DNA of 64,000 bases from contig NZ_FPIY01000002.1 in the NCBI RefSeq assembly GCF_900119145.1, positions 310,001-374,000 of the forward strand. The letters run 5' to 3'. The DNA comes from Cellulophaga fucicola. GTDB lineage: Bacteria; Bacteroidota; Bacteroidia; Flavobacteriales; Flavobacteriaceae. The first letter of the stretch is position 1. Each line of letters begins with the position of its first letter. Shown piece after piece: positions 1-64,000 of this stretch. A model generated the notes under the pieces. It had not been told where the DNA came from, made no database searches, and was given only the letters and a program-made list of their open reading frames with translations. Position numbers and translations under genes: made by a program.

Positions 1-2
1 AC

Positions 3-185
3 AAAACATTAGATAACTATCCAGATAAGAATAAAGCTGCTATGTTAATTGCTGAAGGCGATAAGGCTTTAGAAAACAGACAATACAATGTAGTAAAACA
101 AATTGTTTACCAGCTTGCTAATATGTTACCTAATGAAAAACCAAAAACATCTTTTGGCAATCAGGACAAGACTGGCTTAAGTTAA
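3..185 (+). CDS. C-terminal fragment of an unidentified protein
   Basis: An open frame runs in from the window edge and ends at TAA (183-185), giving the last 60 residues of a protein. The visible part is charged and probably helical, with stretches such as AMLIAEGDKALENRQYN and VKQIVYQLANMLP, and it ends in a polar tail. The helical pattern could belong to a TPR-like or chaperone-type C-terminus, but 60 residues are too few to name a family. A strong hairpin with a T-run follows 20 bp downstream and ends the transcript, which supports a real gene end here. Confidence 0.7.
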   Translation, partial: KTLDNYPDKNKAAMLIAEGDKALENRQYNVVKQIVYQLANMLPNEKPKTSFGNQDKTGLS

Positions 186-205
186 TCTTGATAATAGTAC
201 AAAGC

Positions 206-240
206 AAAAAAGCGACTAAATAAATTTAGTCGCTTTTTTT
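206..240 (+). terminator. Bidirectional rho-independent terminator
   Basis: The stem GCGACTAAA (212-220) pairs with TTTAGTCGC (225-233) around a 4-nt loop. It is flanked by an A-run on the left and a T-run on the right, so it can work in both directions. It sits between the convergent ends of the partial plus-strand gene and the 701-residue minus-strand gene. Confidence 0.9.
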
Positions 241-260
241 TGATGCTAAAATTAATACTA

Positions 261-2366
261 TTAAATTTTCTTTTCTTTATACTCTATATCTACAAAGGTT
301 ACACCAAAAAGATTAATATTTATTTGAGGTTCTACACCCAAATCCTCTATTAAAAAACCTTTATTAAAATACTCTTTACTTGTTTTAGATGTTGATTTAA
401 AATACCCTCTTGGCTTAGTAAAATCATCTGAATTATAGGATCCTTTGTATTTATAAAAATCTGTTCCTATGTAAAAATAGAGTGTATCTCCATCAGGATG
501 AAGATTAATAACCACAGAATCATCACTTTTTATATATGTTGCCTGGTCGCGTTCTAGCCCAAAATTAGTAGTAAACAAAAATAAATCTTCATCACTCTTA
601 TTAGTTACCTTAACCTCATAACCATTTAGCGTACTATTTGAAATACCTTTAAACAGATCTGGATAAGGATTTTCTCCAGTTTCAAAGGTAACAGCTCTCC
701 ATTTATCAAGACTTATATCCTGTGTTCCTTTAAATAAGGTTTTAAAAAATGGTTCTTTATCTTTTCTCCAAACACTGCTGTTTGGTTCGTATGCGTTTTC
801 ACTTGTACTATACATTATTTCAATCATAGTTTCTGGCACATCTTCTTCAATCTCTACTTCTGGCTCTAGAATCTTATGTTGTTCTATATGGTAATAAACA
901 TCTGTAAAAGAAATATCATTATCATAAACAATAATTTTAGGAGCAGATCCTATACTATCTATTATATATTTATTCTTCAAAAACACTAATTCATCTGCAT
1001 TAACATCTTTAAAATACTTTTTGCCAGAACTCAACTTTGTAGACGATCCTGAAGTAATCCTTTTTACTCTTTCAGACCCTACAAAATCATCACCCATATA
1101 AAAAACCAATTCTTTAATATAGTCTTTATATAGAATATTTAAAGTATCGTTTGGTCTACTATAAGATGCAAAGTCAGCTTCCATACCGTTATAATGCTTA
1201 AAGAGTATAAAAGGTCTAGTTCTTTTATTATAAACCTTTATTAAATCGTTGCTTATAACTGGGTTGTTACTTTTAAAAGAACCTGTATAAGGTGTAAATC
1301 CGGATTTAATTATAACCTTATTTTCTGCTGAAATACTATCTGCCTCTGCTTTATGTATTAAATCTGAATAAAATGCTGTTTTATCATCTTCATAAGAAAA
1401 CTCTAATGTTGGAAACTTATAATTTGGCGAACTGTATGTTGAGTAGTTAGACGATGAGGAGGAAGAGGAAGTAAAAATACGTCCTACCCTTACTAAAAAT
1501 ATCACAATACCAATAATAAGCCCTATCATTTTTAAGCCTGAAAAAGACGAATTAGAGCCTTTATCCATTTCACGGTTTGAGGATCTTGACTGTTCGGAAC
1601 TAGAGCGAAGACTACCTACTTGGTTTGCTGCTTTAGCATAAAAATCTTTTGTTTCTTGACTAGCTACTTCTATTAATTTAAAATTACGAAAAGCTCTTTG
1701 TACAACAGAAAATTCTGAATATAGATTTTTAGTCCTATTATAGTAATCTATCATAGCACTAACATAGTCCATCTTTGACTTAGAAATAACCCCTAAAGAA
1801 ACTGTATTTAATAAATAAATATAGGTTTTATAGGCTACCTCAGGGCACTTCATTATTAACTCACCATTTTCTGATATAGATACTTTTTCTGTAATTATAT
1901 CTGCTTGTGACTTTATGTAGCGGTAATATGTAGTTAAAAGGTTGTCTGTAAAGAGCTCTTTATGAGACATAGCTTTTATAATGGTATCGTACTTTTTTAA
2001 AGCAAAATCTGCTTTAACCATTCTCATAAAATAAGCTTCAAAATAAGGCTCTAGAAACTCTTTTATGTTTGGTGTATCTGCCAAGATAACTGCATCTATA
2101 ATAAATGTTTTTTCACCGCTATCTTTACCAGTAGTAATAAACTCTTTTAAATATTTATGCTTTTCTATAAAGTAAACAGACTTTTTTTGTTCTTGGCTAG
2201 ATAGCTGTTTTACTATGCTGCTTACCTGTTCTGGATTATAAGCATTAGCACCAGATCGTAGTCTTTGTATTTTTAGTGTTTTCTCTAGCCTTATAATTCC
2301 TCGGCTATCCAAGTTCATAAGTTCGTCTAGAGATAATCCTAAAAGATTTACAGGGGAAATGTACAT
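261..2366 (-). CDS. Large single-pass membrane protein of unknown function
   Basis: I do not recognise this 701-residue protein. The N-terminal ~260 residues are soluble-looking and helix-rich, with no signal peptide. A single hydrophobic segment follows at about residues 278-296 (GLKMIGLIIGIVIFLVRVG), then a serine tract, then ~390 residues rich in Tyr, Lys and Asp that probably form beta-rich structure. If the N-terminus is cytoplasmic, the C-terminal half lies in the periplasm. The gene follows mpl on the same strand after a 70-bp gap that contains an 11-bp-arm inverted repeat almost touching the start codon. The start at 2366 is the first ATG after that repeat. Function is unknown; the topology would suit an envelope sensor or anchor, which is only inference. 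Confidence 0.75.
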   Translation of the reverse strand: MYISPVNLLGLSLDELMNLDSRGIIRLEKTLKIQRLRSGANAYNPEQVSSIVKQLSSQEQKKSVYFIEKHKYLKEFITTGKDSGEKTFIIDAVILADTPNIKEFLEPYFEAYFMRMVKADFALKKYDTIIKAMSHKELFTDNLLTTYYRYIKSQADIITEKVSISENGELIMKCPEVAYKTYIYLLNTVSLGVISKSKMDYVSAMIDYYNRTKNLYSEFSVVQRAFRNFKLIEVASQETKDFYAKAANQVGSLRSSSEQSRSSNREMDKGSNSSFSGLKMIGLIIGIVIFLVRVGRIFTSSSSSSSNYSTYSSPNYKFPTLEFSYEDDKTAFYSDLIHKAEADSISAENKVIIKSGFTPYTGSFKSNNPVISNDLIKVYNKRTRPFILFKHYNGMEADFASYSRPNDTLNILYKDYIKELVFYMGDDFVGSERVKRITSGSSTKLSSGKKYFKDVNADELVFLKNKYIIDSIGSAPKIIVYDNDISFTDVYYHIEQHKILEPEVEIEEDVPETMIEIMYSTSENAYEPNSSVWRKDKEPFFKTLFKGTQDISLDKWRAVTFETGENPYPDLFKGISNSTLNGYEVKVTNKSDEDLFLFTTNFGLERDQATYIKSDDSVVINLHPDGDTLYFYIGTDFYKYKGSYNSDDFTKPRGYFKSTSKTSKEYFNKGFLIEDLGVEPQININLFGVTFVDIEYKEKKI

Positions 2367-2370
2367 ATAT

Positions 2371-2407
2371 AAGTTTAGATACTTTTTAAACGAAAATATC
2401 TAAACTT
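2371..2407 (-). repeat. Inverted repeat just upstream of the 701-residue gene
   Basis: AAGTTTAGATA (2371-2381) is the exact reverse complement of TATCTAAACTT (2397-2407), with a 15-nt spacer. No T-run follows on the minus strand, so it is not an ordinary intrinsic terminator. It ends 5 nt before the start codon of the downstream gene and could be an operator or an mRNA hairpin limiting initiation. Confidence 0.5.
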
Positions 2408-2436
2408 TATGATGTATTTACTTAAAAATTAAAAAA

Positions 2437-3795
2437 TTACCTTTCTACAACTTCTTTAAGTTCATTAAAGTCTAGACCTCCATAATTACCAGAACTCATT
2501 AATAACAAAACAGAATTGTTAAAATCTGATTTAAATAAATACTCTTTAAAAGCAACAGGGTTGGTATAAATCTTAAGATTAGATCTATTAAAAGCATTAG
2601 CTATTTGCTCTTCTGTTACTTCATCTAGTTGTTTAATTTTTACGGCGTCTGGAGAATAAAAAACAACAGCTTCATCTGCTGCATCCAAAGCCCCACTGTA
2701 TTCTTTTAAAAATTCTGCGTTTAGACTGCTGTAAGTATGCAACTCTAAACAAGCAATTACTTTTCTAGAAGTGTACTGTTCTTTTACTGCTTTTGTAGTA
2801 GCTGCTACTTTGCTTGGCGAGTGTGCAAAATCTTTGTATGCCACACTAGTTTTACCTTGTGCAATTTTTTCTAATCTTTTAGAAGCTCCTTTAAAAGTAC
2901 CAATTGCTTCGTAGAAATCATCTTCATCTATACCTATATTTTGGCAAATCCATTTGGCTCCTGCCAAATTACTTAAGTTGTGCTTACCAAAAACCTCTAT
3001 TGGCATTGGCCCTTCTGGTGTCTCTAATAACGTTTCACCATCCTCTATTGTATATTCTGGTGTTTTATACTCTAACTTACGTATTGGGTTTTCAGATGCT
3101 TCTACAACTTTAACAACTTCTGGGTCTTCACTATTATATGTAATACTACCTCCTTTAACAATGCTATCTACAAATATTTTAAATTGCTCAACATAATTTT
3201 CAAACGTAGGAAAAACATTTATATGGTCCCAAGCAATACCACTTAACAAAGCAATATTTGGTTTGTATAAATGAAACTTAGGTCTTCTGTCTATTGGAGA
3301 AGACAAATACTCATCGCCCTCTAAAATAATAAAGTCATTTTCTTCTGTTAAATGCACCATTCTATCAAAACCATCTAACTGTGCACCTACCATAAAATCT
3401 ACTTCTTTACCGTGGTAATTAAGCACGTGTAATATCATAGAAGTAATTGTTGTTTTACCGTGACTACCGCCAATAACAACTCTAGTTTTATTTTTACTTT
3501 GCTCGTATAAAAACTCAGGATAAGAATATATAGTTACTCCTAATTCTTGTGCTTTTAACAATTCTGGGTTGTCTGGCTTTGCGTGCATACCTAAAATAAC
3601 CGCATCTAAATCTGCCGTTATCTTATCTGTAAACCAACCAAAAGATTCTGGTAATAATCCTTTTGCAGCCAACCTACCTTTAGATGGTTCAAAAATAACA
3701 TCATCACTACCTGTTATTTTATATCCTTTATGTTCTAAGGCTAGTGCCAAATTGTGCATTGCGCTTCCGCCAATGGCGATAAAATGAATTTTCAT
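2437..3795 (-). CDS. mpl: UDP-N-acetylmuramate:tripeptide ligase (Mpl), Mur ligase family
   Basis: The 452-residue protein has the Mur ligase layout. An N-terminal nucleotide-binding domain opens with IGGSAMHNLA (residues 8-17). The central ATPase domain has the P-loop GGSHGKTT (109-116), and a C-terminal ligase domain follows. The opening MKIHFIAIGGSAM and the length near 450 fit Mpl, which joins recycled L-Ala-gamma-D-Glu-meso-Dap to UDP-MurNAc, better than MurC. The family role is cytoplasmic peptidoglycan recycling. It stands alone here, away from the main mur/fts cluster, which is also usual for Mpl. The start at 3795 gives the complete N-terminal fold. Confidence 0.88.
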   Translation of the reverse strand: MKIHFIAIGGSAMHNLALALEHKGYKITGSDDVIFEPSKGRLAAKGLLPESFGWFTDKITADLDAVILGMHAKPDNPELLKAQELGVTIYSYPEFLYEQSKNKTRVVIGGSHGKTTITSMILHVLNYHGKEVDFMVGAQLDGFDRMVHLTEENDFIILEGDEYLSSPIDRRPKFHLYKPNIALLSGIAWDHINVFPTFENYVEQFKIFVDSIVKGGSITYNSEDPEVVKVVEASENPIRKLEYKTPEYTIEDGETLLETPEGPMPIEVFGKHNLSNLAGAKWICQNIGIDEDDFYEAIGTFKGASKRLEKIAQGKTSVAYKDFAHSPSKVAATTKAVKEQYTSRKVIACLELHTYSSLNAEFLKEYSGALDAADEAVVFYSPDAVKIKQLDEVTEEQIANAFNRSNLKIYTNPVAFKEYLFKSDFNNSVLLLMSSGNYGGLDFNELKEVVER

Positions 3796-3901
3796 ACGTA
3801 AAATTATTGCTGTAAAGATAACAATACAAATAGGTTAAAAAAAAATAAACCCACAAGACAATTACACGGAAAACAGTCATATATAAACATAAAAATGGTA
3901 T

Positions 3902-3909
3902 TACTTTTG
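3902..3909 (+). promoter_or_regulatory. Putative -7 element (TACTTTTG) for the macroglobulin gene
   Basis: TACTTTTG matches the Bacteroidota -7 consensus TAnnTTTG in the 251-bp gap between mpl and the macroglobulin gene. It would give a leader of about 130 nt. No convincing -33 TTG was seen at the expected distance. Confidence 0.45.
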
Positions 3910-3964
3910 TTTCATATAGAGGACTTTACTCACTCAAAAGGTAAGTTAACGCATTCTTAATTGC

Positions 3965-3990
3965 ATGGGTGCTTAGTAAACCCCATTTTT
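3965..3990 (+). other. Leader hairpin with T-run ahead of the macroglobulin gene
   Basis: ATGGG (3965-3969) can pair with CCCAT (3982-3986), with an inner GGGT/ACCC alternative, followed by TTTTT (3986-3990). It lies in the presumed 5' leader about 58 nt before the start codon. It could be a weak attenuator or chance, as the stem is short. The rest of this 251-bp gap shows only AT-rich sequence. Confidence 0.25.
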
Positions 3991-4047
3991 GTTACTACAT
4001 TTAACGCAAATTTAGATTTTTAACAGCAGACATATAACAGACAGATA

Positions 4048-7000
4048 ATGAGAAAATTAACCTCTACTTTAGTTCTAATCTTATTCGCACAACTAGCAAT
4101 GGCACAAGAAAACAACAGTTACGAGATGCTTTGGAAGACCGTAACAAAGCACGAGAATTCTTCTATGACTAAATCTGCGTTAGAAACAGCACAAGCAATT
4201 GCCGCTAAAGCAAAAAAAGAAAATAACTCTCCGCAAACTATTAAATCTCTCTTATATATTTCTAAGTATGCATTGACCTTAAAAGAAGATGCTGTATTAT
4301 CTATAATAAATGATTTTAAAGATGAAATTGCTAAAAGTAACACACCAACTAAAAATGTTCTAGAAAGTTATTTAGCCAACTTATATTGGCAATATTACAA
4401 CCAAAATAGATACCAGTTTTACAACAGAACAAATACAGAATCTAAGGTTGATAGTGTAGATTTTAGAACTTGGGATTTAACGACACTGTTTCACGAAATA
4501 GATATACATTTTACAGCTTCTCTTAAAAATAAGGAAGAATTACAAAAAGTAAAAATTTCTGAGTTTGATGCTATAATACATCAACAAAAAAATTCTGAAA
4601 CATACAGACCTACCCTATTTGATGTTCTTGCACAGACTGCATTAGAATTTTATAAATCTGACGAAAATGGTATTACTAGACCATCTGAAAAGTTTGAGAT
4701 AGACGACACCAATATGTTATGTACAGGTACAGATTTTATAGACTTACCAATTAGTGATACAGACAAAACATCTTTGCAATCTAAAGCTTTAAAAATTTAC
4801 CAGTCTTTATTACAATTTCATAAGAATGATAAATCTCCTGAGGCCTTTATAGAAGTAGATTTAGAAAGATTAAATTTTGTTTATGGCAATGCTGTTTTTT
4901 CTAAAAAAGAGGAACATTTTTTAACTACTCTAAAAAAGATGTCAGATGTTTATAAAAACGATGCTGTCTCTGGAATTTACAATTACAATATCGCTAGGTT
5001 TTATAGCGCAATAGGAGATACATACAATCCTAAAGGAGAAACCCAAGAAAATCAATGGAAAAAAACTGAAGCCATAAAAATATGCGATGCCGTAGTATCT
5101 AAATTTCCTGAAAGCAGAGGTGCTTTAATGTGTAAAGATTTAAAAACGAGTATCCAAAGAAGCACACTTAATATTATTGCAGAAAGTTATATAGAAATTA
5201 ATAAGCCATCTAAAATACTTGTTACCTATAAAAATATTGAAGAATTAAACTTTACAGCTTATAAAATCTCTACTAAAGAACTTAGTCAATTAGACGAATT
5301 ATATCCTGAAGAGAAAAAGTTTGCCTTTATTAAAAAGCTTAAATCTATAAAAACTTGGAAATCTAAATTAAAGAATGAAAAAGATTACCAACAACATTCT
5401 ACAGAACTAATTACACCTAATTTTAATGTTGGACAGCTATTAATACTTGCAGAGCCAACAAAGCTTACAAAATCATTTGCATACAACACCATACAAGTTA
5501 CCAACTTAACTCTAATAGATACACAAACTGCCAACGAAGACTTTTTTCAGGTTGTAAATAGAGCAAACGGTAAACCAGTATCTAATGCAACGGTAAAACT
5601 AACCTACAACCCTAATTATAACGATAAAGAAAAAAAAGTAACATTTACATCTAATAGTTTAGGTATAATTAAACTACCAAAAATAAAAGATAGGTGGTAC
5701 AATATTAAAGCTAATATTAGTCATAAAGATGATTATGCTTCTTTTGGTACTTACAATGTTTACCAGAAAAATAATAGAAATAACAACAGGGATAACAATG
5801 TTGCATTCTTATTTGCAGATCGTAGTATTTACAGACCAGGACAACCTGTATACTTTAAAGGTATTACATTAAATCAGCAAAATAATAAATCATCTGTTTT
5901 AGAAAATGCCAAAATAACAGTTACATTAAAAAATGTAAATTATGAAGCTGTAAAAACACTAGAGCTAACCACTAACGAATATGGTTCTTTTAACGGAGAA
6001 TTTATACTGCCCAGCAATGGCTTAACTGGTAACTTTACTATAGAAGCTATCTCTACTACTCACAACATAAATAATACTATTTATTTCTCTGTAGAAGAAT
6101 ATAAGCGTCCAAAATTTACAACAACTTTTAAACCTGTTACAGAAACATATAAGGTTAACGATATGGTTACGGTTAACGGTACAGCAACAGCATTTGCTGG
6201 TAGTACTATTAGCGACGCTAAAGTTGTATACACAGTAAAAAGATTGGTTAGATACCCTAATTGGTATTATTGGAGATGGGCTTATGATGACAAAGCACAA
6301 GAAATTACACAAGGCGAAACAAAAACCGATGCAAATGGTAATTACAAGATAACGTTTAAAGCACAACCAGACAATAGTGCTAAAAAGGAAAACTTACCTG
6401 TTTTTAATTATGAAATTTCTGCTGATGTAACAGATATTAATGGAGAAACAAAAAGTACTAAAACTGTAGTAAGTGTTGGTTACCATAGTTTAAGCGCCTC
6501 TATTAATGTTGCTTCTACAATTAATAAAAGTAAAAAAGATAGCGTATTATATGTTAATACATATAATCTTAATGGTCAATTCTCGGCAGCTAAAGGCTTT
6601 TTAAAAATGTACAAATTGGTTGCTCCTAAAAACACAAAGCGTAGTCGTCCTTGGAGCGAACCAGATTACAAAATAGATGAGGACACTTTTAATACAAATT
6701 TTCCTCACGAAACATACAAAGACTTATCTCCTAGAGACTGGAATAAAGGAGAATTAGTCTGGAGTGGTACTTTTGATACAGAAAAATCCAATTTAATTGA
6801 GTTACCATCTATAAAAAAATGGACATCTGGTAAATACATTATAGAACTAGAAACCGAAGATAAATTTGGCTTAAAAGTAACAGATAAAGCTATTACTAGC
6901 TTATTTAGTCCAGCTGATAACACTACCGCAGACAAAGAACTTTTTGATATACAAATAGACAAAAATTCTTATAAGATTGGTGACAAAGTACAAGTAAAAC

Positions 7001-10000
7001 TACTTTCTGCTGCAGCTCCCCTAAATATTACATTGTTTATAGAGAAAGGCAATAAAATAGTAGATACTAAATTAATAACACTTAACAATAGCGCTAAAAC
7101 CATAACTATACCTGTTACTAAAGAAGATTTAGGTGGGTTTGCTATTAGTTACTCTTTTACTGCTTACAACTCTTTTGTTTTTGGAAGTAAGCAAATTAAT
7201 GTGCCATACCCAAGTACTAGTTTACAAATAGAAACTCTAACCTTTAGAAATAAAATAGAACCGGGAACAGACGAGACTTGGGAGTTTAAAATTAAAGGAC
7301 CTAAAGGAGAAAAAGTTGCTGCTGAAGTTTTAGCTAGTATGTACGATGCCTCTTTGGATGAATTTAGAAGTCACAGTTGGTACTTTAGTCCTATTTATCA
7401 GAATCACCACTACTCTAGTGTTCGTAGTAACGGCTATAGAGGTTTTTATAATGAATCTTATAGAGTTATTATTGATGAAGATTACACTTATTATTACAAA
7501 GGTCAAGGATACGATAGTTTTAACTGGTACAATTTAAGAATTGGCAACTCTTACTACAATCGTAGATCTCTTGCTAAAAGCTCTTCTTCTCCAATGTCTA
7601 TGAGTATGAAAGAAGAATCTGGAGATTTAGATGACAGTATAGAAATGGATGAAGAAATTGTTGTCGTAGAAGAAATTGCTTCAGATGATGATATGAGCAG
7701 CCCAGTAGAGTCTAAAAAAGATAGCACACCTCCTGCCCCTCCTAAAAAAGAAAAAGAAGAAGTTAAGATTAGAAAAAACTTGCAAGAAACAGCTTTCTTT
7801 TTTCCTGACTTAAAAACAGATAAAGACGGTAATGTATCTTTTAGTTTTAATACTCCAGAAGCATTAACTAAATGGAACTTACAATTATTAGCACATACTA
7901 AAAACCTAGAAAGCGGAAGTAGCTACTTACAAACCGTTACTCAAAAAGAGTTAATGGTTATACCCAATGCACCTCGTTTTTTACGAGAAGGGGATCAGCT
8001 AATTTTTAGCACTAAAATTGCAAACATTACAGAGAAAAGTTTAACTGGTGCTGCAGAACTACAGCTTAAAGATGCTGTTACAGGAAAAGATATTGCCACA
8101 GATCTTATCACAGGTGATTTAGAACATAAATTTTCTGTAGATGCTAAAGGAAACACGCAGGTTTCTTGGACATTAGAGATTCCTAAAAACCTTCAGGCAG
8201 TACAATACACTGTTATAGCTAAAGCGGGTAAATTTAGTGATGGCGAGCAAAACTTGCTTCCTGTACTTACAAACAGAATGTTGGTTACAGAAACATTACC
8301 AATGTGGGTAAGAAGCAATCAAACTAAAAAATTCAGTTTAGATAAATTAAAAAATAATACATCTAAAACCTTAACAAACCATAAGCTTAGTTTAGAAATT
8401 ACATCTAATCCTGCTTGGTATGCCGTACAAGCATTACCATATTTAATGGAGTATCCGCACGAGTGTAATGAGCAGTTATTTTCTAGATATTATGCAAATA
8501 CATTGGCTAGCCATATTGCAAATAGCAACCCTAGAATACAAGAAGTATTTAAACAATGGGCAAATTCAGATGCGTTACTAAGTAATTTAGAAAAGAATCA
8601 AGAATTAAAATCGATCTTAATACAAGAAACACCTTGGTTAAGAGATGCACAGTCAGAAACTGAGCAGAAAAAACGCATAGCATTACTTTTTAACTTAAAT
8701 AAGATGAAAAGTGAACAAGATAATGTTATCCGTAAATTACAAAACAGCCAAACAAACAAAGGTGGCTGGGCTTGGTTTAAAGGAGGAAAAGAAAACAGAT
8801 ACATTACACAGCATATTATTACTGGCTTTGGACATTTAGGAAAACTAAATGCTCTTAAAAAAAATGATAAAGATGTTGCCAAAATGATTGAAAAAGCAAT
8901 TTCTTACTTAGATAAAGAATTTATAAGTGAGTACGAGTATATGAAAAAACACAGTAAAAATTTAAGTCATGACCACTTAAGTTATACTCAAATGCACTAC
9001 TTGTATATGCGTAGTTTTTATTTAGATGTAAAAATTTCTAAAAAAACGCAAGAGATTATAGAGTACTATAAAGGACAGTCTAAAAAGTATTGGACAAAAC
9101 GTAGCTTGTATAGTAAAGGTTTATTGGCGCTTTACTTATTTAGAATAGATGAAGATGCTACTGCCAAAAAGATTTTAAAATCTTTAAAACAGAATAGTAT
9201 TACTTCTGATGAATTAGGAATGTACTGGAAAGAAAATACAAACTCTTGGTATTGGTACCAAGCGCCTATAGAAACTCAGTCTTTATTAATTGAAGCTTTT
9301 TCAGAGATTGAAAACGATACTGAAACAATAGACAACCTTAAAATTTGGTTACTTAAAAACAAGCAAACCAACCAATGGAAAACTACAAAAGCTACAACAG
9401 AGGCAGTTTACGCATTGTTATTACAAGGTAGCGATTGGCTTTCTGTTACAGATGCTGTAGAAGTTCTAGTTGGCAATAAGCAAATAGATCCTAGTAAATT
9501 AGAAAACGTTAAAGTAGAAGCCGGTACAGGATATTACAAAACATCTTGGAACGGAACAGAAATAGAGTCTGATATGGCCGATGTACAAATTACCAAAAAA
9601 GGAAATGGTATAGCTTGGGGTGCTTTATACTGGCAATATTTTGAAGATTTAGATAAAATAACATCTGCAAAAACTCCGCTTAAACTTTCTAAAAAGTTAT
9701 TCTTAAAAAAGAATACTAGTACCGGTGAACAAATTTCTGAAATTACAGAAAGCACCAAATTGGTTGTAGGAGACTTGGTTAAAGTACGTATAGAATTAAA
9801 AGCAGACAGAGCTATGGAATTTGTACATATGAAAGATATGCGTGCTTCTGGTTTGGAACCTCTTAATGTAATATCTAGATACAAATGGCAAGATGGTTTA
9901 GGCTATTATGAGAGTACTAAAGATGCCAGCACAAACTTCTTTTTTGATTATTTACCAAAAGGTGTTTTTGTGTTCGAGTACGACTTAAGAGTTAACAACG

Positions 10001-10098
10001 CGGGTAATTTTAGTAATGGAATAACAACAATACAAAGTATGTATGCACCAGAATTTAGTAGCCATAGTGAAGGTGTACGTGTTTCTATTGATAAATAA
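4048..10098 (+). CDS. Bacterial alpha-2-macroglobulin with thioester motif
   Basis: This 2016-residue exported protein starts with a signal peptide (MRKLTSTLVLILFAQLAMAQ, cleaved before or after Gln20). After a helical N-terminal region come MG-type beta domains. They include FLFADRSIYRPGQPVYFKG, a typical MG2 start near residue 590. An acidic/proline-rich linker near 1190-1240 precedes the FFFPDL segment. The thioester motif CNEQ is at residues 1473-1476 in the context EYPHECNEQ, within the helical toroid domain. Family members trap proteases in the periplasm or at the surface. No lipobox Cys is visible, and there is no penicillin-binding protein 1C neighbour, the partner often found in proteobacteria. 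The gene is followed 49 bp later by a cardiolipin synthase, possibly co-transcribed. Confidence 0.9.
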   Translation: MRKLTSTLVLILFAQLAMAQENNSYEMLWKTVTKHENSSMTKSALETAQAIAAKAKKENNSPQTIKSLLYISKYALTLKEDAVLSIINDFKDEIAKSNTPTKNVLESYLANLYWQYYNQNRYQFYNRTNTESKVDSVDFRTWDLTTLFHEIDIHFTASLKNKEELQKVKISEFDAIIHQQKNSETYRPTLFDVLAQTALEFYKSDENGITRPSEKFEIDDTNMLCTGTDFIDLPISDTDKTSLQSKALKIYQSLLQFHKNDKSPEAFIEVDLERLNFVYGNAVFSKKEEHFLTTLKKMSDVYKNDAVSGIYNYNIARFYSAIGDTYNPKGETQENQWKKTEAIKICDAVVSKFPESRGALMCKDLKTSIQRSTLNIIAESYIEINKPSKILVTYKNIEELNFTAYKISTKELSQLDELYPEEKKFAFIKKLKSIKTWKSKLKNEKDYQQHSTELITPNFNVGQLLILAEPTKLTKSFAYNTIQVTNLTLIDTQTANEDFFQVVNRANGKPVSNATVKLTYNPNYNDKEKKVTFTSNSLGIIKLPKIKDRWYNIKANISHKDDYASFGTYNVYQKNNRNNNRDNNVAFLFADRSIYRPGQPVYFKGITLNQQNNKSSVLENAKITVTLKNVNYEAVKTLELTTNEYGSFNGEFILPSNGLTGNFTIEAISTTHNINNTIYFSVEEYKRPKFTTTFKPVTETYKVNDMVTVNGTATAFAGSTISDAKVVYTVKRLVRYPNWYYWRWAYDDKAQEITQGETKTDANGNYKITFKAQPDNSAKKENLPVFNYEISADVTDINGETKSTKTVVSVGYHSLSASINVASTINKSKKDSVLYVNTYNLNGQFSAAKGFLKMYKLVAPKNTKRSRPWSEPDYKIDEDTFNTNFPHETYKDLSPRDWNKGELVWSGTFDTEKSNLIELPSIKKWTSGKYIIELETEDKFGLKVTDKAITSLFSPADNTTADKELFDIQIDKNSYKIGDKVQVKLLSAAAPLNITLFIEKGNKIVDTKLITLNNSAKTITIPVTKEDLGGFAISYSFTAYNSFVFGSKQINVPYPSTSLQIETLTFRNKIEPGTDETWEFKIKGPKGEKVAAEVLASMYDASLDEFRSHSWYFSPIYQNHHYSSVRSNGYRGFYNESYRVIIDEDYTYYYKGQGYDSFNWYNLRIGNSYYNRRSLAKSSSSPMSMSMKEESGDLDDSIEMDEEIVVVEEIASDDDMSSPVESKKDSTPPAPPKKEKEEVKIRKNLQETAFFFPDLKTDKDGNVSFSFNTPEALTKWNLQLLAHTKNLESGSSYLQTVTQKELMVIPNAPRFLREGDQLIFSTKIANITEKSLTGAAELQLKDAVTGKDIATDLITGDLEHKFSVDAKGNTQVSWTLEIPKNLQAVQYTVIAKAGKFSDGEQNLLPVLTNRMLVTETLPMWVRSNQTKKFSLDKLKNNTSKTLTNHKLSLEITSNPAWYAVQALPYLMEYPHECNEQLFSRYYANTLASHIANSNPRIQEVFKQWANSDALLSNLEKNQELKSILIQETPWLRDAQSETEQKKRIALLFNLNKMKSEQDNVIRKLQNSQTNKGGWAWFKGGKENRYITQHIITGFGHLGKLNALKKNDKDVAKMIEKAISYLDKEFISEYEYMKKHSKNLSHDHLSYTQMHYLYMRSFYLDVKISKKTQEIIEYYKGQSKKYWTKRSLYSKGLLALYLFRIDEDATAKKILKSLKQNSITSDELGMYWKENTNSWYWYQAPIETQSLLIEAFSEIENDTETIDNLKIWLLKNKQTNQWKTTKATTEAVYALLLQGSDWLSVTDAVEVLVGNKQIDPSKLENVKVEAGTGYYKTSWNGTEIESDMADVQITKKGNGIAWGALYWQYFEDLDKITSAKTPLKLSKKLFLKKNTSTGEQISEITESTKLVVGDLVKVRIELKADRAMEFVHMKDMRASGLEPLNVISRYKWQDGLGYYESTKDASTNFFFDYLPKGVFVFEYDLRVNNAGNFSNGITTIQSMYAPEFSSHSEGVRVSIDK

Positions 10099-10147
10099 TA
10101 ATATTTAAACAAATCTATTACTTATCTTAACAAGATATACCACTGCT

Positions 10148-11605
10148 ATGAACTGGATTTTACTATCACAAATAATATACCTACCGTTGCTAACTTTTAC
10201 GTGTATGCGTATAATTTATGACACTAGAGGCACAACAAAAACACTGGCTTACTTATTGGCGGCAGTGTTTTTGCCTTTTATAGGTATTATTGTCTATTTT
10301 TCTTTTGGTATAAATTACCGAAAACATAAAATGTATGCTAACAAATCGCTTTTAGACACTAAGCAAAAAGAGACATTACAAAAAGAGATTATAGCACACT
10401 CTAGAGAAATATTAGCCAATGGTAACGAACCTGTGCAAAGTAGGGCCGAATTGGTAAACCTATTGCTAAAAGATACTACTAGTCCGCTTACAAATAATAA
10501 CAAAGTTGAACTACTCCTTAATGGAGAGAAAAAATTTCCTGAAGTTCTTAAAGCTATTGAAAATGCCAAACACCACATACATATAGAATATTATATTTTT
10601 AGGGATGATGAAATTGGCAACACCATAGAAAAACTACTTCTTAAAAAAGCTAAAGAAGGCGTTAAAATTAGATTTATTTATGATGATTACGGAAGCTCTG
10701 AAATTAGAAAAACGCTTAGTAATAGACTAAGAGAAGCTGGCATTGAAGCTGTTCCTTTTTATAAAATAAAATTAATAGCCTTTGCAAACAGGTTAAACTA
10801 CCGTAACCACAGAAAAATTATTGTTATAGATGGTAAAATTGGTTTTGTAGGCGGAATTAACGTTAGTGACAACTATATAAATAAAGAAAACACGCCAGAC
10901 AAAGTATACTGGAGAGATACTCACTTAAGAATTGAAGGTCCTGCTATTACATACTTGCAGTACCTTTTCTTATCTGATTGGAATTCTTGTTCTGAACAAA
11001 ATTTACTGCTACAAAAAGATATGTATGCTTCTTTTGACTCTTTTACACATACAGATAATAAATTAGTGCAAATAGCAGCTAGTGGTCCAGACTCTAAATC
11101 ACCAACTATTTTATACTCTATTCTACAGGCTATTTACCTAGCTAAAGAAGAAATCTTAATAACTACCCCTTATTTTATTCCGGGAGAAAGTATGTTAGAT
11201 GCATTAAATATAGCTGCTATGAGTGGTTTAAACGTAAAACTACTTGTACCATATGAGTCAGATACAATGTTAACCAACGCAGCATCTAGAGCTTATTATA
11301 GAGAAATATTAAATGCAGGAGTAGAAATTTACAGATATAAAAAAGGTTTTGTACACGCTAAGACAATAGTAACAGATAAAAAAATTGCTATTGTTGGCAC
11401 TGCAAATATGGACACAAGAAGTTATGAACTTAATTTTGAAGTAAACGCAATTGTTTACGATGAAGAAATTGCAAAAGAATTAAGCGAAGTATTTTATAAC
11501 GACTTAAAAGATGCTGAAAAAATTGACAAACAATCTTGGATAGATAGACCTTGGTATATTAAACTTATAGATAAAATAGCCAAACTATTGTCTCCTATGC
11601 TATAA
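10148..11605 (+). CDS. cls: Cardiolipin synthase, phospholipase D family
   Basis: The 485-residue protein begins with two membrane segments (about residues 2-22 and 32-55), then has two HKD motifs typical of the phospholipase D superfamily. The first is HRKIIVIDG at His221, the second HAKTIVTDK at His403. Both end in GG/GT plus an N-S/D pattern (VGGINVSDN and VGTANMDTRS). Family members condense two phosphatidylglycerols, or phosphatidylglycerol with another donor, to make cardiolipin at the inner membrane. Length and order match bacterial ClsA-type enzymes. It lies 49 bp after the macroglobulin gene on the same strand. Confidence 0.92.
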   Translation: MNWILLSQIIYLPLLTFTCMRIIYDTRGTTKTLAYLLAAVFLPFIGIIVYFSFGINYRKHKMYANKSLLDTKQKETLQKEIIAHSREILANGNEPVQSRAELVNLLLKDTTSPLTNNNKVELLLNGEKKFPEVLKAIENAKHHIHIEYYIFRDDEIGNTIEKLLLKKAKEGVKIRFIYDDYGSSEIRKTLSNRLREAGIEAVPFYKIKLIAFANRLNYRNHRKIIVIDGKIGFVGGINVSDNYINKENTPDKVYWRDTHLRIEGPAITYLQYLFLSDWNSCSEQNLLLQKDMYASFDSFTHTDNKLVQIAASGPDSKSPTILYSILQAIYLAKEEILITTPYFIPGESMLDALNIAAMSGLNVKLLVPYESDTMLTNAASRAYYREILNAGVEIYRYKKGFVHAKTIVTDKKIAIVGTANMDTRSYELNFEVNAIVYDEEIAKELSEVFYNDLKDAEKIDKQSWIDRPWYIKLIDKIAKLLSPML

Positions 11606-11776
11606 TAATTCCTTTTTAAGCTATTCTCCTTAAATTATTTTGATTATCTCAATAATTAGATAACATCTAATATTATTGTAAAATAATATACATAAGTCTA
11701 ATTTATAAGTAAATGCAAGGATGTATAAAAAGTAGTGATTTCTTTATAAAATTAATCATTACTTTTTAGCATCTTT

Positions 11777-12526
11777 TTAGATACTCATCTTATCTTTAAA
11801 AATATAAGATTGTCTTCTAGACACCTCTACTTCTTCACCAGTATTCATCGTTAATTTAAGTTTACCATTAAACCACGGTACAACGTTAGAAATATAGTTC
11901 ACATTTATAATTTGTTGTCTGTTTACTCTAAAAAAGTTGTGATCTGGCAGTTTTTCTTCAACTTGATTTAAAGACTTGTATAGCATTGGTTTCTCACCCT
12001 TAAAATAAACGCGTGTATAGTTACCAACGATTTCAAAAAGAGAGATATCTCCTATTTTTACCAACCAACACTTATCGCCGTCCTTTATAAAAATCTGGCT
12101 ACTCTCTGTTAGTTTTTCTTTAGCTTCAATAGTTTCATTTACCTCACTACTAGTAGATGTAGCACCTTCTAATTGTGCTTTTACCTTTTCTATAGCTTTT
12201 GCAAAACGCTTGCCATTTATTGGCTTTAAAATATAATCTAATGCATTGTACTCAAAAGACTTAATTGCGTACTCATCAAAAGCAGTAGTAAATACTGTAA
12301 TTGGCACTTTATCTAACATTTCAAGAAGTTCAAATCCATCTTTTTCTGGCATATTAATATCCAAAAATAAAAGATCTGGTTGCGTTTCATTTATTAACCT
12401 ATAACCTTCATCTACATTCTCTGCTTCACCAACAATTTCTATATCGCCGTGATTTTTTATCAATTCTTTTAGCTCATTTCTAGCTAATCTAGAATCTTCA
12501 ACTATAACTGCTTTAATCATACTCAT
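11777..12526 (-). CDS. LytTR-family response regulator
   Basis: The 249-residue protein has a receiver domain at residues 1-~120. It shows the acidic pair E10/D11, the phosphoacceptor D56 (LLFLDINMP) and a Lys in the ILKPING segment. A C-terminal LytTR DNA-binding domain follows at ~150-249, with FEIVGNYTRVYF and FRVNRQQIINVNYI. It overlaps the upstream histidine kinase gene by 4 bp (ATGA type), so the pair is translationally coupled. LytTR proteins bind paired direct repeats about two helical turns apart. Such sites are visible nearby at 14036-14061 and 14308-14333, upstream of two tiny membrane-protein genes, and these are its likely targets. Confidence 0.93.
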   Translation of the reverse strand: MSMIKAVIVEDSRLARNELKELIKNHGDIEIVGEAENVDEGYRLINETQPDLLFLDINMPEKDGFELLEMLDKVPITVFTTAFDEYAIKSFEYNALDYILKPINGKRFAKAIEKVKAQLEGATSTSSEVNETIEAKEKLTESSQIFIKDGDKCWLVKIGDISLFEIVGNYTRVYFKGEKPMLYKSLNQVEEKLPDHNFFRVNRQQIINVNYISNVVPWFNGKLKLTMNTGEEVEVSRRQSYIFKDKMSI

Positions 12527-13611
12527 ACCATTGGTATTTTAATATTTGCTACTACCTCATCTTCAATTTCACCTAAAGAAAACTCTGCCAAGTTCCCGTA
12601 TAACAACCGTAGTCGCTGTTTTATATTTTTAAGACCTAATTGCGTAGAGCCTTTTACTATTTTTAATTTTCCTGTATTCCTTACTATAATATGTAAATAA
12701 TCTTCGGTTCTATTTGTAATTAAAGTAATTGTTCCTCCCTTTATTAAATTTGCAATTCCGTGCTTTGCTGCATTTTCAACCAATAATTGTATTATCATTG
12801 GAGGTATAGATACAGAAAGTGAATTAGGATCTACTTCTTTTACAAATTCTAATCTATCTTCAAACTGAATTTTAGACAATGCAATGTAATTCTCTACCAT
12901 ATCTAATTCTTCTTCTAAGGCAATAGAGTTTACATCATTTTTAATAAGAGAATACCGTAGCATCTCAGATAGTTTTGTTAGCATATCTCTAGATTTACTA
13001 ACATCTTCTAACATTAAACCTCTAATATTATTTAAACTATTAAACATAAAATGAGGGTTAATTTGCCCCTTTAAAGAGTTTAATTGCGATTCCTTTAAAC
13101 TACCCTCTAACTTAAATTGTTTAAGCGTTATATTTTTATTGTAATCATAAGCTTTTATAACTAATACTATAAATAGCCATATTACAAACATTGCAGAGAA
13201 ATACGGTATGTTGGCTATACGCATAAACATACTCATACGATCTATAAGTCTTGCTGTTGGCGAAAAGTCTGTAAATCCCTGTACTATATTAAGCATCGGC
13301 CATAAAATTACAGAGTACAAAATTTGTACTGAAATAAATAGCAATACTAAAGCAACAACATTTCGTTTTTTAAGATTACCAAATGCTATATGTTTTTCTA
13401 TATAGTATAAAAGTATAAAAGACATTGCATATGCTAATAAGCCACATGCAATTCCTTCTGCTACCAAGTAACCTATATAACCATAGTATTTACTCTCATT
13501 TGCCACTTCTACTCCGTAAGAGACTTTGTCAAAAGTTAGTGTAGATAGTATTAAAACCAACCAGCCAATTAAAGCAAAGACCCAATATTTCCAGTTATTT
13601 ATAAGTTTCAT
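12523..13611 (-). CDS. LytS/YehU-type sensor histidine kinase
   Basis: The 362-residue kinase has about four membrane helices in residues 1-160. A His_kinase (LytS-type) domain follows, with the phosphoacceptor His187 in the signature NPHFMFNSLN. The C-terminal ATPase shows LVENAAKHGI (N box) and GLKNIKQRLRLLYG. No periplasmic sensing domain is present, so it probably senses a membrane state or a membrane protein. It forms a bicistronic unit with the LytTR regulator (4-bp overlap). The two tiny membrane proteins encoded just upstream are candidate outputs or partners. Confidence 0.92.
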   Translation of the reverse strand: MKLINNWKYWVFALIGWLVLILSTLTFDKVSYGVEVANESKYYGYIGYLVAEGIACGLLAYAMSFILLYYIEKHIAFGNLKKRNVVALVLLFISVQILYSVILWPMLNIVQGFTDFSPTARLIDRMSMFMRIANIPYFSAMFVIWLFIVLVIKAYDYNKNITLKQFKLEGSLKESQLNSLKGQINPHFMFNSLNNIRGLMLEDVSKSRDMLTKLSEMLRYSLIKNDVNSIALEEELDMVENYIALSKIQFEDRLEFVKEVDPNSLSVSIPPMIIQLLVENAAKHGIANLIKGGTITLITNRTEDYLHIIVRNTGKLKIVKGSTQLGLKNIKQRLRLLYGNLAEFSLGEIEDEVVANIKIPMV

Positions 13612-13759
13612 TTAATTTTTATTCTAATACATTAATACGCTAATAAAAGCTTTTTATACTTATGCTTAAGCGATAATGTTTAAAATTACGATAATCAATA
13701 ATTCTGCTAGTAGTATCATAATGTGTTTTTTTTAAGTTGATGGTTGATTATTTATTTTA

Positions 13760-13894
13760 TTAAAACCCTAAGTAGTACAGAAGTTTTCCAAAGATATACC
13801 CTAGTGCAAAAAGCAATGCAAGCGCTAAACAAGCAATTGTAATACTGTAAGAAATTGCATTTACTTTTTGAGTTTGAGTTGTTTGTTTCTGCAT
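13760..13894 (-). CDS. Tiny single-helix membrane protein (44 aa), putative LytTR target
   Basis: This short frame starts at ATG (13892-13894) and stops at TAA (13760-13762). It encodes a Gln/Thr-rich N-terminus (MQKQTTQTQK), one strong hydrophobic helix (about residues 14-37, with ACLALALLFALGYIF) and a short C-terminus GKLLYYLGF. It is too short for ordinary ORF lists. It is supported by a perfect -7 element (TATTTTTG, 13990-13997) and a LytTR-like repeat pair placed exactly as in the promoter of the sister gene at 14082-14219. The ~95-nt leader carries four copies of a TCATCAAT repeat. Function is unknown; regulation by the adjacent two-component system is inferred. Confidence 0.7.
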   Translation of the reverse strand: MQKQTTQTQKVNAISYSITIACLALALLFALGYIFGKLLYYLGF

Positions 13895-13910
13895 AACCGT
13901 TAGTTTTAAA

Positions 13911-13990
13911 ATTGATGATTTTGATTGATGAACTATTTATAATTGAACTGTTGTTGATTGATTGATGATTTGTCTTTTGATTGATGATTC
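13911..13990 (-). repeat. Leader repeats TCATCAAT(CAAA) in front of the tiny gene
   Basis: On the minus strand the leader between the -7 element and the 44-residue gene contains four copies of a TCATCAAT(CAAA) unit. On the plus strand these read as TTGATTGATGA-type units near 13911-13919, 13920-13931, 13956-13970 and 13977-13989. They are short and imperfectly spaced. They could bind an RNA or DNA regulator or simply keep the leader unstructured. Confidence 0.55.
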
Positions 13991-14061
13991 AAAAATAAAA
14001 TAGTTTTAAGCTCTTTTTAGGTAATTTATGACGAGCGGTAGTATTTAAAACCTAAACGGTA
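13990..14061 (-). promoter_or_regulatory. LytTR-type promoter of the 44-residue gene
   Basis: On the minus strand, TACCGTT (from 14061) and TACCGCT (from 14040) form a direct repeat whose units start exactly 21 bp apart. The second unit continues as TCGTCATAAA. The -7 element TATTTTTG occupies 13997-13990, and no -33 TTG is present. The distance from the proximal repeat to the -7 element is the same as in the second promoter at 14262-14333, and the total length (72 bp) is identical. This fits an activator-dependent promoter read by the adjacent LytTR regulator. Confidence 0.7.
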
Positions 14062-14081
14062 ATACGCTCTCATATTAAGTT

Positions 14082-14219
14082 TTACGATACAAATAGTTGC
14101 ATTATAGCTCCTCCTAGTTTGTACCCTACATTATAAATAGGTGCTATTGCTAACATACCACAAATTAATACTGCTTTAATTTTTTCTGCTCTTTTGATAA
14201 TTGCTATTTTATTTTTCAT
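14082..14219 (-). CDS. Tiny membrane protein (45 aa), putative LytTR target
   Basis: This short frame starts at ATG (14217-14219) and stops at TAA (14082-14084). It encodes a basic N-terminus (MKNKIAIIKRAEKIK) followed by a hydrophobic, glycine-containing stretch (AVLICGMLAIAP, then VGYKLGGAIMQLFVS). One membrane helix or an amphipathic pair is plausible. It has its own LytTR-type promoter at 14262-14333. It resembles the 44-residue neighbour in size, topology and control, but not clearly in sequence. It may be an envelope-stress effector or a feedback partner of the sensor kinase, which is inference only. Confidence 0.65.
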   Translation of the reverse strand: MKNKIAIIKRAEKIKAVLICGMLAIAPIYNVGYKLGGAIMQLFVS

Positions 14220-14261
14220 AATACAAGAATTTAAGTTGTTAATAATTGTTTGATTATGATG

Positions 14262-14333
14262 TAAATGTACAGCGCATTATCTCTTAAAAAATTCGTTTTA
14301 TGACAAACGGTAATTTAAGAATAGTGAACGGTA
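14262..14333 (-). promoter_or_regulatory. LytTR-type promoter of the 45-residue gene
   Basis: On the minus strand, TACCGTT occurs from 14333 and again from 14312, exactly 21 bp apart. The second copy continues as TGTCATAAA, as in the first promoter. TACATTTA (14269-14262) is a near-consensus -7 element at the same distance as in the sister promoter. Centre-to-centre spacing of two helical turns is characteristic of LytTR sites such as those of AgrA. Confidence 0.7.
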
Positions 14334-14404
14334 ATTTTGAAGAAATGAATTGAAACAGCCGTATTTAGGATACGTAACTAACTAGTTTGTAGCAGAAAAA
14401 CTAA

Positions 14405-14932
14405 TTATTCTTTTATTTTAGGAGGGTATTTGCTTAATGCTTTTTCTACTATTTGCTGTAGTTTTAACTCCTTTGCATCTGGAGTTTGGTTTTCTTTATA
14501 ACCACTTACACTAACTGCTTGCCATACTAGTACATCTCTCTGCACATCTATAAAATCGAATGTAATTTCGCGTTCTAGTTTTGCTCCACCAATTGGTAAG
14601 CCTACAGATAAGCCTCCACCAATGTTGTTGCCTCCGCCACCTAAACCAACACCTACAGAATTTCCTGGTGCGCCTTTATAAACTTGTGTAGTAATATTAA
14701 TGTATATTTCTGGCTCTTCAGCCATTTTAAAACCCTTATTACGCATTACAGACTCTATTGCGTTTAATAAGCGCTTTGTATCTAGGTCGTTTAAACCAGT
14801 TTCTAATTCTGTGTAAAAACCATATGTAGTATATGCGGTAAAATCTAACTCCTTATCGTAGTCATAATTTACACGTACAGTATTACAAGAAACTAAAAAT
14901 AGAATTACAAGTATAGATACGTAGCTTTTCAT
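14405..14932 (-). CDS. DUF4136 lipoprotein
   Basis: The 175-residue protein starts with a lipoprotein signal ending in LVSC (Cys16), followed by VNYDYDKELDFTAYTTYGFY, the typical opening of DUF4136. The central glycine-rich segment (GVGLGGGGNNIGGGLSVGLP) and the late WQAVSVSGY are also family-like. DUF4136 proteins are outer-membrane or periplasmic lipoproteins without a settled function. The gene stands alone, 115 bp downstream of obgE on the same strand. Another 185 bp separate its start from the LytTR-type promoter region of the tiny genes. Confidence 0.88.
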   Translation of the reverse strand: MKSYVSILVILFLVSCNTVRVNYDYDKELDFTAYTTYGFYTELETGLNDLDTKRLLNAIESVMRNKGFKMAEEPEIYINITTQVYKGAPGNSVGVGLGGGGNNIGGGLSVGLPIGGAKLEREITFDFIDVQRDVLVWQAVSVSGYKENQTPDAKELKLQQIVEKALSKYPPKIKE

Positions 14933-15047
14933 CTGTATATTTTTTAATTTTATAAAACCTTTAAAACAAAGACTATACTATTATATAGTTCTGAATAAGG
15001 CTTTTAAAGTTATAAAAAGAAATAGTAAGACCCTACAATTAAACAAT

Positions 15048-16049
15048 TTAATTGTTTAATTGCTGCCACAGCTTATCTTTTAATTCTTGTAAACCTTGTT
15101 GTGCAACAGATGAGATAAACATATAAGTAGCACCATCTAAATCTTTATCTAGTAGTACACTCATTTCTGCAATAAGCTCATCATCTAGCATATCACTCTT
15201 AGATATAACCACAAAACGTTCTTTATCTATTAGTTCTGGATTATATCTTTTAAGTTCATCTAGTAATATTCTGTATTCTTTTCCAATATCATCACTATCT
15301 GCCGGTATTAAGAATAACAATGTAGCATTACGCTCTATATGTCTTAAAAAGTAATGACCTAAGCCTTTACCCTCTGCAGCACCTTCTATAATACCTGGAA
15401 TATCTGCCATTACAAAACTCTGAAAATCGCGATATTCTACAATTCCCAAGTTTGGTTTAAGCGTAGTAAACTCGTAATCTGCAATTTTAGGTTTTGCAGA
15501 TGTTAATACAGAAAGTAATGTAGATTTTCCTGCATTAGGAAAACCAACTAAACCTACATCTGCTAACACTTTTAACTCAAGTGTTATTTGCATTTCTTCA
15601 CCAATTTTACCTGGCTGCGCATATCTAGGAGTTTGGTTGGTACTCGTTTTAAAGTGCCAGTTACCACGGCCTCCTAAACCACCCTTTACAAGTATTACTT
15701 CTTCTCCATGTTCTGTAACCTCTAATACAATTTCGTTAGTTTCTGTATCTCTAACAACTGTACCTAACGGCACTTCCATGTACACATCTTGCCCGTCTGC
15801 TCCAGAACTACGTCCTTTACTACCGTGTTCTCCGTGACCAGCTTTAAAGTGTCTTTGTACTTTATAGTTTAGAAGTGTCCATAAATTTTTATTACCTCGT
15901 AAAATTATATGTCCTCCACGACCACCATCACCACCATCTGGCCCTCCTTTAGTAATGTACTTTTCTCTATGCAAATGCACAGAACCTTTACCTCCGTTAC
16001 CAGAAGAAACCGTCATCTTTACATAGTCTACAAAATTACCTTCGGTCAT
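15048..16049 (-). CDS. obgE: Obg-family ribosome-associated GTPase
   Basis: The 333-residue protein has the N-terminal glycine-rich Obg fold (residues 1-~158, rich in GG motifs such as [12 protein letters not shown]). The GTPase domain follows: G1 GFPNAGKS at 169-176, G3 DIPGII, G4 SKSD. There is no extra C-terminal domain, as in most Bacteroidota. Obg proteins act in late 50S assembly, stringent response and cell-cycle control. It lies 38 bp downstream of the hpt-adk fusion gene on the same strand and is probably co-transcribed with it. Confidence 0.97.
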
Positions 16050-16087
16050 TGTCTTGGGTTATGGTATTAATATAATTAAATTTTAGA

Positions 16088-17200
16088 TTATTTTAAAGTA
16101 TCTATTACTTTACTTAATCTAGTTGTAATATCTTTTATTTCTCCAATACCGTTTACAGTATGGAACTTTCCTTGTTTATCGTAATAAGCTTGTAGTGGAG
16201 CTGTTTTTTGGTTGTACTCATCAAACCTGTTACGAATTTTGCTTTCGTCTTGGTCATCAGATCTACCGCTAACTTTTCCTCTTTCTAATAAACGCTGAAT
16301 TAAAACCTCATCATTAGCATCTAAAGCAATTGTTGCATCAATCTTCATATCTTTTGTAGATAGAAAATTATCCAATGCTTCTGCCTGTGCTGTTGTTCTT
16401 GGGAATCCATCAAAAATAAATCCACTTGCATCTGGATTTTTCTCTACTTCTTCCTTTAACATATTTATAGTTACTTCATCCGGGACTAGCTCTCCTTTAT
16501 CTATAAAAGACTTTGCTAACACTCCTAATTCTGTACCGTTTTTTATATTGAAACGAAACACATCTCCTGTAGAAATATGTTTTAAATTGTACTGTTCTTT
16601 TAAAAAATTTGCCTGTGTGCCCTTGCCAGCTCCCGGTTTCCCGAATAGTACAAGATTTATCATATTATTTTGGTTTAGTTGATACACTTCTTTTAAATTA
16701 CGCCCTAGTTCATTATAATCTAGTCCGTAACCTACAATAAATTTATTTGGAATTTCTATGCCTACATAATCTATATTATACTCACCACTGTATACAGATG
16801 GCTTGTAAAATAAAGTTGCTATTTTAAAGTCCTTTACATTGCTATTGCTAAACATGTGTACCAATTGTTTTAGCGTGCGGCCAGTATCTATAACATCTTC
16901 TATTATAATAACACTTCTACCTTCTATAGATGCATCAGACACATCTATTAGTGTCTCTACAATGCCTGTAGAAGATAATCCGCTGTAAGAACTTAATCTA
17001 ACAAAAGAAACTTCGCAATTGTGCTCGTATGCTTTTAACAAATCTGCAACAAACATAAATGAACCATTAAGCACACCAATAAAAACCGGAGTCTCATCTT
17101 TATAGTCCTCGGCAATTTGGTCTGCAACTTTTTTAACCGCAGCTAAAATCTCTTGCTCGGTTAAATAAGGCCTAAAATATTTGTCGTGTAGCTTAATCAA
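16088..17200 (-). CDS. adk: Hypoxanthine phosphoribosyltransferase-adenylate kinase fusion
   Basis: The 370-residue product joins two purine enzymes. Residues 1-~175 are a type I phosphoribosyltransferase with the PRPP loop EDVIDTGRT (101-109), fitting hypoxanthine salvage (Hpt). Residues ~180-370 are an adenylate kinase with P-loop GKPGAGKGT (187-195), the FDGFPRT segment and a short LID (RGKVSGRSDDQ) lacking the zinc-binding insertion. An internal Met180 at the domain junction could allow a separate kinase, but no promoter is seen there. The fusion recurs in this family. The -7 element TATATTTG at 17232-17225 supports the start at 17200. It is divergent from purK. Confidence 0.93.
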   Translation of the reverse strand: MIKLHDKYFRPYLTEQEILAAVKKVADQIAEDYKDETPVFIGVLNGSFMFVADLLKAYEHNCEVSFVRLSSYSGLSSTGIVETLIDVSDASIEGRSVIIIEDVIDTGRTLKQLVHMFSNSNVKDFKIATLFYKPSVYSGEYNIDYVGIEIPNKFIVGYGLDYNELGRNLKEVYQLNQNNMINLVLFGKPGAGKGTQANFLKEQYNLKHISTGDVFRFNIKNGTELGVLAKSFIDKGELVPDEVTINMLKEEVEKNPDASGFIFDGFPRTTAQAEALDNFLSTKDMKIDATIALDANDEVLIQRLLERGKVSGRSDDQDESKIRNRFDEYNQKTAPLQAYYDKQGKFHTVNGIGEIKDITTRLSKVIDTLK

Positions 17201-17224
17201 TTGAACGTTCTTTTATTAAAAGCG

Positions 17225-17232
17225 CAAATATA
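17225..17232 (-). promoter_or_regulatory. -7 element of the hpt-adk/obgE unit
   Basis: The minus strand reads TATATTTG, a consensus Bacteroidota -7 element, 24 bp before the start codon of the fusion gene. It is back to back with the purK promoter. Confidence 0.6.
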
Positions 17233-17285
17233 CCATTTTGATTTCTCTTTTTAGGATATACAAGAGCAGTTTTAAGATTTAAGTG

Positions 17286-17293
17286 TATTTTTG
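17286..17293 (+). promoter_or_regulatory. -7 element of purK-purE
   Basis: TATTTTTG matches TAnnTTTG and lies 35 bp before the purK start codon, implying a leader of roughly 30 nt. No clear -33 element was picked out. Confidence 0.6.
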
Positions 17294-17328
17294 TTACCAA
17301 GTTAACAATACTGCAAAAATTATAAAAA

Positions 17329-18483
17329 ATGAACTTTTTTTCTTCAGATTTTAAACTTGGCATTTTAGGCGGCGGCCAATTAGGAAAAATGATGCTATAC
17401 GAAACTCGTAAACTAGACATTTTTACTAAGGTTTTAGAGGCTACAGACGATGCACCTTCTAGAATTGCATGCAACGAATTTGTTAAAGGAGAACTTCTAA
17501 ATTTTGATGATGTTTACAATTTTGGTAAAACAGTAGATGTACTTACCATTGAAATAGAAAATGTAAATCTCTCTGCGCTTGAAAAATTAGAAGACGAAGG
17601 AACAAAAGTATACCCACCAACAAGTGCTTTACGCATTATACACAACAAAGCAACTCAGAAATTATTCTATGTAGATAATAATATCCCTACTGCAGAGTTT
17701 CACAGGTTTGCTTACACTAGCGAAATTAAAGATAGTATAGAAAATGGTGGCTTATCATTTCCGTTTGTTTGGAAATGTGCACAATTTGGGTACGATGGAC
17801 AAGGTGTAAAAGTTGTTCGTACTTTTTCAGATTTAGAAGGCTTACCTAATGTAGAGTGTATTGCTGAAGATATGGTGCCATTTAAAAATGAGCTTGCTGT
17901 AATTGTTGCCCGTAATAGTAAAGGTGAAGTTAAAACTTATCCTGTAGTAGAAATGGAGTTTCATCCAGAAGCCAACCAAGTAGAATATGTAATTTGTCCT
18001 GCAAGAATACCAGACGCTGTTGCACAAAAAGCGCAAGAAATTGCATTACAAGTAGCAGATAAAATAAAACACGTTGGTTTATTGGCTGTAGAAATGTTCC
18101 AAACCAATGAGGATGAAATTCTAGTAAACGAAGTTGCTCCTAGACCGCACAATAGCGGACATTACAGTATAGAAGCTAGCTATACAAACCAGTTTGAGCA
18201 ACACATACGCGCAATTCTTGGATTGCCATTGGGTGATACAAAAAGTAAGGTAGCCGGAATTATGGTGAACCTTGTTGGTGCAGAAGGTTATACAGGTAAT
18301 GTGGTATACCAAAATATGGAAGACATATTAAAACTAGAAGGTGTTACACCACATATTTACGGAAAAAAGGAAACGAGGCCTTTTCGTAAAATGGGACACG
18401 TAACTATAGTAAATAAAGACATAGATAAGGCCCGTGAAATAGCCGAACAAGTAAAAAATACAATTAAAGTAATAAGCGAATAA
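17329..18483 (+). CDS. purK: 5-(carboxyamino)imidazole ribonucleotide synthase
   Basis: The 384-residue ATP-grasp enzyme opens with LGILGGGQLGKMM (residues 8-20). It carries the PurK signature EVAPRPHNSGHYSIEA in the C-terminal third. It carboxylates aminoimidazole ribonucleotide using ATP and bicarbonate in de novo purine synthesis. purE follows after only 2 bp, so the two consecutive steps are translationally linked. The start at 17329 fits the -7 element at 17286-17293. Confidence 0.97.
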   Translation: MNFFSSDFKLGILGGGQLGKMMLYETRKLDIFTKVLEATDDAPSRIACNEFVKGELLNFDDVYNFGKTVDVLTIEIENVNLSALEKLEDEGTKVYPPTSALRIIHNKATQKLFYVDNNIPTAEFHRFAYTSEIKDSIENGGLSFPFVWKCAQFGYDGQGVKVVRTFSDLEGLPNVECIAEDMVPFKNELAVIVARNSKGEVKTYPVVEMEFHPEANQVEYVICPARIPDAVAQKAQEIALQVADKIKHVGLLAVEMFQTNEDEILVNEVAPRPHNSGHYSIEASYTNQFEQHIRAILGLPLGDTKSKVAGIMVNLVGAEGYTGNVVYQNMEDILKLEGVTPHIYGKKETRPFRKMGHVTIVNKDIDKAREIAEQVKNTIKVISE

Positions 18484-18485
18484 TT

Positions 18486-18974
18486 ATGAGCAAAGTAGCC
18501 GTAGTAATGGGAAGCACAAGTGATCTTCCTGTAATGCAAGACGCAATAGATATTTTAAAAGGTTTTGATATTGAAGTAGATGTAGATATAGTTTCTGCAC
18601 ATCGTACACCAGAAAAATTATTCGACTTTAGTAAAAACGCACACATAAATGGTTACTCTGTAATTATTGCAGGCGCAGGCGGAGCTGCTCATTTACCTGG
18701 TATGGTAGCATCAATGTCTCCGTTACCTGTAATTGGTGTTCCTGTAAAAAGTAGCAACTCTATAGATGGTTGGGATTCTGTATTATCTATTTTACAAATG
18801 CCTGGTGGAGTACCTGTTGCAACTGTTGCTTTAAACGGTGCAAAAAACGCTGGCATATTGGCAGCGCAAATTATTGGAGCATCTGACAAATGTGTTTTAG
18901 ATAAAATAATTTTTTACAAAGAAGGATTAAAACAAAAAGTTATTGAAGGCGCTAAAACCGTAAACGGTAAATAG
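18486..18974 (+). CDS. purE: N5-carboxyaminoimidazole ribonucleotide mutase
   Basis: The 162-residue class I PurE has the family landmarks VVMGSTSDLPVM near the N-terminus, SAHRTPE with the catalytic His, and GAGGAAHLPGM. It converts N5-CAIR to CAIR, the step after PurK, and class I enzymes are octamers. It starts 2 bp after the purK stop codon. Confidence 0.97.
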   Translation: MSKVAVVMGSTSDLPVMQDAIDILKGFDIEVDVDIVSAHRTPEKLFDFSKNAHINGYSVIIAGAGGAAHLPGMVASMSPLPVIGVPVKSSNSIDGWDSVLSILQMPGGVPVATVALNGAKNAGILAAQIIGASDKCVLDKIIFYKEGLKQKVIEGAKTVNGK

Positions 18975-18979
18975 CAGAA

Positions 18980-18997
18980 TTGTAAATCAATTTACAA
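18980..18997. repeat. Perfect 18-bp inverted repeat between purE and the M3 peptidase
   Basis: TTGTAAAT and ATTTACAA are exact complements separated by CA. There is no T-run, so it is more likely an operator or an RNA processing hairpin than a terminator. It lies 5 bp after purE and 34 bp before the next start codon. Confidence 0.4.
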
Positions 18998-19031
18998 ACA
19001 ATCTTCAATTATTAAAATAGTACTAAAATAT

Positions 19032-21047
19032 ATGAATCTACTTTTAACCCCTTTTGATACAGCACCTTTTTCTAAACTTAAAAACGAGCATTTTATGCCT
19101 GCTTTTAAACAGGCAATGACAGATGCAAGAGCAGAAATAGATGCTATTACAGAAAACACAGAAGCTCCTACTTTTGCGAATACTATTGAAGCTTTAGATT
19201 TTGCTGGTCAGCAGTTAGACCGAATTTCTAGTGTATTTTTCAATTTAAATTCAGCAGAAACTAATGAGGAAATTCAGAAAATAGCACAAGAAGTATCTCC
19301 TTTGCTTTCTGAATTTGGAAATGACATTACTTTAAACAAAGAGCTATTTAAAAGAGTTAAAGCTGTATTTAATCAGAAAGACAGTTTAGACTTAACAGTA
19401 GAACAACAAACACTTCTAGATAAAAGATATAAAGGGTTTAGCAGAAACGGCGCAAATTTAGCTGAAGATAAAAAGACTAGACTTAGAGAAATAGATGCAG
19501 AATCTGCTAAGTTAAAATTACAATTTGGAGAAAACGTATTGGCAGAAACCAATGCTTTTAAAATGCACTTAACTAATGAGGAAGATGTAGATGGTTTTCC
19601 AGAAGGAGAAAAAGAGGCAGCCGCACAAATGGCTAAATCTAAAGACTTAAACGGTTGGCTAATTACATTAGACTATCCTAGCTACATCCCTTTTATGAAG
19701 TATGCTAAAAACAGAGAGCTTCGTAAAAAACTATCATTAGCATTTGGCAGCAAATCTTTTAAAGGTGACAAATTAGACAACCAAGAAAACGTGTTAAAAA
19801 TAGCAAAGCTACGTCACGAGCGTGCTAACTTGCTTGGTTATGCAACACACGCTAATTTTGTATTAGAAGAGCGTATGGCAGAAACGCCAGAAAAAGTACA
19901 TGCTTTTTTAAATGAATTGTTAGAAAAAGCAAAACCAGCAGCTGAGCGTGAGTTTAAACAACTAGAAGATTTTGCAAAAGAATTAGACAGTATAGACCAA
20001 TTACAAAAATGGGATGGTGCATACTACTCTGAAAAGCTAAAGCAAAAATTATTTAGCTTAGATGACGAAATACTAAAACCATACTTTAAACTTGAAAATG
20101 TAATTGCAGGTGTTTTTAAAGTAGCAGAGAAATTATTTGATTTACAATTTAAAGAAGTATTTACGATAGACAAATACCACGAAGATGTAAAAACATACGA
20201 GGTATTTGATGCTGATAATAATTTTGTTTCTTTATTTTATGCAGATTTTCACCCAAGACCAGGCAAACGTGGAGGTGCTTGGATGACATCGTTTAAATCA
20301 CAATACATAAAAGACGGACAAAATGTACGTCCGCATATCTCTAACGTATGCAACTTTACAAAACCTACAGACACAAAACCATCATTATTAACTTTTAACG
20401 AGGTTACTACTTTGTTTCACGAGTTTGGTCACGGACTACACGGTATGCTAGCAAATACAACATACCCAAGTTTATCTGGCACATCTGTATATTGGGATTT
20501 TGTAGAATTACCTAGTCAAGTTTTAGAAAACTGGTGTTATGAAAAAGAAGCTTTAGAGCTTTTTGCAACACATTACCAAACAGGAGAAGTTATACCAATG
20601 GAGTTGGTACAAAAAATAAAAGAATCTGCAACTTTTCAAGAAGGTATGCAAACCTTACGTCAGTTAAGCTTTGGATTGTTAGATATGTCTTGGCACGGTG
20701 TAGACCCTACTTCTATTACAGACGTAAAAGCCCAAGAAGATAAAGCTTTTTCTGGCACAGATTTATATCCTAGCACAGCAGAAACTTGTATGAGCACTGC
20801 TTTTTCTCATATTTTTCAAGGAGGATATTCTTCTGGGTATTACAGTTATAAGTGGGCAGAAGTTTTAGATGCTGATGCGTTTGCTTATTTTAAAGAAGAA
20901 GGAATTTTTAATAAAGAAGTTGCTACTAAATTTAAAGATAATGTATTATCTAAAGGAGGTACAGAAAACCCAATGGTATTATACAAACGCTTTAGAGGTG
21001 CAGAACCTAAAGTTGAAGCTCTATTAGAAAGAGCCGGTTTATTGTAA
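19032..21047 (+). CDS. M3-family zinc metallopeptidase (oligopeptidase A / Dcp type)
   Basis: The 671-residue cytoplasmic enzyme has the zinc motif HEFGH at residues 463-467 and the third ligand Glu492 in the FVELPSQ segment, as in M3A peptidases. The downstream SGYYSYKWAEVLDADAF stretch is the usual substrate-contact region. There is no signal peptide. Family members cleave short peptides released by other proteases. Oligopeptidase A (PrlC) and peptidyl-dipeptidase (Dcp) cannot be told apart safely by eye; the length is nearest to both. A strong terminator follows. Confidence 0.93.
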   Translation: MNLLLTPFDTAPFSKLKNEHFMPAFKQAMTDARAEIDAITENTEAPTFANTIEALDFAGQQLDRISSVFFNLNSAETNEEIQKIAQEVSPLLSEFGNDITLNKELFKRVKAVFNQKDSLDLTVEQQTLLDKRYKGFSRNGANLAEDKKTRLREIDAESAKLKLQFGENVLAETNAFKMHLTNEEDVDGFPEGEKEAAAQMAKSKDLNGWLITLDYPSYIPFMKYAKNRELRKKLSLAFGSKSFKGDKLDNQENVLKIAKLRHERANLLGYATHANFVLEERMAETPEKVHAFLNELLEKAKPAAEREFKQLEDFAKELDSIDQLQKWDGAYYSEKLKQKLFSLDDEILKPYFKLENVIAGVFKVAEKLFDLQFKEVFTIDKYHEDVKTYEVFDADNNFVSLFYADFHPRPGKRGGAWMTSFKSQYIKDGQNVRPHISNVCNFTKPTDTKPSLLTFNEVTTLFHEFGHGLHGMLANTTYPSLSGTSVYWDFVELPSQVLENWCYEKEALELFATHYQTGEVIPMELVQKIKESATFQEGMQTLRQLSFGLLDMSWHGVDPTSITDVKAQEDKAFSGTDLYPSTAETCMSTAFSHIFQGGYSSGYYSYKWAEVLDADAFAYFKEEGIFNKEVATKFKDNVLSKGGTENPMVLYKRFRGAEPKVEALLERAGLL

Positions 21048-21068
21048 ATCTAAATAGTCTTAAAACAC

Positions 21069-21106
21069 AAAACCAGGATAACAACTTAGTTTGTTATCCT
21101 GGTTTT
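21069..21106. terminator. Bidirectional terminator between convergent genes
   Basis: A 16-bp perfect stem (21069-21084 with 21091-21106, core CCAGGATAACAA) closes a 6-nt loop CTTAGT. It starts with AAAA and ends with TTTT, so it serves both the M3 peptidase and the DUF4494 gene. Confidence 0.92.
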
Positions 21107-21133
21107 ATGTTTTCTTAAAAAGGTATCTACTCT

Positions 21134-21718
21134 CTATTCTTCTTCATCAAGATCTATATCTACAAGAACTGGTTCTGGCAACTCTTCTTCAGAAATTGCA
21201 TCTACAGCTTCTTCTACCTCTTCAACTTCTGGTACAGAATCTTTAATTTCATTAAATTTATGTATACGATCTAATTCTCCTTCTTCTCCAGAGAAGTAAG
21301 GAAAAACATCCATAATAGGAGACTCCGTAATTGCAGGTATGGTATAATCACCCATAGTATCCTTCATTACAGCAACCGTATTATCGTATGCTTCTTTAAC
21401 ATCGTTAGCTTGTACTAACAAATACATATTTGTTTTACGTTCTTTTCCACTTTCTTCATCAAAAGCAATTAAAGAAACTTTACTTTTAAACCAACGATCT
21501 GTATTTTCAAACGGATGAATTTCCGCAAAGTTAGCAACCTTAATGTTTGTTATTTTAAACTCGTCACTAATGTAAGCTTTCATCTCCTCATTAATTCTAG
21601 TCTCTGCTTCTGTATAAGAAATAGCATCTACTAAATAAGGTTCTGTTGTTACTTTTTGAGCTCCAGTGTCGCTCATTTTTCTATATTTTACCTTGCATTC
21701 GTACCAAGTTGCGCTCAT
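21134..21718 (-). CDS. DUF4494 protein
   Basis: The 194-residue soluble protein begins MSATWYECKVKYRKM, the typical DUF4494 opening. Its C-terminus is strongly acidic (many Glu/Asp after residue ~150). The frame stays open upstream to 21796, but a consensus -7 element TATATTTG (21749-21742 on the minus strand) lies inside that extension, and the extra 26 residues are hydrophobic and unlike the family, so I chose the ATG at 21718. The family is nearly restricted to Bacteroidota and has no assigned function. Confidence 0.88.
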   Translation of the reverse strand: MSATWYECKVKYRKMSDTGAQKVTTEPYLVDAISYTEAETRINEEMKAYISDEFKITNIKVANFAEIHPFENTDRWFKSKVSLIAFDEESGKERKTNMYLLVQANDVKEAYDNTVAVMKDTMGDYTIPAITESPIMDVFPYFSGEEGELDRIHKFNEIKDSVPEVEEVEEAVDAISEEELPEPVLVDIDLDEEE

Positions 21719-21741
21719 AATTTCTCTCTTTTTTGGGAAAC

Positions 21742-21749
21742 CAAATATA
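21742..21749 (-). promoter_or_regulatory. -7 element of the DUF4494 gene
   Basis: The minus strand reads TATATTTG 24 bp before the chosen start codon. It fixes the start by excluding the longer frame. The rest of the ~340-bp gap to 22061 holds the divergent promoter described next, and no gene. Confidence 0.55.
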
Positions 21750-21909
21750 GCCGATACATAAAAAATTAGAATACAATTACACAAATAGATATTCACAATT
21801 TAAATCTAAAATATATAGTACTCTTATTACAAGCAAGTTGACTCATTAAATTTTAATTACTTGCTTTTTTGTTTTACTAAAGTTGACTTAAATTAGTCAC
21901 AACACATCA

Positions 21910-21948
21910 TAAATAAGCACCCTTATTTATACCTAAATTGTACCTTTG
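21910..21948 (+). promoter_or_regulatory. Inverted repeat and -7 element ahead of the luciferase-like gene
   Basis: TAAATAAG (21910-21917) is complementary to CTTATTTA (21922-21929) with a 4-nt spacer. Twelve bp later comes TACCTTTG (21941-21948), a consensus -7 element. The repeat covers the -33 region, the usual place for a repressor or activator site. Confidence 0.45.
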
Positions 21949-22061
21949 TATCTAGTAATTTACACCTAATTAAACTTGTGTAATGATTAGAGCTTTAGCA
22001 CGACAAATTAGGACACAAAAAGTTGTTGTTTTCTTTAAACAGCAGCAAAAAAATTAGAAAA

Positions 22062-23078
22062 ATGTCATCAAAAAAAATAGCATATTCGGTTTTAGAATTA
22101 GCCATTGTATCTAAAGGCAGTTCTTTACAAACCACATTTAAAAATAGCGTAGACCTTGCCCAAAAAGCAGAAGAATTTGGATATAAACGTTTTTGGTTAG
22201 CAGAACATCATAATTCTATTACAATTGGTAGTTCTGCTACAGCTGTACTAATTGGGTACGTTGCAGAAGGCACAAAAACAATACGAATAGGTTCTGGCGG
22301 CATAATGCTACCCAACCATTCGCCATTAATTATAGCTGAGCAATTTGGCACACTAGGTTTGTTATACCCAAACCGTATAGATTTAGGTTTAGGTAGAGCA
22401 CCTGGTACAGATCCGGAAACAGCACATGCTATACGAGCTACACATACACAAGCAGCACACTCTTTTCCTGAAGAAGTTGCCCAAATACAACAATACTTTT
22501 CTGTAGAGAATAAAAACTCTAAAGTAAGAGCTACTGTTGCAGAAGGTGTAGATGTGCCTTTATACATTTTAGGCTCTAGTACAGATAGTGCGCACTTGTC
22601 TTCTAAAAAAGGATTACCGTATGCTTTTGCAAGTCATTTTGCTACTGCAAAGCTACACGACGCACTTAAAATTTATAATGAAGAGTTTACACCGTCTAAT
22701 TATTTAGATGCTCCATACACTATGGCAGGCGTAAATGTTATTGTGGCAGATACAGATGAAGAAGCTGAAAAAATATCTACCTCTTTATTAAAAATAATTG
22801 TTGGGTTGTTAACCAACCAAAGAGATTTTATGCTGCCCCCCGTAGAGATGACAGATGATTTACGCCAGATGTTTAAACACCCTGCTGTAGACCAAATGTT
22901 AAAATATTCTTTTATAGGGAGCAAAGCAACTGTAAAAAAGCAGGTAAAAGAATTTTTAGAACAAACACAAGTAGATGAACTTATAGCGGTAACTAATATT
23001 TACGATCACGCAGATAGGATTAAATCTTATAAATTATTTGCAGAAATAATGAATGAAATAAATAAGGAAAAGGAATAA
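22062..23078 (+). CDS. Luciferase-like (LLM) flavin-dependent oxidoreductase
   Basis: The 338-residue protein starts MSSKKIAYSVLELAIVSKG, the standard opening of the MsnO8-type LLM subgroup. It contains FWLAEHHN, the conserved AEHHN motif, and TIRIGSGGIMLPNHSPL plus RIDLGLGRAPGTD. Such enzymes are TIM-barrel FMN/F420-type monooxygenases, here probably FMN-dependent and cytoplasmic, with unknown substrate. The frame can be extended to a TTG at 22023, but the family N-terminus aligns with the ATG at 22062. It has its own promoter. Confidence 0.9.
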   Translation: MSSKKIAYSVLELAIVSKGSSLQTTFKNSVDLAQKAEEFGYKRFWLAEHHNSITIGSSATAVLIGYVAEGTKTIRIGSGGIMLPNHSPLIIAEQFGTLGLLYPNRIDLGLGRAPGTDPETAHAIRATHTQAAHSFPEEVAQIQQYFSVENKNSKVRATVAEGVDVPLYILGSSTDSAHLSSKKGLPYAFASHFATAKLHDALKIYNEEFTPSNYLDAPYTMAGVNVIVADTDEEAEKISTSLLKIIVGLLTNQRDFMLPPVEMTDDLRQMFKHPAVDQMLKYSFIGSKATVKKQVKEFLEQTQVDELIAVTNIYDHADRIKSYKLFAEIMNEINKEKE

Positions 23079-23169
23079 AGGTAATTTTTGTTTTTTTGTT
23101 TTGTTTGAAAGCAATTTTTTAAATAGGTATTTCACGGTAAACAGTGTACACCTTTTTAGGAAGTTGCTT

Positions 23170-23177
23170 TACTTTTG
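23170..23177 (+). promoter_or_regulatory. -7 element of the 194-residue exported protein gene
   Basis: TACTTTTG matches TAnnTTTG and lies 29 bp before the start codon at 23207. Confidence 0.5.
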
Positions 23178-23206
23178 TTCTAAATTATAAGAACCTAAGA
23201 TAAAGA

Positions 23207-23791
23207 ATGAAAAGTAGATTTTTATATTTTGCCACACTAGTACTTTTATCTTTACACAGTAATGCTCAAAACAAGAACATACTATTAGAGCAAACTATAA
23301 ATGATATAGTTACTGCTTTTAAAGAGAAAGACTCTAATAGCATAAATAGTTTTATTTCTAAAGAAATAGGCGTAACAATAATTGTACGTTATGGTATTTT
23401 AGACAATTATATAACTCTAAACTCTATAGACTTTAATAACCCTACGCCAAGTTACTTACCATATCTGGAACCTTTTTCTAACAGCAAATTAAACTTTACA
23501 ACACTACCAGATTTTAGCTGTGATACAGAGAATTGGTCTAAAAAAGGTTTGTATTGCGACACACTACTAATACCTACCCTTTTATCTAATACTATTACAA
23601 ACTTAAAATATGAACTTTCTAACGACGAGTACCAAAAAGAATTAAAACGCGCTTGTACTTTAGAAAAGAATAGTTACCGAGTAATTTTGATAGACGAGAA
23701 CGATGAAGATCTCATTTTTCACTTAACGTATATAAATAAAAAGTGGACTTTAACTGTAATAGACAGAGTAACATCTGACTGTAGCTCGTAA
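23207..23791 (+). CDS. Exported protein of unknown function
   Basis: The 194-residue protein has a clear signal peptide ending LSLHSNA-Q (cleavage near residue 20). The mature part is mixed alpha/beta with four Cys residues (CDTENW, YCDTLL, RACTLE, SDCSS), suggesting disulfides in the periplasm. The ending HLTYINKKWTLTVIDRV resembles the tail of small NTF2- or DUF4878-like exported proteins. The 172-residue protein at 27501-28019 shares this kind of layout. I cannot assign a function. Confidence 0.75.
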   Translation: MKSRFLYFATLVLLSLHSNAQNKNILLEQTINDIVTAFKEKDSNSINSFISKEIGVTIIVRYGILDNYITLNSIDFNNPTPSYLPYLEPFSNSKLNFTTLPDFSCDTENWSKKGLYCDTLLIPTLLSNTITNLKYELSNDEYQKELKRACTLEKNSYRVILIDENDEDLIFHLTYINKKWTLTVIDRVTSDCSS

Positions 23792-23874
23792 AAAATGAGA
23801 AACACTTATCAAACTAAAAAACAAAATACAGAACAGATTACCGTATAGGTATTAATTGCTAATTAAAAGAAAAA

Positions 23875-25614
23875 TTAATATTCAATTACTTCTATATTCA
23901 TTTCTTTTAACTGCGCCACCAATTTACTTGAAAAATTCATTGTATTGGTTGTTTTTAAGTTTGGCAAATACTTAATATCTTCAATAGACATTACATCATA
24001 CCTATCATCCTCTCCATCCCAAAGAGGTGTTAATTGTCCGTATATTTCATCTCCACCATCTGGCAATAAATCAACAATATCTACTAACAACTCTAAAGGT
24101 ATTGGTAGGTTTTTAAAATAATTAGCTACCTCTGGTATTATGTTATACCCTTCTTCTTCTATATCTATTTTACGACTTTGGTTGTTCTTTACAAAATTGC
24201 GCACATTAAACTTAGGAAATAAAACCTCATCTACATACATCAATTGATTCACAACCATTAATTTAAAGTTTAAATCTGCTTTAAACAAACATTTGCCCTT
24301 AGGTATTTCTGATAATTTATTTTGAACCTCCCTATTAAATAAAGCCTTGTTTTTCTGCTCTAACAACAGCACTTTATTTGGCACTTGTTTTAAAGTAACA
24401 GGTAAACTTTTAAATTGGTTCTTCCTTAAGTTTAACTCGCTTAAGTTGTTTAAATATGGTAAGTTCTGGGGTATTTCCATAAGCTGAGTATCTTCTAGAT
24501 CTAAAACTTGCAATTGTTTCATTTTACACAGCCAAGAAGGTAATTTCACTAATGGGTTATTACTTAACTTAAGTACTTTAAGCCTTTTAAGAGTAACCAA
24601 ACTTTCTGGTAATTCTGTTATTTCATTATTAGATAAATCTAACTCCTCTAGCTGATTTAAGTATTTTATTCTAGATGATATTCTTGATAAACCCGTATTA
24701 GATAGGTTTAAGGTTTTTAAGCCAGTAAGACTAACTAAAACTGACCAATGAGGATATTTATTACCTGAAAAATTTAAATATTTTAAGCTTTTAATTTGCT
24801 CTAATTTAGGAGGCAAACCTTCTATAGGCGTACTGTAATAATCGCCATCTCTAGACAATTTTAAAGAAACTAAATAAGGAAGTTTATGCAAGTTATTCAT
24901 TAAATCTGGCGGAATAAAACTAACATTATTTAAAGATAGCTCATTTAAGTTTTTTAACTTTAAAATTCCGGGATACAAATCTTTTATTGTCTGGTTAGCA
25001 ACTGCCAAACTTTTTAAATTGTGACAAGTAAAAATACGTTGTGGCAACTCAAAACCATAACCGTAATACAGCTTTTGTGTAGCAGGTCCAAAATCGTCCT
25101 CACTATTTAACTCCCAAATATCTGAAAATATTTTTCTTGAAGACCTCTTCAAAAAATGCATTACTTTTTTATGGTACTCATTTAGCTCCACTTTTTCGGC
25201 CAAAGGATTATCACTATTATGTCCGTCTAAGGTACAATACCCATAAATATGATCTCTCCCTAATCTGCCTAGCTCTTTCTTTAATTTTTTTCTTAAACCA
25301 AACCTATCTACTAATGCATCATGAGAATATCTTAATTCTTCTGTAGATCTTTTAAAAAGGGTTTTAGTCCCTGCTTTTAAAAATTTTTGAAACGTTAGCT
25401 CATCAAAAGCAACAGTCTGAATTAAGAACATGAACTCTCCTTTTTGTGCAGGATTATTTTTTGCTCTTGTAGGCGGCATAATTTGACAAATAGAATAAAC
25501 TTCTCCGCCTTTTAAATCATCTTCTTTAAAAAAGATATCTCCAAACGGAGATACCTCCAAAACTTCTCTTTGTTTAAAGTCCTGAAATAATGCTTCTAAA
25601 ATTAATTCTTCCAA
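23875..25614 (-). CDS. Leucine-rich repeat protein with a DUF6892-like C-terminal domain
   Basis: The 579-residue protein has no signal peptide. Residues ~1-190 form a unique N-terminal region. Residues ~195-415 contain about nine leucine-rich repeats (for example LEELDLSNNEITELPESL). The C-terminal ~150 residues carry LMYVDEVLFPKFNVRNFV and PLWDGEDDRYDVMSIED. This block recalls DUF6892, but from memory only. LRRs usually mediate protein binding. It is the last gene of a minus-strand run of closely spaced unknown genes (31-bp gap to the lipoprotein before it). Confidence 0.85.
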   Translation of the reverse strand: MEELILEALFQDFKQREVLEVSPFGDIFFKEDDLKGGEVYSICQIMPPTRAKNNPAQKGEFMFLIQTVAFDELTFQKFLKAGTKTLFKRSTEELRYSHDALVDRFGLRKKLKKELGRLGRDHIYGYCTLDGHNSDNPLAEKVELNEYHKKVMHFLKRSSRKIFSDIWELNSEDDFGPATQKLYYGYGFELPQRIFTCHNLKSLAVANQTIKDLYPGILKLKNLNELSLNNVSFIPPDLMNNLHKLPYLVSLKLSRDGDYYSTPIEGLPPKLEQIKSLKYLNFSGNKYPHWSVLVSLTGLKTLNLSNTGLSRISSRIKYLNQLEELDLSNNEITELPESLVTLKRLKVLKLSNNPLVKLPSWLCKMKQLQVLDLEDTQLMEIPQNLPYLNNLSELNLRKNQFKSLPVTLKQVPNKVLLLEQKNKALFNREVQNKLSEIPKGKCLFKADLNFKLMVVNQLMYVDEVLFPKFNVRNFVKNNQSRKIDIEEEGYNIIPEVANYFKNLPIPLELLVDIVDLLPDGGDEIYGQLTPLWDGEDDRYDVMSIEDIKYLPNLKTTNTMNFSSKLVAQLKEMNIEVIEY

Positions 25615-25645
25615 TGGTTAGTTGTGTTTTTTTAGCCTTGTAAAA

Positions 25646-26524
25646 TTACTCTACCTCTAGTAGCGTTTCTGCTGTAATTTTTGCCTTACTATTTTTATCC
25701 CAAATTTTTATATGCCATTTTAAAGGATTTTCTAATGTTCCCTTAGTTAAAACTAAAGAGGCTTGTATAGACTGTGAGACCTGTGCTTGAGTTGCTTTTT
25801 GGTTTAAAAACATATCTGGTTGGTCTAGAATAACAGTGCCATTATAATCTTCTACAGTCATTGTCATCCCCAATTCTACAAAACCGTCTTTTGTAGTAAA
25901 TCCCTTAAGGCCCTCAAATATAAACAACAATTTGTCATTAAACCCAACTTTTCTGTTGGTAATCACAGACTTATGGGTCGCAGACATGATATAACCCTCT
26001 GAATAGCCCAGTTTTTCGGAAGAAATTTTAATATTAGAATCTTTAATTAATTCTACTGGCATTTTAGAAACAAACACACCATCTCCTTTTAAATCACTAA
26101 TTGTATAAATTAAATTGTACGTATCTCCAGATAAAATTGGATTTGCTAAAATTACCTGACCTTTTAATTGTCTTTTAATTGAACTTAAACCCGAAGCTGA
26201 GTTTGGTAATAAGTCTGAATTTGCAAAAACTGTATCTCCTTTTTTAGAAACCATAGCTACGGCCATTTTAGGAAAATATTTTCCGTCTTCTACTGTAAAA
26301 CCATCTATGTCGTTAAATGTAGTTACAATTGTTTGACCGTAAGTATACTTGTCACTACTTGCTTCTTCATTATTTACGGTAATATCTACGCTAGATGCGC
26401 TAATACCATCTCCAGTGGTCTTTAAACCAGTAGCAAAATCTTTGTTTATAGATTTATTAAAATTACAAGATGTTGCTGCTACAATAGTACTTATTGCAAA
26501 CAGGCGTATTATATTATTTTTCAT
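25646..26524 (-). CDS. Lipoprotein of unknown function
   Basis: The 292-residue protein has a lipoprotein signal peptide with lipobox ATSC (Cys20). The mature region is beta-rich with two similar halves: each has a phrase of the type ...FNDIDGFTVEDGKYFPKMAVAM and ...FEGLKGFTTKDGFVELGMTM, so it may contain an internal duplication. The ending PLKWHIKIWDKNS is typical of a small beta domain. It is probably anchored in the outer or inner membrane. It is 31 bp from both neighbours in a likely operon with the LRR gene. Confidence 0.75.
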   Translation of the reverse strand: MKNNIIRLFAISTIVAATSCNFNKSINKDFATGLKTTGDGISASSVDITVNNEEASSDKYTYGQTIVTTFNDIDGFTVEDGKYFPKMAVAMVSKKGDTVFANSDLLPNSASGLSSIKRQLKGQVILANPILSGDTYNLIYTISDLKGDGVFVSKMPVELIKDSNIKISSEKLGYSEGYIMSATHKSVITNRKVGFNDKLLFIFEGLKGFTTKDGFVELGMTMTVEDYNGTVILDQPDMFLNQKATQAQVSQSIQASLVLTKGTLENPLKWHIKIWDKNSKAKITAETLLEVE

Positions 26525-26555
26525 ATTGGTAGTATTTATATTATATATGTATTAA

Positions 26556-26954
26556 TTAAATTGGGTATCCTCCAAAATTGTCTTTTACCAATACATTAAA
26601 TTCTTTATGTACTTTTTTAAAGTCTAATTTTTGTTTTTCTGCTATCTCTTTTAAATTACCTCTTACCCTTAGCTGTTTGGTATAAAACACAATACCAAAT
26701 AAAATTAATCCGCCTCCAAATAAACAGGCAACTACAAGCATTATCAACTTTATATTATTGTATTCTGAATAAGTGTATGTATTGCCCGCAATAAAAATGT
26801 TATAGAACAATACAATGGCACCTATAGCTAAAAAAATGTATTGCACATATTTAGTTGTTCCCATTAAAGCTATATACTCATTTAAAATAACTGTTAGTTT
26901 ATCTTCTGGAATTTTGCTTAATTCTGGCAATATGTTTTCATTTGTTTCACTCAT
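26556..26954 (-). CDS. Small two-helix membrane protein
   Basis: The 132-residue protein has two membrane helices, about residues 37-55 (YIFLAIGAIVLFYNIFIAG) and 70-92 (LIMLVVACLFGGGLILFGIVFY). They are joined by a short polar loop and flanked by charged cytoplasmic-looking ends. No family recognised. The gene is 31 bp upstream of the lipoprotein gene and 19 bp downstream of the 170-residue gene, in the same direction. Confidence 0.7.
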   Translation of the reverse strand: MSETNENILPELSKIPEDKLTVILNEYIALMGTTKYVQYIFLAIGAIVLFYNIFIAGNTYTYSEYNNIKLIMLVVACLFGGGLILFGIVFYTKQLRVRGNLKEIAEKQKLDFKKVHKEFNVLVKDNFGGYPI

Positions 26955-26973
26955 CTTTAATAATTTTTACATA

Positions 26974-27486
26974 TTATTTAACAGACCATGCAGGCGCTAA
27001 AGAAATTAATTTTACGTCTTTATATAGCTTAGGTGTTACCTTAAATTTTATATTCTTATCTGCTTTAAAAATAAACTCATCTTCTTTTTCTATACCATTG
27101 TCTGTTAGCAATTCTATAGTATTGCTTTTAAAATAACTGTACGTACCATCTGTATTTAAACTAAAGCCTAAATCTGCAATATCTTTTATAGATGTATAAC
27201 TCAGTTTAATTTTTGCGTTTAATTCATTATTCTTCACAAAAATCTCTTTAGAAATTAAAGTTACATTTTGCATAGAGGCAACTAAATCTGTTTTATTTTC
27301 AACAGCCTTTAACCCTTTAATTGCATTTTGTTCTTCCTCTTTTATAGTTGATAAATTATGCTGTTCTATTGTAATTGTCTTCTCTGTTACATCTAAAAAC
27401 AATGTAACATCTGTACTTATTACAGGTATTTGCTCTTGTGTAAAAAAACATATTATTGCTAGTATTAAAGATTTTATTTCTACCAT
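26974..27486 (-). CDS. Small exported or membrane-associated protein
   Basis: The 170-residue protein begins with a hydrophobic stretch (LILAIICFFTQEQIPVIS), probably a signal peptide or anchor. The rest is a beta-rich charged domain with TKTDLVA-like and ELNAKIKLSYTS segments. I do not recognise a family. The position between a two-helix membrane protein and an exported protein, with gaps of 19 and 14 bp, suggests an envelope-located group of products made together. Confidence 0.65.
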   Translation of the reverse strand: MVEIKSLILAIICFFTQEQIPVISTDVTLFLDVTEKTITIEQHNLSTIKEEEQNAIKGLKAVENKTDLVASMQNVTLISKEIFVKNNELNAKIKLSYTSIKDIADLGFSLNTDGTYSYFKSNTIELLTDNGIEKEDEFIFKADKNIKFKVTPKLYKDVKLISLAPAWSVK

Positions 27487-27500
27487 ATATTTATTTTGTT

Positions 27501-28019
27501 TTAAGGTATAGAACCAATATCATTTAAAACCCAACGGTTATGTAACTTTACAAACTGAAAAGTATGCTGACCACCTTCATGTAAAAGCGTAGGCTTAGTT
27601 GTAGTTACCAAAACTTCCATATAACCTACACCCTCACTAACGTGGTATACATAAATAGTTTCACTTTCTATTAAAAGCCCAATAAAGTTATGTGTAAAAA
27701 TTATATCGTAATCTTCTGCCAAAAATTTAGCAACAGGAATATAAATATCTTGCTCATAAATTTTAGCATACCAATCCTTATCATTATCTCTAGAAGAAGC
27801 CATTTTTTCTTGTTCTTCTAGTGTATTTTCCAGACAATAATAACAACGAATTTTTGGCGCTACTAATTGTTTAAACGCTATTGTATCTTTTGTTTTTAAG
27901 GCTGATAAAAAAGTGTCCCAAACCTTTTTTATATCTTTTGTAGAAACTTCTTTTTGTTTTTGTTGCGCAGAAACAAGGCTTACAAACAAAAACATTAAAA
28001 CAACTTTATACTTTATCAT
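27501..28019 (-). CDS. Exported protein of unknown function
   Basis: The 172-residue protein has a signal peptide ending FVSLVSA-Q (about residue 18). The mature domain starts with a helix (VWDTFLSALKTKDTIAFKQLV) and ends with strands (HTFQFVKLHNRWVLNDIGSIP). This order resembles small NTF2-like exported proteins, as in the 194-residue product at 23207. A CYYC pair lies in the middle. It is the first gene of the probable five-gene unit running down to 23875. Confidence 0.7.
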   Translation of the reverse strand: MIKYKVVLMFLFVSLVSAQQKQKEVSTKDIKKVWDTFLSALKTKDTIAFKQLVAPKIRCYYCLENTLEEQEKMASSRDNDKDWYAKIYEQDIYIPVAKFLAEDYDIIFTHNFIGLLIESETIYVYHVSEGVGYMEVLVTTTKPTLLHEGGQHTFQFVKLHNRWVLNDIGSIP

Positions 28020-28133
28020 AACAATTGTACATCAATTAATTGACCGCAATTTACTGCAATAGATTGTTATAAAACTCCCTCTTTTCAGGGGTATTGTTTT
28101 TTGAAAACTCTAAAACACAGAATAATAGTGCAA

Positions 28134-28637
28134 TTACCTCTCTTTTGTCTTAGTATCTAAAATTTGTAATAAAGTTGGCATTCTGTAATTACCGTGCATA
28201 GATTTTACCAACTTATAAGCCTTATCTAAACTTATACCAATAGCAGAGATGTAAAGTGGTTTTATACTATCTCCTCTTAAAAGAGGCTTGCTATTAGTTT
28301 TATTTAAATGAAAACTAGATTTTGCAACACCTACAACAGGAATCTTTTGCTCTAAACTATTATACAAATAACCTCCCAAACCTAGCTTACCATCATCATC
28401 TAGTAAAACATAACTATCTACTATTATTAACTCCACATCTTCTAAGTTATACTGTTTAAGCAAACTTATAATACAAGGTAATTCTCTTTTATAAAATGCA
28501 CCTGGCTCATAGTCCGGCACATCTTCAATAATTTCTTCCTTTATTTCAAGGACAGTATCATCTAACCAATTATTAAAGCTAACACCTACTGTTTTTGCTT
28601 TATTATCATAGTAATAAGTATCAAAGGCTAAAATCAT
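28134..28637 (-). CDS. Divergent endonuclease V-like protein
   Basis: The 167-residue protein carries the endonuclease V core. Asp6 lies in AFDTYYYD, Glu52 in the YEPGAFYKREL segment, and Asp74 in IIVDSYVLLDDDGK. The spacing of 46 and 22 residues is close to the metal-binding triad of known enzymes. GLGGYL, GVAKSSF and GNYRMP are also family phrases. It lacks the N-terminal ~35 residues of typical EndoV, and the late GH motif is replaced (IGISLDKA), so activity may be changed or lost. EndoV cuts next to deoxyinosine in DNA or inosine in RNA. It sits 4 bp after an AlkB-like gene, which suggests a shared nucleic-acid role. Confidence 0.8.
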   Translation of the reverse strand: MILAFDTYYYDNKAKTVGVSFNNWLDDTVLEIKEEIIEDVPDYEPGAFYKRELPCIISLLKQYNLEDVELIIVDSYVLLDDDGKLGLGGYLYNSLEQKIPVVGVAKSSFHLNKTNSKPLLRGDSIKPLYISAIGISLDKAYKLVKSMHGNYRMPTLLQILDTKTKER

Positions 28638-28641
28638 AATA

Positions 28642-29436
28642 TTAATTGTCTTTTTTTGGTTCTAATGTGTCTGCCATACTAAGGGTATAATTTAGTTTGG
28701 GATATAAGAAATTTACACCCTTATTCTCTTCTCCTCTTAGCTTAAAAAATTCTTTCTCTTGAGTTTCATTTGCCAATTCTACTATACTGCCATCTAAAAA
28801 ATAGGGAATATTATTTTTAAACTGAATATATGTTTTTGAAGTTCTAAAAGTAATCCCTAACCATTTACAATCTTCCTGACTCTCTTCTTTACTTGATGAT
28901 TCTTCTAGAATAATTTTATGCGAAAACTTTGCATTTGTTGCTGTTGAAAACAAGATAACAGAGTTGTGAGTTAGTTTTATTTCAGATTCTTCTTCAGTAT
29001 TTTTGTTCTTAATTTTTAGTGTTCTTATGCTTTGCTCTCCTAAATTTTTATAGCAAGAAAAAAGAGCAATATAAGAACCTTCTTTTAAGTCTAAAGCCTG
29101 ATCCGAGTGATACTTCATTTTTTTATAACTCTTACTGTACATCTCTATTAATGCATTATTAAAATGTAATGGAGCTGTAACTTTTAGATTACTACTTTCT
29201 ACTGTATTCTCTATTTGTTCTACAAGATTGTGATGAGTTGATGAAAACTGAAACGCAGGCTCTTTATAATTTGTTGTAGTTCTAACAATAGGAATTCCTT
29301 TATCATTTACACAAACCAAGTTATTGCCTAGCCTACCTTTGCCTGTAGCTATAAATGAAACTGACTTAGACAAACTATTGAACAAATTATTTTTAATAGG
29401 AAGTGTTATTTTATAAAAACCCAATTGATCTTTCAT
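28642..29436 (-). CDS. AlkB-like 2-oxoglutarate/Fe(II) dioxygenase (copy 2)
   Basis: The 264-residue protein shows the AlkB pattern: a LIEMYSKSYKKMKYHSD stretch with the HxD pair His110/Asp112, a distal His173 (FSHKIIL) and Arg198 in GITFRTSK. These match the iron ligands and the 2-oxoglutarate-binding Arg of the superfamily in order and spacing. The phrase is close to LINRYAPGAKLSLHQD of E. coli AlkB. Oxidative removal of alkyl groups or hydroxylation of bases is the family role; the substrate here is unknown. It lies between a second AlkB-like gene (8-bp gap) and the EndoV-like gene (4-bp gap). Confidence 0.72.
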   Translation of the reverse strand: MKDQLGFYKITLPIKNNLFNSLSKSVSFIATGKGRLGNNLVCVNDKGIPIVRTTTNYKEPAFQFSSTHHNLVEQIENTVESSNLKVTAPLHFNNALIEMYSKSYKKMKYHSDQALDLKEGSYIALFSCYKNLGEQSIRTLKIKNKNTEEESEIKLTHNSVILFSTATNAKFSHKIILEESSSKEESQEDCKWLGITFRTSKTYIQFKNNIPYFLDGSIVELANETQEKEFFKLRGEENKGVNFLYPKLNYTLSMADTLEPKKDN

Positions 29437-29444
29437 AATTTAAA

Positions 29445-30677
29445 CTAATAAATTGGTTTTTTATAGTCTCCAGAATTCATACTAAAGTGAACTTTACCAT
29501 AATCTACAACCGTTTCTAATTTGTTCTCCTTATAGTAAGAGTCTCTTAAATTATCCATTGTAGCATTCGTCATTTCTTCCAACTTTACCAATTTACCTTT
29601 CTCTTTTATATATGTCTCTTTGTTTACATATAAAGCTTCTAGATTAGAACAACGAATTACATACCCCATTCTTACCGGTATTTTATCTACATTTAATACA
29701 GAAGGTCTTATTTCATGGGTATACAATCTGTTTGTAGAAAGCGGAATTAAAAATACTGAATTTGGATACAACGTAACACTAAACTCTTTTTCTAAAGAGT
29801 CATTACTCACTGTTTTTTTTAATTTAAAATGAAGTCTAGTTAACCCGCTAGATTTCTTATAACACCAGTCGAACCTATCTGTTTTTGAAGGCTCTAAATT
29901 CTCAAAATTTACGTTATCGTAAAAGGTACAAAAGGCAATAAGCCCTTCTTTAGGCATATCTTTAGTTTTATCTGAGTGTGCACCAATTTTTGCTTTAACG
30001 TCTTTTGCATTCACCTCATCTTTCTTTTTATTTTCGTAAATCTGAGCTAAAACGTGATTCAGTTCTGTTTCCTTTTCAAAATCGAATTTAACGGCTTCAT
30101 TTAATGTATTTACTATAGCTGTATCTGTATTTCTAAAATTATCTGTTGGCCCAGTTAAATTAGTAGAACATCTTAACAAACGAAAATGAAATTGCTCCTT
30201 ATTACGTTCCTTTTCGTCCTTAACAACCTTAGTTAAGTATATTCCTTTTCTTAAGGCTTTGGTATCTTTATTACCCTCTGTTAAATACTGAAAAGTGTGC
30301 TCTGCTTTTATTTTTGAAAAATAATTTTCACCAGTAAAAAGTTCTCTATAATACACTCCAGAATTATGGATATTTATAGGAACCTGACCTAATTTTACTA
30401 TTTTAAAATTAGCTTTAATTAGCCCCTCATAATTAATAGAGAAATCGCTAATTACAAGAATACCGCGTTCTTCTTTTTCTATTTGTTTGATATCACCAAT
30501 TGCATAAATTCTAAGCTCAGAATTATCATTAGGAATTTCTAACATATTTTTTACAACTGTACCACAAAAATTATCTACTAGATACTGTAAATCACCTGAA
30601 GCATTATTTATATTAGATAAGTTTATTAAAATATTTTTAGTTGTTGCTATTCTGTTCTCAAAGTTTAATGTATTCAT
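29445..30677 (-). CDS. AlkB-like 2-oxoglutarate/Fe(II) dioxygenase (copy 1, extended)
   Basis: The 410-residue protein has the same signature as its neighbour in its C-terminal half: His234-x-Asp236 in IGAHSDKTKDMP, His321 in LYTHEIRPS, and Arg342 in GYVIRCSNLEAL. The N-terminal ~200 residues are an additional domain not seen in the shorter copy, and it contains NHVLAQIYENKK just before the HxD stretch. No signal peptide is present, so it acts in the cytoplasm. It is probably a distant paralogue of the 264-residue protein. Whether it is active as a dioxygenase is inferred only from the residues. Confidence 0.65.
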   Translation of the reverse strand: MNTLNFENRIATTKNILINLSNINNASGDLQYLVDNFCGTVVKNMLEIPNDNSELRIYAIGDIKQIEKEERGILVISDFSINYEGLIKANFKIVKLGQVPINIHNSGVYYRELFTGENYFSKIKAEHTFQYLTEGNKDTKALRKGIYLTKVVKDEKERNKEQFHFRLLRCSTNLTGPTDNFRNTDTAIVNTLNEAVKFDFEKETELNHVLAQIYENKKKDEVNAKDVKAKIGAHSDKTKDMPKEGLIAFCTFYDNVNFENLEPSKTDRFDWCYKKSSGLTRLHFKLKKTVSNDSLEKEFSVTLYPNSVFLIPLSTNRLYTHEIRPSVLNVDKIPVRMGYVIRCSNLEALYVNKETYIKEKGKLVKLEEMTNATMDNLRDSYYKENKLETVVDYGKVHFSMNSGDYKKPIY

Positions 30678-30719
30678 TACTTAAAAAATCTAGTAGTTGT
30701 TCTTAATTTAAAAATTGAT

Positions 30720-31229
30720 TTACTCATAAGCATACAAAATTCTTCTACCTCCTAAAATATTTTTGCTTCCTTTTTCAATTAAAATTAGCTTTTCTTTTTC
30801 AAAAATTCTTTCAATTTTAAAAATGGTATTGTTATCTACAATTGCTGTTCTATCTTCAGCTATTTTTATATTAAAATTACTTAGTTCTTCAAATGACTTA
30901 AATTTTAGATCGCCATTTAGTTGCTGCATAGAATAGGTTAATGGTCCTTCTGCCAAGTATCGCCAGTACTCTTTTAAACTTCCATTCTTGTTAAGTACAT
31001 ATTTACGTTCAATATCAAACTCAAATTCTTCTATTTTAAATGAACAATCGTGGTCCTTCATTTGTAAATATGGAACAACTTTGTTAGCGCAATTTACATT
31101 ATTAGGACTTATTTCCTCATCTAAAACCCTATATTTTACAGTGATTTCTGAAGCCTTAGGAAGCTTTACCTTATGTTTGGCGCATCCTAAATTTAAAACA
31201 AGAAGCACTAATATTGCTATTTTTCTCAT
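30720..31229 (-). CDS. Small lipoprotein of unknown function
   Basis: The 169-residue protein has a lipoprotein signal with the lipobox LNLGC (Cys16). The mature part contains NCANKVVPYLQMKDHDCSFK, with two Cys that may pair, and ends in strand-like segments (IFKIERIFEKEKLILIEKG). No family recognised. It lies 42 bp upstream of the larger AlkB-like gene on the same strand, so it may be co-transcribed with a cytoplasmic nucleic-acid module although it is exported. Confidence 0.7.
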   Translation of the reverse strand: MRKIAILVLLVLNLGCAKHKVKLPKASEITVKYRVLDEEISPNNVNCANKVVPYLQMKDHDCSFKIEEFEFDIERKYVLNKNGSLKEYWRYLAEGPLTYSMQQLNGDLKFKSFEELSNFNIKIAEDRTAIVDNNTIFKIERIFEKEKLILIEKGSKNILGGRRILYAYE

Positions 31230-31257
31230 TACCTTTTTTAAAATTGAATAAAGTTCT

Positions 31258-31995
31258 TTACGGACAGTCTAGTAACGCTATTAAAAGCAGACCGTCTTGA
31301 TTTTCAATAATTGCGATACTGCGTGTTATTCCTATGCCTTTAAAAATGTATTTGTTGTCTTTCTTTTCTATAAACTCAGGCATTAGAATAAAATTTCCTT
31401 TTAAAGTGATATCAATTTTAGGGTCATGCACTGGTAATTGGTGATAGACTTCATGTAATGTCATATACTTATATAGGTAAGTATTCTCAAAACAATCATT
31501 AAAATCTGTGTAGGTATGAATGATATGGTTATAGATTGTTATATCCTCTATAATTTCAAATGGCTTATTGTTAAATTTTTCAATTCTCTTATCCGTTGTT
31601 TTATGTATTATTTTTCCTTTAAAATTTGGAATCATAATATCATCGTAAATAGACTCTAATTGAGGTCTAAATGTTGTTAAGTCGGAACTATGAATAAACC
31701 CAGAATAGAATTGATTTTTCACTTTTATAAAATCCCCTTGAAGTTGTAAACCTTCACCAATGTGTATAGATTGTTTTGTTTCAACAATTTTCTCTGCAAC
31801 AATTCTTTCTCCAACTGTAATGCGCGTTATCAATTTTGAACCTAACGAAGGTTTTTCATAAAGTTTAGCACCAAAAATATTGATGACAAAGAACGAATTC
31901 TTGTCACTTATTTCTTTTGAGGAATTACCCGTTGTAGTTTTAAGACCTGCGCTGTTCATTGTTTCAATGTTTTGAATTGAAGCCCTTGATATCAT
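31258..31995 (-). CDS. SH3-like (SH3b) domain protein
   Basis: The 245-residue protein has a bacterial SH3-like domain at about residues 33-110. Its pattern is ...FGAKLYEKPSLGSKLITRITVGERIVAEKIV... then ...DFIKVKNQFYSGFIHSSDL..., the usual arrangement of five short strands ending in GFIH. The remaining ~130 residues are unique and beta-rich. No signal peptide is evident. SH3b domains bind peptides or cell-wall glycans; the target is unknown. It may form part of a run with neighbours on both sides (28 and 51 bp gaps). Confidence 0.75.
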   Translation of the reverse strand: MISRASIQNIETMNSAGLKTTTGNSSKEISDKNSFFVINIFGAKLYEKPSLGSKLITRITVGERIVAEKIVETKQSIHIGEGLQLQGDFIKVKNQFYSGFIHSSDLTTFRPQLESIYDDIMIPNFKGKIIHKTTDKRIEKFNNKPFEIIEDITIYNHIIHTYTDFNDCFENTYLYKYMTLHEVYHQLPVHDPKIDITLKGNFILMPEFIEKKDNKYIFKGIGITRSIAIIENQDGLLLIALLDCP

Positions 31996-32046
31996 TATCT
32001 ATTATGAATAAAAGACGTTGCCAAACTTACAACATAGCGTTTAGAT

Positions 32047-32667
32047 TTATAGATATACGATTCCTTCACTATTACCACTTTTTATGTATAAAAGTATATT
32101 AGCGATATGCGCATTGTGGTTAGTTTTATCGTTCCAATTATGTCTATGTACGTATAAAAACATATCTAACAGCTCTTTGTCCGAATCTTTAGGAATAATA
32201 AGTATATTACCACGTCTAGGTATAGATACAAATAATTCTTCTGACTCTAAAAAATCATGAGCCATACGCATCTGTGTATAACTAAGAGCTCTTTCATTAG
32301 AAAATCGAGTTCCATTTGAACTCAACACTTTATTATCAAATTCTTTTTCAAACTTAAATCCTTGTTCAAGATCGTCTAAGTTGTCGCTAGCTTCTTGATA
32401 TAAGTTTCTATTTCCAAAAAAATCTTTATGTTTCTTTGATAGATATACCAAACCATTTGGCGTTTCTACGGCATAAGATTTAACAACTAAAGGAATTTTA
32501 TCATCATCATTATCTTCAAGAACTTCTACATTATAGAGTGCTCCATTTTTAACACCTGGCCAACTTGCTGGTTGTAGTACAGGATAAAGTTTATATTCTC
32601 CATCTACAGCTTTTTGCACGTCTTGGTCTATTTCTGCTAAATATTGTTTTTTTTCTTGATCTGTCAT
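32047..32667 (-). CDS. Cytoplasmic protein of unknown function
   Basis: The 206-residue protein is hydrophilic with no signal peptide or membrane helix. A region near residue 150 (EELFVSIPRRGNILIIPKD) looks like two strands of a mixed alpha/beta fold and is faintly like DUF1444-type proteins, but not enough to name it. It is the first gene of the run going down to the EndoV-like gene, with a consensus -7 element TACATTTG at 32704-32697 on the minus strand, 30 bp ahead of the start codon. Confidence 0.7.
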   Translation of the reverse strand: MTDQEKKQYLAEIDQDVQKAVDGEYKLYPVLQPASWPGVKNGALYNVEVLEDNDDDKIPLVVKSYAVETPNGLVYLSKKHKDFFGNRNLYQEASDNLDDLEQGFKFEKEFDNKVLSSNGTRFSNERALSYTQMRMAHDFLESEELFVSIPRRGNILIIPKDSDKELLDMFLYVHRHNWNDKTNHNAHIANILLYIKSGNSEGIVYL

Positions 32668-32696
32668 AAGTATAGTGATGTGTAATTAATTTAATA

Positions 32697-32704
32697 CAAA
32701 TGTA
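32697..32704 (-). promoter_or_regulatory. -7 element of the 32.7-28.1 kb gene run
   Basis: TACATTTG on the minus strand fits TAnnTTTG and sits 30 bp before the start of the 206-residue gene. No other consensus -7 was noticed in the short gaps between the following five genes, in keeping with one transcript. Confidence 0.5.
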
Positions 32705-32784
32705 TAAGAGTATATGACCAATTTTATCCCTGTATTCAGCCATTTAAAGATTTAGTGGTTTACATAGTTTTAGTCCATAAAAAA

Positions 32785-33201
32785 CTACCAGTAAGTGCCC
32801 ACTAAAAACGTCATACGTATAAAAGCAATTACACTTTCTTCCGTCAAGACTAAGGGAGTTTCCAAGGTGGTAACTTCATCACCATCTACAAAAACCACAA
32901 ATAATCCGTCTTTAAAAGCTAGTATTACATTATCTATAGCCTCTTGTTCTACAGCTAAATCTTTATTTGCTAAGTCGCCAAAATCTACTTTACCTCTCTG
33001 GGCTTGGTCTTGTATTTCTGCTGGACTTAAAAAACCAACTACATTAACTTCTATTCTTTTTTTATTAAAAGCCTCTACTTGGTTTTTTACACAACCTACC
33101 AATAACTCTTGCAGGTTTTTTGGAGTAGTTTCTAGCGTTAATGGTATTTGTTTTACCTTTTTTTTACCTAGTCTTTTAAGTTGTAGTGTTAGTTGTGGCA
33201 T
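32785..33201 (-). CDS. Small conserved-looking partner of the DUF5724/DUF4132 protein
   Basis: The 138-residue soluble protein begins MPQLTLQLKRLGKKKVKQIPL and has mixed alpha/beta character with a hydrophobic end (FIRMTFLVGTYW). No family name is known to me. The gene follows the 1663-residue DUF5724/DUF4132 gene on the same strand after a 123-bp gap holding a hairpin-rich element. Co-occurrence with that protein suggests a partner, which is inference. A long frame on the opposite strand is a shadow and is not annotated. Confidence 0.7.
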   Translation of the reverse strand: MPQLTLQLKRLGKKKVKQIPLTLETTPKNLQELLVGCVKNQVEAFNKKRIEVNVVGFLSPAEIQDQAQRGKVDFGDLANKDLAVEQEAIDNVILAFKDGLFVVFVDGDEVTTLETPLVLTEESVIAFIRMTFLVGTYW

Positions 33202-33224
33202 ATGTGCATTTTGTTTTTTGGTGC

Positions 33225-33312
33225 GTTAGGGATTGGCGTGTAAAGCCCAAAGTGCGATAGCACGAGGACTTGCAACAAAAGCCCGCCCCACCTTAAGTGG
33301 GGAACGCCCTTA
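33225..33312 (-). repeat. GC-richer hairpin-bearing intergenic element
   Basis: This ~88-bp stretch is far richer in G and C than its surroundings. It contains two hairpins: GTGC-gata-GCAC (33252-33263) and CCCCAC-cttaa-GTGGGG (33286-33302). It begins GTTAGGGATTGG and ends ACGCCCTTA. It resembles the dispersed extragenic elements (...AGCCCG...GGGAACGCCC...) of flavobacterial genomes. I can see only one copy in this window. Confidence 0.6.
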
Positions 33313-33324
33313 TTATTTTATAAA

Positions 33325-36300
33325 TTAGCTATTTATTTGTGCTAAAATGGTTGGATCTTGTATTTTGTTGTCTTCTGATAAAAGTTTCATTTTAGAAATA
33401 ATTTCTGCTGATTTTGGATCGTCGTCTACAAAGGGTAAAAACATACGGCCTCTGTGCTGACTGTGAACCGGAATTATTGATAATTGCAAGCCGTTTTTAC
33501 TTACTTGTCCGCTTCCTAAATGTATACTATACTCGCCCAAAGTACCTGCTACCAATATGTGGCGCTCTTTAACCGTAATGTTTTTGAGTTTAAACAGCTG
33601 TGCAGACTCGGTTGCTAGAACAGCACGCATTTGCATTGTACTATGGCTAGCTTCTGGGTCTACACCACCTACGTGAGCAACACTTACCACTAGGTCTATG
33701 TCTCTCATAATTTCGCTAAAAACTACCGAAGGCACATCTTTTAAAGGTATTGGCTTGTAATTTTCTAGTGAATAAAACACAATATGTTCTAAGGTAGGTG
33801 CTTCTATATCTGCTGGCGAAAACCAATCTGCCATTGCGTACATAGTTGCCATAAATCCTAGTTTATGATATACTTTTTGCAATCCGTCTTCATGGCTAAC
33901 CGTCCAGCCACGACCGCGTAATAAGGCTACCGTTTTTTGTGGCTGTATTTGGTGTCCTTGGTAACGCTCTGACTTTGCGCCAAGCTCTAGCTCGTCTTTA
34001 GTAACCAAGTACAGTTCTCTAAAAACTTGTTTAAATGGTTGTATTAAGCGCTCTGCAAATAGGTGTTTTTGGTACAAATCCCACTGTACGGCTTTGTATA
34101 AGTGAGATGGATGTGCAATGACCAAAACATCGTCTTCTTGTAAATGATGTTTTTTACCTTGTGTGTCTGTTAGTACACCGTCTGCATAAAAACCAGAAAT
34201 TTCTTTTTCTGGAGAAAACAACACCAATTTGCTAAGCATAACCTTTACAATTGGGTGCTGCATTATTTTGTGTATCTCTGCTGCGGTAAACTTATCTTCG
34301 TTTACCATAGCATTTTCTAGAGATAAACGAGTTCTACTGTATTGTTTAGATAAATAAGATTTGCCTTCTTTTAAAGCTAATACTTGCTTGTCTTTTTTAT
34401 ACTTAGCAGGTATAGACTTTTGCTTTTTATTGCCTTTGGTAACTATAATGTCTGTTTTACCTTCATCTGTAATTACCAATTCTATAACTGCATCTTCAAA
34501 GGTGAGTACGGCATTTTCCATTATAGCTAATGTTGCTTTACTCTCCATAGCCCAGCTAAAGCGTACGCGGTCCTGGAAACCTGCGTTCCTAGACAGGTTG
34601 TCTAACGCAATTTCTACAGCATTTTTCTCGCTCTCTTGACGTTGTGCACCAAATTGCTTACTTTCTTTTAAAAACTGTTGCAACAAGTTGTAGCGCTTTA
34701 ATAAATCTTTTTCTGGAATGGTTTTACTAAGCGGAATTAACCCTAGTGCACGTACATAGTCTTTATCTCTTTTCTCTGTAATTTTCTTTAAGGTTTCGGT
34801 AATTTTTACCTCACCCAACATTACACTAGAGTATAATTTTACTTGTCTGTGCCCATTACCATCTGTAATATATTTGGCAGCATCATGCAAAATTTTCCAA
34901 TTGGCTTTACCTATACTTTTGTATACTTTATTAAACCAATCTATATCTATTGCACCAATTGCAAAGTCGGACTTTGGAATATTAGAATACCTAGAAATTA
35001 TAGTTTCCTTTTCGCCACTCATATAATCTGATGCATGCGCTTGAAACCACCAAACTGCATCTTCTAACTTCTCTAACCCTAGATATTCGCCAACAAAACC
35101 TGCCCATTGCGTTGCGTAGCAAGCCAGTTCTACCAATCGTTTTTTAGGAATTTTAGTTTCATCTGCAAGTGCCGCAAAATCTGAATAACTTTCTGTTTCT
35201 TTAAGTACACTCTTTTTTAAAATAGCACTAAACTTAGATTTTTTAGTATCGCCATAATAACTATAACCACGCTCAAAAGTATCTTTACCCATACGTTGTA
35301 ATACTTTAAAAACATAGTCTACACCCTCTACCTTACTAAGACTAGAAATATATTCTGATGCATCTGTAGCTAAATCTCCACGTTCTAATTCTACCGAAAG
35401 AATATTTGTTTTTAAATCGTTAAAAACACCTTTAGGAACTAAGCTTACATCTAAATTACCATTGCGTATTCTGTAGTTTTGTGCACCATCTAAAATAGAC
35501 ATTAACTCTGATGAGTTTAGTGCTTGAAAAAGAAGATCGTCTTTAGTAATTAGATTTTTTTGATATAATACCAAAGAAATATCTATGAATGGCAATACCA
35601 AACCTCTATCTATTACTCTCTTCTCTGTAATGTCTTTTATATCTGTTATTGGTTTTGGATACCCAATATATTGCGCTCCTAAAAACATTTTTATATCCCA
35701 AAATTTCTTTAACTGTGCTTCATCTGCAAACTGTTTTAAATCTTCTTCATTTATTATGCAAACTAAACCATCAATAACATTAATCCAGTGATAATCATCG
35801 TACCTATAACTTCTATTATAAGAAAATTTAGTTGTTTTTAGTTTCTCTGGAAAGTTAGCAATGACATCTTCCCATAAATCTAATTTAAAGCTAAATACAG
35901 CTGCTCTATCTGCATTAACATTATACAAACGTTTTAAAATTGTTGTGTACTTGGTATTAGTACTGTAGTAACTACGATCTGTAGTGTCTAATTTTATCTG
36001 AGTTAAATCTGGAACATATTGTTTAGTATACTCTTCTAACTTTTCATAATTACCATAAGGAGCATTAATTCTGTTTATATAACGAATAGCAAAATACATT
36101 TCAAAATCGTTAAGATTACTCTCTTCATACCATTTTATCCATAGATCTGCTAAGGGTAAATTTTGTAGATGTACTTCTGGAGTAACTATTTCTTGAATTC
36201 TTTTTATGTCATGAATACCATTCGCTATTAAGGTTGTACCTGTTTCACCATCATAAGCCTCAAATTGGTATTCGTGATTTCTATGCTCGTGCACAAGTGT

Positions 36301-38316
36301 TATTAGGTTATTAATTGCAGTTACTATTTTACGTTCATCTACAAAATCTCTAAACTTAAAACTCCCTGTGGTAATACCTAGCTTATTAAAAAAACCTTTA
36401 TTATCATTAAACCTAACTTGTGGCGTATATAATGGAGATAAGTTAGCGTAATCTACCTCTCCAAAACCATTACTGTAAGAATACCCAATTTTTGTTTTAC
36501 AAAACTTCTCTAAAAATACACTCTCGTTTTTAGTAAATTTTGGACGTTCCTTGTATAAGGTAACCTGCTCTTTTATAAATTCTGGATATTGTTCTACGTC
36601 TTGTACTAATGTTAGTATTTCTAGAGCTGCTAAACGTTGGTCTACATTTTTAGCTGTTATTAAATTTTGTGTACTTGTTTTAAATGTAGTTTCTGGCTGT
36701 TTAATTATCAACTTCATTAATCCAGATCGTAGACTTTTATTTTTTCTAGTAAAAAGATCTTCTACAACATCTAAATCTTCTTGGTGCAAAGGCATATGAT
36801 GAAAAACCTGTATACCCGTAGACATTACAGACTCACTCCTATCTTTAATAGCTTGGTGTGCTAATTTTCTACGCCAAGAATTCTCTGATAAAATTAATTG
36901 AGTTGGTTTTGTGTTTCCGTAGTTATACCCATAAGAATATGTAAAATGATTTGGAAACACTTTCCTCATATATCTTTCTCTTACCCCAGTTGGCAATTTT
37001 GCTAATTGATCTGATAGCAATAGTAACTGCTCTTCCGATGCTTTTTCTATAATTAAATCATAGAAATAATTTGGTGTAATTGTAAAACTATGCCAAGAGA
37101 AAACCATACCCTCATAGCATTTACCATCTTTTGGCAAAGATTCTGCAACTTTTTGTATTTGTACAAAAAGCTTATTATCTATATTTATAGCAGGTAAACT
37201 TAAGCTTAGCCAATAATCTAAAGCTGGGTTATTACCCAATTCTTTTTTATAATACTCTACAATAGATTCGTGTGTTCGTTGGGTCTGATTAACAAAGTAA
37301 AGTCCTAGTAATTTTTTCTCTAATTTATCTGTTGCATATACCAGTTCTAATGCCTTTTTGTTTGCAACATCTACATCTACTAAACCAATTGCCCAAAGAC
37401 CTACATAAACCTCTAAATTATCTTTGCTAGTAAGTAATACGTCTATATCTTTTAGGTTTAAAATATAAGCCTCACTCAATTCTAAAACTCTTCTTATTGT
37501 TGCCTTTTTAGGTGCTTCCCAACCAAAACCAAACCAAGTATCTACAGCTCTAACTACACTACTAAAGCGTGTTAAATCGTTCTCTAGAATAACTCCAATC
37601 ATATATTTTAATGCACCGTGACTGGTAGAATCTAAGGACTCTAAAATAGTTTGTCTTAATCCTTCTTGCCGTTGCGCTGCCAATAATAACTTAGAAACTA
37701 ATTCCCAATTCTCTTCTTTCTGAGTTAACAACAACCCTTTTATAATATCTCTACTTACACCTCCAATTTCATCTTCAGCTTGTATAATGTCTTTAACAAC
37801 ATCTATAACTAACTCTGTTTTATATTGTAATACCGTACCAAAAAAATAACTGTTTTTGTGATCAAAATATGTACTATATTGAAACTGCTCTACTAAAGAC
37901 AACGCTCCAAAACCTTTACGACTAAAAGCCAAAAAAGTTCTAAAGTAATCTAATTTATTGTGTAAATGATTTGTGTTTACTTTTGCCCTAAAAGCTCTTC
38001 TGCTATAGCCATTCTGATATGGTAAATAATCGAATAAGCTCCACATAGCAGCTAAATATGGAGCTTGTACTTCTCCGTACAATAAAACCCCTAAACGAAA
38101 ACCTTCATCTGTTGTCCAAGGGTTAACCGTAACTGCATCATCAAAAGCATTAGAAAAAATAGTTATTGTTTCGTGATTCATTCGTGGATTAAGCAAATTT
38201 GCTAATATTTGCCCTAGTACCTCATATGGATACGAAAACCCCTCTAAATCTTCATCTTTTAATGCTGCCTTTTGGTGCTTTTTTATATACTCTTGTGCTT
38301 TTTCAAATGGAATCAT
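33325..38316 (-). CDS. Giant DUF5724/DUF4132 (MolR-like) protein
   Basis: The 1663-residue protein has no signal peptide. The N-terminal ~1270 residues are a long helical-repeat region matching the DUF5724 type. The C-terminal ~370 residues match DUF4132, with phrases such as RLIQPFKQVFRELYLVTKDE, LLRGRGWTVS and DIEAPTLEHIVFYSLE. DUF4132 proteins include E. coli MolR/YehI, found beside MoxR-type AAA ATPase, von Willebrand A and SWIM-domain genes in proposed conflict or regulatory clusters. None of those partners lies in this window, only a 138-residue companion, so this is either a reduced or a distributed version. Cytoplasmic; biochemical role unknown. Confidence 0.85.
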   Translation of the reverse strand: MIPFEKAQEYIKKHQKAALKDEDLEGFSYPYEVLGQILANLLNPRMNHETITIFSNAFDDAVTVNPWTTDEGFRLGVLLYGEVQAPYLAAMWSLFDYLPYQNGYSRRAFRAKVNTNHLHNKLDYFRTFLAFSRKGFGALSLVEQFQYSTYFDHKNSYFFGTVLQYKTELVIDVVKDIIQAEDEIGGVSRDIIKGLLLTQKEENWELVSKLLLAAQRQEGLRQTILESLDSTSHGALKYMIGVILENDLTRFSSVVRAVDTWFGFGWEAPKKATIRRVLELSEAYILNLKDIDVLLTSKDNLEVYVGLWAIGLVDVDVANKKALELVYATDKLEKKLLGLYFVNQTQRTHESIVEYYKKELGNNPALDYWLSLSLPAINIDNKLFVQIQKVAESLPKDGKCYEGMVFSWHSFTITPNYFYDLIIEKASEEQLLLLSDQLAKLPTGVRERYMRKVFPNHFTYSYGYNYGNTKPTQLILSENSWRRKLAHQAIKDRSESVMSTGIQVFHHMPLHQEDLDVVEDLFTRKNKSLRSGLMKLIIKQPETTFKTSTQNLITAKNVDQRLAALEILTLVQDVEQYPEFIKEQVTLYKERPKFTKNESVFLEKFCKTKIGYSYSNGFGEVDYANLSPLYTPQVRFNDNKGFFNKLGITTGSFKFRDFVDERKIVTAINNLITLVHEHRNHEYQFEAYDGETGTTLIANGIHDIKRIQEIVTPEVHLQNLPLADLWIKWYEESNLNDFEMYFAIRYINRINAPYGNYEKLEEYTKQYVPDLTQIKLDTTDRSYYSTNTKYTTILKRLYNVNADRAAVFSFKLDLWEDVIANFPEKLKTTKFSYNRSYRYDDYHWINVIDGLVCIINEEDLKQFADEAQLKKFWDIKMFLGAQYIGYPKPITDIKDITEKRVIDRGLVLPFIDISLVLYQKNLITKDDLLFQALNSSELMSILDGAQNYRIRNGNLDVSLVPKGVFNDLKTNILSVELERGDLATDASEYISSLSKVEGVDYVFKVLQRMGKDTFERGYSYYGDTKKSKFSAILKKSVLKETESYSDFAALADETKIPKKRLVELACYATQWAGFVGEYLGLEKLEDAVWWFQAHASDYMSGEKETIISRYSNIPKSDFAIGAIDIDWFNKVYKSIGKANWKILHDAAKYITDGNGHRQVKLYSSVMLGEVKITETLKKITEKRDKDYVRALGLIPLSKTIPEKDLLKRYNLLQQFLKESKQFGAQRQESEKNAVEIALDNLSRNAGFQDRVRFSWAMESKATLAIMENAVLTFEDAVIELVITDEGKTDIIVTKGNKKQKSIPAKYKKDKQVLALKEGKSYLSKQYSRTRLSLENAMVNEDKFTAAEIHKIMQHPIVKVMLSKLVLFSPEKEISGFYADGVLTDTQGKKHHLQEDDVLVIAHPSHLYKAVQWDLYQKHLFAERLIQPFKQVFRELYLVTKDELELGAKSERYQGHQIQPQKTVALLRGRGWTVSHEDGLQKVYHKLGFMATMYAMADWFSPADIEAPTLEHIVFYSLENYKPIPLKDVPSVVFSEIMRDIDLVVSVAHVGGVDPEASHSTMQMRAVLATESAQLFKLKNITVKERHILVAGTLGEYSIHLGSGQVSKNGLQLSIIPVHSQHRGRMFLPFVDDDPKSAEIISKMKLLSEDNKIQDPTILAQINS

Positions 38317-38343
38317 AATTATGTTATTCTTTTGATGTATTTT

Positions 38344-39105
38344 TTATTTTATTAGTCCGTTTTTGTAGGCTCCTAATTTAAAATCTATTTGACTTTTAAA
38401 AACCTCTTTAAGATCTTCTTTTGGCTGTAGTGTAAGTCCTAGTTGAAAATGTTTATTGTGATCATATCCTATATATTCTTGAGCAACAAAACGCACCTGT
38501 GCTTCATTAGTAGCGCTATTATAATCTAGCACAGTAAAACTGTGTGTTAAAAATTGCATTGATGCTGCTTCACTTAAAAAATAAAGGAATGCTTTATAAG
38601 TTTTAATTTCTGAAATAGTAATATTATTTAACTGTGCCAACTCTTTAATCCAAGAATCATTTTTTAATGCCTTTAAAAGAGATTCTTTTGTAAAAATATC
38701 TTGCAGTGTAACATTTTGCATTGTACGCAAATCTAGTGTTATTACCCCTAAAGAGTTCCCCATAGGACCACACGCTTCTCTACTATTAACACCATATTCG
38801 TAACTATAAAAAGGTCCAACAAGTGAAAGCGGATTGTAATACGAATAATAGAAAACCTCGCATTTATTAGACTCTAGTTTATTTTTAGTAAAAAAGTTGA
38901 TACTGTCAGTTTTTGCATCATACAATACAGCTCCCATAGCTGTTGCTTTCTTTGTTGTTATTTTAAAATTATTTAATTCAAATAGCACAGAATCTACTTG
39001 TGCACTTATTTTCTGCGCACTAAGAGAAACTACACTAAATAGTATACCAATTACAACTAATGAGCACCTTTTTTTCCTAATTTTTAAAGTGTGTATTGTA
39101 TGCAT
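38344..39105 (-). CDS. Exported protein of unknown function
   Basis: The 253-residue protein has a signal peptide of unusual length, with a basic n-region (MHTIHTLKIRKKRC) and hydrophobic core LVVIGILFSVVSLSA-Q (cleavage near residue 31). The mature part has repeated aromatic patches (YYSYYNPLSLVGPFYSYEYG) and EYIGYDHNKHFQLGLTLQP. The family is not recognised. It is 27 bp upstream of the DUF5724/DUF4132 gene on the same strand, and divergent from the tandem LRR genes. Confidence 0.7.
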   Translation of the reverse strand: MHTIHTLKIRKKRCSLVVIGILFSVVSLSAQKISAQVDSVLFELNNFKITTKKATAMGAVLYDAKTDSINFFTKNKLESNKCEVFYYSYYNPLSLVGPFYSYEYGVNSREACGPMGNSLGVITLDLRTMQNVTLQDIFTKESLLKALKNDSWIKELAQLNNITISEIKTYKAFLYFLSEAASMQFLTHSFTVLDYNSATNEAQVRFVAQEYIGYDHNKHFQLGLTLQPKEDLKEVFKSQIDFKLGAYKNGLIK

Positions 39106-39187
39106 ATCTTATAAACAGAAACCTTTTTATCTTATTTTATACAGGCGTAAATTCTTTTGCAATTTAAAATGAATGCAGAACTCTTTT

Positions 39188-39231
39188 ATCCCTGAATTAA
39201 GGGATATTTTAGCTTCACTGAATACAGTGAA
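39188..39231 (+). repeat. Two adjacent palindromes in the leader of the first LRR gene
   Basis: ATCCCT-gaatta-AGGGAT (39188-39205) is followed 8 bp later by TTCACTG-aata-CAGTGAA (39214-39231), both perfect in their arms. They share a CTGAAT core. They lie 53-96 bp before the chosen start codon, the right place for a dimeric regulator or for mRNA hairpins. Confidence 0.5.
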
Positions 39232-39283
39232 AAACATCATTGTTTTTTTTGAGAAATTTGTAAAACCAAAATTAAACGGCCTT

Positions 39284-41797
39284 ATGATACTTGCTAAACA
39301 CGAACTTGGTTTCAATTTTTATGAAGACGAAACATCTTTTGAAAAAATTAAAGGATGTGACAATTACCCAGAAGATTTTTATTACGAGATTTTTGTACTT
39401 GCTAAATCTACTAAAAACAAGCAGATTAGAACCGAATGTGCCAATATCATAAAAAAACAGGCACCAGAAGCTTTACAACTCGCCTTTAAGAGTCGAAAAA
39501 AAATAACGACAATACAAGATTCTCAATCTTTTAACAAGAAACTGATTGCTGTATTAGAGTACGGCGTACTTTCAGAAGACTTAGACCTTTGTAAACTATA
39601 CACACTTGTTTGTAAGCGATTAACGCTTTCGCTTGAATATAGAAGTAAAGAAGTTATTGAACTTCTCATAGAAACACCACGTCTTTTAAGTCAGTTTAAT
39701 GGTGTTAAAGAATTAACAATTAGCACCTCTAGACAGGAAGAAGGTTTTAGAAACGTTGTAAACAACATAACGCAACTTTCTTCATTAGAGAAACTTGAGC
39801 TTGACATTGATTATAAATACATACCAGAAGAACTAGAACGATTAGTTAACTTAAAAGAGTTTATACTAGCAGCACCTAACTTAGTATGGGTTCCCGTAGG
39901 AATAACCAAGTTAAAAGCACTTAAAAAGTTGGAGTTTAGAGGAGATTTTCGTTATGGTGATGACGATCCTAACCCTAACATCGTTAACTTTATTTGGCTT
40001 ACAGAACTTACAAGTTTAAAGCATTTAAGAATAGGTTCTTTTACAGTGCAAGATCTCTCTAATGTTGAGCTTCCGGCAAGTTTAAAAAAATTAGAGCTTT
40101 TTAGGTTAGAAAATCTAACCGCTTTACCCGAAACACTTGGTCACTTACCAAAACTAAAAACATTAAGGCTAAGTGGTATAAGGGAGCTAGAACACTTTCC
40201 TGCATCTGTTAGTGAATTTAAAACCTTAGAGGTTTTAGAAGCTATTCATTTATCTAAATTAAAAAAAGTTCCTGCTGCTTTTATTTTTGGACCAAATATT
40301 AAACGTTTACTAGGTTTGTATACAGAGTTTATGCCTTATGGAGTAACACCTGTAACTAAGCTAAAAAGAATCGTTTTTACCAATCCAGAGCTTCTTAGTT
40401 TTGTATTAGATAATGCCTTGTCTTTTACTAATTTAAAAGAGATAGAAATTAATTGTGATGCACCACAAAGAAGAAGTGAGCATACGCTTTCTGCATTTAA
40501 AAAACTTAAAAACCTTAAGTATAAGTTAGCACATCATTTAGAATGGGTTTTAGAGGATATTCACGAATGTAAAAAGCTAGAAGACGTTTTTATTTATGGT
40601 ATATATAATGGAGCTGATGCTAAAATAACAAACGCTGATGTTGCTAATTTTCCTCAGTCATTTTCTAGAATAGAGTATTTGCAAACCTTAAAAGTGCACA
40701 GTGCAAAAGCACTAGTTTTAAATACAGATTATTTACCTATAAAGACAGACAGTCTTACCATTACAGGTATAAAAGTCATTGAGCCAGGTATTGAAGATTT
40801 TGAGGTAACTAATCTAAAGGTAATAGATACACCTATTACCGCATTACAAAAGTTTTATTCAGTAATACGTGCTAAAAAAATAAAGTTAGACGATGTAAAT
40901 AGTGCTAAAAATGAGACTTTAGATTTTGATAATTTTAAAGACCCTGAAAGCATTAAGGATTTTATATTTAATAGTAATGTAAAAGGCTTAGATAAGGCAT
41001 TAAAAGCACTTTGTAATTTACAAACACTAACCATTGATTTTAATGTAGATAATGCCGAACAAAACAATGGTTTAACCGCTTATACGCATCATAATTTAAA
41101 GAACTTGACGATTAAAAATTTTAATGGTGACACTAGTGTTATTAAATTATTATTAGAGCATACGCCTCATCTAGAGTTTTTAGAAATTTACGATTGTGTA
41201 GGCCTTGTAGATCTTCCTAAGGTTACTTTAAATAAACTAAAAACGCTAAAATTATTTTATAGCGATGATATACAGTCTATAGAAAACGTAACAGTGCCCA
41301 ACATAGAACTTTTTAAAGTTTTATCGTGTGACAATTTTGGTTACAATGCTATGGTTACGGCATCGCATTGGAAAACGCTTAAGTTTCTTTGGTTAGAACA
41401 CATTAGTAAAGATCTTGAAACCTACCCAGAGACCATTGCAGACTTAAATTTAGACACCTTTTTTATTGATGGATTTTTAACTAAAAGACAAATACCAAAA
41501 TGGATAGGCAGAATGAAATCCTTACGAGTTCTAGGAATAGAACAGTTTTATTATTGTCCATTACCGGAAGAATTAGCCGAATTAACCCAATTAAAAATAA
41601 TGAGTATCAGAGGGTGTGATTTTACAGAACAAGTATCTGATAAATTTAAGAATCTGAATTTAGAGGATTTAATTTACAGGTATTCAAAATTTAATGGAAA
41701 CAATATGAAATCCTCTAAATTTTACGCATTAGCTAAAAATAAAATCTTAAAAGAGGATTTTGATAACAGATATGAAAAATATGATCTGTACTGCTAA
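39284..41797 (+). CDS. Large LRR protein, tandem copy 1
   Basis: I chose the ATG at 39284 because the 837-residue product then matches its tandem neighbour in length from Met to the conserved NYPEDFYYEI block (36 residues in both). The frame is open further up, to 39173, but that part contains two palindromes and has no counterpart. The N-terminal ~110 residues hold the shared domain (CANIIKKQAPEALQLAFKS), then irregular leucine-rich repeats to the C-terminus. No signal peptide is present, so it is probably cytoplasmic. Function unknown; protein-protein recognition is typical for LRRs. The flanking LRR and DUF4132 genes suggest one accessory module. Confidence 0.85.
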   Translation: MILAKHELGFNFYEDETSFEKIKGCDNYPEDFYYEIFVLAKSTKNKQIRTECANIIKKQAPEALQLAFKSRKKITTIQDSQSFNKKLIAVLEYGVLSEDLDLCKLYTLVCKRLTLSLEYRSKEVIELLIETPRLLSQFNGVKELTISTSRQEEGFRNVVNNITQLSSLEKLELDIDYKYIPEELERLVNLKEFILAAPNLVWVPVGITKLKALKKLEFRGDFRYGDDDPNPNIVNFIWLTELTSLKHLRIGSFTVQDLSNVELPASLKKLELFRLENLTALPETLGHLPKLKTLRLSGIRELEHFPASVSEFKTLEVLEAIHLSKLKKVPAAFIFGPNIKRLLGLYTEFMPYGVTPVTKLKRIVFTNPELLSFVLDNALSFTNLKEIEINCDAPQRRSEHTLSAFKKLKNLKYKLAHHLEWVLEDIHECKKLEDVFIYGIYNGADAKITNADVANFPQSFSRIEYLQTLKVHSAKALVLNTDYLPIKTDSLTITGIKVIEPGIEDFEVTNLKVIDTPITALQKFYSVIRAKKIKLDDVNSAKNETLDFDNFKDPESIKDFIFNSNVKGLDKALKALCNLQTLTIDFNVDNAEQNNGLTAYTHHNLKNLTIKNFNGDTSVIKLLLEHTPHLEFLEIYDCVGLVDLPKVTLNKLKTLKLFYSDDIQSIENVTVPNIELFKVLSCDNFGYNAMVTASHWKTLKFLWLEHISKDLETYPETIADLNLDTFFIDGFLTKRQIPKWIGRMKSLRVLGIEQFYYCPLPEELAELTQLKIMSIRGCDFTEQVSDKFKNLNLEDLIYRYSKFNGNNMKSSKFYALAKNKILKEDFDNRYEKYDLYC

Positions 41798-41875
41798 AGA
41801 AATTTAAGCACAACGTACCGCAACCCAAAGCCCTATTTTCAAAAGAAATTTATACTTTAAAAATTAACGATTACT

Positions 41876-44401
41876 ATGACAAAACCAACAGAAGTCCCTG
41901 AATTCACCTATTATAAAATGGATGAATATTATGAAGATATTAAAAAGTGTAAAAACTTTCCAGAAGATTTTTACTATGAAATTTTTACGATTGCAAAAGC
42001 AACCTCAGATAAAAAAAATAGAGCAGAGTGTGCTAACATTATAAAAAAACAAGCCCCAGAAGCTTTGCAACTAGCCTTTAAAAGCCGAAAAAAAATTACA
42101 CAAAAAGGAAGAAACGCAGCTAGAATGATTTCCTTTTTAGAATACGGGTTGCTATCTAAAGACTTAGACCTTCTTAAATTATATGATCTAATGACGAGAA
42201 AGAATAGAAAACTGGGATTTTTTAGGTTTTCGGTAGATTTTTTAGATCGCTTGTTAGAACATCCACATATATTAAGACGATTTAATGGCGTAAAAAGTTT
42301 AGAAATCCATTTAAAAGGACAAGGCAATAAATATGATAGTATTCTTAATGAGATATCAAAATTAACGTCGTTAGAAGAAATAGATCTCGAGGGAGAGTTT
42401 GAGCAACTACCAGAGGATTTTGGTAATTTATCAAAATTAAAAGAATTAAAGCTTGTTGCGCCTTGTTTAAAAAGGTTTCCAAGTACAATGTCTCAGTTAA
42501 CATCCTTAAAAAAAATACGTATAGAAGGTGATTATTGGATTGGAAAAATTATTCCTAATATGAATCTAACCGATTTTAATTGGCTTACAAAACTTACTAA
42601 ATTAAAAGTGTTCAAACTACGTTATGTAGGCGTGCAAGACCTATCTCAAGTCGTGTTTCCTGCATCCTTAAAACGTATAGAATTGTTTTACTTAAATGAA
42701 TTAACAACATTACCTAAAGATGTTAGTCATTTAAAGCAACTAAAAAAGTTTCAGATTTTATCTAAAAGCATAGCTAGCTTACCAAGTGGTTTTGAAGATT
42801 TACCAAAATTAGAGCTTTTTGAACTTAACGCTCCTAAGATAGATTCCATATCATCTACCTTATTTTTTGGCGATGCGTCTAGATGTTTTGGAGATACACC
42901 TAGACCTAAATTAGAAACAAAAATTACATATAGCGAAACTAATATATCAACAATGACAGAAGTAAGTCTGCGAGAATATATAGAAATAGATTCACCCAAA
43001 CTACTTCATTTTGTGTTAGATAATGCGTCGTTTTTCCCTAATTTAAAGACGATAACTGTAGATTGTGAAGCACCAGAAACCCCACATAAAACATCGTTAG
43101 CAGCATTTAACAATTTAACAACGCTTAACTACAAACTAGAGCATAAACTAGATTGGCTTTTAGAAGGGATTGAGCAATGTACAAATCTTAAAAATGTAGA
43201 ATTATACAGGTTTCAAGAGTCAGGTACTAGAGATATAAAATTAGCTGTTAGAATTTTTCCTAATGTGTTTTCAAAAATAGCACAGTTAGAAAACCTGACG
43301 ATTAAAAATGCTAGTGCTTTAGTTGTAGACACTGACCATTTACCTAAGCATATTACTAATTTAACTATTTCTGAAATTAAAGGCATAAAAGCAGGAACAG
43401 AACCTTTTGATGTGTTTAATGTGGAAATTAAAGCCACACCAATTCTTAATTTACAGGAATTTTATGCAGTAATTAGTGCGGCTAAATTTAATCTTGGACA
43501 TAGAAATAATGATGTCAATAATGTATTAGATTTTGAAAACTTTAGACATCCAGAAAAAATTGAATCGTTTGATTTTACCAGTGATGTGAGTCAGTTAGAT
43601 AGCTTACTTAAAAACTTCATAAATTTAAAAGAGCTTACCATTACGTTTAAAAAAAATAAGCCAGAACATAACAATGCATTAACTGCTTTTAAACACACCA
43701 ATTTAAAAGTATTAAGAATTGATGATTATAACGGAACTACTGAAGCTTTAGAACGTTTATTAACACACACACCAAACCTTGAATTTTTAGGGATATTTGA
43801 AGCCAAAGGTTTTGATGCTTTTCCTGCTGTAAGCTTGCCTCAGCTTAAAAAGTTAAGAATGCAGAGTGTCGCTCTTAAAACCATAGACAACCTTAAAGTG
43901 GAAACTATAGAAGCCATAAAACTAATACATTGTGATCATATTAGTGATGAAAGTATCGAAGTGATATCGCGTTGGAATTCTTTAAAACACCTTTGGTTTG
44001 AAGGCTTAGATGAAAATGGAGGCACATACCCTGAATCGATTTCTGAATTAAATTTAGAAACACTTTTTATCAGAGCACATCATAAAGAAGAAAAAATCCC
44101 TACTTGGATTGCTAATCTAAAAAATCTACGTGTTTTAGGAATAAACAATTTTAAACAAGTTGTTTTACCTGTTGAATTAGCCACATTAACACAGCTTGAA
44201 GTATTAAGTATTAGTGGATGTGAATTTTCAGAACAAGTATCTGAAGACTTTAGAACCCTTAACCTACAAAAATTGGTGTATTGGACCTCTAAATTTAATG
44301 GTAGTAATATGAAATCTGAACTCTATGAGCCATTGGAGAATAAGTTGGTGTCTCAACGTAATTTTGATAATGAAGATAGTGAAGCGCCTTTTAGGGTCTA
44401 A
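41876..44401 (+). CDS. Large LRR protein, tandem copy 2
   Basis: The 841-residue protein is a paralogue of the preceding gene. The N-terminal domain has the same NFPEDFYYEIFTIAKA and CANIIKKQAPEALQLAFKSRKKI blocks, and the repeats continue to a matching end (LEVLSISGCEFSEQVSEDF versus LKIMSIRGCDFTEQVSDKF). It lies 78 bp behind copy 1 and probably arose by tandem duplication with later divergence of the repeats. No signal peptide or membrane helix. No second domain, such as a nuclease or ATPase, is visible, so effector activity is not suggested by the sequence. Confidence 0.85.
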   Translation: MTKPTEVPEFTYYKMDEYYEDIKKCKNFPEDFYYEIFTIAKATSDKKNRAECANIIKKQAPEALQLAFKSRKKITQKGRNAARMISFLEYGLLSKDLDLLKLYDLMTRKNRKLGFFRFSVDFLDRLLEHPHILRRFNGVKSLEIHLKGQGNKYDSILNEISKLTSLEEIDLEGEFEQLPEDFGNLSKLKELKLVAPCLKRFPSTMSQLTSLKKIRIEGDYWIGKIIPNMNLTDFNWLTKLTKLKVFKLRYVGVQDLSQVVFPASLKRIELFYLNELTTLPKDVSHLKQLKKFQILSKSIASLPSGFEDLPKLELFELNAPKIDSISSTLFFGDASRCFGDTPRPKLETKITYSETNISTMTEVSLREYIEIDSPKLLHFVLDNASFFPNLKTITVDCEAPETPHKTSLAAFNNLTTLNYKLEHKLDWLLEGIEQCTNLKNVELYRFQESGTRDIKLAVRIFPNVFSKIAQLENLTIKNASALVVDTDHLPKHITNLTISEIKGIKAGTEPFDVFNVEIKATPILNLQEFYAVISAAKFNLGHRNNDVNNVLDFENFRHPEKIESFDFTSDVSQLDSLLKNFINLKELTITFKKNKPEHNNALTAFKHTNLKVLRIDDYNGTTEALERLLTHTPNLEFLGIFEAKGFDAFPAVSLPQLKKLRMQSVALKTIDNLKVETIEAIKLIHCDHISDESIEVISRWNSLKHLWFEGLDENGGTYPESISELNLETLFIRAHHKEEKIPTWIANLKNLRVLGINNFKQVVLPVELATLTQLEVLSISGCEFSEQVSEDFRTLNLQKLVYWTSKFNGSNMKSELYEPLENKLVSQRNFDNEDSEAPFRV

Positions 44402-44548
44402 TTAAAATAACAGCATTATCATTCCTATTTTTATTACTCGTAATTGTTTTCAAAAAAATAAAAATTACGACATCTATCCATAGCACTTAAATAATCTAGT
44501 GTTGCAATAGTACAGTACTAGATTTTGTGTTTTTTAAGCATTAATTAA

Positions 44549-44578
44549 CTAAAGTTTCAATAATTACTGAAACTTTAG
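44549..44578 (+). promoter_or_regulatory. Operator palindrome for the GbsR/MarR operon
   Basis: CTAAAGTTTCA (44549-44559) and TGAAACTTTAG (44568-44578) are exact complements, 11-bp arms with an 8-bp spacer. The right arm ends 11 bp before the -7 element, so it covers the -33 region. The regulator encoded second in the operon is the likely ligand, giving negative self-control. Confidence 0.65.
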
Positions 44579-44589
44579 AATATTTAATA

Positions 44590-44597
44590 TATCTTTG
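44590..44597 (+). promoter_or_regulatory. -7 element of the DUF2071/GbsR operon
   Basis: TATCTTTG matches TAnnTTTG, 24 bp before the start codon of the first operon gene. It implies a short leader. The remainder of the 220-bp gap (44402-44548) shows nothing recognisable. Confidence 0.65.
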
Positions 44598-44621
44598 TAA
44601 AAGACTAATAATATATACTTT

Positions 44622-45341
44622 ATGAGTTTTTTAAAAGCAGAATGGCGAAAATTAGCATTTGCTAACTATACAATAGACCCAAAATTATTAAAGAAATATG
44701 TTCCGTTTGGTACAGAACTAGATACCTACAATAATAAATGCTACGTTAGTTTAGTTGGTTTTATGTTTGTAAACACAAAGTTACTTGGAGTTAAAATTCC
44801 TTTTCATTCTAATTTTGAAGAAGTAAATCTTCGCTTTTATGTAAAAAGGTTTGATGGCGAAGTTTGGAAAAGAGGTGTTGTTTTTATAAAAGAAATAGTT
44901 CCTAAAGCTGCATTAACTTTTGTGGCTAATACCGTTTATAATGAAAATTATGAAACACTACCTATGCAACATATTTGGGAGCAAAATAACACCAATAAAA
45001 AAGTAGTTTACAAGTGGAAAAAGAATAACAAATGGAATTCATTTTCAATTAATGCCAATACTACGTCAAAAACCATAGAACTTAATAGCGAAACAGAATT
45101 TATTACAGAACATTATTGGGGTTACGCAACAGTTAATAAAAACAGTTCTAATGAATACGAAGTAACACATCCAAAATGGGAAGAATATCCTGTTAAAGAG
45201 TATTCTATTTCTGTAGACTTTGGAGCATTGTACGGAGAAGAATTTCAGTTTTTATCTAAACAAAAACCATCTTCTGTAATGCTAGCAGAAGGCTCTACAA
45301 TTACAGTAGAGAGCAAAAGAAAACTTACGTTAAAAGAATAA
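44622..45341 (+). CDS. DUF2071 (YqjF-like) protein
   Basis: The 239-residue soluble protein opens MSFLKAEWRKLAFANYTIDPKLLKKYVPFGTELD, a pattern of the DUF2071/YqjF family (W-x-L-x-x-A-N-Y-x-V-x-P-x-L-L). It is the first gene of a seven-gene operon, 4 bp before the regulator gene. A second member of the family is encoded four genes later, so two divergent copies are kept in one transcript. Family function is not established; the fold resembles acetoacetate decarboxylase-like proteins. Confidence 0.85.
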   Translation: MSFLKAEWRKLAFANYTIDPKLLKKYVPFGTELDTYNNKCYVSLVGFMFVNTKLLGVKIPFHSNFEEVNLRFYVKRFDGEVWKRGVVFIKEIVPKAALTFVANTVYNENYETLPMQHIWEQNNTNKKVVYKWKKNNKWNSFSINANTTSKTIELNSETEFITEHYWGYATVNKNSSNEYEVTHPKWEEYPVKEYSISVDFGALYGEEFQFLSKQKPSSVMLAEGSTITVESKRKLTLKE

Positions 45342-45345
45342 TATA

Positions 45346-45849
45346 ATGAACTATACTGAAGCTAAATTAAAATTTATAAATACCTGGGGAACTTTAGGTT
45401 CTCTTTGGGGTATAAATAAAGCAATGGCACAAATACAAGCACTTTTATTTGTTTCTACTTCTCCTCTTTCTATGGAAGAAATAATGGATGAATTAAAGAT
45501 ATCTAGAGGCAATACAAGTATGAATCTTAGACAACTTATAGATTGGGGCATTGTAACCAAAGAATTTAAAGCTGGCGAACGCAAAGAGTATTTTTCGACA
45601 GAAAAAAATGTACAAGAGCTTACGCGTATTATAGCAAAAGAAAGAAGCAGAAGAGAAATACAACCTGCTGTAAAAACATTAAAAGAAGTTTATACTATTA
45701 CAGACGATGGTACTGCAGAAACTAAAGAACTTATAAAGCAAACAAAAGCACTACACGACCTTGCAGAGACTGCTGATATAATGCTAAACAAAATTGTAAG
45801 TCACAAACAAAATTGGTTAACAAAATCTATTTTCAAAATTTTTAATTAA
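45346..45849 (+). CDS. GbsR/MarR-family transcriptional regulator
   Basis: The 167-residue protein has a winged helix-turn-helix (about residues 30-95: LLFVSTSPLSMEEIMDELKISRGNTSMNLRQLIDWGIV), in the GbsR subgroup. The C-terminal part is a coiled helix typical of dimerisation. It lies 4 bp after the DUF2071 gene. The perfect palindrome in front of the operon is a probable binding site, so it likely controls the operon it belongs to. The inducing ligand is unknown. Confidence 0.9.
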   Translation: MNYTEAKLKFINTWGTLGSLWGINKAMAQIQALLFVSTSPLSMEEIMDELKISRGNTSMNLRQLIDWGIVTKEFKAGERKEYFSTEKNVQELTRIIAKERSRREIQPAVKTLKEVYTITDDGTAETKELIKQTKALHDLAETADIMLNKIVSHKQNWLTKSIFKIFN

Positions 45850-45856
45850 CCCTATA

Positions 45857-46249
45857 ATGCAAAAGAAAATCCTAAATAAAATACTGACCATTAGTATTGG
45901 ACTCGTTTGGCTTGCAAACGGATTGTTATGCAAAGTACTAAACCTTGTTCCTAGACACGAGCAAATTGTAGGTCGTATTTTAGGAGATGCTTTTGCTAAA
46001 CCACTAACCATAAGTATTGGAATATCAGAAATAATAATGGCCATTTGGGTTTTTACTGGTTATAAATCTAGACTTAATACTGTATTACAAATTTCAATAA
46101 TTACAATTATGAATAGCATAGAGTTTGTAGTAGTACCAGACCTACTACTATGGGGTAAATTAAATTCGGTTTTTGCTTTGCTTTTAATTGCTGTTATTTT
46201 TTACAATGAGTTTTATTTAAATAAAAAAACAACAAACGCATTATGTTAA
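45857..46249 (+). CDS. DoxX-like integral membrane protein
   Basis: The 130-residue protein has four membrane helices (for example ILTISIGLVWLANGLLCKVLN, LTISIGISEIIMAIWVFTG, SIITIMNSIEFVVVPDLLL, SVFALLLIAVIFYNEFYL). The pattern WLANGLLCKVL...PRHEQIVGRIL fits the DoxX-like family (DoxX_3). Its stop codon lies inside the next gene, giving a 7-bp overlap, so translation is probably coupled. Confidence 0.85.
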   Translation: MQKKILNKILTISIGLVWLANGLLCKVLNLVPRHEQIVGRILGDAFAKPLTISIGISEIIMAIWVFTGYKSRLNTVLQISIITIMNSIEFVVVPDLLLWGKLNSVFALLLIAVIFYNEFYLNKKTTNALC

Positions 46250-46977
46250 ACGCTTTAAAAAATCATCCGTTTGCAGTTGAAGCTTTTTTTAAAAACTCTA
46301 CCGTATTAACTTTTGCTATTCCTAAAGAAGAATTAGAAAACAAAATACCTAAGCATTTAAAATTAGACACATTTAAAGACAAATGGGCTTTTGTTGCTAT
46401 TGCAATGGTACAGACACAAGATTTAAGACCTAAAGGTTTTCCTAAATTTATGGGGAATAATTTTTTCCTTATTGGGTACAGAGTTTTTGTTACTTACACT
46501 AATAAAGCGGGTAAACGTTTGCGTGGTTTGTATATTTTAAAATCTGAAACAAATAAAAAAAAGATGCAGTTAATGGGTAATATTTTTACACATTACAACT
46601 ACACAACTACAGATATTACCATAACTAAAGAAAAAAACAATACAGAAATAAGCTCTTTAGCATCTAATTTTAAGGTTAATTATAATGATAATTTAGATCT
46701 TGTTAATTTACCTGAAGACTCACCTTTTAGCGACTATAAAGAAGCTAGAAGATTTGCAGGCCCACTACCTTTTACATTTACTTATAAAAAAGAAAACAAC
46801 AGTATTTTAATAATACAAGGTGTACGACAAAATTGGATACCATCTCCTATTCATATTAATAAATACCACTTTAACTTTTTAGAGGAAGCCGGATTTAAAA
46901 ATCCAATTTTAGCAAATGCTTTTAGCATAAAAAATATTCCATATCACTGGAAAAAAGGAAAACTAGAATTATGGTAA
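46243..46977 (+). CDS. DUF2071-like protein, second copy
   Basis: The 244-residue protein has the FKNSTVLTFAIPKEELENKIPKHLKLDTF opening and the YRVFVTYTNKAGKRLRGLYIL segment of DUF2071-like proteins. It differs strongly from the first operon gene. It overlaps the DoxX-like gene by 7 bp upstream and the methyltransferase gene by 7 bp downstream, so all three are likely coupled. Function unknown. Confidence 0.78.
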   Translation: MLNALKNHPFAVEAFFKNSTVLTFAIPKEELENKIPKHLKLDTFKDKWAFVAIAMVQTQDLRPKGFPKFMGNNFFLIGYRVFVTYTNKAGKRLRGLYILKSETNKKKMQLMGNIFTHYNYTTTDITITKEKNNTEISSLASNFKVNYNDNLDLVNLPEDSPFSDYKEARRFAGPLPFTFTYKKENNSILIIQGVRQNWIPSPIHINKYHFNFLEEAGFKNPILANAFSIKNIPYHWKKGKLELW

Positions 46978-47720
46978 CAGACAGAAAAAAATTTCAAGGT
47001 GTATTAAATATACTAAGCTTTAATAGGCATTTTTATGGTTTTGGGCTACTTATTTTAGCAATCCTAATAACCATACTAAGCCTAGCACAACTACCTAGTA
47101 ATTTAATTTGGTTAGTAATTGCTTTATTTTCTTACGGTTTATTAATTCCATTAGTAGTATCTGCCTATGTTTACGATTTTTCAGGTTACTATAATTTTAA
47201 TTGGCTAAAAGAAGAAATTGGCAACAGTTTTAAATCGCAAAAAATAGTAAACATAAATGCTGGGTTTGATGAGACTAGTTTCATTTTAAAGAATAAATTT
47301 CCTGAATCCAATCTACAAGTATTCGATTTTTATAATGTAGAACAACACACTGAACCTGCCATTGTACGTGCACGCAAAGTAAGTTTAGTATACCCAAAAA
47401 CAACAACCATAAAAACAAAAAAAATCCCTTTAGAAGAAAATTCTATAGATCTATTATTCTTATTATCCGCAGCACATGAAATTAGATCTAACCAAGAAAA
47501 AGTCTTGTTTTTAAAAGAATGTAGAAGAGTATGCAAACCAACAGGAAAAGTAATAATGGTAGAGCACTTAAGAGATGTACCTAATTTTTTAGCATTCTCT
47601 GTTGGCTTTACCCATTTTTTTAGCAAAAAAACGTGGCAAAAAATATTTAAAAATGCGGGGTTTACTAAAATCGAAGAAAAGAAATTTACACCATTTATGT
47701 CGGTTTTCACTTGTAGTTAA
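46971..47720 (+). CDS. Membrane-anchored class I methyltransferase-like protein
   Basis: The 249-residue protein starts with two membrane helices (about 23-43 and 49-66: FGLLILAILITILSLAQL and VIALFSYGLLIPLVVSAYV). A Rossmann-like domain follows: VNINAGFDETSFILKNKFPESNLQVFDFYN as the SAM-binding strand-loop, then LLFLLSAAHEIR and FLKECRRVCKPTGKVIMVEHLRD. The usual GxGxG loop is altered (NAGFDETS), so SAM binding is probable but not proven. A lipid-like membrane substrate is plausible given the anchor. Confidence 0.78.
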   Translation: MVTDRKKFQGVLNILSFNRHFYGFGLLILAILITILSLAQLPSNLIWLVIALFSYGLLIPLVVSAYVYDFSGYYNFNWLKEEIGNSFKSQKIVNINAGFDETSFILKNKFPESNLQVFDFYNVEQHTEPAIVRARKVSLVYPKTTTIKTKKIPLEENSIDLLFLLSAAHEIRSNQEKVLFLKECRRVCKPTGKVIMVEHLRDVPNFLAFSVGFTHFFSKKTWQKIFKNAGFTKIEEKKFTPFMSVFTCS

Positions 47721-47739
47721 TAACCTTATTATTTAAAAT

Positions 47740-48138
47740 ATGGAATTTCATTTATATATTATTGGCACGCTATTAATGGTTTTAGCCCTAATACACATTA
47801 TTTTTCCAAAGTACTTTAACTGGAAAATAGAGTTGCAACCACTTAGCTTAATTAACCGTCAGATGATGACTACGCACACCTTTTTTATTGCACTAACTGT
47901 ATTTTTAATGGGGTTATTATGTGTAACATCTGCAACCCAATTAATAAAGACAAGTTTAGGGAACAAGATAATTTTAGGCTTAGCTATATTTTGGAGTATT
48001 AGGTTATTTTTTCAGTTTTTTGTGTATTCTAAAATTTTATGGAAAGGCAAAAAATTTGAGACCGTAATTCATATTATATTCTCAGGATTTTGGGTATATT
48101 TATGTACAATATTTTTCACAATCTATTTTAACAACTAA
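47740..48138 (+). CDS. Four-helix membrane protein of unknown function
   Basis: The 132-residue protein has four hydrophobic segments, including YIIGTLLMVLALIHIIF and THTFFIALTVFLMGLLCV, and a Phe/Trp-rich end (FSGFWVYLCTIFFTIYF). The NRQMMTTHTFFI motif after the first helix is striking, with two polar residues and a His in the membrane. No family recognised. It lies 19 bp after the methyltransferase-like gene and 4 bp before the epimerase gene. Confidence 0.75.
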   Translation: MEFHLYIIGTLLMVLALIHIIFPKYFNWKIELQPLSLINRQMMTTHTFFIALTVFLMGLLCVTSATQLIKTSLGNKIILGLAIFWSIRLFFQFFVYSKILWKGKKFETVIHIIFSGFWVYLCTIFFTIYFNN

Positions 48139-48142
48139 ACAT

Positions 48143-49030
48143 ATGAGTAAGCTAGTAATTGCAGGCGGGACAGGTTTTTTAGGGAATGAGCTACTAGATT
48201 TTTACGGCAGTAAATACAATGAAATAGTTGTTTTAACGCGTGGAGAATCTCGTACATCTAAAAATATATCTTATGTACAATGGGATGCTAAAACTATTGG
48301 CAAATGGCATCGCAGTTTAGATAACGCAGATGCATTAATAAACCTAACAGGTAAATCTGTAGATTGTAGATTTACCAAAAAAAATAAAGAGCTAATTTTA
48401 AATTCTAGAGTAGATTCTACTTTAGCACTTGGTAAAGCAATAAACTTAGTAGATAACCCTCCTAAAGTTTGGCTAAACGCATCTTCTGCAGCAATATCTC
48501 ACCCTAATAAAGAAGAAAACGGAGAAGATTTTATGCTTTACGTAGGTCAAGAATGGGAAAAAGCTTTTAATTCAATTACACATAAAGAAACTAGAAAAGT
48601 AGCTTTACGTATCTCCCTAGTCTTTGGCAAAGATGGTGGTGCTTTAGTTCCTTTAAAAAAAATTACCCAGTTTGGACTTGGTGGTAAACAAGGTAGTGGC
48701 AACCAAATGGTAAGTTGGGTGCACAGCAAAGACTTTGTTGGTATCACTAACTTTTTATTAGAAAAAAATTCTGTTACCGGACCAGTAGTTGTTGCGGCTC
48801 CAGATTCAAAATCTAATAAAAAATTAATGGCAACAATAAGAAAGACTTTAAAAGTACCTTTTGGCTTACCTTCTTTTAGTTGGATGCTAAAAATAGGTGG
48901 CTTTATTATTGGTACAGAACCAAGCCTAATTTTAAATAGTATGAATGTTTATCCTGAAAAATTAACTAAAAACAGATTCAAATTTAAATACGCAACATTA
49001 GAATCTGCTTTAAAAAACATTTTAAAATAA
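48143..49030 (+). CDS. TIGR01777-family NAD-dependent epimerase/dehydratase
   Basis: The 295-residue protein has a Rossmann fold with the opening VIAGGTGFLGNELLDFY, the ALINLTGKSVDCRF motif and the phrase LNASSAAI. Downstream come KVALRISLVFGKDGGALVPLKKIT and WVHSKDF, all of the TIGR01777 family (SulA/YfcH-like). These are extended SDR-like oxidoreductases with unknown substrate. It is the last gene of the operon, converging on the rhodanese gene with a 2-bp gap. Confidence 0.9.
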   Translation: MSKLVIAGGTGFLGNELLDFYGSKYNEIVVLTRGESRTSKNISYVQWDAKTIGKWHRSLDNADALINLTGKSVDCRFTKKNKELILNSRVDSTLALGKAINLVDNPPKVWLNASSAAISHPNKEENGEDFMLYVGQEWEKAFNSITHKETRKVALRISLVFGKDGGALVPLKKITQFGLGGKQGSGNQMVSWVHSKDFVGITNFLLEKNSVTGPVVVAAPDSKSNKKLMATIRKTLKVPFGLPSFSWMLKIGGFIIGTEPSLILNSMNVYPEKLTKNRFKFKYATLESALKNILK

Positions 49031-49032
49031 CA

Positions 49033-49389
49033 TTAATTTTTAGCGTTCTCTTTTACAGCGTCATAACCACCAAGTAAGTTTATGGCGTTATACCCCAAAG
49101 ATGTTAGCTTTTCTGCTGCTTTTGCACTTCTTCCTCCGCTTTTACAATACACGTAGATAGTTTTACTTTTTGGTATACTATCAAAATAACTAGTAAAAGA
49201 ATCGCTTAGAACATTTACATTCTTAGCATTTTCTAAATGCCCCAAACCAAACTCCTCAGAAGTACGTACGTCTACTAACAAAGTGTTTTTAATATCACTT
49301 TGTGAAAATTCTGTGATATGTTTTGATTTACTTTGTGAACAAGAAGTAATTACAAGTGCAAAAAAAATAATACTGAAAAAATATTTCAT
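49033..49389 (-). CDS. Rhodanese-like lipoprotein
   Basis: The 118-residue protein has a lipoprotein signal (lipobox TSC, Cys17) and a rhodanese domain: LLVDVRTSEEFGLGHLENAKNV, then the active-site loop CKSGGRS with Cys82, then LGYNAINLLGGYDA. I chose ATG 49389 rather than the upstream ATG at 49410 because it begins exactly at the signal peptide. Rhodaneses transfer sulfane sulfur via the loop Cys; here in the periplasm. It is convergent with the epimerase gene and divergent from the sigma factor. Confidence 0.88.
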   Translation of the reverse strand: MKYFFSIIFFALVITSCSQSKSKHITEFSQSDIKNTLLVDVRTSEEFGLGHLENAKNVNVLSDSFTSYFDSIPKSKTIYVYCKSGGRSAKAAEKLTSLGYNAINLLGGYDAVKENAKN

Positions 49390-49436
49390 AAGAAGATTGT
49401 TTTTATTCAAAATTAAACATTTTAATTAAAATCCCC

Positions 49437-49444
49437 TACATTTG
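49437..49444 (+). promoter_or_regulatory. -7 element of the sigma factor gene
   Basis: TACATTTG matches the -7 consensus and overlaps the apparent TTG start at 49442. It therefore points to the ATG at 49463 as the true start, with a short leader of about 10 nt. Confidence 0.5.
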
Positions 49445-49462
49445 GAAAATCAACAAGAACTA

Positions 49463-50011
49463 ATGCACCAACTTAAACCTAACACTTGGGTAGATAACTA
49501 TGCTGATTATTTATTTAATTACGCAGTAGCTAGAGTAAGCGATTCTGAAATTGCTAAAGATTTAGTGCAAGAAACTTTTTTTGCAGGGTTAAAATCTGCA
49601 AAAAATTATAAAGGAGATGCCGCAGAGCGTACGTGGTTAATTGCTATTCTAAAGCGAAAAGTGATAGACCATTACCGTAAAATAAATTCTAACAAAGGCA
49701 AAGCAGAGGTTAGAATGTCTTACAGCTCTAGCATTGACTCTGACGGAGATTGGTTAGAGGAACAAGTCGCAGATCCTTTTAGCAAACTAGAAAATAGCGA
49801 TTTAGAAAACGAAGAATTGGGTCTTGCTATTCAAGAATGTATTTCTAAGTTACCTAAAAAACAGGCATTAGTTTTTAAAATGAAAACAATTCAAGGCATA
49901 AGTACAGAAGATATTTGTAATGAACTTGGCATTAATTCGTCTAACCTTTGGGTTATTATCCATAGGGCCAGAACAGCTTTAATGGGATGCTTAAACACTA
50001 ATTGGTTTTAA
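49463..50011 (+). CDS. RNA polymerase sigma factor, ECF-type sigma-70
   Basis: The 182-residue protein has sigma region 2 (about residues 14-85: DYLFNYAVARVSDSEIAKDLVQETFFAGL) and region 4 (about 125-178: KLPKKQALVFKMKTIQGISTEDICNELGINSSNLWVIIHRARTAL). It has the ECF layout without region 3. The start at 49463 follows from the -7 element at 49437-49444, which removes the TTG at 49442. The anti-sigma-like gene starts 2 bp after its stop. The pair probably directs an extracytoplasmic response. Confidence 0.92.
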   Translation: MHQLKPNTWVDNYADYLFNYAVARVSDSEIAKDLVQETFFAGLKSAKNYKGDAAERTWLIAILKRKVIDHYRKINSNKGKAEVRMSYSSSIDSDGDWLEEQVADPFSKLENSDLENEELGLAIQECISKLPKKQALVFKMKTIQGISTEDICNELGINSSNLWVIIHRARTALMGCLNTNWF

Positions 50012-50013
50012 TT

Positions 50014-50244
50014 ATGATTTCTTGTGAAAAAGCAGCTAAAATCTGCAACAAACTACAATACAAAGAAGCTTCTTTTTTCGAAAAGATAAGTCTTAAGTTT
50101 CATTTATTAATTTGCAAAACTTGTCCTCAGTTTTCTAAAAAAAATTCTGAGTTTACATCACTTTGTGAAAAAGCTCATTTACAATCTTTAACAGAAGAAG
50201 AAAAGATTAAGATGAAACAAGAGCTAGAAAATGTAAATGAATAA
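50014..50244 (+). CDS. Small zinc-finger anti-sigma-like protein
   Basis: The 76-residue protein starts MISCEKAAKICNKLQYKEA and has the zinc motif H-x3-C-x2-C (FHLLICKTC at about residues 31-39), typical of zf-HC2-type anti-sigma factors. There is no membrane helix, so it is a soluble, minimal version. It lies 2 bp after the sigma factor. A frame from TTG 50002 is open, but ATG 50014 fits the gene start better. Its 3' end overlaps the convergent UbiA-like gene by 38 bp. Confidence 0.8.
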   Translation: MISCEKAAKICNKLQYKEASFFEKISLKFHLLICKTCPQFSKKNSEFTSLCEKAHLQSLTEEEKIKMKQELENVNE

Positions 50245-51061
50245 GATAATCTACTAGGTAGACTATTAAAAGCCAAGCAATAGGTATTGCCTCTACCCAA
50301 AAAGAAGCAAAATACTTTGTTTGCTTACCTTTTGTATGCAACACTAAAAAACCAAAACTTAAAAAAAGAATACCTTTAGCTATTAAGTCTAAAGGTGTAA
50401 TTGTTTCTTTTAAATAGGTTGTAAAAAAGAAAATTAAGACAACAACTCCTGTTGTTAACTTTGTATGTATTACACCAAAACGTTGTGGTATTGTTTTTAA
50501 GGACGGAGAATCGTATGCTAAATCTCTAATCTCAAAAGGCATTAGCAGTATTAAAACAATTAGGAAACGCTGAAAAGTTTCTATCCAAACATCTGGACTT
50601 AAGTCCATATTAGCAGATAAAACAGGTAACAACACTGTAACTCCTGCCCAAACAATGGCAACCATAAAAACTTTTAATGCACCAAAACTTCTTAAATTTT
50701 TAGCTTTTGGTAACACAGGCAATGTATATATAGCGGTAAATACCCCCAAAGCAAACATACAATACCAAACATCTTTATGTAAAAAAAAAGCAAAATAGAC
50801 AGCAAAGGCCATTGCTAAAAAGCTAAAAACCTGAATGCTTTTATGGTATTTGTTTACTACCAAGATATACTTCTTTGCCTCTACTCCATATTTTATAAAA
50901 TTATAGCAAGCTATAGTACTAAAAAAACAGAAATAAGCAAGGTTCTGATTTATAGTGATATCTAAAAGTAGTGCGGTAATTTCTAGCAGGCAAAACACAG
51001 AAGCAGCAACGTGAACGCTCGCATCTAGGTAAAAATTAAAAATTCTCCTGACTAATTTCAT
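50207..51061 (-). CDS. UbiA-like integral membrane protein
   Basis: The 284-residue protein has about eight membrane helices and the phrase RDLAYDSPSLKTIPQRFG, which resembles the second Asp-rich motif of UbiA prenyltransferases. The first such motif is replaced by NFIKYGVEAKK, so catalysis is uncertain and it may be a non-catalytic relative. It lies in the inner membrane. It converges on the anti-sigma gene with a 38-bp overlap, and is divergent from gcvP. Confidence 0.72.
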   Translation of the reverse strand: MKLVRRIFNFYLDASVHVAASVFCLLEITALLLDITINQNLAYFCFFSTIACYNFIKYGVEAKKYILVVNKYHKSIQVFSFLAMAFAVYFAFFLHKDVWYCMFALGVFTAIYTLPVLPKAKNLRSFGALKVFMVAIVWAGVTVLLPVLSANMDLSPDVWIETFQRFLIVLILLMPFEIRDLAYDSPSLKTIPQRFGVIHTKLTTGVVVLIFFFTTYLKETITPLDLIAKGILFLSFGFLVLHTKGKQTKYFASFWVEAIPIAWLLIVYLVDYLIHLHFLALVSS

Positions 51062-51131
51062 TACACAAATGTAACTAAAGTGTTCATAACATTAATTATT
51101 CGTTAAAAACTTTAGATTAAGTACGGCACAA

Positions 51132-51149
51132 TTTATCAATTTTGATAAA
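51132..51149 (+). promoter_or_regulatory. Palindrome in the gcvP promoter
   Basis: TTTATCAA and TTGATAAA are exact complements separated by TT. The site ends 9 bp before the -7 element and covers the -33 region, a plausible operator of gcvP. Confidence 0.5.
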
Positions 51150-51158
51150 AAATATCAT

Positions 51159-51166
51159 TAATTTTG
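51159..51166 (+). promoter_or_regulatory. -7 element of gcvP
   Basis: TAATTTTG fits TAnnTTTG, 29 bp before the gcvP start codon. Confidence 0.55.
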
Positions 51167-51195
51167 CACATCTTTTATAAAAAATACTCTAGAAT

Positions 51196-54048
51196 ATGAG
51201 AACAGATTTGTTTGCCTTAAGACACATTGGTATAAATGAAAACAATTACCAGCAGATGCTTAATACTGTTGGAGTGGAAAATTTAGACCAGCTGATAGAT
51301 GAAACTATCCCAAATGACATTAAGCTAAAAAAGAACTTAGATTTACCAGAAGCATTAAGCGAAAATGAGTATTTAGAACACTTACAAGAGCTAGCAGACA
51401 AAAACAAAGTTTTTAAATCCTATATTGGTCTAGGATATAACGAAGGTCTTTTACCTTCTCCTATCAAAAGAAATATTTTAGAAAACCCGGGTTGGTATAC
51501 TGCTTACACTCCTTATCAAGCAGAAATTGCTCAAGGTCGTTTAGAAGCATTGTTAAACTTTCAAACAATGGTTTGTGATTTAACAGGTATGGAACTTGCA
51601 AATGCATCTCTTTTAGATGAAAGTACAGCAGCTGCAGAAGCAATGGCTATGCTTTTTGATGTACGTAGTAGAGCTCAGAAAAAAGAAAATGTAGTTAAAT
51701 TTTTTGTTTCTGAAGAAATACTACCTCAAACTTTATCTTTATTACAAACAAGAGCTACTCCTATAGGTATAGAACTTGTTATTGGTAATCATGAAGACTT
51801 TAAATTTGGAACAGATTTTTACGGAGCATTATTACAATACCCAGGTAAATTTGGTCAAGTTTATGACTATGCTAGTTTTGTAGAAAACTGTAATTCTAAC
51901 GAAATTAAAGTTGCTGTTGCAGCAGATATATTGAGTTTAGTAAAACTTAAAGCTCCGGCTGAATTTGGTGTAGATGTAGTTGTAGGTACAACACAACGTT
52001 TTGGAATTCCTTTAGGGTACGGTGGTCCACACGCAGCATTTTTTGCAACTAAAGACGCGTACAAAAGAAACATACCTGGTAGAATTATTGGTGTAACTAA
52101 AGATACAGACGGTAAGCCTGCTTTACGTATGGCATTACAAACCAGAGAACAACACATAAAAAGAGATAAAGCAACCTCTAACATTTGTACTGCACAAGTA
52201 TTATTAGCTGTTATGGCTGGTATGTATGCTGTTTACCACGGTCCAAAAGGCTTAGAGTATATTGCTAATAAAGTACATAACACAGCTAAGGCTACTGCAG
52301 CTGCATTAGAAAACTTAGGATTTAAGCAGTTAAACTCTGCTTATTTTGATACTATTAAGGTTGAAGTTAAAGATGCAAACGCTCTTAAAACGATAGCTGA
52401 ATCTAAAAAAATAAACTTTAATTATATAGATGATACCACTGTATCTATCTCTATAAACGAAGCTACATCTAAAAAAGATCTTATTGCTATTTTAGATTGT
52501 TTTGCAAAACTTAATAATAAAGAGAATACAACTTCATTTACAGAAAATGTAGCAGATGTAATACCATTTGCTGTACAGAGAAATACACCATTTTTAGAAA
52601 ACGCAGTTTTTAATTCTTATCATTCTGAGACAGAATTGATGCGTTACATTAAAAAATTAGAACGTAAAGATTTAGCATTAAATCATTCTATGATCTCTTT
52701 AGGGTCTTGTACTATGAAATTAAATGCAGCATCAGAAATGCTTCCTTTAAGTTCTGCACAATGGGGTAACATTCACCCATTTGCTCCTATAGACCAAGCA
52801 GAAGGATATCAAATTCTATTAAAAAAACTAGAAGACTATTTAAGTGAAATTACCGGTTTTGCAGCAACTTCTTTACAACCAAATTCTGGTGCACAAGGAG
52901 AATATGCAGGTTTAATGGTAATTAGAGCATATCACGAATCTAGAAATGAGTCTCACAGAAATATTTGTTTAATTCCTGCTTCTGCACACGGTACAAACCC
53001 TGCTTCTGCAGTAATGGCAGGTATGAAAGTGGTTGTTACTAAAACAGATGAATTTGGAAATATAGACGTAAATGACTTAAAAGAAAAAGCTGAATTACAT
53101 AAAGACAATTTAGCTGCTCTAATGGTTACTTACCCATCTACTCACGGTGTTTTTGAATCTTCAATTAAAGAAGTAACAAAACTTATACATGATAATGGCG
53201 GACAAGTTTATATGGATGGTGCTAACATGAACGCTCAGGTTGGTTTAACCAACCCAGGTAATATTGGCGCAGATGTTTGTCACCTTAACTTACACAAAAC
53301 TTTTGCTATACCACATGGTGGTGGTGGTCCAGGTGTTGGCCCAATTTGTGTTGCACCACAATTAGTACCATTTTTACCAGGTAACCCAATAATAAAAACA
53401 GGTGGAGAAAAAGCAATAACTGCAATTTCTTCCGCTCCTTGGGGTAGTTCTTTAGTTTGTCTTATCTCTTACGGGTATATTGTAATGTTAGGCGAAGCTG
53501 GTTTAAAACAATCTACTTCTATTGCTATTTTAAATGCAAACTATATAAAAGAAAGATTAACTGGTAAGTTTGATGTTTTATATACAGGAGAAAAAGGTAG
53601 AGCTGCACACGAAATGATTATTGACTGTAGACCATTTAAACAAAATGGTATAGAGGTAACAGATATTGCTAAGCGTTTAATGGACTATGGTTTTCACGCG
53701 CCAACAGTATCTTTCCCTGTTGCAGGTACTTTAATGATAGAGCCTACAGAAAGTGAAAGTTTACCAGAACTAGATCGTTTTTGTAACGCCATGCTATCTA
53801 TTAGAGCAGAAATAGATGAAGCTACATTAGATAACCCTAACAATGTTTTAAAGAACTCTCCACACACACTAGATATGGTTACTAGTGATAGTTGGGAGTT
53901 TCCATACAGCAGACAAAAAGCTGCTTTTCCTTTAGACTATATTGCAGATAATAAATTCTGGCCTGTAGTAAGACGTGTAGACGAAGCATATGGAGACCGT
54001 AATTTAATATGCACTTGCGCTCCTATAGAAGCATATATGGAAGCTTAA
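51196..54048 (+). CDS. gcvP: Glycine dehydrogenase (P protein of the glycine cleavage system)
   Basis: The 950-residue protein is a full-length, single-chain P protein, with two homologous halves. The N-terminal half opens RHIGINENNYQQML; the C-terminal half has the PLP lysine K701 in NLHKTFAIPHGGGGPG. It decarboxylates glycine and passes the aminomethyl group to the lipoyl H protein. gcvH and gcvT are not in this window. The promoter has a palindromic operator, and a clear terminator follows. Confidence 0.98.
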   Translation: MRTDLFALRHIGINENNYQQMLNTVGVENLDQLIDETIPNDIKLKKNLDLPEALSENEYLEHLQELADKNKVFKSYIGLGYNEGLLPSPIKRNILENPGWYTAYTPYQAEIAQGRLEALLNFQTMVCDLTGMELANASLLDESTAAAEAMAMLFDVRSRAQKKENVVKFFVSEEILPQTLSLLQTRATPIGIELVIGNHEDFKFGTDFYGALLQYPGKFGQVYDYASFVENCNSNEIKVAVAADILSLVKLKAPAEFGVDVVVGTTQRFGIPLGYGGPHAAFFATKDAYKRNIPGRIIGVTKDTDGKPALRMALQTREQHIKRDKATSNICTAQVLLAVMAGMYAVYHGPKGLEYIANKVHNTAKATAAALENLGFKQLNSAYFDTIKVEVKDANALKTIAESKKINFNYIDDTTVSISINEATSKKDLIAILDCFAKLNNKENTTSFTENVADVIPFAVQRNTPFLENAVFNSYHSETELMRYIKKLERKDLALNHSMISLGSCTMKLNAASEMLPLSSAQWGNIHPFAPIDQAEGYQILLKKLEDYLSEITGFAATSLQPNSGAQGEYAGLMVIRAYHESRNESHRNICLIPASAHGTNPASAVMAGMKVVVTKTDEFGNIDVNDLKEKAELHKDNLAALMVTYPSTHGVFESSIKEVTKLIHDNGGQVYMDGANMNAQVGLTNPGNIGADVCHLNLHKTFAIPHGGGGPGVGPICVAPQLVPFLPGNPIIKTGGEKAITAISSAPWGSSLVCLISYGYIVMLGEAGLKQSTSIAILNANYIKERLTGKFDVLYTGEKGRAAHEMIIDCRPFKQNGIEVTDIAKRLMDYGFHAPTVSFPVAGTLMIEPTESESLPELDRFCNAMLSIRAEIDEATLDNPNNVLKNSPHTLDMVTSDSWEFPYSRQKAAFPLDYIADNKFWPVVRRVDEAYGDRNLICTCAPIEAYMEA

Positions 54049-54072
54049 TAAGCTCAACAAAATCAACACATT

Positions 54073-54107
54073 AAAGCCGTTTAGAAAATTCTAAACGGCT
54101 TTTTTTA
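54073..54107 (+). terminator. Terminator of gcvP
   Basis: AAAGCCGTTTAG (54073-54084) pairs with CTAAACGGCTTT (54091-54102), with a 6-nt loop AAAATT, followed by more T residues to 54107. Confidence 0.93.
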
Positions 54108-54205
54108 TTTTCAACTTTTAGCTTGAGCATCATACAATTTATTATGCACGCATAGTTTATTTCATTCGTTTGTTGTAACTTTAATTTTTAAATTAAACCC
54201 TAATT

Positions 54206-55264
54206 ATGCATATCGGAATTACAGGAACTGGTAGTTACATACCATCCATAACTACCTCAAACTCAGACTTTATAAATAACACTTTTTTAAATACCGATGG
54301 CTCCGCCATACCTAACTCTAATGAAGTTATAATAGAGAAGTTTAAAAAAATAACAGGAATAGAGGAAAGAAGGTATGCAAAAAAAGATCAAAACACATCG
54401 GACATTGCATATTTAGCTGCTGAAAAAGCAATAAAAGATGCCAATATAGATAAAGAAACAATAGATTATATTATTGTTGCACATAACTTTGGAGACGTTT
54501 CTCACGGACAAATTCAAGGAGATGTCTTACCTAGTTTAGCTAGCAAGGTTAAACACTTACTAAAAATTAAAAATCCAAAGTGTGTTGGTTACGACATTCT
54601 TTTTGGTTGTCCAGGATGGGTACAAGGCACTATACAAGCCTATGCTTTTATAAAAGCTGGTTTAGCCAAAAGATGCTTGGTAATAGGTGCAGAAACACTG
54701 TCTAGGGTTGTTGATCCTTACGATCGTGATTCTATGATATATTCTGATGGCGCAGGTGCTACTATAATAGAAGCTACAAATGATTCTGGTAATATTTTAG
54801 CCCACAACACAGCAACCTATACTGTTGACGAGGCTAACTATCTATTCTTTGGAAAAACATACAACAAAGAAGATAAAAATGACCGCATGTATATTAAAAT
54901 GCACGGTCGTAAAATATATGAATTTGCTGTAACTCACGTTCCGCAAGCGATGAAAGATTGTTTGGATGAAAGCGGAATAGCTATAGATGACGTAAAAAAG
55001 ATATTTATACATCAGGCAAATGAAAAAATGGATGAAGCTATTGTAAGTAGGTTTTACAAATTGTACAATAAAAATATGCCTACAGACATTATGCCAATGA
55101 ATATTTACAAACTTGGCAATAGCTCCGTAGCAACCATTCCTACACTTTTTGACGTTGTTAGAAAAGGAAAATTAGAAAATCACGCTGTAAAAAAAGGAGA
55201 TGTTGTTATATTTGCGAGCGTTGGCGCTGGTATGAACATCAATGCCATAGTTTACAAATATTAA
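54206..55264 (+). CDS. 3-oxoacyl-ACP synthase III-like (FabH family) protein
   Basis: The 352-residue thiolase-fold enzyme has the triad Cys135 (ILFGCPGWVQ), His269 (IFIHQANEKMD) and Asn305 (KLGNSSVAT). This is the KAS III arrangement, so it is catalytically intact. It begins MHIGITGTGSYIPS. It starts a run with a methyltransferase (1-bp gap) and a glycosyltransferase, an association that suggests a special lipid or polyketide-like product rather than the main fatty acid pathway, though a housekeeping role is possible. Confidence 0.88.
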   Translation: MHIGITGTGSYIPSITTSNSDFINNTFLNTDGSAIPNSNEVIIEKFKKITGIEERRYAKKDQNTSDIAYLAAEKAIKDANIDKETIDYIIVAHNFGDVSHGQIQGDVLPSLASKVKHLLKIKNPKCVGYDILFGCPGWVQGTIQAYAFIKAGLAKRCLVIGAETLSRVVDPYDRDSMIYSDGAGATIIEATNDSGNILAHNTATYTVDEANYLFFGKTYNKEDKNDRMYIKMHGRKIYEFAVTHVPQAMKDCLDESGIAIDDVKKIFIHQANEKMDEAIVSRFYKLYNKNMPTDIMPMNIYKLGNSSVATIPTLFDVVRKGKLENHAVKKGDVVIFASVGAGMNINAIVYKY

Positions 55265-55265
55265 A

Positions 55266-55790
55266 ATGTACGAAAAAACATATCCTAGCAAACGTTTTAA
55301 ACATACGCTAGAATTTCTTCAAAAGCACGTTAACACTAAAGAATCTATTTTAGATCTAGGCGTAAAAAATCCTTTATCTAAAATTATGACAGAACAAGGC
55401 TACAAAGTAACCAATACAAAAGGAGAAGATTTAGATATCGACTTTTCTTCGGTTACCGCAACACAAACAGACGTTGTCACTGCTTTTGAAATTTTTGAAC
55501 ATTTACTAGCTCCTCTTAACGTACTTAAAGAAATTAAGAGCGACAAACTAGTTACTAGCATTCCGCTAAACCTTTGGTTTGCTCCTGCCTATAGAAGCAA
55601 AACAGATAAATGGGATAGACACTACCACGAATTTGAAGATTGGCAGTTTGATTGGTTACTAGAAAAAGCTGGCTGGGAAATAAAAGACACTGCAAAATGG
55701 ACTAATCCTATTAAAAAAATTGGACTTAGACCAATACTACGTAGTTTTACTCCTAGGTACTATATTGTATATGCAGAAAGAAAAAAATAG
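55266..55790 (+). CDS. SAM-dependent methyltransferase-like protein
   Basis: The 174-residue protein has a short Rossmann-like domain: ESILDLGVKNPLSKIMTEQGYKVTNTKGEDLDID (SAM site, LDLG) and VVTAFEIFEHLLAP, with later NLWFAPAYRSKTDKWDRHYHEFEDWQFDWLLEKAGWE. This is typical of small class I methyltransferases. It starts 1 bp after the stop codon of the KAS III-like gene. Substrate unknown. Confidence 0.82.
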   Translation: MYEKTYPSKRFKHTLEFLQKHVNTKESILDLGVKNPLSKIMTEQGYKVTNTKGEDLDIDFSSVTATQTDVVTAFEIFEHLLAPLNVLKEIKSDKLVTSIPLNLWFAPAYRSKTDKWDRHYHEFEDWQFDWLLEKAGWEIKDTAKWTNPIKKIGLRPILRSFTPRYYIVYAERKK

Positions 55791-55810
55791 TATCCTTTTA
55801 TCTTTTTAGT

Positions 55811-56662
55811 ATGATGTATTACATTATAATTCCCGCTCACAATGAAGAAGCTTTTATAGCAAAAACGTTAAACTCTATACTTCATCAAACCTTAGCACCT
55901 AAAAAAGTAATTATTGTAAATGATAATTCTACTGATGGCACTGAAACAATTATAGACTCTTTTACAGACAAACACAGCATCTTTAAAAAAGTAAACACAA
56001 CATCTTCTACCAAACATATGCCTGGTAGTAAAGTTATAAATGCTTTTACAAAAGGATTAGACGTTTTAGATAACAAATACGACTTTATTGTAAAGTTAGA
56101 TGCAGATATTATTTTACCTGAAAATTACTTTGAAAAAATAGCTGGTATTTTTAAGAGTGACAAAACTGTAGGTATTGCTGGTGGCTTTGCATACGAAGAA
56201 GATAAAAATGGCAACTGGAAACTCAATCACCCAATGAACAAAGACCACGTTCGTGGCGCATTTAAAGCCTATAGAAAATCTTGTTTTAAAAGCATAAACG
56301 GATTACGTAGTGCAATGGGCTGGGACACTGTAGACGAGCTTTTAACACAATACAACAACTACACCATATATACAGATACAAGTTTAAAAGTAAAGCATTT
56401 AAGACCTACAGGAAACGCATATAACAAACAAGCTAAATTACTACAGGGAAAAGCTATGTACGCAATGCGATATGGCTTTGTCATAAGCTGCATTGCATCT
56501 CTAAAAATGGGGTTAAAACAAAAAAAAGCAGCTGTTTTTTTTGATAACCTATCTGGTTACTCAAGTGCTAAAAAAGAAAAATTGCCCTTTTTGGTTACAC
56601 CAAAAGAAGGCAATTTTATTCGTAATCTTCGCTGGAAGAATATTAAAAGTAAATTATTTTAA
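55811..56662 (+). CDS. Family 2 glycosyltransferase
   Basis: The 283-residue protein has a GT-A fold. The N-terminal part is YIIIPAHNEEAFIAKTLNSI, then KKVIIVNDNSTDGT, and the metal-binding DAD-type motif KLDADIIL. Later comes GGFAYEEDKNG and MGWDTVDELLTQ with an acidic site. No C-terminal membrane helix is seen. It probably transfers a sugar onto a lipid or polysaccharide. It converges on the phosphatase gene, sharing a TTAA stop (56659-56662). Confidence 0.88.
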   Translation: MMYYIIIPAHNEEAFIAKTLNSILHQTLAPKKVIIVNDNSTDGTETIIDSFTDKHSIFKKVNTTSSTKHMPGSKVINAFTKGLDVLDNKYDFIVKLDADIILPENYFEKIAGIFKSDKTVGIAGGFAYEEDKNGNWKLNHPMNKDHVRGAFKAYRKSCFKSINGLRSAMGWDTVDELLTQYNNYTIYTDTSLKVKHLRPTGNAYNKQAKLLQGKAMYAMRYGFVISCIASLKMGLKQKKAAVFFDNLSGYSSAKKEKLPFLVTPKEGNFIRNLRWKNIKSKLF

Positions 56663-58353
56663 TTCTGTAAAACAGCTTCAATAGGTTTACCAGTTGTTCC
56701 GTTAGGAGCAGCCATACCTAATAAAGCTGAAACTGTTGGCGCTATATCAGGAATTTCTGTAAGCTGTACTGTACTTCCTTTTTTAATTCCTTTTCCAAAA
56801 AACAACAAAGGCACATGAGTATCATAAACCCTTGGAGAACCGTGTGTAGATCCCGTTCTTGAATAACTAATATACCCTGGTTTTAAAACAACAATAACAT
56901 CACCAGAACGTTTTTGATTGTATCCGTTTTGCACAACATAAGGTATACCTCTTGTGTAATTATTTTGCCACATTTGGTAAGCTGTATATGTTTTGTCTAC
57001 ATCACTAAAAGTAAGTAACTCATTTGCAAAAGCTTCTTGTACTGTTTTAGGATCCAAATCTAAGTTTGCAATTACTTTATGATCTAAAAATATTTGATCA
57101 TTAGAAACATTCTTTATTAAATCCTCTGACCCAAACTTAAAGTTAGACCACTCGTTTAATTTAGCAGATATTTCTTTATAACTAATATACTCACCCGGTA
57201 TTTTATTATCCTTTAAGTATGTTGGCACTTGTACGGCCGCATGATCTGCACTTAAAAAAACTGTATACTCTCCTTTACCTACTTCCGTATCTAACTCCTT
57301 AAATAAACGAGCCAAATCCTGATCTAAACGAAGGTAAGTATCTTCAACCTCTTTAGAATTAACTCCAAATTGATGTCCTACATAATCCGTAGAAGAAAAA
57401 CTAACAGCTAAAAAATCTGTAACAGCATCTTTTCCCAGATTTTCTCCCTTTAAAGCTGCTATAGCAAAATCTGTTGTTAAACTATTACCATAAGGAGTAG
57501 CCTTAATAATATCAAAACCATTATTATCATCCCAAATTGCAGGTAAATTATGCGGAAAACTTGTTGATGTTTCACCCTTAAACTTACCCTCATAATTATT
57601 TTCATCAGTACCACTTTCTACATATGTATTTATATCTTTTAGAGTAGTCCAAGTCTTTTTATATTTTTCTGCAGCATCAGAAGAATTAAAACTAGTAACC
57701 CATTTAGGCAAACTATTCATGTAATAAGAACTAGTTATAAAGTTAGCCTCATCTTTACCAACAAACCAATATGCAGCATTGGCAGCATGACCGCCCGGCA
57801 AGACCGCCCCTCTATCTTTTATAGCAACAGCAATAACTTTACCCTTCATTTGTGTATGCAAACGCAATTGATCTGTAACCGTAGTTGTTAACATTCTATT
57901 TGGGCTCATTTTACCTTCACTCCCAGTTGTACCAACAGAATTATAGTTACTATCACCTGCACAATATACATTTACACCTAAATCTTTGTCGTACCAATTA
58001 TTACCAATTATACCATGCATTGCAGGTGTAGTTCCGGTATATACAGAAGTATGACCAGGGCCTGTACTTGTTGGAGAATAATTATAATGGTGATTTTTTG
58101 CCGTAAAGCCTTCATTTACCATACGCTTAAAACCATCCCCACCGTATTGATCCCAAAAACGTGTAAGATAGTCGTACCTCATTTGATCTACTATAATACC
58201 AACTACCAACTTAGGAGTTGTACTTAGAGAGGTGATATTTTGCACTTCTACATCACTTTTACTCTTCCTTTTAGATTTTTTTTGCGCATTAATTCCCTCT
58301 GTGTTAGACACAAAAAACACAGCTAATAATGCCGCAATTAGTCTTCTCTTCAT
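56659..58353 (-). CDS. pafA: PafA-type alkaline phosphatase
   Basis: The 564-residue protein has a signal peptide ending GINA-Q near residue 24. Metal and catalytic residues fit PafA of flavobacteria: Asp56 in VDQM and the nucleophile Thr97 in NYSPTSTGPGH, the same 41-residue distance as Asp38-Thr79 of PafA. SSTDYVGHQFG and LSADHAAVQVP supply further metal ligands. PafA hydrolyses phosphate monoesters in the periplasm and is often phosphate-independent. It is convergent with the glycosyltransferase gene. Confidence 0.92.
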   Translation of the reverse strand: MKRRLIAALLAVFFVSNTEGINAQKKSKRKSKSDVEVQNITSLSTTPKLVVGIIVDQMRYDYLTRFWDQYGGDGFKRMVNEGFTAKNHHYNYSPTSTGPGHTSVYTGTTPAMHGIIGNNWYDKDLGVNVYCAGDSNYNSVGTTGSEGKMSPNRMLTTTVTDQLRLHTQMKGKVIAVAIKDRGAVLPGGHAANAAYWFVGKDEANFITSSYYMNSLPKWVTSFNSSDAAEKYKKTWTTLKDINTYVESGTDENNYEGKFKGETSTSFPHNLPAIWDDNNGFDIIKATPYGNSLTTDFAIAALKGENLGKDAVTDFLAVSFSSTDYVGHQFGVNSKEVEDTYLRLDQDLARLFKELDTEVGKGEYTVFLSADHAAVQVPTYLKDNKIPGEYISYKEISAKLNEWSNFKFGSEDLIKNVSNDQIFLDHKVIANLDLDPKTVQEAFANELLTFSDVDKTYTAYQMWQNNYTRGIPYVVQNGYNQKRSGDVIVVLKPGYISYSRTGSTHGSPRVYDTHVPLLFFGKGIKKGSTVQLTEIPDIAPTVSALLGMAAPNGTTGKPIEAVLQN

Positions 58354-58466
58354 TGCAATTATTTTTATTGATAACGTAAATGTAAATAAATAAACTTTTA
58401 AATTTTTTATTTGGATGTCAAATGAAAGTTAATATTATTATTTTTACAGACAGAAGTCTATTTTAT

Positions 58467-59204
58467 ATGAATTACATAGCATCTATTGGCAGTTATTTTA
58501 TAATGATTAAAGAAGTTTTTAGGAAGCCCACAAAATGGTCTATCATGAAAACCCTTATCCTTAAAGAAATAGACGAATTGGTTTTTGGCTCTTTGGGTAT
58601 CATCATCTTTATTTCGTTTTTCATTGGTGGTGTTGTAACCATACAAACTGCACTAAACCTTACAAACCCTTTAATACCAGAAAGTCTTATTGGTTTTGCC
58701 GCAAGACAATCTGTAATATTAGAGTTTGCTCCAACATTTACCTCTATTATTATGGCTGGTAAAGTTGGATCTTATATTACATCTAGTATTGGCACAATGC
58801 GTGTTACAGAACAAATAGATGCACTAGAAGTTATGGGAGTAAATTCTTTAAACTACTTGGTTTTCCCTAAAATTATAGCCCTATTATTATATCCGTTTGC
58901 TATTGCAATTGCAATGTATGTTGGTATTTTTGGAGGATGGATAGCTGGCGTTTTTGGTGGTTTTACAACAAGTGCTAGTTTTATTGAAGGAATTCAACTA
59001 GATTTTATTCCGTACCACGTTGCATATGCTTTTATAAAATCTATAATATTTGCTTTTGTTATTGCGACTATACCATCTTTTCACGGGTATTATATGAAAG
59101 GTGGTGCTTTAGAAGTTGGTAAAGCAAGTACCACTGCCTTTGTCTGGACCAGTGTTGCTATTATTATTTTAAACTATATATTAACTCAATTACTATTAGG
59201 ATAA
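58467..59204 (+). CDS. mlaE: MlaE-type ABC transporter permease
   Basis: The 245-residue permease has the MlaE fold, with the phrases FISFFIGGVVTIQTALNL, MAGKVGSYITSSIGTMRVTEQIDALEVMGVNSLNYLVFPK and ATIPSFHGYYMKGGALEVGKASTTAFVWTS. I chose ATG 58467 (MNYIASIGSYFIMIKEV), the family N-terminus; the frame is open 15 residues further up. It is the inner-membrane part of a phospholipid transporter. Its last base overlaps the ATP-binding gene. Confidence 0.93.
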   Translation: MNYIASIGSYFIMIKEVFRKPTKWSIMKTLILKEIDELVFGSLGIIIFISFFIGGVVTIQTALNLTNPLIPESLIGFAARQSVILEFAPTFTSIIMAGKVGSYITSSIGTMRVTEQIDALEVMGVNSLNYLVFPKIIALLLYPFAIAIAMYVGIFGGWIAGVFGGFTTSASFIEGIQLDFIPYHVAYAFIKSIIFAFVIATIPSFHGYYMKGGALEVGKASTTAFVWTSVAIIILNYILTQLLLG

Positions 59205-59971
59205 TGATAGAGGTAGATAACTTACACAAATCTTTTGGCGAATCGCATATTTTAAAAGGTGTAACAACTAGTTTTGAAAAAGGAAAAACTAACCTAATTA
59301 TAGGACAAAGTGGGTCTGGTAAAACTGTATTTTTAAAATGTTTACTTGGTTTATTTACTCCAGATGAAGGATACATCTGCTATAATGGGAATATTTATAA
59401 CGACTTATCTCCTGATCAAAAAAGAAACCTTAGACAAGAAATGGGGATGGTTTTTCAAGGCAGTGCCTTGTTCGATTCTCTTACTGTAGAAGGCAATGTA
59501 ATGTTCCCTTTAGAAATGTTTACAAAACAGTCTAAGTCAGAAATGCAAGACCGCGTTAATGCCGTTTTAAAAAGAGTAAACCTAATAGATGCTCACCATA
59601 AATATCCATCTGAAATTTCTGGAGGTATGCAAAAAAGGGTCGCAATTGCAAGAGCAATTGTAATGAATCCTAAGTATTTGTTTTGTGATGAACCAAACTC
59701 TGGTTTAGATCCAAAAACCGCTATACTAATAGATAACCTTATACAAGAGATTACTCAAGAATACGATATTACTACTGTAATTAATACCCATGATATGAAC
59801 TCTGTTATGGAAATAGGACAAAAAATCTTATTCCTAAAAAACGGACATAAAGAATGGGAAGGCACTAATAAAGAGATTTTTAAAACAGATAATGAAGCTG
59901 TAACTGACTTTGTTTATTCTTCAGAATTGTTTAAAAAAGTTAGACAAATGTATATTGAAGAACGAAATTAA
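59204..59971 (+). CDS. mlaF: MlaF-type ABC transporter ATP-binding protein
   Basis: The 255-residue ATPase has Walker A GQSGSGKT (34-41), the signature EISGGMQKRVAIARA and Walker B YLFCDEPNSGLDP. It drives the MlaE permease for phospholipid movement between membranes. It overlaps mlaE by 1 base. The mlaD substrate-binding partner, which usually follows, is not next in line here; a DUF389 gene converges instead. The stop codon is shared with that gene in a TTAA palindrome (59968-59971). Confidence 0.94.
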   Translation: MIEVDNLHKSFGESHILKGVTTSFEKGKTNLIIGQSGSGKTVFLKCLLGLFTPDEGYICYNGNIYNDLSPDQKRNLRQEMGMVFQGSALFDSLTVEGNVMFPLEMFTKQSKSEMQDRVNAVLKRVNLIDAHHKYPSEISGGMQKRVAIARAIVMNPKYLFCDEPNSGLDPKTAILIDNLIQEITQEYDITTVINTHDMNSVMEIGQKILFLKNGHKEWEGTNKEIFKTDNEAVTDFVYSSELFKKVRQMYIEERN

Positions 59972-61473
59972 TTCTTTAATTCTCGTACTTGAATATTCTT
60001 ATCTTTCAATCTTAACTTTAACCATTCAGATATTTTTTTCATATCTGCATCTTTATCTTTAGACTTTGTTTTTAGCTTCCAATTAACCTCAAAAACAGGG
60101 ATAGTATCTACTTTTTTAAAATCAGTACGTATTGTATAAGAGTAACCTATAGAAGCTAAGTTTTCATAGTTAGCTTTGGCCTCTGCACTTACATCATTAA
60201 AAGGAATTTGCTTAGATACAATTTTTTGTAATTGTGTTAACTCTTTCTCTAATAGGGCAATTTTTTCTTCTTTACCCATTAACTCAGCTTTCTTAGCCTG
60301 GTATAACTCGTCTACGTATTTTATCTGATCTACTTCTTTATTTTTAGAACCTTGAATAATTTTTAAATCAGTATCCGCAAGCTCTTCATAATCTTCATTC
60401 TTTATCGTATTCCAACTAGAAATAATATTATCTGGAACCAATTCTTCTCCCATAAACATCACCTCTATAACAGATTTTTTCGGATTCTTATTTTTACCTA
60501 ATATTTTATCTAACAAAGTTCTATCCCCTCCATGATATTCTATATTAGTTAAATTCTCTAAATACATACCATTACCAGCAAACTGATATTTTGCAATATT
60601 TTCAGAAACAAATTTTTGTGCATCACCTCTAAATTGAGATTCACCTAAGGCTTTAACAAATGTCCAACCAGCAGGAACCATCATTAAAATAGCAACTATA
60701 GAAGCAAGCCTACTTATTAACCTACGGCGCTCAGAATTAGCATATCTTACCATAGGGAAACGCAATATTTTTATAACCAAGAAGGTTGCTAAAGCTATAA
60801 AAATAGTATTAATAGTAAACAAATACATTGCTCCACTAGCGTAATCCCAATTCCCAATTGCCAAGCCAAAACCTACCGTACACAAAGGAGGCATTAATGC
60901 CGTTGCAATTGCTACTCCAAAAATTACACTCGCAATAGTTCCTTTTTTTGCACGTGCAATAACCAAAGCTAAACCACCAAAAAATGCAATAAGAACATCT
61001 CTAATATCTGGTGCAGTACGTGCTAAAAGTTCTGAAGACTCATCTCTTAAAGGAAAAAATTTAAAAAATAAAAAGGCAGTAAGAATACTTAAGACCACCA
61101 TTACTCCAAAATTCTTAAGAGAACGGCGTAATGTATCAATATCATTAATAGCTAATGATAAACCCATACCTAAAATAGGACCCATTAATGGTGATATTAA
61201 CATGGCACCAATAACAACAGCTGTAGAATTTGCATTTAAACCAATAGAAGCTATAAAAATAGAGCATATTAAAATCCAAGAAGTATGTCCTTTAAAAGGT
61301 ATATCTGCCACTATAGATTCTCTAGTAGCTTCTTGGTCTGTATTATTACGTATATCTAAAAGTTCTTTTAAAAATTTCTTTGTACTTCCCAATAAGCCTT
61401 GAAAATCTTTCTTTACATTTTCTGATGACTCATTACCTGCAACATTATTTTCTTGCTCTGTATTATTACTCAT
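59968..61473 (-). CDS. DUF389 (TIGR00341-like) membrane protein
   Basis: The 501-residue protein has a polar N-terminus (~70 residues) and then about seven membrane helices with the DUF389 phrases SIGLNANSTAVVIGAMLISPLMGPILGMGLSLAI and GVAIATALMPPLCTVGFGLAIGNWDYASGA. The C-terminal ~200 residues are polar, with a helical segment near 370-400. Function is not established. It converges on mlaF and is 11 bp downstream of manC on the same strand. Confidence 0.92.
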   Translation of the reverse strand: MSNNTEQENNVAGNESSENVKKDFQGLLGSTKKFLKELLDIRNNTDQEATRESIVADIPFKGHTSWILICSIFIASIGLNANSTAVVIGAMLISPLMGPILGMGLSLAINDIDTLRRSLKNFGVMVVLSILTAFLFFKFFPLRDESSELLARTAPDIRDVLIAFFGGLALVIARAKKGTIASVIFGVAIATALMPPLCTVGFGLAIGNWDYASGAMYLFTINTIFIALATFLVIKILRFPMVRYANSERRRLISRLASIVAILMMVPAGWTFVKALGESQFRGDAQKFVSENIAKYQFAGNGMYLENLTNIEYHGGDRTLLDKILGKNKNPKKSVIEVMFMGEELVPDNIISSWNTIKNEDYEELADTDLKIIQGSKNKEVDQIKYVDELYQAKKAELMGKEEKIALLEKELTQLQKIVSKQIPFNDVSAEAKANYENLASIGYSYTIRTDFKKVDTIPVFEVNWKLKTKSKDKDADMKKISEWLKLRLKDKNIQVRELKN

Positions 61474-61484
61474 ATAGACTGGTA

Positions 61485-62555
61485 TTATTTACCAAATTTT
61501 TCCTTAACCTCGTTTAAGATAATCTTAATATCTTGCTCTTTGTCTTTAGGACAAATTAATAAAACATCTTCCTTATCTACTACAATATAATTATCTAAGC
61601 TATCTAAAACCACAACTTTATCTTTTGCCGTACGTACTATATTACCATTAGAGTTTCTATCTAACAACTTAGCTCCAACAACAGCATTTTCTGCTTTATT
61701 CTTATCTAGCTTATCATACAAAGAACCCCATGTACCAAGATCATTCCAATCAAAAGTCGCTGGTAAAACAAATATGCTTTTAGAATGCTCCAGAATAGCA
61801 TAATCTATAGATATATTCTCTGCTAAAGCATAGTTTTTAGCGATAAAATCTTTCTCCCTTGGTGTATTGTAATCATCCATTCCAGAATTAAATAATTCGT
61901 ATTGTTTAGGCTGAAACGTTTTAAATGCATCAACTATTGTCTTTACACTCCACATAAATATACCTGCATTCCAAAGAAAATTACCTTGACTAATAAATTC
62001 TTTGGCTGTATTATAATCTGGTTTTTCTCTAAACTGATTTACTTTTTTAATTTCTAAATCAGCATTTTTATTATACTCAATATACCCAAATCCCGTATTA
62101 GGAAATGTTGGCTTAATGCCTAGTGTACATAATACATCTTCGCTCTCACACTTAGTAAAACATTGTTTCACGTTATCTTCAAAAGCATCTTCATCTTCAA
62201 TCCAATGGTCACTAGGAGCAACTATCATTACCGCATTAGGATTCTCTTTCTTAATTTTCAGGGCTGCATACAAAATACAAGGAGCAGTGTTGCGCATTGC
62301 AGGTTCTAAAACTACTTGATCTTGCGTTAACATTGGCAATTGCTCTAAAACCAGGTCGTTGTAACTTTCATTAGTTAACACTAGAATATTCTCTTTAGGA
62401 ATAAATTTATGTAGTCTATTAAACGTTTTCTGAATTAAAGTATCACCAGAACCTAACATATCATGAAACTGCTTAGGGTATTCGGCCGTACTTACAGGCC
62501 AAAACCTAGACCCAATACCGCCAGCCATTATAACTGCGTAATAATTTTTGTTCAT
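61485..62555 (-). CDS. manC: Mannose-1-phosphate guanylyltransferase
   Basis: The 356-residue enzyme has the nucleotidyltransferase signature MAGGIGSRFWPVSTAEYPKQF near the N-terminus, followed by VLTNESYNDLV, APSDHWIED and FREKPD. It makes GDP-mannose from mannose 1-phosphate and GTP. It has no isomerase domain, as the usual fused enzyme is longer. It starts 4 bp after the SprT-like gene ends. Confidence 0.95.
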   Translation of the reverse strand: MNKNYYAVIMAGGIGSRFWPVSTAEYPKQFHDMLGSGDTLIQKTFNRLHKFIPKENILVLTNESYNDLVLEQLPMLTQDQVVLEPAMRNTAPCILYAALKIKKENPNAVMIVAPSDHWIEDEDAFEDNVKQCFTKCESEDVLCTLGIKPTFPNTGFGYIEYNKNADLEIKKVNQFREKPDYNTAKEFISQGNFLWNAGIFMWSVKTIVDAFKTFQPKQYELFNSGMDDYNTPREKDFIAKNYALAENISIDYAILEHSKSIFVLPATFDWNDLGTWGSLYDKLDKNKAENAVVGAKLLDRNSNGNIVRTAKDKVVVLDSLDNYIVVDKEDVLLICPKDKEQDIKIILNEVKEKFGK

Positions 62556-62559
62556 GTTA

Positions 62560-63159
62560 TTAATCTTTTATAAGTTCTACTTCTGCGTTAGGTTGAAAAA
62601 CGTAGGTTCTTCCACTGGATATTTCAACACACTCATATCTCTTTATTTTTCTGCTCCCCTTTTTAAATAACTTACCGTTGTAAATTCTAAACACACTACC
62701 TATTGGTAACTCAAAAATATATGTTTTATTTGACACAGGATCAAATTGCTTTAATGCTAACGATAACTTAGCATCTGTATCACTACTTGCCTTAGGATTT
62801 TTAAAATGATTAGCTATAACCGGCAATACTTTTGTTGGAAATATTTCTGGCCTTATAAATGGCAACATTAAAGACTGAAACGTTTTTTTCCACTCTATAC
62901 CGTGTGGCTTAATACGTCTTCCATATTTTTCAAAAGCGACTAAATGTGCAATCTCATGTATTAAGGTTATTAAAAATCTATATTTATTTAATGATGCATT
63001 TATTGTTATTTGGTGCATACCGCTTGGTAACCTTCTATAGTCACCGTGACGGGTAACTCTGTCTCCTACAATTTTTAGATGCACTGCATTTATTTTTATC
63101 AAAGAAACACAAGCTTGCACAGCTCTTTCTGGTAGATATTTTAGAAGGGTACTCTCCAT
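62560..63159 (-). CDS. SprT-like zinc metalloprotease-type protein
   Basis: The 199-residue protein has the HEIAH zinc motif (His68-Glu69-x-x-His72) and a third likely ligand His86 (PHGIEW), within a SprT-like domain at residues ~15-100. The C-terminal part contains KRYECVEISSGRTYVFQPN, which lacks the two CxxC pairs of a zinc ribbon. The family includes SprT and Spartan-type proteases. The role here is unknown. It is 4 bp upstream of manC. Confidence 0.88.
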   Translation of the reverse strand: MESTLLKYLPERAVQACVSLIKINAVHLKIVGDRVTRHGDYRRLPSGMHQITINASLNKYRFLITLIHEIAHLVAFEKYGRRIKPHGIEWKKTFQSLMLPFIRPEIFPTKVLPVIANHFKNPKASSDTDAKLSLALKQFDPVSNKTYIFELPIGSVFRIYNGKLFKKGSRKIKRYECVEISSGRTYVFQPNAEVELIKD

Positions 63160-63284
63160 ATAAACAAAAATAATAGATTCTACCTTTTACTGCTAAGGTT
63201 CACAGTTTATTTTGTAGTAAAATACAACTTTTTTAAATTATTTTTTAACGACTTATATAATATTTACTCACAACACATCAAAAC

Positions 63285-63315
63285 AAAACTGCCTATTAAA
63301 AAAACAGGCAGTTTT
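63285..63315. terminator. Bidirectional hairpin terminator
   Basis: AAAACTGCCT (63285-63294) pairs with AGGCAGTTTT (63306-63315), loop 11 nt. It ends the SDR gene (minus strand). Confidence 0.85.
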
Positions 63316-63338
63316 ATTATTCTAATTTATGCTACAAA

Positions 63339-64000
63339 TTAAGGAGTACTATTACTTACTTGCAACAGTTTTCCGTTATACATTTTATGTCCTGTAAGTG
63401 CAAAATTCTGAATATACTCTGCCATTTCTAACGCAGTAGTTGGCGCTGTATACCCAGGAAAAGCTTCTTCTAGCATTTCAGTCTGTACTGCTCCTAATGC
63501 CAAAACATTAAAAGATGGTCCAGTTTCTTTAAATTCTTCTGCCCAAAGCTCTGTTAATGTTACCACAGCTCCTTTACTAGAACTGTATGCAGATAAGCCC
63601 GCAAATTTAACACTACCCTGAACACCTCCCATAGAACTTATAGTTACTACATGTCCGTTATTAGGCATTTTTGGAATCACCAGTTTTGTAATACTTGCCA
63701 CTCCAAAAACATTGACTTTATAAACAGCTTCAAAGTCTTCGGTTGTCGTTTCTAAAAATGGCTTATTTGCTAATTTTCCGGCATTATTAATTAAAACATC
63801 TACCTGTTGCCAGTTTTGGGTAATAAAATTCTCAACCTTTTTTAAATCTTCTTCTTTTGAAATATCAAACGGAAAAGAAAAAATATTTGGATTATTTAGA
63901 GACGCTATAGGCTCATTATTTCTGGACAATGCCAAAACTTTATGCCCATTATTTGCAAATAGCTGTGCCATTTGATACCCTATACCTCTACTAGATCCTG
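63339..64000 (-). CDS. SDR family NAD(P)-dependent oxidoreductase (5' end cut)
   Basis: The frame runs out of the window at 64000, so the N-terminus is missing. Reading through the first internal Met gives GSSRGIGYQMAQLFANNGHKV, the Rossmann glycine motif of SDR enzymes. Then come LINNAG, SSMGGVQGS and the catalytic YSSSK (Tyr-x3-Lys). The substrate cannot be named. A terminator follows. Confidence 0.92.
   Translation of the reverse strand, partial: GSSRGIGYQMAQLFANNGHKVLALSRNNEPIASLNNPNIFSFPFDISKEEDLKKVENFITQNWQQVDVLINNAGKLANKPFLETTTEDFEAVYKVNVFGVASITKLVIPKMPNNGHVVTISSMGGVQGSVKFAGLSAYSSSKGAVVTLTELWAEEFKETGPSFNVLALGAVQTEMLEEAFPGYTAPTTALEMAEYIQNFALTGHKMYNGKLLQVSNSTP

Follow-up and report, generated by a model that had tools for sequence, protein, structure and literature searches.

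Operons of the Ubl-E1-E2 type, built around a ubiquitin-like protein (Ubl), include the CBASS and Bil systems. Prokaryotic operons of this type encode a small beta-grasp protein with a conserved C-terminal Gly, an E1-like enzyme and a Cys-bearing acceptor, and E2-like domains lacking Cys are known as well (Iyer et al. 2006, PMC1779556). In Deinococcus radiodurans, DR_A0165-DR_A0166 is a DNA-damage-induced operon: it is preceded by a DdrO site, and mitomycin C induces it in an IrrE-dependent manner (PMC8533742). PMC9650054 describes the small protein DR_A0165 as found only in Deinococcus, gives it a MoaD/SAMP1-like predicted structure and reports 157 co-immunoprecipitated proteins common to its N- and C-tagged versions. 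Because a tag at the C-terminus is expected to prevent Gly-Gly chemistry, that experiment gives conjugation no support. The two-gene operon is already published; its reading as a Ubl system is absent from the available parts of both papers. Another described locus is Escherichia coli yehI-yehL-yehM-yehP-yehQ (DUF4132, MoxR, DUF5682, VWA and SWIM, respectively). A literature search found no paper naming DUF5724 or DUF7737, whereas DUF4132 does appear in print.

The window analyzed here is a stretch of 64,000 nucleotides from the genome of the marine bacterium Cellulophaga fucicola (3.92 Mb, completeness 100), in which a single DUF4132 protein is encoded. The first-pass annotation described a giant DUF5724/DUF4132 protein with a 138-residue companion; both ORFs are present and the Pfam domains were confirmed (DUF5724, E 5e-298; DUF4132, E 3.5e-47), together with DUF7737 (E 1.5e-32), all above the gathering score. 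The three LRR proteins that it placed nearby were likewise confirmed, and the exported protein that it mentioned looks exported by eye. The features are as follows:

32785..33201, minus strand: gene of the 138-aa Ubl, predicted ubiquitin-like beta-grasp with a helical insert; C-terminus FIRMTFLVGTYW, without Gly-Gly
33325..38316, minus strand: gene of the giant protein (1663 aa); DUF5724 at residues 60-1256, DUF4132 at 1296-1470, DUF7737 at 1560-1660 (Pfam)
33337..33639, minus strand: portion encoding DUF7737 (residues 1560-1660 of the giant protein)
~33478-33480, minus strand: Ser1613 of the giant protein, at the position of the Cys found in relatives paired with a Gly-Gly Ubl
38344..39105, minus strand: 253-aa exported-looking protein (by eye), just upstream of the giant gene on the same strand
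23875-25614, 39173-41797 and 41876-44401: three LRR proteins
39173..44401, plus strand: the two large LRR genes, divergently transcribed; lineage-specific neighbours outside the conserved pair

The third domain, DUF7737, and the fold of the small protein had been overlooked in the first-pass annotation.

The 138-aa Ubl is a genuine conserved partner of the giant protein across several bacterial groups. At least 80 loci were located by short peptide patterns, and 73 of the 80 listed have the Ubl gene close to the giant gene (flanks of up to 10 kb, less at contig ends). Co-occurrence in genomes agrees with the claim that the two proteins go together. Across 296 genomes from the window's order, the Ubl was found in 13 of the 13 genomes with DUF5724 above the cut-off and in 3 further genomes. 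A weak DUF5724 match below the cut-off (genome G271) was judged by eye to be a non-member, a protein of 1133 aa rich in repeats, and that genome gave no Ubl match. In 291 genomes of a second order (that of G360), DUF7737 was found in 33, the Ubl in 33 and both in 32, the profile used (A5) including rows from several of these genomes. In one genome (G998), the Ubl and the giant gene stand at the ends of two contigs (L218 and L184), which probably reflects a break in the assembly and not two separate loci. A profile made solely from Ubls without Gly-Gly recovers 32 Ubls with Gly-Gly (best E 8.5e-30). Selection looks purifying on both genes, with dN/dS of 0.075-0.126 for the Ubl and 0.074-0.207 for the giant protein (four pairs, some with dS > 1). 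A tblastn search of phage records with the short DUF4132 protein of locus L104 gave no match.

As for the small protein, a Pfam search found nothing at E 0.001. Its AlphaFold model (pLDDT 80) shows strands and a helix arranged in sequence as in a beta-grasp, plus a helical insert, and the predicted fold is a ubiquitin/MoaD-like beta-grasp. Its PDB neighbours, after re-alignment, include MoaD-type chains, Urm1, ubiquitin and SAMP1, in addition to a U11 snRNP chain, PI3K-alpha and SOSEKI. The scores are modest: the best Foldseek E is 0.037, and VIA, which warns that such arrangements are common, gives Z 8.1 with the U11 snRNP chain and at most 7.2 with MoaD, Urm1 and ubiquitin. Since its tail, GTYW, lacks the Gly-Gly expected for adenylation, the window protein was classified as beta-grasp-like rather than as a modifier or a sulfur carrier. 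For the C-terminal 483 residues of the giant protein, one model (pLDDT 86) was searched as a whole, in which single domains are barely tested; it gave no Foldseek match at E 0.001, and in VIA, the best Z for this model was 7.8, on a 66-residue helical stretch.

The state of the Ubl tail is associated with one residue of the giant protein. In all 35 cases of a Ubl ending in Gly-Gly (GG), which belong to short DUF4132 relatives and Deinococcus, the C-terminal DUF7737 carries a Cys. With Ubls lacking GG, this position holds one of nine other residues in 85 of 86 cases, Ser1613 in the window among them, the exception (L181) combining Cys with the tail LVGV. Each DUF7737 was matched to the nearest same-strand Ubl in its stretch; the paired Ubl can be up to several kb away (L161, L163, L172, L182, L200 and L057), tandem copies share one Ubl, and a few of the 86 tails (LLFI, ATVN and YFYL) seem to come from ORF ends that are damaged or misread. 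When DUF7737 rows were grouped by Ubl tail (4 of 141 left out as too short or gapped), 39 columns did not vary among the 35 GG-paired proteins. Of these columns, that of the Cys is retained by 1 of 84 non-GG proteins, and none of the others falls below 35 of 84. Eleven Cys proteins have no Ubl in their own stretch, and the genome or record of each contains a GG Ubl elsewhere. In seven genomes the two kinds of pair coexist, GG Ubl plus Cys protein and non-GG Ubl plus non-Cys protein. For the short DUF4132-DUF7737 protein of Acetobacter (L126), which has Ser, no Ubl was found. On a tree of 94 of 137 rows (near copies removed), Cys changes only twice, as does GG. The association thus has essentially a single joint change behind it, which its Fisher values do not take into account.

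A ThiF gene adjoins the pair in only 2 of 43 Cys loci (L104 and L166; one phmmer query). In the window genome the sole ThiF-family match is on another contig (C8), away from the pair. The predicted order of elements in DUF7737 is helix, strands, helices, and it contains a motif resembling that of E2 enzymes. The DUF7737-containing model retrieved one E2 chain (4jqu, Ubc7; Z 4.5, rmsd 4.0, 88 aligned) at rank 48. A PDB profile search with DUF7737 was empty, and hhalign against three bacterial E2 fragments gave a probability of only 0.2%, with 14 aligned columns placing Cys on Cys. E2 homology, hinted at by the element order and the look-alike motif, is not supported statistically.

We consider it fairly likely (probability of roughly 0.6) that the pair is a Ubl thioester/sulfur-transfer pair whose covalent chemistry was lost in the window branch, probably leaving a non-covalent complex. 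The window contains a conserved two-gene module, which pairs a predicted beta-grasp Ubl with a giant DUF5724-DUF4132-DUF7737 protein. In GG relatives, a ThiF/MoeB-type E1, adjacent in two loci and otherwise perhaps supplied by the cell, would adenylate the Ubl tail, and the Ubl would be passed to the conserved DUF7737 Cys, either forming a thioester before transfer to a target or acting as a sulfur carrier. Because both Gly-Gly and Cys are gone, the Ubl of the window branch most likely serves the giant protein as a permanent non-covalent subunit or regulator. The GG and Cys chemistry would have been lost essentially in one event. More tentatively, and with some doubt on our part, DUF7737 may be an E2-like or thioester-forming acceptor. 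The GG Ubl and DUF4132-DUF7737, with or without ThiF, would then form an undescribed bacterial Ubl conjugation system, DNA-damage-linked at least in Deinococcus, and the window a "pseudo-conjugation" branch that lost tail and Cys jointly and has the Ubl as a subunit that became fixed.

A different origin was suggested in the first-pass annotation, namely a conflict or regulatory system in reduced form, with LRR proteins replacing MoxR/VWA; we now regard this as very improbable. The reported lack of MoxR, VWA and SWIM partners holds, since the yeh-type arrangement (MoxR, VWA, SWIM and DUF5682 beside DUF4132) is not present in the window. Elsewhere in the genome, MoxR/VWA/SWIM were not found as a set: SWIM and DUF5682 gave no match (the E. 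coli control was positive for both), and of five AAA_3 (MoxR-family) matches, three are strong (contigs C16, C8 and C14), a fourth (C16) is marginally above the cut-off, and the fifth (C12), about 9 kb beyond the window and below the cut-off, is by eye a RarA-like AAA protein. E. coli YehL, YehM, YehP and YehQ matched none of the fetched DUF7737 loci except the E. coli locus (phmmer, E 1e-5), so the pair looks like a module of its own and not a stripped one; a generic MoxR query matched at two DUF7737 loci (L052 and L094, E ~1e-14). E. coli YehI shows neither DUF7737 nor DUF5724, and the PADLOC defence library matched none of ten window proteins. In favour of a role for LRR recognition are the three LRR genes of the window and homologues of the two large ones (at least 70% identity) within the fetched flanks of 8 of the 80 listed loci (Cellulophaga 1, Formosa 1, Winogradskyella 6), with more distant LRR matches at a few others. 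The remaining 72 have no such close homologue, including L017, which has the most similar giant protein listed (93% identity). Comparison of homologues' neighbours thus bore out the 138-residue protein but not the LRR genes. The 253-aa protein also falls outside the conserved pair, since among the 80 listed loci it is present only in L017. Among the top 25 of 141 neighbour families (122 of 142 listed neighbours, from 39 of the 80 loci), AAA domains occur in five members, four of which have Clp-type domains. SOS-type neighbours (UmuC or S24 proteins) were seen at only four loci (L120, L121, L172 and L030), too few for a claim.

A sulfur relay, in which GG relatives are MoaD/ThiS-like carriers delivering sulfur to the DUF7737 Cys for RNA or cofactor modification and the window form lacks sulfur chemistry, is an unlikely but serious alternative. 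The MoaD-type chains and Urm1 among the structural neighbours and the ThiF-family E1 at two loci are consistent with it, and the Cys could bear a persulfide; however, no sulfur-transfer gene was recognized among the recurring neighbour clusters inspected, most of which are unannotated. Continued conjugation of the window Ubl, following proteolytic trimming of its tail to the conserved Gly, is improbable. Ubl precursors with C-terminal extensions exist, and Gly135 is invariant across 48 aligned Ubls, but neither the window tail nor the listed non-GG tails have the second Gly, and the receiving Cys is absent.

DUF4132, DUF5724 and DUF7737 all carry unknown-function names, and the link to a Ubl provides a testable hypothesis for what was an orphan giant protein. 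It names one Cys and one Gly-Gly that are kept or lost jointly, and D. radiodurans, where the pair is damage-induced, is a tractable organism. If correct, the thioester/sulfur-transfer reading would make the window a natural case of a Ubl pair that dropped covalent chemistry yet is conserved.

With the E. coli yeh locus, the window pair shares DUF4132, whereas the yeh partners were not found beside it; a Ubl profile search of the yeh locus gave only a chance-level match (E 0.14), YehK, which adjoins YehI, being compared with the Ubl by profile search only. In contrast to the described Ubl-E1-E2 operons, the large partner here is DUF4132-DUF7737, the E1 gene is rarely adjacent, and DUF7737 shows no statistically supported E2 homology. 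The orthologous DR_A0165-DR_A0166 of D. radiodurans (SEP068184 and a DUF4132 protein) is the same pair, with the same three Pfam domains in the large protein; there the Ubl tail is AGG and DUF7737 carries the Cys, whereas the window has GTYW and Ser1613.

The pair under study comprises two genes of the window:

33325-38316, minus strand: giant gene, 1663 aa, with Pfam domains DUF5724, DUF4132 and DUF7737
32785-33201, minus strand: small gene, 138 aa, 123 bases downstream of the giant gene

The window genome contains one DUF4132 copy. The closest homologous locus among those listed in a species-genome scan with the giant protein was that of Cellulophaga sp. 20_2_10 (L017, 93% identical). The 138-aa protein matched no Pfam family at E 0.001 and no NCBIfam or PADLOC family at E 0.1. 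An alignment of 48 small proteins contained six invariant columns, including Gly135 near the C-terminus. The predicted structure (pLDDT 80, weak at the tail and an insert) comprises two strands and a long helix, then two other helices and additional strands, a putative ubiquitin-like beta-grasp (hereafter Ubl). The top Foldseek hit was the H. pylori molybdopterin-converting factor chain (E 0.037). Structural re-alignment placed a U11 snRNP chain (Z 8.1) at the top of the list and also returned human molybdopterin synthase 5mpo_B (Z 7.2, 80 aligned), yeast Urm1 (Z 6.6), SAMP1 (Z 6.0), many ubiquitins (Z about 6), PI3K-alpha and SOSEKI; according to the warning of the tool, Z values below 8 may reflect a common arrangement.

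With the giant protein as query, the species-genome collection yielded at least 80 loci from Bacteroidota, Bacillota, Acidobacteria and other groups. In 73 of the 80 loci listed, a homologue of the 138-aa protein was located within 2.5 kb on the strand of the giant gene, upstream of it in 55 and downstream in 18. In five of the seven unpaired loci (L032, L062, L067, L071, L076) the giant gene starts at the end of the available sequence or no more than 250 bases from it. In L057 the giant gene is split in two pieces and a small gene lies 69 bases before the first; in L092, where no small gene was found, the giant match is a 210-aa fragment. The called frames of the pair overlap by 7-29 bases in four Bacillota loci. 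The gene order flips between loci and the frames overlap in some, yet the pairing persists: the 138-aa companion is the partner of the giant protein. In L025, the Ubl gene is followed by a second sequence related to the giant gene (15730-17883), partial and diverged (30% identity).

DUF5724 exceeded the cut-off in 13 of 296 genomes of the window's order, and all 13 carry the small protein; a fourteenth match, in G271, was below the cut-off and had no Ubl. The small protein was present in three further genomes of this set. In G201 (L103, 9492-10493) the neighbour of a full-length Ubl gene is an in-frame remnant of the giant gene that retains the first 82 and the last 68 residues, in G221 the small protein adjoins a short DUF4132 protein, and in G088 the match is partial (54 residues). 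Among 291 genomes of another order, that of G360, DUF7737 was found in 33, the small protein in 33 and both in 32; the small-protein profile used here, but not the DUF7737 Pfam model, was built partly from rows of several searched genomes. The exceptions were G854 (DUF7737 alone) and G791 (small protein alone). The Ubl of G791 (L219, 4283-4792) has the tail LAGGLW, and no DUF7737 match was found in that genome.

The first-pass annotation had suggested a reduced system in which LRR recognition replaces the MoxR/VWA partners. Of the conserved neighbours that it named as possible support, the 138-residue protein was borne out and the LRR proteins were not: close homologues (at least 70% identity) of the two large LRR genes near the pair occur beside it in 8 of the 80 loci listed (Cellulophaga, Formosa, Winogradskyella), and none was found around L017. 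The remaining recurring neighbour clusters each occur in only part of the loci; apart from the pair itself, the largest covers 15 loci. SWIM and DUF5682 had no match anywhere in the window genome, and its three strong MoxR matches are all on other contigs. E. coli YehL, YehM, YehP and YehQ as queries matched nothing in the fetched loci other than that of E. coli; a generic MoxR query matched at L052 and L094.

Several other genes lie near the pair. Directly downstream of the Ubl gene (32047-32667) is a member of a 206-aa family without a Pfam hit, multicopy at certain loci, with four copies in both L027 and L029 and two in L020. The 28134-30677 region encodes an Endonuclease V-like protein and an AlkB-like 2OG oxygenase, each with a Pfam hit, together with a 410-aa protein that appears 2OG-like by eye; the trio recurs in Winogradskyella (L023, L028, L036) on the strand opposite to the pair. 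The gene at 23875-25614 encodes an LRR protein that carries DUF6892 at its C-terminus.

G221 has a run of three genes, which encode a 129-aa Ubl relative ending in LVGG, an 855-aa DUF4132-DUF7737 protein and a member of the ThiF family. Gly-Gly (GG) tails were also detected in further short-type loci and on Deinococcus plasmids. In L182 and L172, three short DUF4132-DUF7737 genes stand in tandem, with one GG-tailed Ubl gene in the former and two in the latter. We tabulated 141 DUF7737 rows by the nearest same-strand Ubl in each stretch. Where this Ubl ends in GG (35 rows), a DUF7737 Cys in the motif [YF]LC[IV] is present in 35 of 35. Where it does not (86 rows, 71 of them with Trp-ending tails), Cys is absent from 85, in which the position holds S, A, N, T, P, H, Y, V or M. 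The sole Cys row is L181 (tail LVGV). The 20 rows without Ubl in the stretch comprise 11 with Cys, eight with another residue (including Acetobacter L126) and one gap. For all 11 Cys rows, a GG Ubl occurs elsewhere in the same genome or record: seven were fetched, and those for G929 (two loci), G777 and a Nonomuraea plasmid came from their other loci. In G998, one of the seven, the separation is probably merely a contig break. Seven genomes (G778, G829, G866, G816, G903, G929, G923) carry both types.

When the rows are sorted by Ubl tail, the 35 GG-paired proteins share 39 invariant alignment columns. Of the 84 non-GG proteins, 1 retains the Cys; for the next least retained of these columns the figure is 35 of 84. 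The Cys position is invariant across GG types of Bacteroidota, Pseudomonadota, Actinomycetota and Deinococcota and variable in the non-GG branch. A quick tree of 94 rows required two changes for Cys and two for GG, one of the Cys changes lying at Acetobacter L126 and one of the GG changes at L181. This leaves essentially one joint change, so Fisher-test values for the association overstate the evidence, and what stands is the conservation pattern just given. Three long Deinococcus proteins, which have both GG and Cys, are placed next to the remaining 50 long-group rows (support 91). The joint change appears to have been a loss, a direction that depends on a midpoint root.

The GG tail, the conserved acceptor Cys and the neighbouring E1 gene (adjoining in 2 of 43 Cys loci) fit a putative transfer from the Ubl to the Cys, in the form of a thioester or of sulfur. 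The predicted order of elements in DUF7737 fits E2, and a single E2 chain was recovered in structure comparison (Z 4.5); sequence-profile comparisons of DUF7737 with E2 gave nothing. In the window, the Ubl ends in GTYW and Ser1613 occupies the Cys position. Since both genes remain conserved though GG and Cys are gone, the simplest reading is that Ubl and the giant protein of this branch would form a non-covalent complex.

In the full-text literature, judged by titles and abstract openings and with most subscription papers and bioRxiv outside its scope, no treatment of the pairing was found beyond the papers cited here; DUF4132 is named in three papers, and no paper naming DUF5724 or DUF7737 was found. 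A link with DNA damage is reported only for the Deinococcus pair (PMC8533742). There, DRA0165, putatively in an operon with DRA0166, is among the DdrO targets (site at -83), and DRA0166 is induced by mitomycin C in the wild type, not in an irrE mutant. According to PMC9650054, the DR_A0165 protein is structurally similar to ten PDB entries, four of which (5MPO, 1WGK, 6JBZ, 1VJK) are also among the neighbours of our small protein; its deletion raised antioxidant measures, it bound Trx1, and 157 proteins were common to co-immunoprecipitations with N- and C-tagged versions. The C-tagged result speaks against reading these proteins as conjugates. The same paper states that no DdrO/RDRM motif was found at DR_A0165. 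This is contradicted by an exact site in D. radiodurans (L127, 4429-4448; 0 of 200 shuffles) starting 82 bases before the annotated Ubl gene; this site, together with trxC directly upstream, identifies the L127 pair as the DRA0165-DRA0166 operon.
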